Of a DNA stretch of 35,806 bases, positions 1-35,806 are shown piece after piece (position 1 is the first letter of the stretch; each line of letters opens with the position of its first letter). The position numbers and the translations under genes were made by a program. The stretch comes from a virus, in the IMG/VR virus record IMGVR_UViG_3300009156_000019, positions 1 through 35,806 of that record. The stretch is one strand, 5' to 3'. Below the pieces are notes generated by a model that saw only the letters and a list, made by a program, of their open reading frames with translations, was not told the DNA's origin and made no database searches.

Positions 1-123
1 GCAGAATTAAATGAATGATAAAACTCAATTAGAACAAATAATGAAGGAAATGTTAAGTAGTTGCTGCGAATTAATATTTAAAGACGAAGTTGATGATATT
101 GGTTTTGAATTATGTGTTAATAC
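1..123. repeat. Left copy of 123-bp terminal direct repeat
   Basis: Bases 1-123 are identical to 35684-35806. The gene that starts at 11 is repeated at the right end, and the gene ending at 35701 runs through the repeat, so reading frames stay intact when the ends are joined. This indicates a circular assembly with a unique length of 35,683 bp, or a short terminal redundancy in the virion DNA. Sequence alone does not separate the two. Confidence 0.95.
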
Positions 124-301
124 AATAATAACTACAATTACCTATTTAAAGGGCAAAAGAAACTATCATCCAGAACGATTTTGTAGGATTTGTAAGAATG
201 AAACAGTGGCTTGCGTTTGTATGGGAGAGGATGAGGCGCAAAAGCAATTTAATCAAGCTTTAAAAAGTTGGAAACCACCTATAAGGGATAAAAATGAATG
301 A
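11..301 (+). CDS. Small hypothetical protein with Cys cluster
   Basis: A 96-aa protein I do not recognise. Its C-terminal half carries closely spaced cysteines (FCRICK then ACVCMG, about residues 58-71), spaced so they could bind a zinc ion. The start overlaps the end of the preceding gene by 8 bases when the contig is circularised (35694/35701), and its stop overlaps the next gene by 8 bases, so it belongs to the rightward small-gene operon that crosses the junction. No function is assigned. Confidence 0.75.
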   Translation: MNDKTQLEQIMKEMLSSCCELIFKDEVDDIGFELCVNTIITTITYLKGKRNYHPERFCRICKNETVACVCMGEDEAQKQFNQALKSWKPPIRDKNE

Positions 302-518
302 TGAAACTAAAGCATATATAAAATCTCACCTTGAAGAATTAAGACAAACAACTACGCAGTTAATAATAATTAACGCATTACTAGATAAACTACCTAATCC
401 TGAAGGGTTAGACTTCGTCGCTCTTAAAGAAGCTCAAACTTACATTAAGATCGCTAAGGGTAATCTTGACGACGGAATTGAAGTCCTGCAAGAGATCGTC
501 TTTGGTGAGGTTAGTTAA
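294..518 (+). CDS. Small hypothetical protein, mostly helical
   Basis: A 74-aa protein of unknown function, rich in Leu, Ile and charged residues as in a small helical bundle or coiled coil. It overlaps the upstream gene by 8 bases. Its TAA stop forms a TAATG junction with the next gene, which suggests translational coupling within the small-gene operon. Confidence 0.7.
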   Translation: MNDETKAYIKSHLEELRQTTTQLIIINALLDKLPNPEGLDFVALKEAQTYIKIAKGNLDDGIEVLQEIVFGEVS

Positions 519-751
519 TGCAACAAGAATGGAGAGATGTTGAGATTAAAAAGCCCCCAAATGGGCATAGCGTTTTAGTCGCTGTCTTTGATGCAAGACC
601 AAAGGTCAAAATGCACTTCATTCACATAGCTGAACGCTTGAATAACGATTACTTTGATGAGCATGGAAACTCGCTTCTTGGAAAAGAGAGGTGGGTTACC
701 CATTGGATGCCTCTTCCTGACGTCCCCGAGGTAATGCCTGCTACTTTCTAG
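518..751 (+). CDS. DUF551-like small phage protein
   Basis: This 77-aa protein has the layout of DUF551 proteins: an N-terminal W-R-D-V with K-P-P-N-G, a V-L-V-A strand, and the C-terminal signature VTHWMPLPDVPE near residues 60-71. DUF551 proteins are short and common in phage and prophage early regions; their biochemical role is unknown. The start overlaps the preceding stop as TAATG. The family call rests on the signature seen by eye. Confidence 0.75.
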   Translation: MQQEWRDVEIKKPPNGHSVLVAVFDARPKVKMHFIHIAERLNNDYFDEHGNSLLGKERWVTHWMPLPDVPEVMPATF

Positions 752-760
752 GAGATTAAA

Positions 761-1261
761 ATGACTGATGAAAAGTTTGAAATATGCGCTCCAACAGTTC
801 ATGAGCTTATCAAGATCATTGAAGAAGCCTCAGAGTTTCAAAGCAAGTGCGAAACGATTGAGGATGAATACACACTTGAAATCAGGTGCAAATTACCTGA
901 AACAAGAGCTCAAGTATGGTTAGAGATGGAAATGATCCACGAATATACATCCAAAATCGCATCTGTTTTTTATAAACTTATGATCCTGAAATGCACTGAT
1001 GAGTTCTTAAGAGCTTGCCAAGAGAATAGGGATGATTTTCTTTCTGAATACTTAACCGAACTTATCTATCGCCCCTCTTACGGTGGCATTGATGGATTTA
1101 TATCAATCAAGTGCTTGAAAGATCCTTATACGGGCAACTGCATGAAGAAGGACGCCGACTTGAGATACTTAGGATACCAACCAAAACAAGGAAAAGAAAA
1201 TGGCCAAAAGGAAGACGAATGTAAAACCGAAGGAGATAATTCGGGATGCAGTGGGAAATAA
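761..1261 (+). CDS. Hypothetical protein, 166 aa
   Basis: An unrecognised acidic protein with a largely helical N-terminal two thirds. A Cys-containing segment lies near residues 125-133 and a polar Lys/Glu-rich tail follows. A GGAG sequence sits a few bases upstream of the start. The last 62 bases overlap the next gene in another frame, which is long for this genome; the polar tail may be an unconstrained by-product of that overlap. It is transcribed with its neighbours. No function is assigned. Confidence 0.7.
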   Translation: MTDEKFEICAPTVHELIKIIEEASEFQSKCETIEDEYTLEIRCKLPETRAQVWLEMEMIHEYTSKIASVFYKLMILKCTDEFLRACQENRDDFLSEYLTELIYRPSYGGIDGFISIKCLKDPYTGNCMKKDADLRYLGYQPKQGKENGQKEDECKTEGDNSGCSGK

Positions 1262-1691
1262 ATACATCTGCGACGGAAAGATTCGCCCAGTAGACTACGA
1301 AGCAGCTTACTGCTTGCGCTGCATTGCCACAGGAAATCAAGGGAAGTCAAGCGGAGATCTTGTTGAGTCTAGAGAGATCATCAAGGGATACTGGAAACAG
1401 CTTGCTGAGTACATCATGAAAGTTGACCCAGAAATGGCGCTTAAGCTTCTCATAGAAAAAGTGACAACAGCAAGACCGTTAAACGCTAACATCATCGAAA
1501 AAGAGGCGGGAATGAATCCCCTCATCAATGAGATGACGATTAGCATGACTTTTAAACGTTTACCTGGAGATAGCATTTACTTTGAAGGCCGTGAAGCAGA
1601 TAACGTTCCAATTGTGGGTCACCAACCAGAAGAGATTGAAGATGAAAGCGAAGATGATCAGGATTTGCCAGGGCTGCCAGAAGGAGCATAA
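1200..1691 (+). CDS. Hypothetical protein, 163 aa
   Basis: An unrecognised protein with a basic N-terminus (MAKRKTNVKPKE), a central helical region and a strongly acidic C-terminal tail of about 25 residues (EIEDESEDDQDLPG). The start is preceded by an AAGGA-type ribosome binding site lying inside the upstream gene, which it overlaps by 62 bases. The basic head and acidic tail are compatible with nucleic-acid association or a nucleic-acid mimic, but nothing more specific is visible. Confidence 0.7.
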   Translation: MAKRKTNVKPKEIIRDAVGNKYICDGKIRPVDYEAAYCLRCIATGNQGKSSGDLVESREIIKGYWKQLAEYIMKVDPEMALKLLIEKVTTARPLNANIIEKEAGMNPLINEMTISMTFKRLPGDSIYFEGREADNVPIVGHQPEEIEDESEDDQDLPGLPEGA

Positions 1692-1956
1692 TACAGGCGT
1701 CGAGAACAGGCAAACGGGAACGTTTACCCCTATCGACAAGTGCATTGATTGTCTCATGAGTAAATGCGAAATGAGGCTTGAGACTAAGCAGATTCATTTG
1801 ACGGAAGAAGATCTATCCGAATCCTCACCCCATGATCTGCGGAAGTCTCTTGACGATACCTTACGTCGATTTCTTCATGACTGTCAGCACGTCCAGGCCT
1901 GTAATCCTTTGTTACAATCTCACATACCGCATCAAGAATCCACTTCAGAGACATAG
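1642..1956 (+). CDS. Putative Cys4 zinc-finger protein
   Basis: About 104 aa if started at 1642; an upstream in-frame start exists at 1582. Two Cys pairs, CQGC and CIDC, about 25 residues apart look like a treble-clef or zinc-ribbon site. The beginning overlaps the preceding gene by 50 bases, and the last 173 bases are antisense to the RusA-like gene. The zinc-finger half looks genuine; the C-terminal half, opposite RusA, may be barely constrained. It is probably the last gene of the rightward small-gene operon. Confidence 0.45.
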   Translation: MKAKMIRICQGCQKEHNTGVENRQTGTFTPIDKCIDCLMSKCEMRLETKQIHLTEEDLSESSPHDLRKSLDDTLRRFLHDCQHVQACNPLLQSHIPHQESTSET

Positions 1957-2350
1957 GCAAGTTATCAAACTTGTCTAATTGCTTTGGAGCGTATCTTGTG
2001 AGTGTAATCAGGCACGGGGGTTTCAGAAAACTTTTGTGCCTATTAAGCACAAGATGCACCATGCGTTTTTGCTGCTTATGACGCCTATGCTTGTCCGTCC
2101 AATGCTCGGCTTTATAGACCATTTTGCCCTTCACCACATGGGACAATTTCTTGCCCCCATTGGCTTCGCTAACCGTGGTGACTGGAAGCGTCGCTTCTAC
2201 CCAATTTTCACCCTTTTCCGAATTCAGCGTTAATTTGACCTCTGGCAGCTTTTTCTTTGGAGTGGCTATGTTGATATTCCTCAACCCCTGATCGGCGCTT
2301 CTAGCCCCCTTTCTGTGCGAAATTCGGGGCTTCTCAAAAGGGAAGGTCAT
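1784..2350 (-). CDS. rusA: RusA-type Holliday junction resolvase
   Basis: This 188-aa protein has the RusA signature: the D-x-x-D-N block LDKFDNL at about residues 125-131, then LDAV at 139-142, then ADSHEEIDVRY at 155-165. These supply conserved acidic metal-binding positions. RusA enzymes are Mg-dependent dimers that cut four-way junctions, and phages use them to resolve recombination or branched replication intermediates before packaging. It is longer than E. coli RusA (120 aa) because of a basic 90-residue N-terminal extension. The start overlaps the end of the SSB-tail gene by 17 bases, so the two are probably co-translated. It sits in the leftward replication operon and complements the ERF/YqaJ recombination pair encoded rightward. 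Confidence 0.75.
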   Translation of the reverse strand: MTFPFEKPRISHRKGARSADQGLRNINIATPKKKLPEVKLTLNSEKGENWVEATLPVTTVSEANGGKKLSHVVKGKMVYKAEHWTDKHRRHKQQKRMVHLVLNRHKSFLKPPCLITLTRYAPKQLDKFDNLPMSLKWILDAVCEIVTKDYRPGRADSHEEIDVRYRQETSADHGVRIRIDLLPSNESA

Positions 2351-2672
2351 CGGATTCCGCTACCTCACTCATTGATCGGGGTTGGTGAGTTTGAGCTTGG
2401 AAAGCTGAACGGTTCTCCCATTTTCGCTTCTCAAGAAATTCTTTGATGTCCTTTTCGAGGAAGTTCGAATCTTGCATGAAAGCGTCGAAATATTCTTTCT
2501 GCCCATTGCGCTTGATTCCAACTGTCGCAACACTCCAGAATTTACCTCCATTCTTGGCTTCTTTTCTCACGTAAGCAACTCGGTATTTCCCATCCAAACA
2601 CAAGTAAACAAGCTCTTTTGTGTACTCATCTTCAGGAAAACTATCGTGGCTAATAAATTCAATCTTTGACAT
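2334..2672 (-). CDS. Small ssDNA-binding-like protein with SSB-type C-terminal tail
   Basis: A 112-aa protein with alternating beta-strand-like segments in residues 15-75, a polar linker, and a C-terminus reading ESDDLPF. Bacterial SSB proteins end in a nearly identical acidic tip (DDDIPF), the docking site for many replication and repair enzymes. The N-terminal part does not look like standard SSB, so this is either a diverged OB-fold SSB or another protein that mimics the SSB tail. A strong AGGAGG ribosome binding site precedes the start. It lies between the initiator-like gene and the RusA resolvase, which fits a role in replication or recombination. Confidence 0.7.
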   Translation of the reverse strand: MSKIEFISHDSFPEDEYTKELVYLCLDGKYRVAYVRKEAKNGGKFWSVATVGIKRNGQKEYFDAFMQDSNFLEKDIKEFLEKRKWENRSAFQAQTHQPRSMSEVAESDDLPF

Positions 2673-2744
2673 AATTCCTCCGAATTTAAATTTTATTTAT
2701 CACTTCTAACCCATTTCCACAAGGGAAAAAAGGCTATTCTTTTT

Positions 2745-3719
2745 TTAGGAACTCGCTATACGCCCTTTTTGCATCTTTTTGTCTCTCAAAGTCACATCAA
2801 CTTTCTGGTCAAATTCAGGGTCTGAATAAGCAATGAAAACAGGCTGAGAGGTACCCAACAAAGGGAAAAATAGTATCCCAATCTGATCTTTCAAATTGCA
2901 GCGATAGTGCTCACATCTCCACCCCGTGTCATTGTTGCCAAATGCTTCGTAAAGCTTCTGCGCTCTAGCTTGGTTAGCTTCAGCTCGGCTTTTGACGTTT
3001 GGGGCGATCTTCCATTTGCGCAAAGCGTTAGGCCAATCCTGAATGGCGGACTTGCGACCAGGTGAGCGGAGAATGTAATCAATCGCCGATTGGACGTTGT
3101 CATGCGATCCCTTGATTTCGAGGCAGGCTTTGTAATCCGCGTCTGATAACTCAACAACTTTGAGAACTTCATTGACCACAAACTCGAACCTGACCTTCTT
3201 TTCATTTTCGATCGAAAGAGAATCATCAATCATCAAATCAGCATCATCCCTTTTCGGAGCTTTTGGCGAAGAAGGGTTGGGATGATGATCTTCTTTAGAT
3301 CTTCTCTTCTTTATTCTAGATTGTGGGCGTTCAGTTGGGGGTGAGTTGGGTGTGAGTTGGGCGTTCAGTTGGGGGTTAGGTTTAGAAAAACGCTCTGTCA
3401 CCCATACGTAGCATGTAAATCGGTTGGGGGTTGAGTTGGGTGTCTTTTTCAATAAACCCGCTTTTTGCATAACTTTCAGTTGGTGCTTGAATGCGTCTTC
3501 CGACAAAAAACATGCGGCTGAGCTTTTGCCGCGACCTGTAATAAATTCATAAGGGGCTAAAGTTATTTCTTTATGATCATAGACAGTGGTACGCGCATAA
3601 GTTGAGCATTTGGAAAAAGCCCATGTGACAAAAAGAATGGTATTGACGTTGTCAAACCACTGGTTTTCACGAAAGTATTTGGGGATAGGTGTTTCGAAGT
3701 AATAAGGAATTTCAGACAT
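2745..3719 (-). CDS. Replication-initiator-like protein (lambda O-like layout)
   Basis: About 324 aa from the ATG at 3719. An in-frame ATG at 3746 would add nine residues; neither has a good ribosome binding site, and MSEIPYYFETP reads like a natural start. Residues 1-120 look like a winged helix (FLSEDAFKHQLKVMQKAGLL). A Pro/Asn/Lys-rich linker of about 50 residues follows, then a helical C-terminal domain. The DNA of the linker contains G-rich iterons, the arrangement of lambda O, whose gene holds the origin. The family is not named with certainty, but context (SSB-tail protein and RusA downstream, Cro-like regulator upstream) supports a replication role. Confidence 0.65.
   Translation of the reverse strand: MSEIPYYFETPIPKYFRENQWFDNVNTILFVTWAFSKCSTYARTTVYDHKEITLAPYEFITGRGKSSAACFLSEDAFKHQLKVMQKAGLLKKTPNSTPNRFTCYVWVTERFSKPNPQLNAQLTPNSPPTERPQSRIKKRRSKEDHHPNPSSPKAPKRDDADLMIDDSLSIENEKKVRFEFVVNEVLKVVELSDADYKACLEIKGSHDNVQSAIDYILRSPGRKSAIQDWPNALRKWKIAPNVKSRAEANQARAQKLYEAFGNNDTGWRCEHYRCNLKDQIGILFFPLLGTSQPVFIAYSDPEFDQKVDVTLRDKKMQKGRIASS
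3325..3443. repeat. G-rich iterons inside the initiator-like gene; candidate origin
   Basis: The 18-mer GGGCGTTCAGTTGGGGGT occurs exactly twice, at 3325-3342 and 3359-3376, 34 bases apart. The core GTTGGG followed by GGT, TGT or CGT recurs at about 3334, 3345, 3356, 3369, 3423 and 3433. The block GTTGGGGGT(T)GAGTTGGGTGT is present at 3334-3353 and 3423-3443. All sit in the linker-coding part of the putative initiator gene, like the iterons of lambda ori within O. An initiator-bound origin is the simplest reading; low-complexity Pro/Asn coding is the alternative. Confidence 0.55.
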
Positions 3720-3802
3720 AGCGTCCCGTAAATAAGTTGATCTCATATTTCGGGTATGCTAGACTGAGAGGTACCAAGATCCCGGTGTAGCACACCAATT
3801 CT

Positions 3803-3838
3803 AAAACGTCTGGCCGACGAAACCAGACGTTTTTTTTT
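3803..3838 (-). terminator. Strong bidirectional rho-independent terminator
   Basis: An 11-bp perfect stem pairs AAAACGTCTGG (3803-3813) with CCAGACGTTTT (3823-3833). On the plus strand it runs into eight T residues, and on the minus strand into TTTT. It lies just after the stop of the leftward gene at 3872 and before the initiator-like gene, so it would end the leftward regulator transcript. A small palindrome GGTGTAGCACACC sits at 3784-3796. Confidence 0.85.
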
Positions 3839-3871
3839 GTCACAATAACACGGTTTAAGTAATCTTTACAA

Positions 3872-4183
3872 TTAACTTCCGTGTAATTCCCAACAAAACT
3901 TCCTCTCCCTTCGATCGTAAGAGCCCGTGTAAGTGTTAGGACGAAGAGCGATAAGATCCCCGCCAATGTCAGTTGTGACAAGAAGTTTCTTCGATTCCAG
4001 GAAAGAGAAAATAGTCTTAAAGTAACTGGGGCTATTGTTTTCGTCGTAAAGAATGAGATCAGTTTCCAATATCGATTCGCAGATATCACGCATGAGGTCA
4101 TAGCAAACAAAGCCATAGTTTTTAATCCTTACTGAGCAAAGGGTACATAATGGGGACGGGTCTTCATTACACATCGGTTTCAC
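3872..4183 (-). CDS. Small winged-helix-like hypothetical protein
   Basis: A 103-aa protein with Cys residues near the start and a C-terminal segment YFKTIFSFLESKKLLV followed by a short hairpin-like stretch. This resembles the recognition helix and wing of a winged-helix fold. It overlaps the upstream gene by 17 bases and is followed by a strong terminator. The same register (F..L..L....LL, then a wing) appears in the upstream gene and in the initiator-like protein, so the three may be related. Function unknown. Confidence 0.65.
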   Translation of the reverse strand: MKPMCNEDPSPLCTLCSVRIKNYGFVCYDLMRDICESILETDLILYDENNSPSYFKTIFSFLESKKLLVTTDIGGDLIALRPNTYTGSYDRRERKFCWELHGS

Positions 4184-4451
4184 TTGGGAAAAGGTTGATT
4201 ACAAAAAAACCTTCCGTCTCTTCAAAGGTGAGAAGATCTAGCCTGCTGAGCGCAAGCAAGTGATTGCGGAATAAAGTCGGGGAAATCAAAAAGAATGACT
4301 TGATGTCAGTCCTTTTGACAGAGTAACTTTTTGCTTTTGGAATTAAAGAATGCAGGTCAGTGTAGAGTAATGCCGCCTCTGGTGCACTACGAAGAACAAG
4401 CTTGAATTTTTGTATCGGGGGGAAATCGGCATAACTGGACATATTCCTCAA
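4167..4451 (-). CDS. Small winged-helix-like hypothetical protein
   Basis: A 94-aa protein. The segment LFRNHLLALSRLDLLTFEETEGFFVINLFP (broken here only for description: residues about 60-89) has the helix-turn and wing pattern of winged-helix proteins. It lies directly downstream of the Cro-like regulator in the leftward direction. A 30-base inverted repeat at 4517-4546 lies between the two genes. A DNA-binding or replication-accessory role is inferred only from this pattern and from context. Confidence 0.65.
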   Translation of the reverse strand: MRNMSSYADFPPIQKFKLVLRSAPEAALLYTDLHSLIPKAKSYSVKRTDIKSFFLISPTLFRNHLLALSRLDLLTFEETEGFFVINLFPSETDV

Positions 4452-4516
4452 TTGAGTTGATTTTTTTCATCCCGAGGAATACAATCGTCCTGTTAGAAAA
4501 TTGTTTCTGTCCTCGA

Positions 4517-4546
4517 AGAGTATCTTGATTGGCGTCGGGATACTCT
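4517..4546. promoter_or_regulatory. Inverted repeat between leftward genes
   Basis: AGAGTATC (4517-4524) pairs with GATACTCT (4539-4546) around a 14-base loop. No T-run follows on the minus strand, so it is a weak candidate for an attenuator or terminator after the Cro-like gene. It could equally be an operator or an mRNA-stabilising hairpin in the leader of the next gene. Confidence 0.4.
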
Positions 4547-4559
4547 CCTTTTCATATAA

Positions 4560-4817
4560 TTAATTAATATTTTTTGACAACTTTTCTTTTGAGATGGTAG
4601 AATCTTTTTCCATTTCTTGCTTTTCTGCGTTCGGAATCCAATCATAGACTTTAACCTTTCCACCAGTCTGCTGCTCAATTCTCCATGCCATTAAAAGGCT
4701 AGGAATTGAATCACCCTTCATCAATCTCCCTAAATGCGTAGGTGTCGTTTCTATCTGATCGGCAAACCATGCCTGCGATCGTCTTATAGCTTCTAGGTAC
4801 TTTTTTAGCTTGTTCAT
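4560..4817 (-). CDS. Cro/CI-type HTH regulator
   Basis: An 85-aa protein with a helix-turn-helix of the XRE/Cro type: residues about 4-40 read as helix 1 (LKKYLEAIRRS), helix 2-3 (AWFADQIETTPTHLGRLMKG) and helix 4 (SLLMAWRIEQQTGGK). This resembles the small YdaS/Cro family. It is divergent from the rightward recombination operon and borders a palindromic operator region, the usual arrangement of a phage switch. The C-terminal 20 residues are polar and probably disordered. No longer CI-like partner with a peptidase domain is present, so whether it supports lysogeny is unclear. Confidence 0.85.
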   Translation of the reverse strand: MNKLKKYLEAIRRSQAWFADQIETTPTHLGRLMKGDSIPSLLMAWRIEQQTGGKVKVYDWIPNAEKQEMEKDSTISKEKLSKNIN

Positions 4818-4859
4818 GCGTTAATCTATTCATCCATGTTTATTTTTCATAACGTTAGA

Positions 4860-4877
4860 TGTTGACATAAATCAACA
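4860..4877. promoter_or_regulatory. Palindromic operator candidate
   Basis: TGTTGACATAAATCAACA has perfect 6-base arms (TGTTGA/TCAACA) around CATAAA and overlaps the -35 box of the rightward promoter. A near-identical half site, TGTTGACCTAAA on the minus strand, covers the leftward -35 box at 4916-4927 (11 of 12 bases match). The adjacent Cro-like protein is the obvious candidate ligand. Confidence 0.6.
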
Positions 4878-4891
4878 CCGAGTGATATATT
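4862..4891 (+). promoter_or_regulatory. Rightward promoter for the recombination operon
   Basis: TTGACA at 4862-4867 and TATATT at 4886-4891 with an 18-base spacer form a good sigma70-type promoter. It would start transcription near 4898 and drive the gene at 4942 and those beyond it. Confidence 0.65.
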
Positions 4892-4896
4892 TGGTA

Positions 4897-4925
4897 ATCA
4901 TAGACGGATACGCCGTTTAGGTCAA
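4897..4925 (-). promoter_or_regulatory. Leftward promoter for the Cro-like gene
   Basis: On the minus strand, TTGACC (4925-4920) and TATGAT (4902-4897) are separated by 17 bases. Transcription would start near 4890 and run through the operator palindrome towards the Cro-like gene, so the two promoters face and overlap each other. Confidence 0.6.
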
Positions 4926-4941
4926 CAAAAAGGACAGAAAC

Positions 4942-5133
4942 ATGAACGCCAAAGATGTTATCAAAAACCTAGAAACAATGAGTCAAGCACTTGAGAAGGT
5001 TGCTAACTCACCTCAGCATTATAACTCAGAATACGCGATTTATCTTGAAAGAATGAGTTGGGAGATGCACAAACAAGCCAATGATATTAGAGAGATCGAA
5101 TATTTATTTGACTTACCTTGTTTTGGAGGTTGA
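4942..5133 (+). CDS. Small hypothetical early protein
   Basis: A 63-aa helical, charged protein of unknown function, the first gene of the rightward operon. Its leader AAAAAGGACAGAAAC is close to the leaders of the ERF gene (5460) and of the gene at 33066. The next gene begins three bases after its stop. Proteins in this position in other phages are often regulators or host-interaction factors, but nothing in the sequence identifies it. Confidence 0.7.
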   Translation: MNAKDVIKNLETMSQALEKVANSPQHYNSEYAIYLERMSWEMHKQANDIREIEYLFDLPCFGG

Positions 5134-5135
5134 TT

Positions 5136-5324
5136 ATGCAAGCTTACTGGAGCCAATTTAGCCACGCCGAGATCATGTCGATGCACGGTGTAGAAGTAGA
5201 TGAAGTCGATTATGACACAGATTCGTATCACGATGATGTTGACACAGATTTGTCACAAGAAGAAGAGGGATGTTGTTCTGGTTGTATGGATTGCTTAGGT
5301 TTATCCTGGAGCGACTTTATGTAA
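5136..5324 (+). CDS. Acidic small protein with CCxxCxxC cluster
   Basis: A 62-aa protein started at the ATG at 5136, which has a GGAGG site 6 bases upstream; an in-frame start at 5118 lies upstream of that site. The middle is extremely acidic (VDEVDYDTDSYHDDVDTD) and is followed by a GCCSGCMDC cluster that could bind a metal. The acidic stretch could mimic DNA. It ends just before a hairpin terminator. Confidence 0.7.
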   Translation: MQAYWSQFSHAEIMSMHGVEVDEVDYDTDSYHDDVDTDLSQEEEGCCSGCMDCLGLSWSDFM

Positions 5325-5329
5325 AGATT

Positions 5330-5359
5330 ACTGGAGTGGCCTTGCCCTTCCACTCCAGT
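5330..5359 (+). terminator. Hairpin terminator after the first two rightward genes
   Basis: ACTGGAGTGG (5330-5339) pairs perfectly over 10 bp with CCACTCCAGT (5350-5359) around a 10-base loop, followed by the pyrimidine-rich TCTCTCTATTC. It begins 5 bases after a stop codon and before the 100-base leader of the ERF gene, so readthrough or a second promoter must serve the ERF operon. The gene-free stretch 5360-5459 holds AT-rich possible -10 sequences (TATATATT at about 5412) but no convincing -35. Confidence 0.7.
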
Positions 5360-5459
5360 TCTCTCTATTCAACCAAACTAAAGGAATGTATGAAAAAACT
5401 GCTCAGTCCCCTATATATTTAATTATTGAAATAACAACAACAAAAAAAGGATAGAAACA

Positions 5460-6194
5460 ATGAACCCAACGCCAAATTTATTGCCTGAGATGAGTGAAAA
5501 ATTCGATATGGTCTTAAAGCAAATGATGCTTGCTAAGAGAGAAATCGGCTCATCGGTTAAAAAAGACGCCTCTAATCCATTTCATAAATCCAGATACGCA
5601 ACTTTAGGCGCTCACCTTGAGCTAACCGAAGCTACATTAGACAAATATGGATTGATTTTGCTTCAAACAGTGAACGGATCTCATGATAAAGCTGTTTTAG
5701 TGGCTACACTTTGCCATGCGGAAAGTGGTCAGTGGATCAAATCTTATTTACCTCTTCCTAATCCCAAAAGCGATAGCCAAGGTTTGGGAGCTGCAATTAC
5801 GTATATGAGACGTTATTCGATAAGCTCAATGCTTGGGTTGAATGCCGAAGACGATGATGGGGAAACAGCTTCAGGCCGCGGCAAGCATGATGACTATAAA
5901 AAAGAACAAAAAGCCGTTAATCAAGCTCCCCCTATGGCAGCCGCTAAGGTTACAAGTATTTCCCCAAATAATCCTAAAATTGGGCCACAGCAAACCGCTA
6001 ATTTGAAAAATATCGAGGCGAGACTTAGTGCGAATTACAAAACTAAGCTTTACGACTGGATGAAAAAAGCTTATGAAGTGAGCTCTATTGAAAATCTAAC
6101 CGTGGACATTTACCCAAAAGTGCTTGAAGCGTTTACAAACGCCTCTAAACTGGTAGAAGCTCCACAGCAACAAAGGGAACTGGCTCATGCGTAA
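5460..6194 (+). CDS. erf: ERF-family single-strand annealing protein
   Basis: A 244-aa protein whose first 140 residues follow the ERF superfamily: helix MVLKQMMLAKREIG, then DASNPFHKSRYATLG, the strand-rich region to WIKSYLPLP, and the hallmark SQGLGAAITYMRRYSISSMLGL with an acidic stretch after it. ERF proteins (P22 Erf type) form rings, anneal complementary ssDNA and circularise or recombine phage DNA. The C-terminal 100 residues are a polar linker and a helical domain. The stop overlaps the start of the exonuclease by 8 bases; an annealing protein plus a 5'-3' exonuclease is the standard two-component phage recombination system. Confidence 0.93.
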   Translation: MNPTPNLLPEMSEKFDMVLKQMMLAKREIGSSVKKDASNPFHKSRYATLGAHLELTEATLDKYGLILLQTVNGSHDKAVLVATLCHAESGQWIKSYLPLPNPKSDSQGLGAAITYMRRYSISSMLGLNAEDDDGETASGRGKHDDYKKEQKAVNQAPPMAAAKVTSISPNNPKIGPQQTANLKNIEARLSANYKTKLYDWMKKAYEVSSIENLTVDIYPKVLEAFTNASKLVEAPQQQRELAHA

Positions 6195-7041
6195 GGTACA
6201 TTTCGAACAAGGATCACCCGAATGGTTAAACTGGAGAAAAGGACTGCTGACCGCGACAGACGCGGCAGCTCTCCTGGGTAAATCCAAATATGCAACGCCT
6301 CATCTACTATGGCAAAGAAAAACAGGCCAAGCGCCTGAGCAAGCTGTCAATTCGGCGATGCTGCGCGGGCAAAGAGATGAGCCCGTAGCTAGAGCTCTTT
6401 TTATAAAAGAGTATGGAATTCCAATGGAACCTGCTTGCGTTGAGAGTGACATTCCTTACATCGGAGCTTCTTTGGATGGTCTTAGCCCCTGCGGAAAATA
6501 TCTCCTTGAGATCAAATCTCAAAGACCTGTTTCAGAAGTTCCAGAAATGCACTGGATTCAGATGCAACACCAATTTATTTCTAACGATGGAAGAGTTGAA
6601 AAAGGATACTACGTCAGTCATTGGGAAGGAGTAAATACCACCTTTGAAGTCTATCCCGATCTAGAATGGAAAAAGGATTATCTACCTAAAGCCAAGGAAT
6701 TCTGGGAGATGATAGTTTTCAAAGAGCCACCTGCTCTTATAGCGGGTGATTATTTTGATATGACAGACCAAGGATCATGGAATGAGCATGCTTACCAGTA
6801 TGTCACCTTGAGCAGAAGAATCAAAGAGCTTGAAGAGCTGAAAGACTCCTACAGAAAAGAGTTGATTAAGATGTGTGGAGACAAAAATTGCGCAGGAAAA
6901 GGCATAAAAATCCTAAAGAAGTACAGCAAAGGACGTATTGATTACAAAGAAGTTGTTGAGGTCATGAATGTAAATTTTGATGAGTCACATTTTAGGAAAG
7001 CTCCTACCTCAACATGGACAATTATGCTGGATCAAAATTAA
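6187..7041 (+). CDS. YqaJ-type (lambda Exo-like) exonuclease
   Basis: A 284-aa PD-(D/E)XK nuclease. The N-terminal GSPEWLNWRKGLLTATDAA matches the G..EW...R....TAS signature. E65 in RDEPVAR, D97 in GASLDGL and E108-x-K110 in LLEIKSQ form the catalytic motif, followed by a Q-rich helix (HWIQMQHQF, about 122-130). Such enzymes resect dsDNA ends processively 5' to 3' and hand the strand to the annealing protein encoded immediately upstream with an 8-base overlap. The last 80 residues form a helical, coiled-coil-like extension. The full catalytic set is present, so it is probably active. Confidence 0.93.
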   Translation: MRKVHFEQGSPEWLNWRKGLLTATDAAALLGKSKYATPHLLWQRKTGQAPEQAVNSAMLRGQRDEPVARALFIKEYGIPMEPACVESDIPYIGASLDGLSPCGKYLLEIKSQRPVSEVPEMHWIQMQHQFISNDGRVEKGYYVSHWEGVNTTFEVYPDLEWKKDYLPKAKEFWEMIVFKEPPALIAGDYFDMTDQGSWNEHAYQYVTLSRRIKELEELKDSYRKELIKMCGDKNCAGKGIKILKKYSKGRIDYKEVVEVMNVNFDESHFRKAPTSTWTIMLDQN

Positions 7042-7074
7042 ACTTAACGGCATTTTGAGGGAAAAGGAGGTTAT

Positions 7075-7248
7075 ATGAAGCCTATCATTATGACAATCAT
7101 TATAACAATCATCCTGACAGGGTGTACATACTCGATCACGATGGTGCATACTGAAGGTCAAGCGACTGATGTCGTAGATGAAACAGCCACTAACACCCCG
7201 AGTACCTCAGTGACTCCAACAGTTACTATACCCGCGGGAGCGATTTAG
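7075..7248 (+). CDS. Small lipoprotein
   Basis: A 57-aa protein, MKPIIMTII...ILTGC, with a hydrophobic signal of about 14 residues and a clear lipobox L-T-G-C with Cys17, so it should be lipidated and anchored in a membrane of a Gram-negative cell. The mature part is short, polar and rich in Thr, Val and Pro. A strong GGAGG site precedes the ATG. The TAG stop overlaps the GTG start of the glycosyltransferase (TAGTG). It may be a superinfection-exclusion or envelope-modifying factor, or a spanin-like subunit, though no partner spanin is visible. Confidence 0.75.
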   Translation: MKPIIMTIIITIILTGCTYSITMVHTEGQATDVVDETATNTPSTSVTPTVTIPAGAI

Positions 7249-8069
7249 TGGTTTGGTTAAGTTTAATTCTATTGTGGCTAGCTCCCTTCTCTGCAATGGC
7301 GAAGGAATATGAGCTAGCCGCATGTGCCATATTTCAAAATGAAGATCGATTCCTCGATGAATGGATCTCATACCATAAGAGTCATGGAGTTGAACATTTC
7401 TGGCTTTACAACAACAATTCCACTGACAATTATCTGGAGGTTTTGCAACCTTACCTGAAAACTGGATTAGTAGAGCTCATTGATTGGCCAAGTAGTCCAG
7501 TAACCAACGAATGGGAAAACTTCTCCTTCAATGTCCAAGTGAAGGCTTATACTGACGCCATCCATCGGGCAAAGAATAAAACAAAGTGGCTAGCCATCAT
7601 CGATACCGACGAATTCATCGTCCCTATTCAAGTAGATCATCATAAGAAGACCCTTAGCATCCGCGCTATTCTAAAGAATCATCATAATGATAGCGCAATC
7701 GCTCTCCAATGGGCTTGTTTTGGAACTTCTGGAATTGACTATGTTGAACCAGGAAAAATGCTCCAATCGCTTGTATTGCGTCTTCCTCTTGATCATCCAA
7801 GAAACGGATGGAGTAAAACCATTGTAAAGCCGCTTTACATTGAATCGTGTGAAAACCCTCACTTTTGCAACCTTAGAGAGGGAAAATGTGTGGTTTTGTC
7901 ACATGAAGAGGCAAGACTTAATCACTATTGGGCAAGAGATGAGTTGTTTTTGCACTCAGTGAAAGTGCCAAGATATGTAAAATGGGGAGGTAAAGAAGAG
8001 GATATCTTGAATGATGCCGCCCAAATGAATCAGGTCTACGATGATTCGATCAAATGGGGCCCTTATTAG
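7248..8069 (+). CDS. Secreted GT92-like glycosyltransferase
   Basis: A 273-aa protein beginning at GTG. Residues 1-18 (VWLSLILLWLAPFSAMA) form a signal peptide with an A-M-A cleavage site. The rest follows glycosyltransferase family 92 (GT-A fold): ACAIFQNEDRFLDEWISYH (25-43), YNNNSTD (54-60), the metal-binding WLAIIDTDEF (D119-x-D121), a WACFGTSG block, and a C-terminal NHYW typical of the family. GT92 enzymes transfer sugars from nucleotide-sugar donors. Export past the cytoplasm is unusual for such an enzyme, because donors are cytosolic. It is coupled to the lipoprotein gene and ends in a hairpin, forming a tail-end cassette that could alter host surface glycans. Confidence 0.85.
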   Translation: MVWLSLILLWLAPFSAMAKEYELAACAIFQNEDRFLDEWISYHKSHGVEHFWLYNNNSTDNYLEVLQPYLKTGLVELIDWPSSPVTNEWENFSFNVQVKAYTDAIHRAKNKTKWLAIIDTDEFIVPIQVDHHKKTLSIRAILKNHHNDSAIALQWACFGTSGIDYVEPGKMLQSLVLRLPLDHPRNGWSKTIVKPLYIESCENPHFCNLREGKCVVLSHEEARLNHYWARDELFLHSVKVPRYVKWGGKEEDILNDAAQMNQVYDDSIKWGPY

Positions 8070-8075
8070 GGGCCC
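8057..8075. terminator. Hairpin between convergent operons
   Basis: GGGCCC (8057-8062) pairs with GGGCCC (8070-8075) around a 7-base loop that contains the glycosyltransferase stop codon. It lies between two converging genes (ends at 8069 and 8084), where a bidirectional terminator is expected. No T-run follows, so efficiency is uncertain. Confidence 0.5.
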
Positions 8076-8083
8076 TATCCATT

Positions 8084-8836
8084 TCAGATTAAAACTTCTT
8101 GGCCGCTGCGATAGGTGAAAGTTGGAGTTCCAGTTGTGTTTGCGGTTCGAATTCTAACCCAATATCCAGCAGGAACATAACCGTTTAGTCCACCTGTGAC
8201 GTTTTGAGATAGATTAAGTCCAATAGTTAAAGTACCTGTGTTTCCATTTACAAATCTACAAAGCTCTTGAACTCCTGTTGTAAAAGCGGAGTTTGTAGCG
8301 ATCTCAAGAAAAACCGTACCCGTTTGGCCAGTTGTCAAGTTAAGCGTACAAGCGATATCCACTGAGTAATTCACTAAAGAATCTCGAGTAGTGCTCACTT
8401 GATAAGCTGTATTTAAGGATCTGGATGCTGATGACTGAGATCTGACAGCCGCAACCCCAGAATCTGAAAGTAATTGACCAGTAGTGGAATTGAAAGAGGA
8501 GATGTTTCCTACTGCCGCAGAAGATGGCCCTTTGATATTTCCGAAAACCCCGCCTGCTGTTGGCCAAGAAAGAGCGGTCGCGGGATCGACTGTCGCACTG
8601 CCAAGATCGGCAGTAACTGACCCAGCAACCGCGTCTTTTGCGGCTTGATCTGGTGCGGCATCCCATGCGGCCAAGTAAAATGCAATCCGTCCTTGAGCTC
8701 TTAAATACCTAGTCAAAATGGTATACATTTTGGTTTGGTTATTGGTAAAAACAGCTTCAAAAGCTTGATAGTTATCTGGGAAAACCAGAGGATAAAACGT
8801 GGAATTTAGAGCGGCAATAAATTGGTCTCTATTCAT
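8084..8836 (-). CDS. Tail fibre or receptor-binding protein
   Basis: A 250-aa protein, the last gene of the leftward virion operon. Residues 1-90 form a mostly helical head (MNRDQFIAALNSTFYPLVF). Residues 85-130 carry a shaft-like stretch ending SFNSTTGQLLSDSG. Residues 135-250 form a beta-rich domain beginning SASRSLNTAYQVSTTRDSLVNYSVDIA and ending WVRIRTANTTGTPTFTYRSGQEVLI. That C-terminal domain is familiar from phage and prophage tail-fibre tips, where it probably contacts the host surface. A GGAGG site precedes the start. Confidence 0.75.
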   Translation of the reverse strand: MNRDQFIAALNSTFYPLVFPDNYQAFEAVFTNNQTKMYTILTRYLRAQGRIAFYLAAWDAAPDQAAKDAVAGSVTADLGSATVDPATALSWPTAGGVFGNIKGPSSAAVGNISSFNSTTGQLLSDSGVAAVRSQSSASRSLNTAYQVSTTRDSLVNYSVDIACTLNLTTGQTGTVFLEIATNSAFTTGVQELCRFVNGNTGTLTIGLNLSQNVTGGLNGYVPAGYWVRIRTANTTGTPTFTYRSGQEVLI

Positions 8837-8847
8837 AAATTCCCTCC

Positions 8848-9897
8848 TTAGGAATATTGAATTTGCATTCTACCCGTCGTTGACATTGTAGTTCCCAAGC
8901 CAACTGTATTATTATTCAAGTAAGCGCCAGCGGCAGCATTGGTAAATGGAAAAATTACGGTATTGTTTCCTAGAGCAAGCGTACTAATTTGATAAAGCGT
9001 AATTGCTCCTGCTTGATCAAAAGCCCCTGGCCCTTGAAGACCGCCATCGTTAGAGTTAAAAGGCATACTTTGCCCTAGAGTAACCACTCCTGTACCTGCG
9101 GTACTACAGTTAACAAATGCTTGATAGTATTCGATCTTGTTATCCATGAAGATATAGTATACAAACCCTGAAGTAGTAAACGCAGGAGCCACACCACCGT
9201 TATTTTGGAAGTATTTTCCTGAAGCATTACCAAATTGTCCTGGTGGCATTGCAAATTGTACACCTTCTTGAAATTGCCCCACCCCGTCGGTATTCCCAAT
9301 TGTTTGAACTGTCCAGTCATCAGAAGTACTCATTCGCATTCTAAAAGAACCGATGCTTAAACAAGGATTTGAGTCATAGCTTGTGACTGTGATATTAGCT
9401 AATGAGAAGAAAGATCCTTGGGTATCTGCTATAGCTGATCCCACTTTTCCGATCTTGGTATTTACTGGAGACGTTGAAGCATTTGGATATCGAGAGATCA
9501 TGAAAGCGATTAAAGTCTCAGTGTCATCCATTACAGCGTAAAGAAAAAATGGCATATCTACTGCAACAGCGATACCAGTCGTAACCCCAAAAAGGTTACC
9601 TATGATCTGGGATGATCCGTTATCATCGATAAAGGTTTGGTTGGCTGTGATTTGGAATTTAAGATACTTCCCAGGGACAGACTTACTAGGCAAAACAACA
9701 TAGCCTGGATTTGTCGCAGAAAGGGCATTGCCATCACCCCCTTGGACGGTGAAAGTCCCAGATCCTGAAGCGTACGCAATCCCCAAATTCTCTACATAGT
9801 CACCCTTAAGGCGTACACGATTTGCCCATTGAAACGTGCCACCACTTGCTATTTCAAAGTCATTATTGCTTCCATTGACTGCATTTGCAAAAGGCAT
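8848..9897 (-). CDS. Putative tail or fibre structural protein
   Basis: A 349-aa protein rich in Gly, Ser, Thr, Asn and aromatic residues with a beta-structure pattern throughout and no enzyme motif. The start reads MPFANAVNGSNNDFEIASGG and the end GRMQIQYS. It lies between two fibre-like genes in the minus-strand tail cassette, separated by 9-11 bases with good ribosome binding sites. Its role as a virion surface or fibre component is inferred from position and composition; I do not recognise the family. Confidence 0.65.
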   Translation of the reverse strand: MPFANAVNGSNNDFEIASGGTFQWANRVRLKGDYVENLGIAYASGSGTFTVQGGDGNALSATNPGYVVLPSKSVPGKYLKFQITANQTFIDDNGSSQIIGNLFGVTTGIAVAVDMPFFLYAVMDDTETLIAFMISRYPNASTSPVNTKIGKVGSAIADTQGSFFSLANITVTSYDSNPCLSIGSFRMRMSTSDDWTVQTIGNTDGVGQFQEGVQFAMPPGQFGNASGKYFQNNGGVAPAFTTSGFVYYIFMDNKIEYYQAFVNCSTAGTGVVTLGQSMPFNSNDGGLQGPGAFDQAGAITLYQISTLALGNNTVIFPFTNAAAGAYLNNNTVGLGTTMSTTGRMQIQYS

Positions 9898-9906
9898 ATT
9901 TACTCC

Positions 9907-11712
9907 TTAAGTTACGTTCCAATTTCCTTCAATGCCGACGGCCCACCAATCATTAGTCGATGCCTGGTATCGAAGGGTTAAAGAATCACCTGTTCCCGTG
10001 CTAGTGAATGCACCTGCTACAGAAGTCGCCTGGTTTCCAATGTGACCCACTTGAGTTGCTGCCATTTGGACAACTAAAACGCCGTTTGTAGCAACGAATT
10101 TCACTAAATCCCCATCGAGTAATCCCGCAGTAACTGGAGTGGTTAAAGTGATTGCGTTCGTTGCGAATGATCCCGAGTTAAGAGTGACCGAAGTTGTAGA
10201 AGCTTGATCAGCAAAAGGAGGTGATAAGATTGTGACTGTGTTGCCAGTTGCTGAAGTTTTGCTTCCTGATCTTCCTAAGACATTCAAAATTCCTGCCGCT
10301 GGAGTCGCGTTCCCTGAATCGGCATTGAATTGAATTGGCACTGAGCCTGTCGCACTGACAAATCCATTAGCATCGACGGTAAATTGAGCTGAGTTAAAGG
10401 CTGCTAAACCCACATTCGACGCATTGGTCGATGCAATGGCTTGAGCTCTTTGAACGTTGACGGTAACTGTACTGCCTGATGCCGCTGTCGCTACGGGTGT
10501 AGTTCCCGCAGCTACAGCAGCCCCCAAGATATTAATATTATTAGCGGCAGGGGCAGCCGTTCCCGTATTTCCAGTATACTGAGTCGCAATTGTGGCGGCT
10601 AAGGTGACAAAGCCGTTAGCATCGGCTGAAAACTGAGCGCTACTAAAGTGAGCCACGCCGTTTCGAGAGGCTGCCGTTGTCGCGTTTGTAGAGGTTCTCT
10701 GAATCTGGAGGGAAATTGTATTGGCTGCCAAGCTAAAAGCTCTTATAGAGCTTGCAATTGTGTTTGCTGTAGCTTGGGCACCTGTCATAGAAATTTGTCC
10801 TGCAAGGGGGACAACTGGGTTTGTTCCTGGAGCTGTATTACCATCGACTAAAACTGAAAGGATAGGGCTAATCGCCAATCCGACAAATCCGTTGCCGTCC
10901 ACTGTAAAAATCGAGGAGTTAAAGGCAGCAAGTCCAACGTTTGCGGCATTGGTTGATGCAATGGCTTGAGATCTTTGAACTTCCAATTGCATCGTATTGG
11001 CGCCAGTTCCATTTGTCCTGACAGGATTAGTCCCCGCGGCAACGGCCGATCCATTGAATGTGACCAAGCCCGCTCCATCTGGAACCACAGGACTTGTTCC
11101 CGTTTGCATAGCTATAGAATCAATCGCCGCCCCTGCTCCCACTAACGAAACATATCCGTTCGCGTCCACGGTAAACTCGGCCGAATTAAAGTGGGCTACC
11201 CCGTTGGCGGCTACCGTCGAAACCGCTTGAGCGGAGCTTCTTTGGATTTCGATAGTGTAGCTATTGGCTGCGACTGAATTTGTACGGATGACATTTGCCC
11301 CAACGGTTCCTGCTGCTACCTGACCACCTGTCACAGTCACAATACCTAGTCCGTTTGGGACTACTGGGTCGGTTCCTGGAGGTGTAGAAGCGTCCACATT
11401 GAAAGACTCAGTAACGGCGCCACCGATCAAGGAAACGAAACCGTTGGCGTCGACTGAGAAAAAGGCTGAGTCAAATGCGGCTAAGCCGACATTAAGTGCG
11501 TTTGTTGAAGCTATGGCTTGGGAAATTTGGGCTTGAATAGTGAGAGTGTTGCCCGATCCCACAGTTTGCAAAGGAACTATTCCCGCGGGAACCGTTTCAC
11601 CTAAGACTTCTAAGACGTTAGCGATGGGAATGGCAAATCCGACATTAGCGTCGAATCTTGTGGGAATTTCTGGATGATTCCCTTCAATATCAATGATGGA
11701 TACTTGGCTCAA
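9907..11712 (-). CDS. Large repetitive tail fibre protein
   Basis: A 601-aa protein with a short non-repetitive head, five degenerate repeats and a distinct C-terminal domain of about 110 residues (from about 492, ending DWWAVGIEGNWNVT). Each repeat ends in a block like FNSAQFTVDANGFVSL, with cores at about residues 88, 183, 272, 364 and 447, a period of 83-95 residues. Between the cores lies a strand-rich segment with VVP, VAAGT and IQRS motifs. This is the design of trimeric beta-structured fibre shafts in tailed phages. The C-terminal domain is the likely tip or trimerisation unit. It overlaps the upstream coiled-coil gene by 4 bases. Confidence 0.8.
   Translation of the reverse strand: MSQVSIIDIEGNHPEIPTRFDANVGFAIPIANVLEVLGETVPAGIVPLQTVGSGNTLTIQAQISQAIASTNALNVGLAAFDSAFFSVDANGFVSLIGGAVTESFNVDASTPPGTDPVVPNGLGIVTVTGGQVAAGTVGANVIRTNSVAANSYTIEIQRSSAQAVSTVAANGVAHFNSAEFTVDANGYVSLVGAGAAIDSIAMQTGTSPVVPDGAGLVTFNGSAVAAGTNPVRTNGTGANTMQLEVQRSQAIASTNAANVGLAAFNSSIFTVDGNGFVGLAISPILSVLVDGNTAPGTNPVVPLAGQISMTGAQATANTIASSIRAFSLAANTISLQIQRTSTNATTAASRNGVAHFSSAQFSADANGFVTLAATIATQYTGNTGTAAPAANNINILGAAVAAGTTPVATAASGSTVTVNVQRAQAIASTNASNVGLAAFNSAQFTVDANGFVSATGSVPIQFNADSGNATPAAGILNVLGRSGSKTSATGNTVTILSPPFADQASTTSVTLNSGSFATNAITLTTPVTAGLLDGDLVKFVATNGVLVVQMAATQVGHIGNQATSVAGAFTSTGTGDSLTLRYQASTNDWWAVGIEGNWNVT
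10348..11517 (-). repeat. Five tandem coding repeats of about 83-95 codons
   Basis: The repeats lie within the 601-aa fibre gene. Repeats 1, 3 and 5 share AIASTNAxNVGLAAFNS; repeats 2 and 4 share the variant NGVAHFxSAxF. So the units alternate in two subtypes (A-B-A-B-A), suggesting duplication of a two-unit block. Each carries VDANGF or a close variant. Confidence 0.8.
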
Positions 11713-12383
11713 GGAATCACCTCCGCTTTTTTCATTCTTCCGATCATGGTGTAAATATTTTCTATCTTTTTCTCTGTAACCATTACAGCGCGAGACAGCA
11801 AACGAATCTCGCGGATAATCCCAGCGGCATCGATGTTGTGAATATTAATCTTTTCTTCAAGCTCTTTCTTGATCGCTTGAGTATCGGTAGGTAAGGCGAC
11901 GATTTCAGCTTTGGTTTTATCTGACTCTTTATAAATTTTTCTTTCCAAATTGTCCATAGCTGACATGATGGAATTAAGATTTTCTTTATTAGTGGCACTT
12001 AACTTATCTATTCTATCAGTAATAGCAACAAATAAACCAAAATTCTTTACATTGTCATTTCTTAAATCGGAATTATTTAATTTGTTTTCTTGAAGGCTTA
12101 ATAATGTACTATTATTTATATCTAACTGATCATTTCTAAATGCGGTATGGGATTTATCTAGTAGGCTCATGAAAGAAGCGTGGCTAGATAGCGCTGATTT
12201 GATCGCCAAAATCTCGGAATGTAAAGCGGCTTTACTTTCAGCGCAATCGCGCTTGACTGAAGCGATTTCTTCTTTCAAATCCCTGATCGATTGAAGAACA
12301 GTATTCAGCGAATTTTGATAATTCTTGATTTCCTGTTGAACTATCAGCTCAAATTGCTTAGCCAAGTCGCGACGATTTAACAT
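11709..12383 (-). CDS. Coiled-coil tail-associated protein
   Basis: 224 aa from the ATG at 12383, which makes a TAATG junction with the upstream stop; a start at 12395 would add four residues. The whole chain is heptad-rich helix (QSIRDLKEEIASVKRDCAESKAALHSEI, broken for description; further coils at about 120-170 and 180-215) without other motifs. It sits between a small virion protein and the large fibre, so it may be a fibre-connecting or chaperone-like rod. Its AT-rich middle (about 11990-12140) contrasts with the GC-richer fibre genes around it. Confidence 0.65.
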   Translation of the reverse strand: MLNRRDLAKQFELIVQQEIKNYQNSLNTVLQSIRDLKEEIASVKRDCAESKAALHSEILAIKSALSSHASFMSLLDKSHTAFRNDQLDINNSTLLSLQENKLNNSDLRNDNVKNFGLFVAITDRIDKLSATNKENLNSIMSAMDNLERKIYKESDKTKAEIVALPTDTQAIKKELEEKINIHNIDAAGIIREIRLLSRAVMVTEKKIENIYTMIGRMKKAEVIP

Positions 12384-12718
12384 TAGTGCATACACTCAAC
12401 ATAGACATCTCCTGACGTTGGAGCTGTCACCTGTTTTACATAGAACTGAGTCCCCACGGGGAACACATATTTATCATCGAATTGCGGATTGATGTTAGCT
12501 TGTACGTCATAAAGCTTATAGCTGCCTGCGGCAACAAACATGTCTCCTGCTGCATTCGTTGGGTCAAGTGAAAAAATCATATGACCTTGAGTGTTATTGG
12601 TAATGCAGAATACGCGGATAGGATGGTCAGTTGGTGTGCCAACTGCCGCATAAGCCGCAGAGATTCCAGCAAATCCCAAACTACGTAAGGGTTCAAAAAA
12701 TGCTCTAGACTGACTCAT
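12383..12718 (-). CDS. Small virion-associated protein
   Basis: 111 aa from the ATG at 12718, which follows a GGAGG site; an upstream in-frame start at 12754 lacks one. The protein begins MSQSRAFFEPLRSLGFAGIS and continues as a beta sandwich with a PVGTQFYVKQ strand near its end. Similar short proteins (RxFYEPLRSL at the start, LPxGTxxYVKQ near the end) occur with N4-gp56-type capsids in other podoviruses, probably as head or neck components. Its function is not established. The stop forms TAATG with the next gene. Confidence 0.7.
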   Translation of the reverse strand: MSQSRAFFEPLRSLGFAGISAAYAAVGTPTDHPIRVFCITNNTQGHMIFSLDPTNAAGDMFVAAGSYKLYDVQANINPQFDDKYVFPVGTQFYVKQVTAPTSGDVYVECMH

Positions 12719-12956
12719 TTGCCTCCTGTGGAGCCGCGCAGTCTTGCCCTTCACAGGGTTGAGCCGCCTGCTCTTCTTGTTGTTTCATTGCTTCTTGCTG
12801 CGCTACCTGTTCCTTGTGAGCTTGAACCATACGCTCTACCATTAATCCCTTGACTAGCATCAAGAAATCATGAAAAAGGCCGATAGGCATCTCATTTTCA
12901 ACTAGGATTTGTGCTTGGCCGCATGCGCTTTTGAATAACTGTGTTGGTTTTTGCAT
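12705..12956 (-). CDS. Small hypothetical virion-region protein
   Basis: An 83-aa protein with an N-terminal helical domain (residues 20-50) and a Gln/Glu-rich tail (EQVAQQEAMKQQEEQAAQ) predicted as coiled coil or disordered. It sits in the tail cassette and overlaps the next gene by 14 bases. A small assembly factor is possible; nothing more can be said. Confidence 0.6.
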   Translation of the reverse strand: MQKPTQLFKSACGQAQILVENEMPIGLFHDFLMLVKGLMVERMVQAHKEQVAQQEAMKQQEEQAAQPCEGQDCAAPQEANESV

Positions 12957-12976
12957 TTCTTTTTTCCTTTGTTTTT

Positions 12977-13702
12977 TTAGTTAACGATTTCCCACGCAAT
13001 AACAGAAACGTCAGAAGCCTGAAGTGCTGTTGCGTCTGCCGCTTGAACAGCGTTGATCACAAATGAAACACCTGCTGTTTTAGTCCCAAGAGTTACATGA
13101 CCGAGGGCCGCGGCTCCTGTAGCTCCAATGCCTTGACGATATAGCCTAATTTGCGATGCTGCGGTGACTGCTGTGGTAGAAACTGTGGCTGTACCTCCAG
13201 TTAAAGTTACTGTACCCGCCGAGTTAGCTCCTGCGGCAGTTGTAGTGGCCACGCTAGAGTAAACATCCTTGTTTCCAGCAGTTCCACGGACAATATTTCC
13301 GTTTGTTGCTGTGATATTTCCTAAAGTAGCTGTAAGAGTGGTTCCAGCCGTAATTGTCGATGTAGCGGATAAAGTTGTAAAAGTTCCTGCGGCAGGTGTC
13401 CCAGAGCCGATTGCTGGTGGAGAGGCGAATCTTGTAGCTAACTTCAAAGGAGAAACGATTCTAGTATCATCTGTCCCCGTATTAACCTCCGCTTGAGTTG
13501 CTATCTCAGCAATCCCAGCTACTGTTTCGCTTGCGGCAGGTAAAAGAGTAGAAATAGCCAAAGCAAGTGTTGCTGGGCTAATATAAAGTTGTTGAGAAAC
13601 TCCCGCGGCTACTTCAGCGGCGTTAGCTGCTCTAACATCGCCAGTCCAGTGCTGATTGGACTGCTTACCAGTGTAAGAATTTGGACGTGCAAATTTAGGC
13701 AT
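12977..13702 (-). CDS. Tail fibre-like protein
   Basis: 241 aa from the ATG at 13702 (MPKFARPNSYTGK), which has a GGGGG site upstream; a start at 13720 adds six residues. The segment SETVAGIAEIATQAEVNTGTDDTRIVSPLKLA near residues 58-89 (described in parts: ETVAGIAEIAT, then TGTDDTRIVSP) is a well known phage tail-fibre repeat. The rest is Thr/Ala/Gly-rich beta repeat typical of a shaft. It is the first gene of the tail cassette after the inserted plus-strand island. Confidence 0.75.
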   Translation of the reverse strand: MPKFARPNSYTGKQSNQHWTGDVRAANAAEVAAGVSQQLYISPATLALAISTLLPAASETVAGIAEIATQAEVNTGTDDTRIVSPLKLATRFASPPAIGSGTPAAGTFTTLSATSTITAGTTLTATLGNITATNGNIVRGTAGNKDVYSSVATTTAAGANSAGTVTLTGGTATVSTTAVTAASQIRLYRQGIGATGAAALGHVTLGTKTAGVSFVINAVQAADATALQASDVSVIAWEIVN

Positions 13703-13774
13703 TTTAACCCCCTGTTTCATGCGTTAAATTCAAATTTAAACATGTCACTTGGATCCAACAAAAGCAAGCATTCG

Positions 13775-13803
13775 TTGACAGGAAAGTTAAAATCTTGAAT
13801 AAT
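13775..13803 (+). promoter_or_regulatory. Promoter of the plus-strand island
   Basis: TTGACA at 13775-13780 and AATAAT at 13798-13803 with the ideal 17-base spacer. It lies in the 120-base gap between the leftward fibre gene and the rightward island, so the island can be expressed apart from the late operon. Confidence 0.7.
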
Positions 13804-13822
13804 TGAATAAGAAGAGGTTGAG

Positions 13823-14128
13823 ATGTCGAATTATGCCAATGTAATCATGATCCGCAACGAGTCAGGTAAAGACGTGCTGTTTAGGCCTGTAGATGAAAGA
13901 TTCGACTATTTAACTAAGTTAGTTAAAGCAGATCATTATATTATATTTGAGCCTCATTTAGCTGGTTTTTTAATTGATATGGATCAAACTTACTTCCAGT
14001 TTGTAAATAAAAAAAGAAAGATAAAACCTCATAAAGTAGGCAAGTACGGTATTAAACTGGAGTTTATCGATGAAACAAAAAAGCGCACATGTTACGACGA
14101 CGTTTCAGCTAAGCACAACCTTGCATGA
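13823..14128 (+). CDS. Hypothetical island protein, 101 aa
   Basis: An unrecognised protein with alternating strand-like segments (YANVIMIRNES, DVLFRPVDERF) and a Lys-rich middle (NKKRKIKPHKVGKYG). An AGAGG site precedes the start, and the strong island promoter lies 20 bases upstream. Its last 59 bases overlap the ribbon-helix-helix gene in another frame. It is the first gene of an island inserted between late genes, so it could be a regulator or moron product; no function is assigned. Confidence 0.65.
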   Translation: MSNYANVIMIRNESGKDVLFRPVDERFDYLTKLVKADHYIIFEPHLAGFLIDMDQTYFQFVNKKRKIKPHKVGKYGIKLEFIDETKKRTCYDDVSAKHNLA

Positions 14129-14243
14129 GCAATTGAAATTAATGTGCTTGCTTACTCATCGATCAATGGGTGAGTTTATTCGTATAGCTTTGATCGATAA
14201 AATGAAAGAGTTAAAGGTGGCAAATCCAAATGGAAAACCTTGA
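14070..14243 (+). CDS. Ribbon-helix-helix (Arc/Mnt-like) DNA-binding protein
   Basis: A 57-aa protein. It has a short strand HVTTTFQLS (residues 7-15), helix A TLHEQLKLMCLLTHR (16-31) and helix B GEFIRIALIDKMKEL (34-48), with a Ser-Met turn at the helix B cap. This is the pattern of ribbon-helix-helix repressors such as Arc (53 aa) and CopG. A GGAG site lies 7 bases upstream. The gene is between the last ejection protein and the tail-fibre genes, the location of Arc and Mnt in P22. It overlaps the preceding gene by 59 bases and the next by 14. It probably autoregulates the island promoter. Confidence 0.75.
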   Translation: MKQKSAHVTTTFQLSTTLHEQLKLMCLLTHRSMGEFIRIALIDKMKELKVANPNGKP

Positions 14244-14547
14244 AGAAGTTCTGTGGGCAATCCACAATCTGATTGAAAAGCTTCCTGTAATGATCTGTGA
14301 TGAACTTGAGAAAAGATCCGCATTGCAAAAAGATCAGGAAGACAAAGAGAGAAAAGCTAGACTTGAAGCGGATATGGACTTCTTAAGAGAGCATAACGCA
14401 GAAATTAATAAGTTGATGTATGGATTATGTGCTCCTGTTAAGGTGGAAGCGGATAATCCTGAAGAACAACACATTGCTGATCAATTGGAAAAAATGTACA
14501 ACGCAGTTTATACGGAGTGTAAAGAATGCAATGGGAACAAGTCCTAA
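14230..14547 (+). CDS. Coiled-coil hypothetical protein
   Basis: A 105-aa protein that is nearly all helix, with a strongly charged coiled coil (KRSALQKDQEDKERKARLE, residues 29-47) and Cys residues at the end (TECKECNGNKS). The ribosome binding site AAAGGTGG lies inside the preceding gene. It overlaps the next gene by 22 bases. Unrecognised; part of the plus-strand island. Confidence 0.65.
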   Translation: MENLEEVLWAIHNLIEKLPVMICDELEKRSALQKDQEDKERKARLEADMDFLREHNAEINKLMYGLCAPVKVEADNPEEQHIADQLEKMYNAVYTECKECNGNKS

Positions 14548-14711
14548 CAATCATCGCCGCTAACGTGGGAATGATCCTATGGAATGCAAGAGAGCGTAGA
14601 ACCGACTTTCTTCATACCATGAAGGTCATTGATGAGATTAAAAAAGAAACAAAAGACTTCCATGGTCGCCTATGCACCATTGAAGAAAAACATAAGCAGG
14701 CTAAAAAATGA
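14526..14711 (+). CDS. Small membrane-anchored coiled-coil protein
   Basis: A 61-aa protein. Residues 5-20 (QVLTIIAANVGMILWN) are a probable membrane or amphipathic segment, followed by a charged helix ending KKETKDFHGRLCTIEEKHK. Small phage proteins with this ending (E-K-D-F-H-G-R-L-C-x-I-E-E) recur near lysis or late regions of podoviruses, but their function is not established. It could be a holin-like or membrane-tethering factor. Confidence 0.65.
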   Translation: MQWEQVLTIIAANVGMILWNARERRTDFLHTMKVIDEIKKETKDFHGRLCTIEEKHKQAKK

Positions 14712-14776
14712 TCCAATTTATAGGCGCCATGATACTTTGCGTCTTTTGCATGTTGCTAACGGCTATCACTGAGTGA
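14708..14776 (+). CDS. Possible 22-aa membrane peptide
   Basis: A very short ORF, MIQFIGAMILCVFCMLLTAITE, almost wholly one transmembrane helix. It starts inside the last codons of the preceding gene (4-base overlap), and its end overlaps the tail of the convergent ejection gene by 11 bases. A membrane peptide of this size could act in lysis timing or be a chance ORF; the coupling and composition favour a real product, weakly. Confidence 0.35.
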   Translation: MIQFIGAMILCVFCMLLTAITE

Positions 14777-16385
14777 TTTCTTCTGTCAAGAACTCCCATT
14801 TTTCATTGGGATGCTTTCTTTGCATGTATTCCTTCACCTGATTGACGATAGTTTTTGTGCCTTGCAAAGATCCTTGATTCATATTCTTAACCAATTTAGT
14901 TCCGATATTTTGGAAATAAGGATTGATAAGCATCTCTCGGGCCATTATGCGTAATGCTGTCTCTGTTCCAAGGCCAGCAAGCGCCCATGGATTACCGTTT
15001 GCAAGAGCAAGAGTAGCTGGGACATATCCCACAAGCTCCGCTTTGTTTAAGAAGGCATCCACGATGTCAGGCTTTAACTTTTTAGATATAGCCGCGTATT
15101 TTGAGTATAACTGATTGGTTAGGTCGAAATCTTTAGCTAATGTAGGAGAAATCTTCTCAAGAACATCTGAGATAGGAGCCTTGAGCCTAGATAAAGCTTT
15201 TTTACCTCCTCCAATCTTGTTCCAATCGACAGTGCGATTGACATCCTGCCAGAAGTTCACAAGGTACTCTGGAGTGATCTCAACCTCGCGAAGGTTGGTT
15301 AATGCCTTTTCAATGTAGTCAATGGCTGCTTGCTTCTCGGCTGAGGGTGAAAGAGTGCGTGTAAGATCATTGCGGATATCGCCGAATTCCTTACGTAATG
15401 CAATCTGTTGCTCACGTGGAAGCTTGTTTTTAGCTACAGGAGAACTCTTGATTGTGTCGTATGAGTCTCCTAGTTTTTGTTTTATCTTTCCAAAAAGCTC
15501 TTTGCTTCGTTCGCTTTTCTTTGCAAATGGCGCTAGTGTCGCTGTCTTTCGTGGACTTTGAATTAATGGAGTGATTTCCGACTCTGCAAGACCTAGTTTT
15601 CTAGCTCCTTCAATGAGCTTATTAGTTTCTTTGCCTGCTTTTGTGACGCTTTGAGGGTTTAACTTTCCTTGAATTGCTGAAGTAGCCAATGGCCCTCCAA
15701 TTTCAAGAGCTGTCGCTAACGCTTCAGGCCCTCCAGATTCTCGGATTCCTTGAGCTCCAGAATTAGAAGCTAAAAGCCCAAGAGCTCCTTTAAGTCCGCT
15801 TCCTGTGGCTATTCCTTCTCCTACCGCGCCAGCTCCATGTCCCGCTATTCTACCCGCTGGAGTTCTACCTTCTCCCACTCCAGTCACTTGTTGAATTTTG
15901 CCTTCAACTTCCTTAGATGTAGGTAATCGAGCCGATCTAGGGCCAAATTCATCATCATCGGAAAGAAGCATAAGCTCACCAAAAGACGGGGCTTCTCCAC
16001 GGTTCATTTTTTCTAGGATATCAGATTGTACCCCGTAAATAGCTTCTTGCCCTGGGAGTAGTTGGCCTTCTGGAACTTGAAGACCAAAAGCGTCGAGAAT
16101 ATTTCCATAAGCTCCCGCGATTCCAGCAGCCCCCTTTTTAAGGACTTGTTGCCCTATGTCTTTAGCCGTATCCCAGAAATCAAACTTGTCTTCTTTTTTC
16201 TTTTCATTTTGAGCAGCAAATCGTTGAAAAATATTTCCCTCGGGCTTTACTTCCTCGGCTACCTCTAAGGTAAATGGTGTCTCAGCCTGAGTTGGCTCAG
16301 GTTTGGGAGTAGAATTAGAAAAAGCGTCAGAAGTTCTTTCTTGCGCCCTTTTTTGGAAAATATTCATGTTATTCATCGATTGCAT
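14766..16385 (-). CDS. DNA ejection protein (P22 gp16-like position)
   Basis: A 539-aa protein, third and longest of three consecutive putative ejection proteins. Its N-terminus is polar and Pro/Glu-rich. Residues 85-100 and 180-260 are Gly/Ala-rich (KKGAAGIAGAYGNIL, AGHGAGAVGEGIATGSGLKG) as in proteins that insert into membranes during genome entry. The C-terminal half is helical. In P22, gp7, gp20 and gp16 leave the virion and form a conduit through the envelope; order and rising length match here. Alternative Met codons at 16376 and 16367 are possible starts; the upstream stop is at 16369. Similarity to gp16 itself is not visible by eye. Confidence 0.7.
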   Translation of the reverse strand: MQSMNNMNIFQKRAQERTSDAFSNSTPKPEPTQAETPFTLEVAEEVKPEGNIFQRFAAQNEKKKEDKFDFWDTAKDIGQQVLKKGAAGIAGAYGNILDAFGLQVPEGQLLPGQEAIYGVQSDILEKMNRGEAPSFGELMLLSDDDEFGPRSARLPTSKEVEGKIQQVTGVGEGRTPAGRIAGHGAGAVGEGIATGSGLKGALGLLASNSGAQGIRESGGPEALATALEIGGPLATSAIQGKLNPQSVTKAGKETNKLIEGARKLGLAESEITPLIQSPRKTATLAPFAKKSERSKELFGKIKQKLGDSYDTIKSSPVAKNKLPREQQIALRKEFGDIRNDLTRTLSPSAEKQAAIDYIEKALTNLREVEITPEYLVNFWQDVNRTVDWNKIGGGKKALSRLKAPISDVLEKISPTLAKDFDLTNQLYSKYAAISKKLKPDIVDAFLNKAELVGYVPATLALANGNPWALAGLGTETALRIMAREMLINPYFQNIGTKLVKNMNQGSLQGTKTIVNQVKEYMQRKHPNEKWEFLTEEITQ

Positions 16386-17640
16386 ATCCTAGTTTTCTGG
16401 CTTCAGCTAAGGCTTTATCAGGATCATTACCAAAGGTCATCAGAAGAGCATCTACCATATAGGGAGAAATCTGAGTTCCTTGTGCAACTTTATGGAATTT
16501 CTGCGGCTTATCTTCACCGATCGCTTTTATCGCTCTCAAATCGTTAAAGAGTTGCTCTTGCTTGTCTTCAGCATACTTAGATAATCTATCTTTAACTCGA
16601 CCTCCAAGACTACGATAATTGCCCCCTTCACGTTCAATTTCATCGGCAATCTCATTGGTGACACGCACTCTTTCCTCTTCAATATCTAATTCATTTTGAA
16701 GAGCTCTTGCTACAGATAAGTTAGCTTCAGGTGTACGGCCGATCTTAGTTAACATATCGGAGATCTGCTGCTCAATCCATTGGTTAGGGCGCGCGCCTGC
16801 TCTCGCTAAGCTTCCCAAGAAATATTCTTTTGCCGCTGTTTTAAATAGCGCGCCTTCTGGAGATCTAAAAGCTTCAACCCCTGACAATTCAGCTAAGTTA
16901 TCCCATGTCCAGAAAGAAAGATCTTTACTCGCGATCGCGTCCACCATTGTTCTTAAGGCAGATCGCTTTTGGGGTAATGTTTCAGCAATTTCGTCAGTCC
17001 TTTCAAGAACTTTTTTGCCAATATCTTGACCGAATTTAGTGCGATTTTCATCTTTTCTTTGCTCAACATTTCTTTCCTCCTGCCTTCTTTTTAACTCTTG
17101 TTTAGCAGGTTCGGAAAATCCTTTCACACCACTCAATTGCACTAACTGATCATCGGATAAACCTCTCCAAGAAACAGGGCCTGTTTGCTCCCCTTGTGGC
17201 CCTTGTTGCCCTTGAGGTGATTGACCTGCGGCTAATCCCCCAGCAATTTGAGCTGGATTTGCGTTGACGCCCATTCCACCAATGATTGAGTTTGCTCTAT
17301 TATCTAGAAGCTGATTTTCATATTGAACTTTCTGAAGACCTTCTGGTAAATCTGGGTTTATACCAACAGATTCTGCGGCGGATCGCCTTTTATTTTCTTG
17401 CTGTTTCGACTGAAGATTATTGTAAGCATTTTGGATATACTGCACCGCAGCGCCTTGTCGCTCAGGGGAAACCTGTGAAAGGATCTTGCTAATGCTATTT
17501 TGCAATACGGCGGGATCTTGGGAATTCATCGCCCCAGAAAGAATGCTTTCAATTGCGTTCTCATCTCTAGTTTGACGAAATCCTTGGCCTAAATTGTTTC
17601 CAATTTGCTGAGCTACTAAAAACGGTAATGGTGCTGACAT
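16369..17640 (-). CDS. DNA ejection protein (P22 gp20-like position)
   Basis: A 423-aa, mostly helical, Gln- and charge-rich protein. Residues 1-60 (SAPLPFLVAQQIGNNLG) are followed by a Gly/Gln-rich flexible stretch near 130-160 (QSPQGQQGPQGEQTGP) and a long helical C-terminal region with repeated charged helices. The composition and position between the 193-aa and 539-aa proteins match the middle ejection protein of P22-like phages (gp20, 471 aa). Start codon is preceded by a GGAG site. Confidence 0.7.
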   Translation of the reverse strand: MSAPLPFLVAQQIGNNLGQGFRQTRDENAIESILSGAMNSQDPAVLQNSISKILSQVSPERQGAAVQYIQNAYNNLQSKQQENKRRSAAESVGINPDLPEGLQKVQYENQLLDNRANSIIGGMGVNANPAQIAGGLAAGQSPQGQQGPQGEQTGPVSWRGLSDDQLVQLSGVKGFSEPAKQELKRRQEERNVEQRKDENRTKFGQDIGKKVLERTDEIAETLPQKRSALRTMVDAIASKDLSFWTWDNLAELSGVEAFRSPEGALFKTAAKEYFLGSLARAGARPNQWIEQQISDMLTKIGRTPEANLSVARALQNELDIEEERVRVTNEIADEIEREGGNYRSLGGRVKDRLSKYAEDKQEQLFNDLRAIKAIGEDKPQKFHKVAQGTQISPYMVDALLMTFGNDPDKALAEARKLGYAIDE

Positions 17641-17649
17641 TTTATCTCC

Positions 17650-18231
17650 TTATTCCTCAAAGCCTTTTCTAGGTTCTTGTGCGGCGTTGGCGGTAGTTTT
17701 ATCTTTAAATAATCCAGTCACAGAATCTTTGAAAGCATCACTAGATAAATACCCACCTGCGCTAGACATCAAGTTTTGAGCAGATGATGGATTGGTTGGC
17801 GCTCCAGATCCAGAACCTAAAATTGAATTAATCAACCCCTGCTTACGATTCAAAGCATCTTGATTGAATTGATAGTATTGTTGATTGAGCATTGAATCTA
17901 AGTCTACGCCTGCTCTTGTAAGGGTATCATCCAATCCAGTTCCTCTTTGTTGCCCTGAAGCAATGTATTGCTGTTGGATCTGAGGAGCTATCTGATTCCT
18001 AAACATAGCTTGCGCAGGCTCTACAAATGACTTTTGGAATGCTGATTCATCACCTGAAAAAAGATCGGCATAAGGCCCAGTTCCACTTTGAAGAGAGGAA
18101 AGCAATTGATCAATCAATTTTCTTTGAGTTTTTTGGAGTTTAGATTCTTTAGTGGCAGCTCCTCTTCCTGCTAAATAACCCCCTCCGATAGACCCAGCGG
18201 CGCTAATTATTGCTGGTAAAAATGCGGCCAT
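17650..18231 (-). CDS. DNA ejection protein (P22 gp7-like position)
   Basis: A 193-aa protein that begins MAAFLPAIISAAGSIGGGYLAG, an Ala/Gly-rich hydrophobic helix typical of small ejection proteins. It continues with helical, Gln-rich sequence (QIQQQYIASGQQRGTGLDDTLTRAG, given in parts) and ends in a polar tail. P22 gp7 (229 aa) has the same size class and is likewise the first of the three ejection proteins after the neck genes. It would be injected into the periplasm or membrane ahead of the DNA. Confidence 0.75.
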   Translation of the reverse strand: MAAFLPAIISAAGSIGGGYLAGRGAATKESKLQKTQRKLIDQLLSSLQSGTGPYADLFSGDESAFQKSFVEPAQAMFRNQIAPQIQQQYIASGQQRGTGLDDTLTRAGVDLDSMLNQQYYQFNQDALNRKQGLINSILGSGSGAPTNPSSAQNLMSSAGGYLSSDAFKDSVTGLFKDKTTANAAQEPRKGFEE

Positions 18232-18240
18232 ATATCCCCC

Positions 18241-18516
18241 TTAAGATAATGTTGTCCAAGTTACGGTTGAAGGCCCTGTGTGATTGGTCAACATCTCGAC
18301 TTTATTAGTCAAAAGATTAATGTTGAGCGATCCGTTTGCGAGAAAAGCATCTCCCGCTTGGCCATCCGTTTCTCTTTGGTATAAATCTGGTTTGCTATTC
18401 ACAGCAACGGCTAAATCGGTATAGAGTCTTTCGAGTATCAGCAATAGCTTTTCAATGGTTAACTCTTTGGGATCGCCGTAATCTCCGATGTTAAAATTTT
18501 CTGGGATTCTAGCCAT
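18241..18516 (-). CDS. Small virion-associated protein
   Basis: 91 aa from the ATG at 18516, which follows a GGGGGA site; a start at 18537 is less likely. The protein is MARIPENFNIGDYGDPKELTIE..., with a helix LLLILERLYTDLAVAVNSKPDLY and a C-terminal strand segment NLLTNKVEMLTNHTGPSTVTWT. Similar small proteins ending with TNKVEMLTNHT...VTW occur in the neck or tail region of other podoviruses. The role is unknown. It overlaps the end of the hub-protein gene by 8 bases. Confidence 0.7.
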   Translation of the reverse strand: MARIPENFNIGDYGDPKELTIEKLLLILERLYTDLAVAVNSKPDLYQRETDGQAGDAFLANGSLNINLLTNKVEMLTNHTGPSTVTWTTLS

Positions 18517-20437
18517 GAACCATCCCCCCTTTTTCACAGTAAATAATCATCGACTTTTGTCTGTATTGTACAGCAGGACTTTGATGTTTAATACGGAAAG
18601 TTAAAAATTCTGCTTCTATATCTACAGACATTGACATCCATTGGTCGGCACTTGTTGAATTCACGCTTGGTTTAAGCATAATATTTTGAAGAACTGGCGT
18701 AGGTTGTTGATCTGCAAATACATCGACAAGTAGAGTACTCCCAGTGCTTTCAATGATAAATTCCAAATGAGATACGTAGCATCGGCATCCTTGCTGTCTG
18801 TAAGGATTGAAAGGAATTGTGGTTGCTTGAGCGGAAATTACTTTTGCTACACTACCACCAGAAACATACGCTGTAAGAGCTGAGCTATCTAGATTGATCA
18901 CTATGCTAGTGTTTGTCGCGCTTATGACTTCATAAAGCTGAGATGTTTGGGTGCTTGTCGCTGGATCAAAGTTATTGATTCCGCTCTCTCCTTGGTCGTT
19001 TAAAAGCCCAACCACCCCAGAGATGCTGAGTAAGTCCCCTGCTAAAATAGCTGTTTCATTGACGGTTAAGGTGGTGGTCACGCCTGTAGTTATAGCGGAA
19101 ATATTGGTGAAGTAATCGTCATATGACTTATTTAGCTCATAGATAAAACCAAAGTCATCTCCTGCTAAGGTCTTTTGAACTGCTTGGCTAACGCCGATCC
19201 TATCCCATAAATCTTCTGTTGTATCCCATGTCGCCCAAGAGTCATTGCCTGTGGTTTCATCAATATCATCCCAGGTAAGATTAAGCCCTAAATCTGTTTG
19301 ACCAAACACGCTAAATCGTTGATCGTAGACGCACCAAGTATTCTCTTCATAGTTTCCTACCAAAACAGAATCTTGAGTCGCACTTTCGGTGTCGGCTTTC
19401 TTGTATGACCAAAGGAATTGGTTGTTTAGGCGGTCAAAACCCCCATAAGTGAGGTTAAAATCAAGCTGATCGATCTCATCTGCTGTAAAATATGGGATTT
19501 TGTTGTCTACTCGAAGATTTTGACGTCCATCAGTTCCCAAAACACCAGTTTTACCAAGAGATCGAATTGTGTCGTTCCATGCCACCGCGGAGAATTTCGC
19601 GTCGGTTCCAAGTGGCCCTGGTACTGCGCGTCCAAAATAAGGATTAAATGCGTCTCTTGTTTTCTCAAGAGTATAGGCCATACGATTAAAATTGAGAGCT
19701 AGAACTTGACCTAAGATGCTAGCGCCAGTGATGTAAAGTGAAGTGTCTGCTTGAAACATTCCCGATCCAGCAACATTAAATTTATCGCCATTTCCTGATG
19801 CGGTTCGAATGCCTGAATACAAAACACCTTGATTATAAACGATACCCGCTATGATAGGCACAATGAAATTGAGTCTTTCATTGAACCATAACACATAGGT
19901 AGCGCTAGTAAGCTGTCCTCCTGGAGGCGCCGCGTAGTTTGGATTATCCACCACATCTGTAAAATCTTTCACATCTCCAGTGGCAGGATCATAGAAGAAA
20001 ATAGCTGAACCAGCTCCATTTGGGGCAATACCTTCGCTACAGAAGACAAATCTTGGGTCATTCATTCCAGTAGGATAAGCGGTCCCTGAGATATAAAAGT
20101 CTTTAGCGCTGATATTGAATCCAGTATACCCAGCCATTGACCCACCAAATGGTATTTGGTCGAATACTCCTGTCCCTGTGTTCCACGTATAAAGAAAATT
20201 CTGATCAAAAGCCAAAAGTTCCTTGGTGGAATCTGGCTTGATGAATTCAAAAATTCCAAACACTCTAGTTTCACCAGCTAATCGAGGAGCGAAAAAGCCA
20301 ACGCCTTGTCTAGACTGAAGAACTTGCCTATAGATAAAGCAATTATCCATGCTCTGAAATGAATCAGAGGGCTGAAGAAAATTAATTCCAGCTCTGGAAA
20401 CGCCCGTTTGAAGGCCAGTTATTTCATAAACATCCAT
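18509..20437 (-). CDS. Tail hub or DNA-stabilisation protein (P22 gp10-like)
   Basis: A 642-aa beta-rich protein. The N-terminus includes FLQPSDSFQSMDNCFIYRQVLQSRQGVGF, characteristic of phage stabilisation/hub proteins that begin with a ligand-like N-terminal strand and a beta-propeller-like body. The body has repeated strand-turn blocks (AFDQNFLYTWNTGTGVF, TAVAWNDTIRS). Near residues 430-530 is an FCCH-like insert ending LTAYVSGGSV. In P22, gp10 sits below gp4 and closes the portal with gp26. Its place downstream of the adaptor and upstream of ejection proteins agrees with that role. It starts at a TAATG junction. Confidence 0.75.
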   Translation of the reverse strand: MDVYEITGLQTGVSRAGINFLQPSDSFQSMDNCFIYRQVLQSRQGVGFFAPRLAGETRVFGIFEFIKPDSTKELLAFDQNFLYTWNTGTGVFDQIPFGGSMAGYTGFNISAKDFYISGTAYPTGMNDPRFVFCSEGIAPNGAGSAIFFYDPATGDVKDFTDVVDNPNYAAPPGGQLTSATYVLWFNERLNFIVPIIAGIVYNQGVLYSGIRTASGNGDKFNVAGSGMFQADTSLYITGASILGQVLALNFNRMAYTLEKTRDAFNPYFGRAVPGPLGTDAKFSAVAWNDTIRSLGKTGVLGTDGRQNLRVDNKIPYFTADEIDQLDFNLTYGGFDRLNNQFLWSYKKADTESATQDSVLVGNYEENTWCVYDQRFSVFGQTDLGLNLTWDDIDETTGNDSWATWDTTEDLWDRIGVSQAVQKTLAGDDFGFIYELNKSYDDYFTNISAITTGVTTTLTVNETAILAGDLLSISGVVGLLNDQGESGINNFDPATSTQTSQLYEVISATNTSIVINLDSSALTAYVSGGSVAKVISAQATTIPFNPYRQQGCRCYVSHLEFIIESTGSTLLVDVFADQQPTPVLQNIMLKPSVNSTSADQWMSMSVDIEAEFLTFRIKHQSPAVQYRQKSMIIYCEKGGMVHG

Positions 20438-21117
20438 TAGAAAGACCTGTAAGTGATTCTATAATTCCAAATTCCATCAAAACCAGAGCCGCTATCTCCA
20501 CGCCTTGCTTGGATATTAAGTCCACTAGCGCCATCATTTCTAAGCTCAATCATATAGTCATCTGAAACGCCAATTTGCTTAATCCGAGAGGAATAAGCTC
20601 TAACATGAGCTCCTACCCCTAGAGAAGTACTGAAGTTTCCAAACTGAACTAAGCTAAGATCGGAGTCTTTAAACATGTAAATTTCACCGTAGCAACCTGA
20701 AGGAACCGCCGAAAGAGTTACCCAATCACTATTACCACCACCTGCAATCACCATAGTCCCAATGATATAGGCAGGGATAAATTGATAGATCCCGTTGTTT
20801 ACTCCACCTGAGTTATTACGATAAAACCCTTGAATTCGGCCGAGGACTTCACGAAGGTAAATTACCCCATCCATCCCCGTTCCGATTACTGGATCGGCGG
20901 CTAAACCACCAACTGTAAAGCCGAGAGACTGAAAGAATCTATGCCGACCATCTTCGTTTGACCCAACGTCCCAAAAGTGATCCCTTGTGGAATTGGTATT
21001 CGTTCCCACAACGCTATTACCCATTGTCGTTTCGATATACGACGTATTATCTTGCATCAATGGTCTATTCGCTTTGACGGAAAGCGTACCGACTGGTAAA
21101 ACTGAATGCCAAGGCAT
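20437..21117 (-). CDS. Virion structural protein, 226 aa
   Basis: A beta-rich protein starting MPWHSVLPVGTLSVKANRPLMQDNTSYIE. Similar starts (MPWH..P.GT.SV..N...M..NT.YIE) occur in neck-region proteins of other podoviruses, giving moderate confidence that it is a particle component. The rest is Gly/Asn-rich with no enzyme motif. It lies between the small basic proteins and the hub protein; its stop forms TAATG with the hub gene. Confidence 0.7.
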   Translation of the reverse strand: MPWHSVLPVGTLSVKANRPLMQDNTSYIETTMGNSVVGTNTNSTRDHFWDVGSNEDGRHRFFQSLGFTVGGLAADPVIGTGMDGVIYLREVLGRIQGFYRNNSGGVNNGIYQFIPAYIIGTMVIAGGGNSDWVTLSAVPSGCYGEIYMFKDSDLSLVQFGNFSTSLGVGAHVRAYSSRIKQIGVSDDYMIELRNDGASGLNIQARRGDSGSGFDGIWNYRITYRSF

Positions 21118-21123
21118 AATTCC

Positions 21124-21306
21124 CTACTTTTTAAACTTGCGTAAAGTTTCAGCTAAAACGGCTCTTTTCTTAGTGAGCGGATTCTTAGACTTTTCAGCCT
21201 TCTTAAGCTTTGCCTCAGGAATCTTCTCCCCTTTTTTCACTCCGAGTGATTTTCTCAAAGAGCCAGGTTTTTTGATCGCTCCAGCGATCCACATGTCTTT
21301 AGCCAT
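21124..21306 (-). CDS. Small basic virion-region protein
   Basis: A 60-aa very basic protein, MAKDMWIAGAIKKPGSLRKSLGVKKGEK..., ending LAETLRKFKK. Short proteins with the block WIxGAIKKPGxLRKSLGVK are frequent next to capsid or neck genes in podoviruses, possibly packaged or DNA-associated. It starts at a TAATG junction with the preceding small basic protein. Confidence 0.75.
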   Translation of the reverse strand: MAKDMWIAGAIKKPGSLRKSLGVKKGEKIPEAKLKKAEKSKNPLTKKRAVLAETLRKFKK

Positions 21307-21539
21307 TAGTACACCTTCTTTTGTCCCATTGCTGGTTTAGCGTTCTTCTTTTGGCCTTTTACCTGGGGTTTTTTGGAGTAACCTTGGTCTTTTTGAGACT
21401 CTTTTAACTCTTTTGCAATCCCAGCAGTTCTCATTTCCTTTCCCTGCTTCTTGATTTGCTTTTTGTCATACTCTTCATCAGCGGCCGCGTAATCGCATCC
21501 TTTGACTTTTTTGCCTTTTGGCTTCATCATTTTGGCCAT
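21306..21539 (-). CDS. Small basic Lys-rich protein
   Basis: A 77-aa protein with very many Lys residues, start MAKMMKPKGKKVKGCDYAAADEEYD and end PAMGQKKVY. It is probably disordered and nucleic-acid binding. It is one of three consecutive very basic small proteins (21124-21703), all linked by TAATG overlaps, which suggests coordinated translation for a common role such as condensing or threading DNA. Confidence 0.7.
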   Translation of the reverse strand: MAKMMKPKGKKVKGCDYAAADEEYDKKQIKKQGKEMRTAGIAKELKESQKDQGYSKKPQVKGQKKNAKPAMGQKKVY

Positions 21540-21703
21540 TATTTCATTCCTTTCTTTTTCTTCTTCTTAGGTTTGTAGCCTGACTTTGCAGCTTCATTGA
21601 GAGCAATAGCGACAGCTTGCTTCTTTGGTCTGCCTCCGACTTTCATCTCTGTTTCAATGTTCTGGCGGATTGCTTTCTCGCCTTTACCTTTGACTAGTGG
21701 CAT
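21539..21703 (-). CDS. Small basic protein (DUF6496-like)
   Basis: A 54-aa protein: MPLVKGKGEKAIRQNIETEMKVG, a helix with GRPKKQAVAIALNEA, then a Lys-rich tail. The K-Q-A-V-A-I-A-L-x-E-A block is shared by short phage and bacterial proteins such as DUF6496. It sits directly after the head-tail adaptor gene and ends in TAATG with the next basic protein. The family match is by pattern only. Confidence 0.7.
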   Translation of the reverse strand: MPLVKGKGEKAIRQNIETEMKVGGRPKKQAVAIALNEAAKSGYKPKKKKKKGMK

Positions 21704-21711
21704 TTTGACTC

Positions 21712-22404
21712 CTAAAATCTTGGCATTGATCTTGCCATTTTGATTTGGTTATGGGTTCTAGTTAATTGCAATTTCCTTTCGCTCTTGAAGGTGGCTTCAA
21801 TCAAGCCTCTTGCCTCAGCAGAATAACGATAGTCTCTTGCGTAGTTGACGGCAGCGCCATAGGCTACATAACGACACCAGTAGTCAAATGGAAGCTCAAC
21901 GTCAGGGGACGGGAAGTCCGAGTTTTTCTTGTATCCGTAGATTTTGACCATGTAGGGTTGCTCTGGAATTGTACGGAAAGTCATTTCGTTCCCGTACATC
22001 AACATCATGGTCGGATAACCCTTGATCAAGATTTCTTCGTTATTAATTCCCCAAATTGCAAAAAACTCACCAGGGTCTTGATAGATAGGCAACTGGTTCC
22101 ATGAAATGGATCTGCCAACTGGATCAAGTAAGGAAATGAAAGCTTCCTGGGAGATGTTAATGAAGTCAGAATCAGCGCCCACGTCATTGAAAGTGTAAAC
22201 GCCAGTAGGATTCGATTCGTCAATGGTAAAAGTGAGCGTGCCAAAGCTTTCGAAAAGCTTAGTATCATTTGGCATTGTCAGGCTGACAAAATCATTCAAA
22301 TAGTCGAATAGAGTTTCATCGCTTGACGCTGGATCATTCTCATTTTTCCTGCCTAAAGCAGTCCTCATTATGTCTAATGAGTCTTGAACGAATCGAGTTC
22401 CCAT
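21712..22404 (-). CDS. Head-tail adaptor (P22 gp4-like tail accessory factor)
   Basis: 230 aa from the ATG at 22404, which overlaps the upstream stop as TAATG; an upstream start at 22419 adds five residues. The N-terminal helices (FVQDSLDIMRTALGRKNENDPA) and the C-terminal helical YWCRYVAYGAAVNYARDY followed by ATFKSERKLQLTRTHNQIKMARSMPRF (in parts) fit gp4-like adaptors, with a strand-rich middle. gp4 docks on the portal and holds the tail hub. P22 gp4 is 166 aa, so this is larger. Confidence 0.75.
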   Translation of the reverse strand: MGTRFVQDSLDIMRTALGRKNENDPASSDETLFDYLNDFVSLTMPNDTKLFESFGTLTFTIDESNPTGVYTFNDVGADSDFINISQEAFISLLDPVGRSISWNQLPIYQDPGEFFAIWGINNEEILIKGYPTMMLMYGNEMTFRTIPEQPYMVKIYGYKKNSDFPSPDVELPFDYWCRYVAYGAAVNYARDYRYSAEARGLIEATFKSERKLQLTRTHNQIKMARSMPRF

Positions 22405-22868
22405 TATTGATCCCGCCATACTGTAGTAAGTGAAAATCTAGGCTTCTTACCAATCACTCTTGTGTCGGTTGAGCCATCTGGAAGTGTTACAACTCCCCAT
22501 TGAGTATCGCCTTTGTCAGCTAGATAAGAAATAATGCACTCAGGAAGATCGTATTCTTTTCCTGGTGTAAGTTTCTCATCAAAATGGATAAGGTGATTGC
22601 TCAAAAAAACAGGAATAGGCTGCATAGAGCCATTATTTACGCTGAATTTCACTCTTTGCTTAGGATGAAGCTCAACGGGACACTGTTTGATTGGGTATCG
22701 AAGAAGTTTTGCTTTCTTATTTGCTGCTCTAGCAGCTTCATTATAAAGACGGTAGTCACGTAATGTATTCAAAGGCATATCTTCAATTTCAACTCTCTCA
22801 GGAGTCTGTACTTGAGCAATAGCCGCGTCCATCACGTCATCTGCTTTTGGTTGTGCTAATTTAACCAT
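22404..22868 (-). CDS. Conserved podovirus structural-region protein
   Basis: A 154-aa protein. It has a helical N-terminus, the block PLNTLRDYRLYNEAARAANKKAKLLRYPIK, a C-P-V-E-L-H-P strand, FLSNHLIHFDEKLTPGKEYDLP, and PRFSLTTVWRD at the end. Proteins of this layout are found between capsid and adaptor genes in other podoviruses, probably as a virion component, but no role is known. The stop forms TAATG with the adaptor gene. Confidence 0.7.
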   Translation of the reverse strand: MVKLAQPKADDVMDAAIAQVQTPERVEIEDMPLNTLRDYRLYNEAARAANKKAKLLRYPIKQCPVELHPKQRVKFSVNNGSMQPIPVFLSNHLIHFDEKLTPGKEYDLPECIISYLADKGDTQWGVVTLPDGSTDTRVIGKKPRFSLTTVWRDQ

Positions 22869-22877
22869 TTTATCTCC

Positions 22878-23228
22878 TTAATTGGGGTACTCTTGATCTG
22901 GACTTGGGTAAAATATAAAGGTGTTCTGCACCAAATTGCAGCTACCTCCTGTCACATACGGCGGAAATGTCGTTGAATCAATTGGCTCGAATGTGATAGG
23001 ATCTTGCAACGTAAAGCTGTCATCACCAGTTACGATGATTCTAAATTTCTGATTATTAAGCTGGTCTTCTCCGCGTGGAACTGGCATTGCGCCATTTAAA
23101 TCGGTGATGCGGACAAAAGCTTTATTAGGAAAGAAATGAGGCCCATCCGTAAAGACTGCGCATGGTAGAGCATTCGTAATATTGACGATATTTGCTCTGT
23201 CTGGTAGCTGTCCTATTGGAGGCTGCAT
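22878..23228 (-). CDS. Small FCCH-like domain protein
   Basis: A 116-aa protein. Residues 28-100 form one FCCH-like unit: HFFPNKAFVRITDLNGAMPVPRG, then LNNQKFRIIVTGDDSFTLQDP, then PIDSTTFPPYVTGG. This type of small beta domain resembles that of ubiquitin-activating enzyme E1 and recurs in phage structural proteins. A related unit lies in the 256-aa protein at 23467-24237. It starts at a TAATG junction with the 56-aa gene upstream. Confidence 0.7.
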   Translation of the reverse strand: MQPPIGQLPDRANIVNITNALPCAVFTDGPHFFPNKAFVRITDLNGAMPVPRGEDQLNNQKFRIIVTGDDSFTLQDPITFEPIDSTTFPPYVTGGSCNLVQNTFIFYPSPDQEYPN

Positions 23229-23398
23229 TAGTAAGACTCCTCTTCGCGCACTTTAAAGTTTATTTTTATTCTTTTCAAAGTTTCTTTTACATCATTTTCA
23301 TCTTCTAGGAAACGGAAAAGATGTTTCTCCCATTGCCATTGCGGATAGAAAACTAAGTAATCGTAAAGAAACTTGTCTGTGTATGTCGCTGATTGCAT
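23228..23398 (-). CDS. Small hypothetical protein, 56 aa
   Basis: A short protein with many aromatic residues near its start (MQSATYTDKFLYDYLVFYP, then QWQWEKHLFRFLEDE) and a Lys-rich C-terminal half. It is linked to the next gene by a TAATG junction, the strongest evidence that it is translated. It follows a hairpin at 23435-23459. Function unknown. Confidence 0.6.
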   Translation of the reverse strand: MQSATYTDKFLYDYLVFYPQWQWEKHLFRFLEDENDVKETLKRIKINFKVREEESY

Positions 23399-23434
23399 CT
23401 ACCAATACCTAATAAAATCTATCAAATTAGTAGA

Positions 23435-23459
23435 TGGGAGAGGCTTTAAACCCCTCCCA
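23435..23459 (-). terminator. Weak hairpin after the capsid-proximal genes
   Basis: TGGGAGAGG (23435-23443) pairs with CCCCTCCCA (23451-23459) with one mismatch, around a 7-base loop. No T-run follows on the minus strand. It lies just downstream of the stop of the 256-aa virion gene at 23467. It may be a partial terminator or a 3' stabiliser for the highly expressed capsid message. Confidence 0.45.
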
Positions 23460-23466
23460 CCATGCT

Positions 23467-24237
23467 CTAAACAAGCAAGTCGCCCAAATCGATGACTTGG
23501 CCAAACTTGTAAACCTCGATATTGAACACATCTCCATCGGAGCCCATAACAGCCGTACCAGCAGTAAGCTGATAGGTAACAGGATCGTATTGATAAGGGT
23601 TCGGATCGTAAGGATTCAAGTTGGAGTATGGAGTGACTTGAGGGTTATTCAAGCTGATTACATGAGTCTCAAGTGTAATTCTTCCACCTGAAACGTATGC
23701 GTCCATACCTGTAGTATCAATCGGCTCTCCAGTGATAACGTCTTTCAAAGAGAAAGTTGTTGCACTGAGAACAGTGATTCGATAGCGGTTGTTGTTTAAT
23801 GCTCCCATCCCACGGTTGAGCACTGGCGTCACTTGTCCAAGATCTGTCAGTCTTACGATCTGATTAGTTTGGAATGTAAATGCGCTATGAGTCACAACAC
23901 CAGGATCAGCCTGCGTAATGCCGCTGATTGTGGCGTGAGATGTAGCTTGACCACCTGGAAGATCTGCAACGGTAAAACCGTTTGTAGTAGTATCCAAGAA
24001 GTTAAAGCTAGCTCCAGCAGAAGAATCGATTACTTGTTGCTGGTAGGCATGAGCCGCAGTTGTTTGATCTCTAAACCAAACTGAAATTGGCCTGCCTGCT
24101 GCGGTTGCTGTCCAATCAGAAAGGTTGTTAAAAACGACCTTATCGGGTTGGAAATTGAAGCGAAATGTATGGGCTGTACCTGCTGAGATGAATTTATACA
24201 ACTCAGTGCAAGTTTGTCCTAAAAATAGGTCTGACAT
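23467..24237 (-). CDS. Capsid-associated structural protein with FCCH-like domain
   Basis: A 256-aa beta-rich protein immediately downstream of the major capsid gene (11-base gap, good ribosome binding site). Residues 1-80 form a first beta domain (FNFQPDKVVFNNLSDW). Residues 95-190 form an FCCH-like unit: ISGITQADPGVVTHSAFTF, QIVRLTDLG, LNNNRYRITVLSATTFSLKD, PIDTTGMDAYVSGG. The C-terminal domain ends YKFGQVIDLGDLLV. Its position suggests a head decoration or other capsid-associated protein. Confidence 0.7.
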   Translation of the reverse strand: MSDLFLGQTCTELYKFISAGTAHTFRFNFQPDKVVFNNLSDWTATAAGRPISVWFRDQTTAAHAYQQQVIDSSAGASFNFLDTTTNGFTVADLPGGQATSHATISGITQADPGVVTHSAFTFQTNQIVRLTDLGQVTPVLNRGMGALNNNRYRITVLSATTFSLKDVITGEPIDTTGMDAYVSGGRITLETHVISLNNPQVTPYSNLNPYDPNPYQYDPVTYQLTAGTAVMGSDGDVFNIEVYKFGQVIDLGDLLV

Positions 24238-24248
24238 GGTTATCCTCC

Positions 24249-25181
24249 TTATCCTTTTGTAGCTAATAGTGTTACAATATGGGAATCATCGAGAACAGCC
24301 GCGTTAAACCAGGCAGTAAAGCCCATAGCTTGAAATCTGTTCAAATAATCATTAAACCCGAGCGGTTTCATAATGATCTCTGTAGACACTTCATCTAGGC
24401 TAACATAGCCGTAGGCATTAGCTCCGACGAATGTGTTGTTGTATACTGGCGGATTTGCCGCTGACACTTTAACCAGAGTAGATGTTACCCATCGCGCTTC
24501 ATCGGTTGCCCCGAACTCGGCTTGAAGTACTGGCTCTTGGCTTCCATATTGACTTGTAGGCACGAATGCGTCCAAGTTTCTGATGTCTGCCTTTAAATTT
24601 ACGTGAGCCATAACCCAAAATCCCGCTTCCACGGGGCCGGTGCCAAAGCGTGAGGTCCCGTCTATGGTTGGAGTCATCTTCTCAGTGTCATTGTCATCGA
24701 GATATTGAATAGCTCGGTTGACATCAGCCTGAGTTAGTTCCGTAATCGCGTTTCCATTAACCCCATTAAGGCATGTGATTTGTGGAACGCTGGCGTCGAG
24801 CACATCACGCGTAACTTTGTCTAGCATAGTGTGCATGCACTGAGAAAGGTTGTCAGCAGTCTCAGAAGCGGTATCGTCTTCAACTGTTAAGATAACCTTA
24901 CGTCCAAGCAATACAACTTTACCAAACTCTTGAATGGTAACGTTGATGTCGAACTTTTGAACTTGCTCAGGTGCTGGATCAGCATCTTGAGAAAGTACGA
25001 CTGGATCAGAATTCAAGTTCTCTTGACGTCTGAAAGCCATTGTATCGGTGTTCTTTTGTGGAAGCGTAAAAGCGCGACCAAAAAGATTATGTACGCAACG
25101 GGGTTTCGATCTTTGAAGAAGTGCACGGTGTGCCCATCTATCAGACATCGAGCCGTAGCCTGATGTTGTAGTCACTGACAT
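24249..25181 (-). CDS. Major capsid protein, N4-gp56 family
   Basis: A 310-aa protein. It reads as an N4-gp56-like HK97-fold capsid: early segment NTDTMAFRRQENLNSDPVVLSQDADPAPEQ, the block INVTIQEFGKVVLLGRKVILT, a long spine-like helix AETADNLSQCMHTMLDKVTRDVL (about 109-131) and a C-terminal domain with a GYVSLDEVS strand. It forms the icosahedral shell with the scaffold encoded just upstream. No protease gene is present; N4-type coats assemble with a separate scaffold. The 310-aa length is typical of the shorter members. Confidence 0.88.
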   Translation of the reverse strand: MSVTTTSGYGSMSDRWAHRALLQRSKPRCVHNLFGRAFTLPQKNTDTMAFRRQENLNSDPVVLSQDADPAPEQVQKFDINVTIQEFGKVVLLGRKVILTVEDDTASETADNLSQCMHTMLDKVTRDVLDASVPQITCLNGVNGNAITELTQADVNRAIQYLDDNDTEKMTPTIDGTSRFGTGPVEAGFWVMAHVNLKADIRNLDAFVPTSQYGSQEPVLQAEFGATDEARWVTSTLVKVSAANPPVYNNTFVGANAYGYVSLDEVSTEIIMKPLGFNDYLNRFQAMGFTAWFNAAVLDDSHIVTLLATKG

Positions 25182-25196
25182 AATTTTTCCTTATGC

Positions 25197-25853
25197 CTAT
25201 CTACGCTTGCGCTTCGATTCCCTCCAAGCAGCAAATTCAGCATCAGACATACTCATTACATCAACACTATCATTTAAGGCCGCGGCTTTAGGCACTCCGC
25301 CAGGGGCGTGAGGTGCTTCTTTCTTAACGGGAGCAGGCTGCGCCGCTTTCGCTAATTCTTGCTGCTGCCTTGGTGATAATTTTGTCATAAGCTCATATGC
25401 CTCTTCGTACCTATTTACCGCCTGACTTATCGACGATGCGAGATTAGGTCTTTGTTTTAAAAAAGTTGGTAAATACTGTCCGATCTCCGCGTATTTCTCA
25501 GGATTATTTTTAATCCATTGCTTTTCCTCTACGATCCGCAATGTCTCCTGCTGAAAATTCGATAGATCTTCCTTTGTAGCCGATTCGTACCGTGAATTGT
25601 CCTCTTCTTTAGGCGCTGGTGGCGCTTGGTGAGATTGCATATAGCGATCTCTTTCCTGCTCCGCCCATTGCGCTCGCAATTCAAGCTCTCGATTCTTCTC
25701 ACGTAACTTTTGAGCTACATGTAAAGGAATCATAGTAGGTGAAGACTGATCTTCTCCTTGTGCCTCTGGCGCATCGTGTTGAGCTTGCTCAACCATCTGG
25801 CCAATCGGTGAATCGTCTAGGGGTTGTACGGCACCCTCGTTTTCGTTATCCAT
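25197..25853 (-). CDS. Scaffold-like protein
   Basis: A 218-aa, highly charged, Gln/Glu/Ala-rich, mostly helical protein with a coiled coil around residues 50-80 (VAQKLREKNRELELRAQWAEQERDRYMQ) and a basic C-terminus (REWSKRKRR-like, ending RESKRKRR). Scaffold proteins that bind capsid through a C-terminal helix have this profile, and this one is encoded immediately upstream of the coat gene. The basic C-terminal tail fits a capsid-binding end. Confidence 0.75.
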   Translation of the reverse strand: MDNENEGAVQPLDDSPIGQMVEQAQHDAPEAQGEDQSSPTMIPLHVAQKLREKNRELELRAQWAEQERDRYMQSHQAPPAPKEEDNSRYESATKEDLSNFQQETLRIVEEKQWIKNNPEKYAEIGQYLPTFLKQRPNLASSISQAVNRYEEAYELMTKLSPRQQQELAKAAQPAPVKKEAPHAPGGVPKAAALNDSVDVMSMSDAEFAAWRESKRKRR

Positions 25854-25885
25854 TTAAACTCCGTATTTATAGCGTAAGATTCCGC

Positions 25886-26269
25886 TTACGTCGGCATAGC
25901 ACCCTTTGCTTGCAGGTAGGCGACACCTGTTGTATTGAAGTCCACTTTTAGCTTTTTATTAGCACCCTTACTGACCATCCACAGTAATTCGCAGATCCCT
26001 TTTCTATTGCTTACCCAGAAAACCATCTGGTTAGAAACAAAGGGAGGTAATCTTTTTGTGATTACTGGCTGGCTGATCATGAACTTCGAAGGGTCTAACT
26101 TGTCAAATTTCGCGTGCAATACCAGATAATAGGTATCCTTGATATGTTGGTGAGCTAAAACAACCTTATCAATGAGATCATCTATCGTCTTTTTCAGGGC
26201 CTGCTTTTCGTCCACGAATTGACGTGGAAGCATTAAGCCGCTACCTGGGTCTTGCATCATATCAAACAT
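25886..26269 (-). CDS. Hypothetical protein between portal and scaffold
   Basis: A 127-aa protein of unknown family. A helical N-terminal half (DEKQALKKTIDDLIDKVVLAHQHIKDTYYLVLHAKFD, in parts) is followed by strands (QPVITKRLPPFVSNQMVFWVSNRKG). It starts with a TAATG overlap to the preceding gene. Its place in the head cassette suggests an assembly role such as a portal or scaffold cofactor, but this is positional inference. Confidence 0.65.
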   Translation of the reverse strand: MFDMMQDPGSGLMLPRQFVDEKQALKKTIDDLIDKVVLAHQHIKDTYYLVLHAKFDKLDPSKFMISQPVITKRLPPFVSNQMVFWVSNRKGICELLWMVSKGANKKLKVDFNTTGVAYLQAKGAMPT

Positions 26270-26481
26270 TACATACCACTCTTGCCACGAAGCGAGTCTT
26301 GCTGCTTCTGAGCTTTTTGAAGTAGCTTGTTAGCTTTCGATTGGTCAGCGTTCATTCCAGGGCCGCACATAGGAGCGACTTCACTGGCTTTCGGCATAGG
26401 ATTGTCCTTATAGGAACACATCCCCTTACCGTTATTCATGAATGGTGTCCCACCCATGCCTTTACCATTACCTTTTGCCAT
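26269..26481 (-). CDS. Small Gly/Lys/Met-rich protein
   Basis: 70 aa from the ATG at 26481, preceded by an AGGAGG site; the upstream TTG at 26487 overlaps the portal stop. The N-terminal half is Gly- and Met-rich (MAKGNGKGMGGTPFMNNGKGM) with Cys residues; the C-terminal half is a charged helix (KANKLLQKAQKQQDSLRGKS). It starts 2 bases after the portal stop and ends in TAATG with the next gene. Unknown function. Confidence 0.65.
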   Translation of the reverse strand: MAKGNGKGMGGTPFMNNGKGMCSYKDNPMPKASEVAPMCGPGMNADQSKANKLLQKAQKQQDSLRGKSGM

Positions 26482-26483
26482 CT

Positions 26484-28655
26484 TCAACCTCCTTGGTTGA
26501 TATCTTGCATTATATTTTGTTCCGATTGCTGCTGTTGCAACATCGCTTTTTGCTGAAGGAGGGCGTCGCTGCTTTCGACTTGGTTATTAATTTGCTCAGA
26601 TTGCGCGGCTACCTGTGTTTTCTGAGCCTCTCGGCCTGACGCTTCCTGTCTTTCAAGTTCGGAAACAACCTGAAGAACCTTCAATAATCTATTTTCGTTC
26701 ATCTGGGCAATCTCAGTGATTGCCTTAGCACGATCAAGGGTTGCCTGCGCAATATTTTGCTGCGCCTCGGACTCTCTTTCGTCTTTGAGAGAGAGATTGC
26801 TGACCACGCGAGACTCTCTTTCCTTCGCAAGTCCAAGCTTCTCTTCTTTTGTTGCGTTGAGAACTTCCATTTGCATTTGACGGAATTCTTGTTCTTGAGC
26901 CGCCTTATCTGCCATCATCTTATCTTGAGATTCCATAGCTTTTTCTAGATCGCTTAGACCCGCCATTGAAAGAGCGCGGATAATCTCTGACTGAGGTACA
27001 TCAACAATGCCATCACGTTTAAGATTAACCAGTTCATAGTAGTAAGCATCCCTCTGAGATTTAGATCTAACACCTTCTTTAATTACCGCGTCATATTGCT
27101 CAAACTGTCTTTCGTAGAACTGCTCTGTCGGTGTTTCGGCAAGAATCCTTTCCACTTTTCCTTTAGGATAGTGAGATTGGATACACTTCATGACAAGACC
27201 GCCAATAATTTGTTGAGCCGTCTCAACGTTGTCCATTATCTTGCGATTTCCTCGAAGACCTTGAGCGATCCTTACCTCAGCTAAACGACCAGAAATTTGA
27301 GTATTTCCACCTTGATCGATACCAAGAGTACTTTCATTGACATTCGAAAGAGTAAGCGATAGTTGATCAAGAATCTTTTGGTACTCAATAAGCGCTGGAT
27401 TTGCTCCACCACCAGAAAGCTGTTGAACTGAGTCCATTCCAGCAGGCGCATTTTCGGGATCAATTCCAATAAGTTTATTCTGTCCAGACTGTTGTAAATC
27501 TTGAGGATCTGCAACTGATCCGATCATGTATTTGAACCCTGTAGATATGTCAGAGTCCATCATATCCACTATTTTCATATGTCGTTTGTTGAATTGCCTT
27601 TGTAACGACCAGTTACACGCCGAAATACCCTGCAAACGCTGTGATGCCATCCATATAGAAGGCTCCATGTAGCAAATAAGAGGAGCGAAAGGATATGTGT
27701 GTTCAATTCCAGTTTTGTCGGGGCCACAATACACTCGGTGTCCGTTGAGCATGATGTTAAGCTCAATAAAAGAACGATTATGACGCTGAATGTCAACATT
27801 GGGAACATCCTCTGGATTGATATCATAAAAATCAGCGTTTCTTCTGAGTTCATTCAACCTTCCAAGGCCATATTTCAACTCTTTGACTTTGTCAGCTTTC
27901 AGATCGGTGATATCTCGGAAATAACCAGTGTCAAGGTCAACTAAGAATTCTCTTTCCTTAGTGATTCGCTTGTAGTACTGGTCATAGGTAATTAGGTTTT
28001 TGTTACGGGAAAACGTAGTGAACTCAGGACGATAAGTTAGAAACTTGTCATCTCTCCATCCGAAGGAAAGATCATCGATGATTTTAGGATCAATGAATGG
28101 AATTAATTGCTTGGCGTATGTTTTATCAAGTAGGTCGCGAGTAATGGCAAAGGCTGCATCAGTCAGATCGATCGACTCAAACGTGGGATCAAGGAAAAAC
28201 GAGTTGTAGGTACGTTTGAAGAACTTTATATCCCCATTAATGAAATCCTTTGAGTAGTCCATTTGGATTCCGCATAAGGAAATCCCAGACTTAAAAGCTT
28301 CATCAGCGGCATCAAGGAATGTAGGAAATCCCATTCCTTTATCCCAGACATAATAACCTAGCTTAGTGAACTGGTCAGCGGTCTTTTGATCAGATCCTTC
28401 CACGGGAGAATAAATAATCTCATTGATGTTGTCTCGGAGATAGCCAGAAAAAAATTGCAAAGGACGTCGAATTATGTTAAATTCTAACGGTTCGCGGCCT
28501 TCTTTAATCAATGCTTTGCGTTCGTCATCACTCCACGTATAGCCCGATGCGGCGAGAGTGTAGACTTGAGCATCCTTGACGAAGGGCTCCCAGTAATCAT
28601 GTGCGTAGCGGTAATTCTCTAAGAACTCGCCACGGATTTCGTTGTCTGTAAGCAT
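26484..28655 (-). CDS. Portal protein, P22 type
   Basis: A 723-aa protein, nearly the length of the P22 portal (725 aa). N-terminal motif YRYAHDYWEPFVKDAQVYTLAASGYTW, then REPLEFNIIRRPLQFFSGYLRDN, the wing/stem region with FKRTYNSFFLDPTFES, and a C-terminal barrel of charged helices rich in Gln and Glu from residue 600 on. The last 100 residues form a long coiled coil as in P22's barrel. The dodecamer is the DNA channel at one capsid vertex and binds the terminase and gp4. It sits directly after large terminase with an AT-rich 67-base gap. Confidence 0.92.
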   Translation of the reverse strand: MLTDNEIRGEFLENYRYAHDYWEPFVKDAQVYTLAASGYTWSDDERKALIKEGREPLEFNIIRRPLQFFSGYLRDNINEIIYSPVEGSDQKTADQFTKLGYYVWDKGMGFPTFLDAADEAFKSGISLCGIQMDYSKDFINGDIKFFKRTYNSFFLDPTFESIDLTDAAFAITRDLLDKTYAKQLIPFIDPKIIDDLSFGWRDDKFLTYRPEFTTFSRNKNLITYDQYYKRITKEREFLVDLDTGYFRDITDLKADKVKELKYGLGRLNELRRNADFYDINPEDVPNVDIQRHNRSFIELNIMLNGHRVYCGPDKTGIEHTYPFAPLICYMEPSIWMASQRLQGISACNWSLQRQFNKRHMKIVDMMDSDISTGFKYMIGSVADPQDLQQSGQNKLIGIDPENAPAGMDSVQQLSGGGANPALIEYQKILDQLSLTLSNVNESTLGIDQGGNTQISGRLAEVRIAQGLRGNRKIMDNVETAQQIIGGLVMKCIQSHYPKGKVERILAETPTEQFYERQFEQYDAVIKEGVRSKSQRDAYYYELVNLKRDGIVDVPQSEIIRALSMAGLSDLEKAMESQDKMMADKAAQEQEFRQMQMEVLNATKEEKLGLAKERESRVVSNLSLKDERESEAQQNIAQATLDRAKAITEIAQMNENRLLKVLQVVSELERQEASGREAQKTQVAAQSEQINNQVESSDALLQQKAMLQQQQSEQNIMQDINQGG

Positions 28656-28722
28656 AGCCGCACGTTAATGATTTAAAATTTTAAAATACAGTAAATTCGC
28701 ATAGCGTTAAAGAAATTTCTAC

Positions 28723-30222
28723 TCAAATGACCCTTCTATGACGACTTTCTACTATCTTTTTGTGTTTTTCCAATGCGCCCTTGTATCCCGTTACCGTTTC
28801 AAGGTGTCCAACTGCTTGGCAAACATAACGAAAAGCGTCGGCGTAGTGTTCGGCTACAGTCTCTTGAGGTTGTTCGAGATAACGGCCTTGAAGTTCCGAC
28901 CATTTTTTCCTATATTTCGCCAATTGATCTACCAAAGGCTTAACCTTTGATACGTTGAAAACGGTTCGATCAATCATCATCTTTGTGTGTGATATAGATA
29001 GCTGTAAATCCATTTGTTTAAGCACCTGTATGCGCGCGTTGGAGCTAGAAAACAAGCGTTGAAAATCACGCTCATAAGTATTAGATACATCCAAAGGATC
29101 ACGTTTGCGAGAATCATGAGGCAGAAAAATAGTGTTATACAGGTATCGTTTATCTTGGAGTAAAAATTTTGTATAGAATGGAACATCTTTGTTTTTATCC
29201 TCATAGTAGTCTATTATTCTAACTTCGCCGTGCGCGATCTGAAAGAAGATCATCACGGTCAAATCGTTTACGCCGATATCCATAGCGACGTAGACGGGCA
29301 ATAAAGCGTCGTAAAGCTGTGTAAATAAGCATCTATTCGATGAATAAGCTTTGTTGATCGCTTCGGCAAAATAATAGGCGTCTGAGGATGTGAGAAAGGC
29401 TTCACTGACTGTACTTGGGAACTCCTGCTTTATCTTGTCTCCAAGAATCCTTGTTTGAACAGCATACCAGTTTCGTTGTGGTTGTGTTATTTTGCGTCCT
29501 GTCTCATCTTCGATCTTATCAAAATAATCCGTCAATGAAACATCGTATCGAATATCTGTATCATCTATCGCGTAAGTTGGTTCATCCATCCAAGGAAAGA
29601 AAAATAGCTTGTATTCAAGCGCGTTAATATTTTCATTTCCACGACGGTGAGCCTCCATGACCATTTCAGCAAAAAACCCTTCGTTACCCTCCCCTGTGCT
29701 CTCTATAATTACTCGCCCATACCTTGGGACGGCTTGTAGGGTTCCTGTTATAACTTCTTCTGCTTTTTGCGGGTTTCTTGCGCAAGTTTTTCCAAACTCT
29801 GAGACAAGTACAAGAGGATATGATCCTCCTCGCAATGTTGTATCAACACGGAGAGAGCTGCCATTATTGAAAGTAATTTCACGTGCTGATCGCTGAACAA
29901 TGCCTGTGAGTCCTTTGATTTCTTTTGGGAGTGTGTCAAGGGCGTGTCCTATTATTTTTTTAAAGATGTGTTGAGCATGCTCAAGGGAATAAGAGACAAT
30001 CCCAGCTGAAAGATTTTCAGTAAACAGCACAGAGTCCAGCAGAAAGACCACAGCCCAGGTAGACATCCCGAGTTGGCGCGCCTTAAGGATTAAATTTCTT
30101 TCATGAAGATTTTCAAGGACATTAATTTGAACTGAATTGGGATGGAAAGGAATTGAATCAGCATCCCTGTTGATGATGCGGTAAAGGTTGGCAAGACGCC
30201 ATTTCTGATCGTTAATCGACAT
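28723..30222 (-). CDS. Terminase large subunit
   Basis: A 499-aa protein, exactly the length of P22 gp2. The ATPase domain has a Walker-A-like RQLGMST (49-55), a Walker-B-like LVLVSEFGK with E142 (137-145), and an ESTGEG coupling motif (174-179). The nuclease domain begins near VAMDIGVND with D315. The block QEFPSTVSEAF (267-277) is typical of the linker. It drives headful-type packaging by cutting and translocating DNA into the procapsid through the portal. It begins at a TAATG overlap with the small subunit. Confidence 0.95.
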   Translation of the reverse strand: MSINDQKWRLANLYRIINRDADSIPFHPNSVQINVLENLHERNLILKARQLGMSTWAVVFLLDSVLFTENLSAGIVSYSLEHAQHIFKKIIGHALDTLPKEIKGLTGIVQRSAREITFNNGSSLRVDTTLRGGSYPLVLVSEFGKTCARNPQKAEEVITGTLQAVPRYGRVIIESTGEGNEGFFAEMVMEAHRRGNENINALEYKLFFFPWMDEPTYAIDDTDIRYDVSLTDYFDKIEDETGRKITQPQRNWYAVQTRILGDKIKQEFPSTVSEAFLTSSDAYYFAEAINKAYSSNRCLFTQLYDALLPVYVAMDIGVNDLTVMIFFQIAHGEVRIIDYYEDKNKDVPFYTKFLLQDKRYLYNTIFLPHDSRKRDPLDVSNTYERDFQRLFSSSNARIQVLKQMDLQLSISHTKMMIDRTVFNVSKVKPLVDQLAKYRKKWSELQGRYLEQPQETVAEHYADAFRYVCQAVGHLETVTGYKGALEKHKKIVESRHRRVI

Positions 30223-30662
30223 TATTTTTGCTTAATACTTCCATCCGCTGCTAGCTGAGCTAACCTAACAAGATTCATTTGCTCATTTTCAACTATACCT
30301 TTTTGCCTTGCGGCCTGCTTATCTTTCTCTTCATCTTCCGCTTTCGTTAGGAAAGGATCATAGCCTGACTGATACCGTTGATAAGCTCCATAATTCAGAA
30401 GGTCTGCGTTAAGAAGTCTTTCTCGACGTTCGGCAAGCTTCATTTTTGCGATAGCGTAAGCGTATGAAAAGTTATCACTTTCTTTTTCAAGACGCCAGAT
30501 AAGATTGGGTAGATATCCCCTATCAGCACAGAACTGAGCGAAGTTGATTGAATCTTCGTCTTTCACCCATTCAAGCAATTCATCTGCAATTAGATCTGGA
30601 TCGTATTGACGGGGTGGCCCGCCTTTTTTTCTTTCAAGAAGTTTGGCTTTGTTTGTGCCCAT
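30222..30662 (-). CDS. Terminase small subunit (putative)
   Basis: A 146-aa protein directly before large terminase and joined to it by a TAATG overlap. Residues 15-50 (PRQYDPDLIADELLEWVKDEDSINFAQF) and the following helices fit an N-terminal helix-turn-helix region; the rest is charged helix (KLAERRERLLNADLL). Small terminases recognise the packaging site and stimulate the large subunit. The assignment rests on position, size (P22 gp3 is 162 aa) and helical content, with no signature motif. Confidence 0.8.
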   Translation of the reverse strand: MGTNKAKLLERKKGGPPRQYDPDLIADELLEWVKDEDSINFAQFCADRGYLPNLIWRLEKESDNFSYAYAIAKMKLAERRERLLNADLLNYGAYQRYQSGYDPFLTKAEDEEKDKQAARQKGIVENEQMNLVRLAQLAADGSIKQK

Positions 30663-30692
30663 ACCGCCCTTTTTTACCCTTGTATGGATACT

Positions 30693-30713
30693 CTATACTT
30701 TAAATCGGTATAG
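30693..30713. promoter_or_regulatory. Short palindrome upstream of the terminase genes
   Basis: Arms CTATAC (30693-30698) and GTATAG (30708-30713) flank a 9-base AT-rich centre in the 65-base gap before the small terminase. Promoter-like elements exist on the minus strand (TTGTTC, 18 bases, TATAGA). It could be a regulator site for the terminase genes; the evidence is weak. Confidence 0.35.
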
Positions 30714-30727
30714 TAGAACAAATTTTA

Positions 30728-31024
30728 TTAGTCAATTCCTAATTCAACTTTCCACTCTCTCGAAAGCTCTCGAGTTGTGAGACATGTGGCGCAATTAAAG
30801 TGATGGGCAATCACTGCATCGCATATGTCATATCCATATTCATCGGCATAATATTGCAAGATAGAGCAGGAGTCTTTGAATGGCACACGTGCCGAAACTA
30901 AGACTCCATAAGGACAATGGTGAATCGAAAAACAAAATCCACAGTAACAAGGAGCTAATCGGCTGCAATGTAAAGCGGATTTACATGAAGAGATTACGAA
31001 GCGACCTGTTTTTTCTGTGGGCAT
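30728..31024 (-). CDS. Cys-rich hypothetical protein
   Basis: A 98-aa protein with many Cys and His residues, including SCKSALHC, APCYCGFC, HHCP and NCATC. The spacing resembles one or more zinc sites but no known finger was recognised. It is joined to the preceding gene by a TAATG overlap and lies directly upstream of small terminase, so it is expressed at the head of the late operon. A regulatory or nucleic-acid-binding role is possible. Confidence 0.7.
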   Translation of the reverse strand: MPTEKTGRFVISSCKSALHCSRLAPCYCGFCFSIHHCPYGVLVSARVPFKDSCSILQYYADEYGYDICDAVIAHHFNCATCLTTRELSREWKVELGID

Positions 31025-31242
31025 TATTTAACATCGGATTCTTGATACAAGAAGTTTTGGAACGTCTTGCTAAATTCATAGATTAAGTACTGTATCTCAA
31101 TTTTTTTTTCTCTGTAAGAGGCCCTTTCGATTTCGTCTATCGACTTAGCGATAAGAAGCTCTTCCATCTCCTTTGTGCGAGCGTTCATCAGGTCAAAAAA
31201 ATGTTGTACTTTAGCTACTAGCTTGCTATATTCATCGTTCAT
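31024..31242 (-). CDS. Small helical hypothetical protein
   Basis: 72 aa from the ATG at 31242 (MNDEYSKLV), which overlaps the preceding stop by 11 bases; an upstream in-frame start at 31344 would read through a region already coding in another frame. The protein is one long helical hairpin (AKVQHFFDLMNARTKEMEELLIAK). Unknown function; near the start of the late operon. Confidence 0.65.
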   Translation of the reverse strand: MNDEYSKLVAKVQHFFDLMNARTKEMEELLIAKSIDEIERASYREKKIEIQYLIYEFSKTFQNFLYQESDVK

Positions 31243-31471
31243 GTTTGGGCTCTTTTTTACGCAAAAAGGCATGGTGTAAGGCAACAAATGGGTGCTCTTC
31301 TGCCAAGAGCTGTATGTTGCCTTCATACTCATCTGACAATCCATCGAGTAATCTTAGGATTGAAAAAGCCAGTCCATTTAACTTTTCCTCATGCGAATGA
31401 TTTGACTGTTGTGTCCAATACTCTATGTATTTTCTGACAGCTTCACAGAAAGCAGTCGTTTGCTTATTCAT
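31232..31471 (-). CDS. Small helical hypothetical protein
   Basis: A 79-aa protein, MNKQTTAFCEAVRKYIEYWTQQ..., helical with a central GLAFSILRLLDGLSD segment. It overlaps the upstream gene by 8 bases and the downstream gene by 11, so the three are translated together. The segment LNGLAFSILRLLDGLSDEY resembles small phage proteins found near terminase, but no function is known. Confidence 0.65.
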   Translation of the reverse strand: MNKQTTAFCEAVRKYIEYWTQQSNHSHEEKLNGLAFSILRLLDGLSDEYEGNIQLLAEEHPFVALHHAFLRKKEPKHER

Positions 31472-31670
31472 CTTTTTTTAAATACTCCTCTAAGTTAAAT
31501 TTTTCCTGATGCACTACCACATTCCATCCTTTATCGATGCAAAGCTGAAGCTGTTGTTTCAATAAAGTCGGCCTCCCAGAGAACTTCGCTAGGAAGTGAG
31601 CATCCTCACTCACTGGGTAAAATAAATCTTTACCCCAATTTCTTTTTAAAGACACGATAATAGTCATCAT
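31464..31670 (-). CDS. Small conserved phage protein next to late promoter
   Basis: A 68-aa protein with the layout I/V-V-x-L-K-R-N-W-G-K-D-L-F-Y-P-V-S-E-D-A-x-F-L-A, followed by GRPTLLKQQLQLCIDKGWNVVV. Similar small proteins (RNYG...YP.....FA...G..TLT...I...LGY) recur in phage genomes near packaging or replication genes, with no known role. It is the first gene of the leftward late operon; a GGAG site lies 9 bases upstream of the paired ATG codons. Confidence 0.7.
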   Translation of the reverse strand: MMTIIVSLKRNWGKDLFYPVSEDAHFLAKFSGRPTLLKQQLQLCIDKGWNVVVHQEKFNLEEYLKKDE

Positions 31671-31693
31671 TCGCTTGCTCCATAACTTTCTAT

Positions 31694-31722
31694 ATTGTAT
31701 TATATATGAGCTTTCATGTAAA
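31694..31722 (-). promoter_or_regulatory. Leftward promoter of the late operon
   Basis: On the minus strand, TTTACA (31722-31717) and TACAAT (31699-31694) are separated by 17 bases. It is positioned to transcribe the small genes, terminase and virion genes. It physically overlaps the rightward promoter at 31695-31724. Confidence 0.6.
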
Positions 31723-31724
31723 GT
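31695..31724 (+). promoter_or_regulatory. Rightward promoter of the small-gene operon
   Basis: TTGTAT at 31695-31700 and TAAAGT at 31719-31724 with an 18-base spacer, followed 16 bases later by the first gene. The -10 match is poor, so strength is uncertain. Both promoters in this 69-base gap use the same DNA in opposite directions. Confidence 0.45.
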
Positions 31725-31739
31725 TTCATAAAGGTTTAT

Positions 31740-31979
31740 ATGGTCTTACAGCTAGAGTTTTTCAAAAGTTTCGATGTCGTTAAGCAGGAAGATGAAATTC
31801 GTAAAGTTAAAGAATCTTGTGAGAAGGTTCGTAAAAAACTTTTTGCCGAAAACAACAAGCTCCGCAAGGAACTTGATGAGGTCAAGAGCCGTCTTGACAT
31901 CCTTGAGAAAAATATATGCTCAGGTGAGATTGTGTGCGAATGGAAAATCGAACCATTGCTAATGAGGAACTATGGCTGA
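31740..31979 (+). CDS. Coiled-coil hypothetical protein
   Basis: A 79-aa protein of which residues 15-58 form a clear heptad coiled coil (KVRKKLFAENNKLRKELDEVK and following). It is the first gene of the rightward small-gene operon, preceded by AAAGG. The ATG at 31740 is assumed. Unknown function; coiled-coil early proteins are often regulators or host-protein adaptors. Confidence 0.65.
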   Translation: MVLQLEFFKSFDVVKQEDEIRKVKESCEKVRKKLFAENNKLRKELDEVKSRLDILEKNICSGEIVCEWKIEPLLMRNYG

Positions 31980-32178
31980 TCCCAACCGAGAGGTTATAGA
32001 AATTCCTTTGACTGTCGAAGAAATAAAATACTTCATTCGAGTCATTGAGAAAAATATGCAACAAGCGGTGAAAAACCCCGCGATGATGGATCAGCCAAAT
32101 CGTCATAGAGCATATAAAACCATGAAGCTTTATGAAAAACTAGGGTATGCCCTTCTAAAACTAGGAGTCCAAAAGTGA
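31972..32178 (+). CDS. Small helical hypothetical protein
   Basis: A 68-aa protein with a short N-terminal strand (REVIEIPLT), then a helix VEEIKYFIRVIEKNMQQAV and a second helix AYKTMKLYEKLGYALLKLG. It overlaps the upstream gene by 8 bases and the next start (GTG) by 4. Unknown function. Confidence 0.65.
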   Translation: MADPNREVIEIPLTVEEIKYFIRVIEKNMQQAVKNPAMMDQPNRHRAYKTMKLYEKLGYALLKLGVQK

Positions 32179-32393
32179 TTAATCAAGACCAATTTGAGCT
32201 GCATGAGCACATCATCGATTGGTTGATGGAGCATGGAACTTCTTTTATGGAAGCAATGAGCATTGTTTCATACGCATGTCAGACAGGAAGATCAATTCCT
32301 GAAGCTTACTTTGAATTGTATCCCAAAGGTTGGGTTGTGAGAGATGAAAACAAGGCTGTGTCGTTAGATCATGAGAAAAAAGAAAACTATTGA
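32175..32393 (+). CDS. Small hypothetical protein, GTG start
   Basis: A 72-aa protein starting at GTG in a GTGA overlap with the preceding stop. Residues 8-60 read as a helical hairpin with a YACQTGRSIPEAYFELYP turn. The end overlaps the next gene by 23 bases. Not recognised. Confidence 0.6.
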   Translation: MINQDQFELHEHIIDWLMEHGTSFMEAMSIVSYACQTGRSIPEAYFELYPKGWVVRDENKAVSLDHEKKENY

Positions 32394-32703
32394 AGATGAA
32401 ATCAACGCCTTCCTTGAGAAATGGGATTGTAAGAAGCTTTGTGACTTTCTTCGAGACATCATTCCCCTATTTGAGCTTTACGATGTCGAAGATGAAGATG
32501 ACTGGGTCAAAGAAGCTGTTGGTGAAGAGAATGAAAGAAACGTACGACTTATTCGTACAGTTTATCTGGTTTCCCGCATCGCTGCATTTCACGCGGGAAC
32601 ACTCTGTTGCATCAATGTTGAGTTTAAAGACCTATGGAAACGCTTAGAAAAGGAAGGTGTTTGTGTCAGAACAGAAGTCCCAAGTTATGAGCCCAAGCGG
32701 TGA
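32371..32703 (+). CDS. Hypothetical protein, 110 aa
   Basis: A protein with an acidic helical N-terminal half, a central VRLIRTVYLVSRIAAFHAG segment that may be a buried helix, and Cys residues (TLCCINVEF). The start lies inside the preceding gene, 23 bases before its end, with no strong ribosome binding site. The last 41 bases overlap the next gene. Unrecognised. Confidence 0.65.
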   Translation: MRKKKTIEDEINAFLEKWDCKKLCDFLRDIIPLFELYDVEDEDDWVKEAVGEENERNVRLIRTVYLVSRIAAFHAGTLCCINVEFKDLWKRLEKEGVCVRTEVPSYEPKR

Positions 32704-33049
32704 GGTTGTTTTGCCTCATCAAAATACTATTGATCTGTCAAACCGCGGCATATGTGATTCATGCCAACAGAAGGTTATTGAGGCCATTCAAGGGAAACCG
32801 CCAACACCAAAGTTTAACACAAAAGTAGACCCCTTCATTCGAGATAGAGATGAATTCATTGAGAAAACATGCAAAGAGATCATTGAAAAGCGTCACGAAA
32901 TCCTTGATCTTTTCTGTAAAACATTTTTAGCATGTCAAGATGCTCCAACTTTAGAAGCTATGAGGAGCTTTTTTGACCTTATCGAGCTAGAAATGGTCAT
33001 GAATAGCGATGTATCACAGTCATTTCGCATAAAAATGCGATCAAAATAA
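32663..33049 (+). CDS. Hypothetical protein with CxxC motif
   Basis: 128 aa from the GTG at 32663, which has AAGGAAGG upstream; a second GTG at 32657 is possible. A CDSC motif near residue 31 and a helical C-terminal half (FIEKTCKEIIEKRHEILDLF) are visible. It begins inside the preceding gene. The single CxxC could be half of a zinc site completed by dimerisation. Unknown function. Confidence 0.6.
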   Translation: MSEQKSQVMSPSGEVVLPHQNTIDLSNRGICDSCQQKVIEAIQGKPPTPKFNTKVDPFIRDRDEFIEKTCKEIIEKRHEILDLFCKTFLACQDAPTLEAMRSFFDLIELEMVMNSDVSQSFRIKMRSK

Positions 33050-33065
33050 CAAAAAGGACAAAACA

Positions 33066-33287
33066 ATGCGCCAAGTCAGTCTAGAAAAAGTTATCAAAGA
33101 AGGCCGTACCAATCCACAAATGAAACGCACTGGTGAAAAGATCACTTGCATGATCGAAGGCATCACTCCTGAAATGGTAGGTTCTTTGATTGAACTCAAG
33201 AAACTTCCTGGCATGTGGGTGATCGACATCGTTGAAGAAGATGTGATCGAAGTTCAATCGGTCAAGAGAAATTACTATGTCGGGTAA
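33066..33287 (+). CDS. Small hypothetical protein
   Basis: A 73-aa basic protein (MRQVSLEKVIKEGRTNPQMKR...) with a beta-like C-terminal half, WVIDIVEEDVIEVQSVKRNYYV. It has the leader AAAAAGGACAAAACA, close to the leaders of the genes at 4942 and 5460. It overlaps the next gene by 11 bases. Confidence 0.65.
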   Translation: MRQVSLEKVIKEGRTNPQMKRTGEKITCMIEGITPEMVGSLIELKKLPGMWVIDIVEEDVIEVQSVKRNYYVG

Positions 33288-33840
33288 GAAGAAAGAACCC
33301 CTCACAGAAATGGGTAAAATCCTACTCAAAAGAAATCCTCCCAGAATGCCCCCGCCTTTAGGAAGATTTGATCAATTAGATCATGCAGTCACTCAGGCTA
33401 AATACGGGTCTGCTCCTGTTTACGACAAAGTCGTAATCTTCGATGAGGAATTCAACAAAGCTTGGGATGAGCTTGATGAAGAAACCAAAGAGAAGGTGAG
33501 AAAAAATCTTGCTCTAACTTGCAGTCGTGTCCAGCAAGAAATTGGTATGGGAATCCTCTGTAAGGTAGTCAATGAGCTTCAAGACAAAATTGCAAGTCTT
33601 GAGGCTGAAATCAAGGAAATAAAAAACAAAACCAATGGTGAGACAATGGAAGAGAAAGAAATGGGTGATTTGAAGCCATTTTTCATGAAGCTTTTGGATT
33701 TGAAACAGTGGCTTAAAGAAGCTGCTGAGAACTCCAAAGACTCACTACTTAATGAAGCGTACGAAAAACTCGATGCGATCATTAAGAACAAAGAAGAAAA
33801 CCCCGACCAAAAACACAGTTGCTGCAAGGAGGCACAATAA
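33277..33840 (+). CDS. Coiled-coil hypothetical protein, 187 aa
   Basis: A two-part protein. Residues 1-60 are basic then mixed; 60-120 hold a helix and coiled coil (VVNELQDKIASLEAEIKEIKN); the C-terminal part is a second helical domain (FMKLLDLKQWLKEAAENSKD) ending in a Cys pair (HSCCKEAQ). A Met at 33647 preceded by GGTGAG could give a shorter internal product of the second half. Its TAA forms TAATG with the exported protein gene. Unrecognised. Confidence 0.65.
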   Translation: MSGKKKEPLTEMGKILLKRNPPRMPPPLGRFDQLDHAVTQAKYGSAPVYDKVVIFDEEFNKAWDELDEETKEKVRKNLALTCSRVQQEIGMGILCKVVNELQDKIASLEAEIKEIKNKTNGETMEEKEMGDLKPFFMKLLDLKQWLKEAAENSKDSLLNEAYEKLDAIIKNKEENPDQKHSCCKEAQ

Positions 33841-34040
33841 TGAAACATTTGATGATTGCTGCTGCTATATTCTTTAGCTCTATGGGTGTTTGTGAAGCGT
33901 GTGTGACTGTAAACCCTAGCACTGGGACTTACACAGTTGATAGATCTGGTTGCGTAGATCATGGCGGCGGAAACCGTCAAGCTCCTAAGCAAAAGCAAGA
34001 CAATAAGGCTAACAAACAGCCTTCAAAAGGTAAGAAGTAA
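33840..34040 (+). CDS. Small exported Cys-containing protein
   Basis: 66 aa from the ATG at 33840, in a TAATG junction and preceded by AAGGAGG. Residues 1-20 (MKHLMIAAAIFFSSMGVCEA) form a signal peptide with an A-like cleavage site after CEA. The mature protein begins CVTVNPSTGTYTVDRSGC, so two Cys residues 17 apart could form a disulfide, and ends in a Lys/Gln-rich tail. It is a candidate periplasmic or secreted phage product, for instance for superinfection exclusion or envelope modification. Confidence 0.7.
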   Translation: MKHLMIAAAIFFSSMGVCEACVTVNPSTGTYTVDRSGCVDHGGGNRQAPKQKQDNKANKQPSKGKK

Positions 34041-34049
34041 TTCTTAGTG

Positions 34050-34090
34050 AGTCAAGGGTGGACTTGGGTTGCCCTTGACTTGCTTTTAAA
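34050..34090 (+). terminator. Hairpin terminator after the exported protein gene
   Basis: AGTCAAGGG (34050-34058) pairs perfectly with CCCTTGACT (34072-34080) around a 13-base loop, followed by TGCTTTTAAA. It separates the first part of the small-gene operon from the zinc-protein genes. Confidence 0.7.
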
Positions 34091-34098
34091 GGTATCCC

Positions 34099-34317
34099 AT
34101 GAGTAGTGAAAAGATAGATTTTGGTACTGAGTGTGAAGTTTCCGATGGAGTTTTATCGATTCCAGATGGAAGGAAGTTTTTAATTGATGAAGATTCGATT
34201 GGACGACTCAAATGCGCTTGCGGCAAGAACTCATCAATACTATTTGGAAATAAGACTCATTGCATCCCCTCATGTAGTGACTGTGCTGATAAATATCGAA
34301 AGAACGGAGTGAAATGA
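34099..34317 (+). CDS. Zinc-ribbon-like small protein, copy 1
   Basis: A 72-aa protein. An N-terminal strand region is followed by KCACGKNSS (residues 38-46) and a CIPSCSDCADK block (about 55-65), four or five Cys that fit a zinc ribbon. The next gene carries the same layout (see its entry), so the two look like tandem paralogues. Function unknown; many small phage zinc ribbons modulate host transcription or nucleases. Confidence 0.7.
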   Translation: MSSEKIDFGTECEVSDGVLSIPDGRKFLIDEDSIGRLKCACGKNSSILFGNKTHCIPSCSDCADKYRKNGVK

Positions 34318-34556
34318 ACTGGATGAGCCCTGATGAAATCAACGAAATTTTAGCTAAAGCGCATGAAAAGTCAAAAGAGCCGATAGCAGAATATGGATGC
34401 TCTATGCCTGTTCAGTTTGCCAAAGGGACAATGTACAGGGAAGATGGAGAAGTAGTTTTATGCAAATGCGGTAAAGAAGCTGAAAATGTTTTCATTGGAA
34501 AAGAGGCTTATCTTGCTAGATGTAATGCGTGTTATGAAAATCCAGGTGAGAAATGA
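34314..34556 (+). CDS. Zinc-ribbon-like small protein, copy 2
   Basis: An 80-aa protein with a helical N-terminus, then CKCGKEAENVFIGKEAYLARCNAC (about residues 49-72). This aligns with the Cys layout of the preceding protein: CxCGK, a short strand, a Gly-Lys turn, then CxxC. It overlaps the preceding gene by 4 bases (ATGA) and the next by 4. Probably a tandem duplicate. Confidence 0.7.
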   Translation: MNWMSPDEINEILAKAHEKSKEPIAEYGCSMPVQFAKGTMYREDGEVVLCKCGKEAENVFIGKEAYLARCNACYENPGEK

Positions 34557-34846
34557 CAGATACACTTTCTGAGCCTACTGTTCTTTCATTACAGGACACA
34601 GTTGATTTGATTGTGAAAAAATACGGTGATGATTGGCGCGATTATGCTGAATGTAAATGCACAGTGATTTGGGCTTCTCGGAACTTCCTTTTAGAACACG
34701 TTAAAGAAGTCGTTCCAGATCTCTACGATCTATGTGAAGAATACCAGGTCAAAGGAACTGTAAACGGAAAAAAGTTCGACGACAACTTTGCTATGCTGGC
34801 TTTTTATGTGATTGACCCCAACACTGAAAAATTTGAGAAGTCATAA
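34553..34846 (+). CDS. Hypothetical protein, 97 aa
   Basis: A protein with a helical N-terminus (LQDTVDLIVKKYGDDWRDY), a strand region (CKCTVIWASRNFLL), a helix (DLYDLCEEY) and a final strand (FAMLAFYVIDP). The CKC is isolated here. It is followed by a 16-base gap containing a five-codon ORF, MSGEK, whose last codons match the end of the zinc-ribbon gene at 34556. Unrecognised. Confidence 0.65.
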   Translation: MTDTLSEPTVLSLQDTVDLIVKKYGDDWRDYAECKCTVIWASRNFLLEHVKEVVPDLYDLCEEYQVKGTVNGKKFDDNFAMLAFYVIDPNTEKFEKS

Positions 34847-34862
34847 TTATGTCAGGTGAGAA

Positions 34863-35030
34863 ATGAAGTTCACTAAATTCGAAATCTCTATTGGTATCTG
34901 CATGTTTGGAGCATGGATTCAACTAATGCTAGGATTCACGTCTCACGCTTTCTTTGTAATTGGGGGATTAATCGTCCTTTGCTTGATGGGAATTATTGGC
35001 TATTTACGAATGATTTTGGAGTTTAAATGA
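34863..35030 (+). CDS. Two-helix membrane protein, holin-like size
   Basis: A 55-aa protein with two likely transmembrane helices: SIGICMFGAWIQLMLGF (residues 9-25) and FFVIGGLIVLCLMGIIGYL (30-48), with a short connecting turn. That topology and length fit a small holin, but also many phage membrane proteins. GGTGAG precedes the start; the stop overlaps the next start as ATGA. It is a candidate for the missing lysis function. Confidence 0.6.
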   Translation: MKFTKFEISIGICMFGAWIQLMLGFTSHAFFVIGGLIVLCLMGIIGYLRMILEFK

Positions 35031-35311
35031 GAGATGATGACTTAATAAAAGATGGGGAAATTAGAGAGGTTAATGGATACTGGTATGCTATCTATGAATT
35101 TCAAACTCCACTATCTGAAGATCAAATAAAAATTGCTAAACGGGCACTTCTTTATAAATTTATGGCTTTTTTGGAAAGCACTCAAGAAAGTAATTTTTAT
35201 CACAAGATAATCGTTCACAAAGATTTTAAGCAGATCCCTAATTGTCTTGGTCAAAATTTTATGCACCCTCCTTCTGTAGGGTTGATAATTGAATACAGGA
35301 GAGAGTTTTAA
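35027..35311 (+). CDS. Hypothetical protein, 94 aa
   Basis: A protein with mixed strands and helices: EVNGYWYAIYEFQTPLSE, then a helix KIAKRALLYKFMAFLEST, then a strand region ending VGLIIEYRREF. It lies between two small membrane-protein genes. It overlaps the upstream gene by 4 bases and forms TAATG with the downstream one. Unrecognised. Confidence 0.6.
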   Translation: MRDDDLIKDGEIREVNGYWYAIYEFQTPLSEDQIKIAKRALLYKFMAFLESTQESNFYHKIIVHKDFKQIPNCLGQNFMHPPSVGLIIEYRREF

Positions 35312-35475
35312 TGAGGCCTTGGCATTTATCAATCTGGTGTGTTGGCTGCCTATCCATCGCTTTTCTTCAGATGTACAATCGAGGTGAAACGCTGTATGCG
35401 ATTGTTATGGCATTCTGCGCGTTCATTTCCTTGTTGTGTGGAATATGGGATTTAATTCGAGGTAATCATGAGTGA
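35311..35475 (+). CDS. Small membrane protein with two helices
   Basis: A 54-aa protein. WHLSIWCVGCLSIAFLQMY (residues 4-22) and AIVMAFCAFISLLCGIWDL (30-48) are two predicted membrane helices with a polar turn (NRGETLY) between. A TAATG overlap with the preceding gene supports translation, and it overlaps the next gene by 8 bases. With 34863-35030 it is one of two holin-like proteins near each other; function not shown. Confidence 0.6.
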   Translation: MRPWHLSIWCVGCLSIAFLQMYNRGETLYAIVMAFCAFISLLCGIWDLIRGNHE

Positions 35476-35701
35476 TCCATACGAAAATATTTATGAGCTA
35501 GTCACCCATCTACAAAACATGAAAGACGGCAGTGGCGCTACTTTATCTGTGCCTAAAGCTCTATACTGTATGGCAAAAGAAATTGCCTTCTTAAGATGTC
35601 CTGAGCTTAGATCACTTGATGATTGGACAACACATTATATAGCTGAAAGAAAAGCGCAAGAAATAAAAACAGAAAAGGATTTAGCAGAATTAAATGAATG
35701 A
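35468..35701 (+). CDS. Small hypothetical protein crossing the contig repeat
   Basis: A 77-aa helical protein (MSDPYENIYELVTHLQNMKDG...) ending in the right-hand copy of the 123-base repeat. Its last bases overlap the start of the gene at 11 (seen again at 35694), which shows that the gene order continues across the junction. Not recognised. Confidence 0.65.
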   Translation: MSDPYENIYELVTHLQNMKDGSGATLSVPKALYCMAKEIAFLRCPELRSLDDWTTHYIAERKAQEIKTEKDLAELNE

Positions 35702-35806
35702 TAAAACTCAATTAGAACAAATAATGAAGGAAATGTTAAGTAGTTGCTGCGAATTAATATTTAAAGACGAAGTTGATGATATTGGTTTTGAATTATGTGT
35801 TAATAC
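35684..35806. repeat. Right copy of 123-bp terminal direct repeat
   Basis: Exact copy of bases 1-123. It contains the beginning of the gene annotated at 11-301, here truncated at the end of the window. Confidence 0.95.

Follow-up and report, generated by a model that had tools for sequence, protein, structure and literature searches.

A predicted ribbon-helix-helix gene as the constant element of a variable island beside the fibre gene in a group of uncultured phages

The window analysed here is a whole virus record of 35,806 bases with 42% G+C, whose minus strand carries the genes for terminase, portal and major head protein and whose plus strand carries the Erf-like and RecE-like recombination genes. 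Its leftward late genes are broken by a rightward unit at 13775-14776, which raises the question of what a unit read against both of its neighbours does at this place. The original prediction was that it is a functional analogue of the immunity I (immI) region of phage P22, built around a small ribbon-helix-helix (RHH) protein; all elements described for the unit were found in place.

A direct repeat of 123 nt occupies both ends of the window (1-123 and 35684-35806), and the record therefore probably represents a full circular map, that is, a circularly closed phage genome of ~35.7 kb. The best terminase relatives in the annotated phage collection share 33-35% identity with it, and tblastn against annotated phages gave no match for the portal, 539-aa or RHH proteins. 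The phage had been called unrelated-looking; this holds in part, the Erf-like annealing protein making it not wholly unlike P22. One of the 52 window genes aligned matches glycosyltransferase family 92 (E 1.3e-32). Close terminase relatives in genome assemblies are on phage-sized contigs and not inside chromosomes. A terminase-profile scan of one genome collection found MAG contigs labelled Bacteroidales, Gammaproteobacteria, Verrucomicrobia and Planctomycetaceae, labels too mixed to assign a host; an order-level search around the gammaproteobacterial MAG yielded nothing further, and an initial guess of a chlamydial host was supported by no tool. A relative of the terminase large subunit (TerL) with 38% identity, lower than for the MAG contigs, lies on a 313-kb bacterial contig of Yersinia similis (L117, NZ_CGBP01000002.1), perhaps in a prophage, and a relative of the RHH protein was not found in that genome.

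The features of the window on which the analysis is built are the following:

12977-13720, minus strand: fibre or appendage gene, divergent from the island, with a match to a tail collar fibre PHROG and a K1-lyase C-terminal domain
13721-13822, no strand: divergent control region of ~100 nt separating the fibre gene from the island; in most relatives the fibre and RHH genes are 75-125 nt apart
13775-13803, plus strand: promoter TTGACA-17-AATAAT, with TTGACA at 13775 and AATAAT ending at 13803
13795-13810, plus strand: putative RHH operator TTGAATAATTGAATAA, composed of two direct boxes of 8 bp and lying across the -10 and start region
13823-14128, plus strand: first gene, 101-aa protein, with related proteins in G001 and the L113 contig only
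14070-14243, plus strand: 57-aa protein, predicted RHH, the constant element of the locus
14230-14547, plus strand: 105-aa charged protein, cargo, with relatives in G001 and, partly, in G027
14526-14711, plus strand: 61-aa protein with a hydrophobic N-terminal stretch and a KDFHGRLC-x-IEE motif, from a widespread mobile family
14708-14776, plus strand: 22-aa hydrophobic peptide, its ORF sharing 11 nt with the 3' end of the 539-aa gene that converges on it
14766-16385, minus strand: 539-aa late gene that runs towards the island and is ejection-like in its position only
28723-30222, minus strand: TerL, directly behind the RHH gene in type B (inverted) relatives
30222-30662, minus strand: 146-aa small-terminase-like gene in front of TerL, so named from its position and sequence features

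The open reading frames of the island (101, 57, 105, 61 and 22 codons) are all on the plus strand and overlap head to tail. Coding is backed by stop-free conservation, in 28 contigs for the RHH gene, in at least 12 genomes for the 61-aa family, and in 2-3 close relatives for the 101- and 105-aa genes. The 22-aa peptide is the least secure part of the island, with positional support only: a 31-codon TM-like ORF is found at the equivalent place in G001. Between the window and G001, dN/dS is ~0.2 where computable, with dS near saturation (for the 105-aa protein, dN is 0.53 and dS 3.2). The 101-aa protein is predicted to adopt a mainly beta fold (AF2 pLDDT 80 from 3 sequences), and no meaningful fold match was obtained for the predicted structure; a paralogy with 31464-31670, first suspected by eye, was dropped. 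On the other side of the control region, comparison with relatives indicates that the fibre gene probably starts at 13702 (MPKFARPNSY) instead of 13720.

The promoter ascribed to the island is one of three sites in the window that score at least 11/12, and when the 103-nt gap 13721-13823 is shuffled by dinucleotides, 0.15% of the shuffles contain a site of this quality by chance. An identical TTGACA-17-AATAAT is present in G001 and G010, and different 11/12 sites in L015 and L165. Among relatives in general the mean score is 9.5 of 12 versus 8.7 in shuffles, and many are individually not above shuffles. The 16-nt repeat TTGAATAATTGAATAA has its sole exact copy in the window here. With at most one mismatch it is found once per genome, at the same position, in G001, G002 and G019, and its conservation is limited to the close clade of the window. 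No copy was found at other promoters; since the repeat occurs once per genome, wider control of late genes through a genome-wide regulon is not supported. The AT-rich motif on the fibre side, GTTTAAATTT, is not common to other operons of the window. With a sar-like antisense RNA in mind, such as controls ant in immI, 13500-15000 was compared with Rfam and gave no match.

The 57-aa product had been described as a protein of Arc/Mnt size with a strand-helix-helix layout, and structure prediction agrees. An AlphaFold2 monomer model (pLDDT 88, from an alignment of 20 sequences) places helices at 16-29 and 33-51. The leading matches of this model in a Foldseek search of the PDB are RHH proteins (CopASO, ParD, Arc, MatP, PutA, CopG and AmrZ), with probabilities up to 0.99; their E-values of ~0.2 are attributed to the shortness of the chain. 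Sequence profiles give weaker matches, namely to the PHROG "Arc-like repressor" (E 0.004) and to the CopG/RHH_1 family (PF01402), which is the best Pfam match (E 0.006) yet at 17.0 bits remains below the curated cut-off of 20.5 bits, so that the protein is no member by Pfam's rule. An RHH fold is thus predicted for it.

Terminase and structural-protein searches of IMG/VR provided ~70 relatives, all of them metagenome contigs. The RHH gene was present without stops in 19 of the 40 records searched, many of the negatives being short fragments, and further searches extended the set to 28 distinct RHH contigs. The fibre gene lies divergently upstream of the RHH gene in all 28, or in 27 according to an automatic test; the 28th, G013, is a cut piece, with its fibre gene found in another piece. 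The gap between the two genes is mostly 75-125 nt, except in four contigs with one extra gene in between, and in the window the distance from the fibre gene to the first island gene is again ~100 nt. Profile search detected one RHH ORF per genome and no second RHH gene.

What follows the RHH gene is variable, the point on which a comparison of this locus across related phages had been suggested. One gene order is common to the window, G001 and the L113 contig: 101-aa gene, RHH gene, 105-aa gene or a piece resembling it, 61-aa gene and small hydrophobic ORF. Elsewhere the cargo comprises a single member or several members of the 61-aa family, small proteins with one transmembrane segment, many other small proteins, DUF29 and PD-(D/E)XK proteins, or HNH endonucleases (L105 and L110, equal to G021 and G031). 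In six relatives (G003, G005, G012, G019, G026 and L165) the RHH gene stands without any cargo. Its retention where cargo is gone argues that selection keeps the RHH gene and not the cargo. It is not indispensable, as G024 carries three zinc/HNH-like proteins at the place and no detectable RHH gene. In the distant G028 (L154:2885-3323), an HTH protein, Xis-like by eye, replaces the RHH gene beside a gene of the 61-aa family. HNH-endonuclease-type proteins recur at the fibre-flanking place, both as the cargo mentioned above and in L151:5471-7401. Members of the 61-aa family are 58-92 aa long, with a hydrophobic N-terminus and a KDFHGRLC-x-IEER or RIDQLYxMFVDLL motif, and look like small membrane-anchored proteins. 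Most genomes of the group contain them, but their places differ (L124:5359-5763, L149:12014-12205 and others), and some lie far from the RHH gene.

In some relatives the structural genes beside the island are rearranged. In the standard arrangement, a small-terminase-like gene of 120-220 aa precedes TerL. In six relatives (G006, G014, G017, G021, L015 and L018), TerL is instead the next large gene after the RHH gene, on the same strand, and the remaining structural genes follow in the same direction where the record is long enough. TerL overlaps the RHH gene in four of the six, while a small gene intervenes in G017 and an HNH gene in G021. A seventh relative, G010, has a further arrangement with the RHH gene 3.8 kb ahead of TerL. 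Type B genomes retain the small-terminase-like gene at another place. In G014 (L111), a 381-aa ORF between TerL and the portal gene encodes an N6/N4 DNA methylase.

The change can be followed between G016 (L108/L149, standard) and G017 (L136/L137, inverted), whose aligned DNA segments are 77-96% identical and which differ by a flip of ~16 kb. Positions 1-560 of G016 correspond directly to 31276-31835 of G017, 571-16537 are reversed, and from 17200 the correspondence is direct again. One breakpoint falls within the last ~10 nt of the RHH gene, near its stop codon; the second separates the small-terminase-like gene from TerL. Mapped onto the TerL tree, the trait requires no fewer than four changes, in whichever direction and likewise when starred branches only are counted, although exchange of TerL between phages could inflate this number. 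A constraint that joins the six RHH-TerL rows in a single clade is rejected, with an AU p far below 0.05. This tree was made by a quick method, and the group was defined after the arrangement had been seen. To our knowledge, repeated inversion of a whole structural block at the end of an RHH gene is unusual for tailed phages, and our paper searches gave no report of it.

Where TerL overlaps the end of the RHH gene, the RHH transcript is most likely the source of terminase mRNA, and the unit should therefore be usable late in infection. The RHH unit can thus probably drive late structural genes. The repeated inversions that put it ahead of the terminase point to a role tied to late and fibre transcription. 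A more far-reaching proposal is that a virion module of ~16 kb inverts recurrently with one end at the RHH gene, each flip taking terminase and the structural operon away from their own promoter and placing them under the autoregulated one of the RHH gene. Late genes would then be driven from different control regions in related phages, and this might act as a switch within populations. We consider this speculative and rather improbable.

How far the likeness to P22 extends can be judged feature by feature. As in immI, a gene of Arc/Mnt type by size and predicted fold (Foldseek match to 1par with probability 0.92) lies between the last ejection gene and the tailspike or fibre gene. The sequence link to Arc is weak, with 15% identity over the structural alignment and a different predicted operator. 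The ejection identity of the 539-aa product, asserted in the original prediction, fits its position but found no domain hit. Unlike immI, which has mnt and arc, the island contains a single RHH gene and no second repressor. The remark that no Ant-like antirepressor is visible was borne out, as the window cargo has no Pfam or PHROG match and no Ant-like family was recognised in the relatives' cargo. HMM searches of the window genes scanned found no integrase and no CI/C2-type or S24 repressor, the sole HTH match among the other genes being a weak one to HTH_3 (1e-4). By the defining features tested, the island is not of the immI class. An RHH protein that controls an antirepressor within a lysogeny or immunity system would agree with the size, place and PHROG match of the 57-aa protein; we regard it as unlikely, given the single RHH gene, the antirepressor, CI-type repressor and integrase that the scans did not find, and the phage-sized contigs of the close terminase relatives. 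What survives of the analogy is the predicted fold, promoter, position and variable cargo; an immunity function is not supported. The nearer comparison is with the ant moron of P22 (mnt, arc, ant, sar and sieA, between genes 16 and 9), which is likewise independently expressed and variable (PMC2629481). Among P22 relatives such morons come in "ten types in sixteen genomes". There the whole moron varies, whereas here the RHH gene is constant; also unlike the P22 moron, the whole island is antiparallel to both neighbours and the structural block inverts beside it.

The island has two features of a moron, a promoter of its own and contents that vary at one place among relatives, and its function could reside in the cargo. 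The RHH protein would then repress a cassette encoding small membrane proteins of 61 and 22 aa and other products that act on the host, for example in SieA-like superinfection exclusion. The spread and hydrophobic N-terminus of the 61-aa family speak for this, as does sieA, which sits at the matching place in P22 (PMC2629481). However, the RHH gene persists without cargo in the six relatives named, some 61-aa-family members are remote from it, and neither the cargo in PADLOC nor the tested 61-aa-family members in NCBIfam or PADLOC found a match. A defence or exclusion role of the cargo is unsupported, and we take this explanation as possible, though well short of probable. Resemblance of the fold to the ParD and CopASO antitoxins would suit a type II toxin-antitoxin pair, but the RHH gene has no constant partner, being alone in six relatives and accompanied by unrelated cargo in others, which argues against such a pair; moreover, a chain of 57 aa has little C-terminal tail with which to bind a toxin, and we consider the pair highly improbable. 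RHH proteins also include centromere binders, and the 57-aa protein might serve DNA metabolism (packaging or segregation, in the manner of ParG or Omega) rather than transcription. A ParB-type RHH among the Foldseek matches and the place ahead of TerL in type B would be in keeping with this role. The candidate sites, however, occur once and over a promoter, and type B genomes have not lost their small-terminase-like gene, so that we hold this role to be quite unlikely.

The computations directly give a predicted fold, sequence conservation, the divergence from the fibre gene, the turnover of cargo and the inversions placing the terminase behind the RHH gene. The best explanation of these, which we hold with medium confidence as a whole, is that the island encodes an autoregulated RHH protein controlling the divergent late/fibre region, with the 101-, 105-, 61- and 22-aa genes as exchangeable passengers of moron type. 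We infer that a dimer of the 57-aa protein would bind the TTGAATAA-TTGAATAA boxes that overlie the -10 region of its own promoter and, once bound, would repress its own unit and so limit its own transcription. From the shared divergent region of ~100 nt it may also determine how strongly or when the fibre gene is expressed. In the late phase the island unit would be active, or able to be active.

This group of uncultured phages would thus possess an equivalent of the P22 ant moron whose fixed part is the repressor and not the antirepressor. For P22 itself, the ant moron has been proposed to influence the level of tailspike, possibly via Mnt and Arc (PMC2629481). The old idea that RHH repressors at this place tune the supply of tailspike or fibre becomes testable across many natural variants, and the repeated inversion next to the RHH gene suggests that late transcription can start from the RHH unit.
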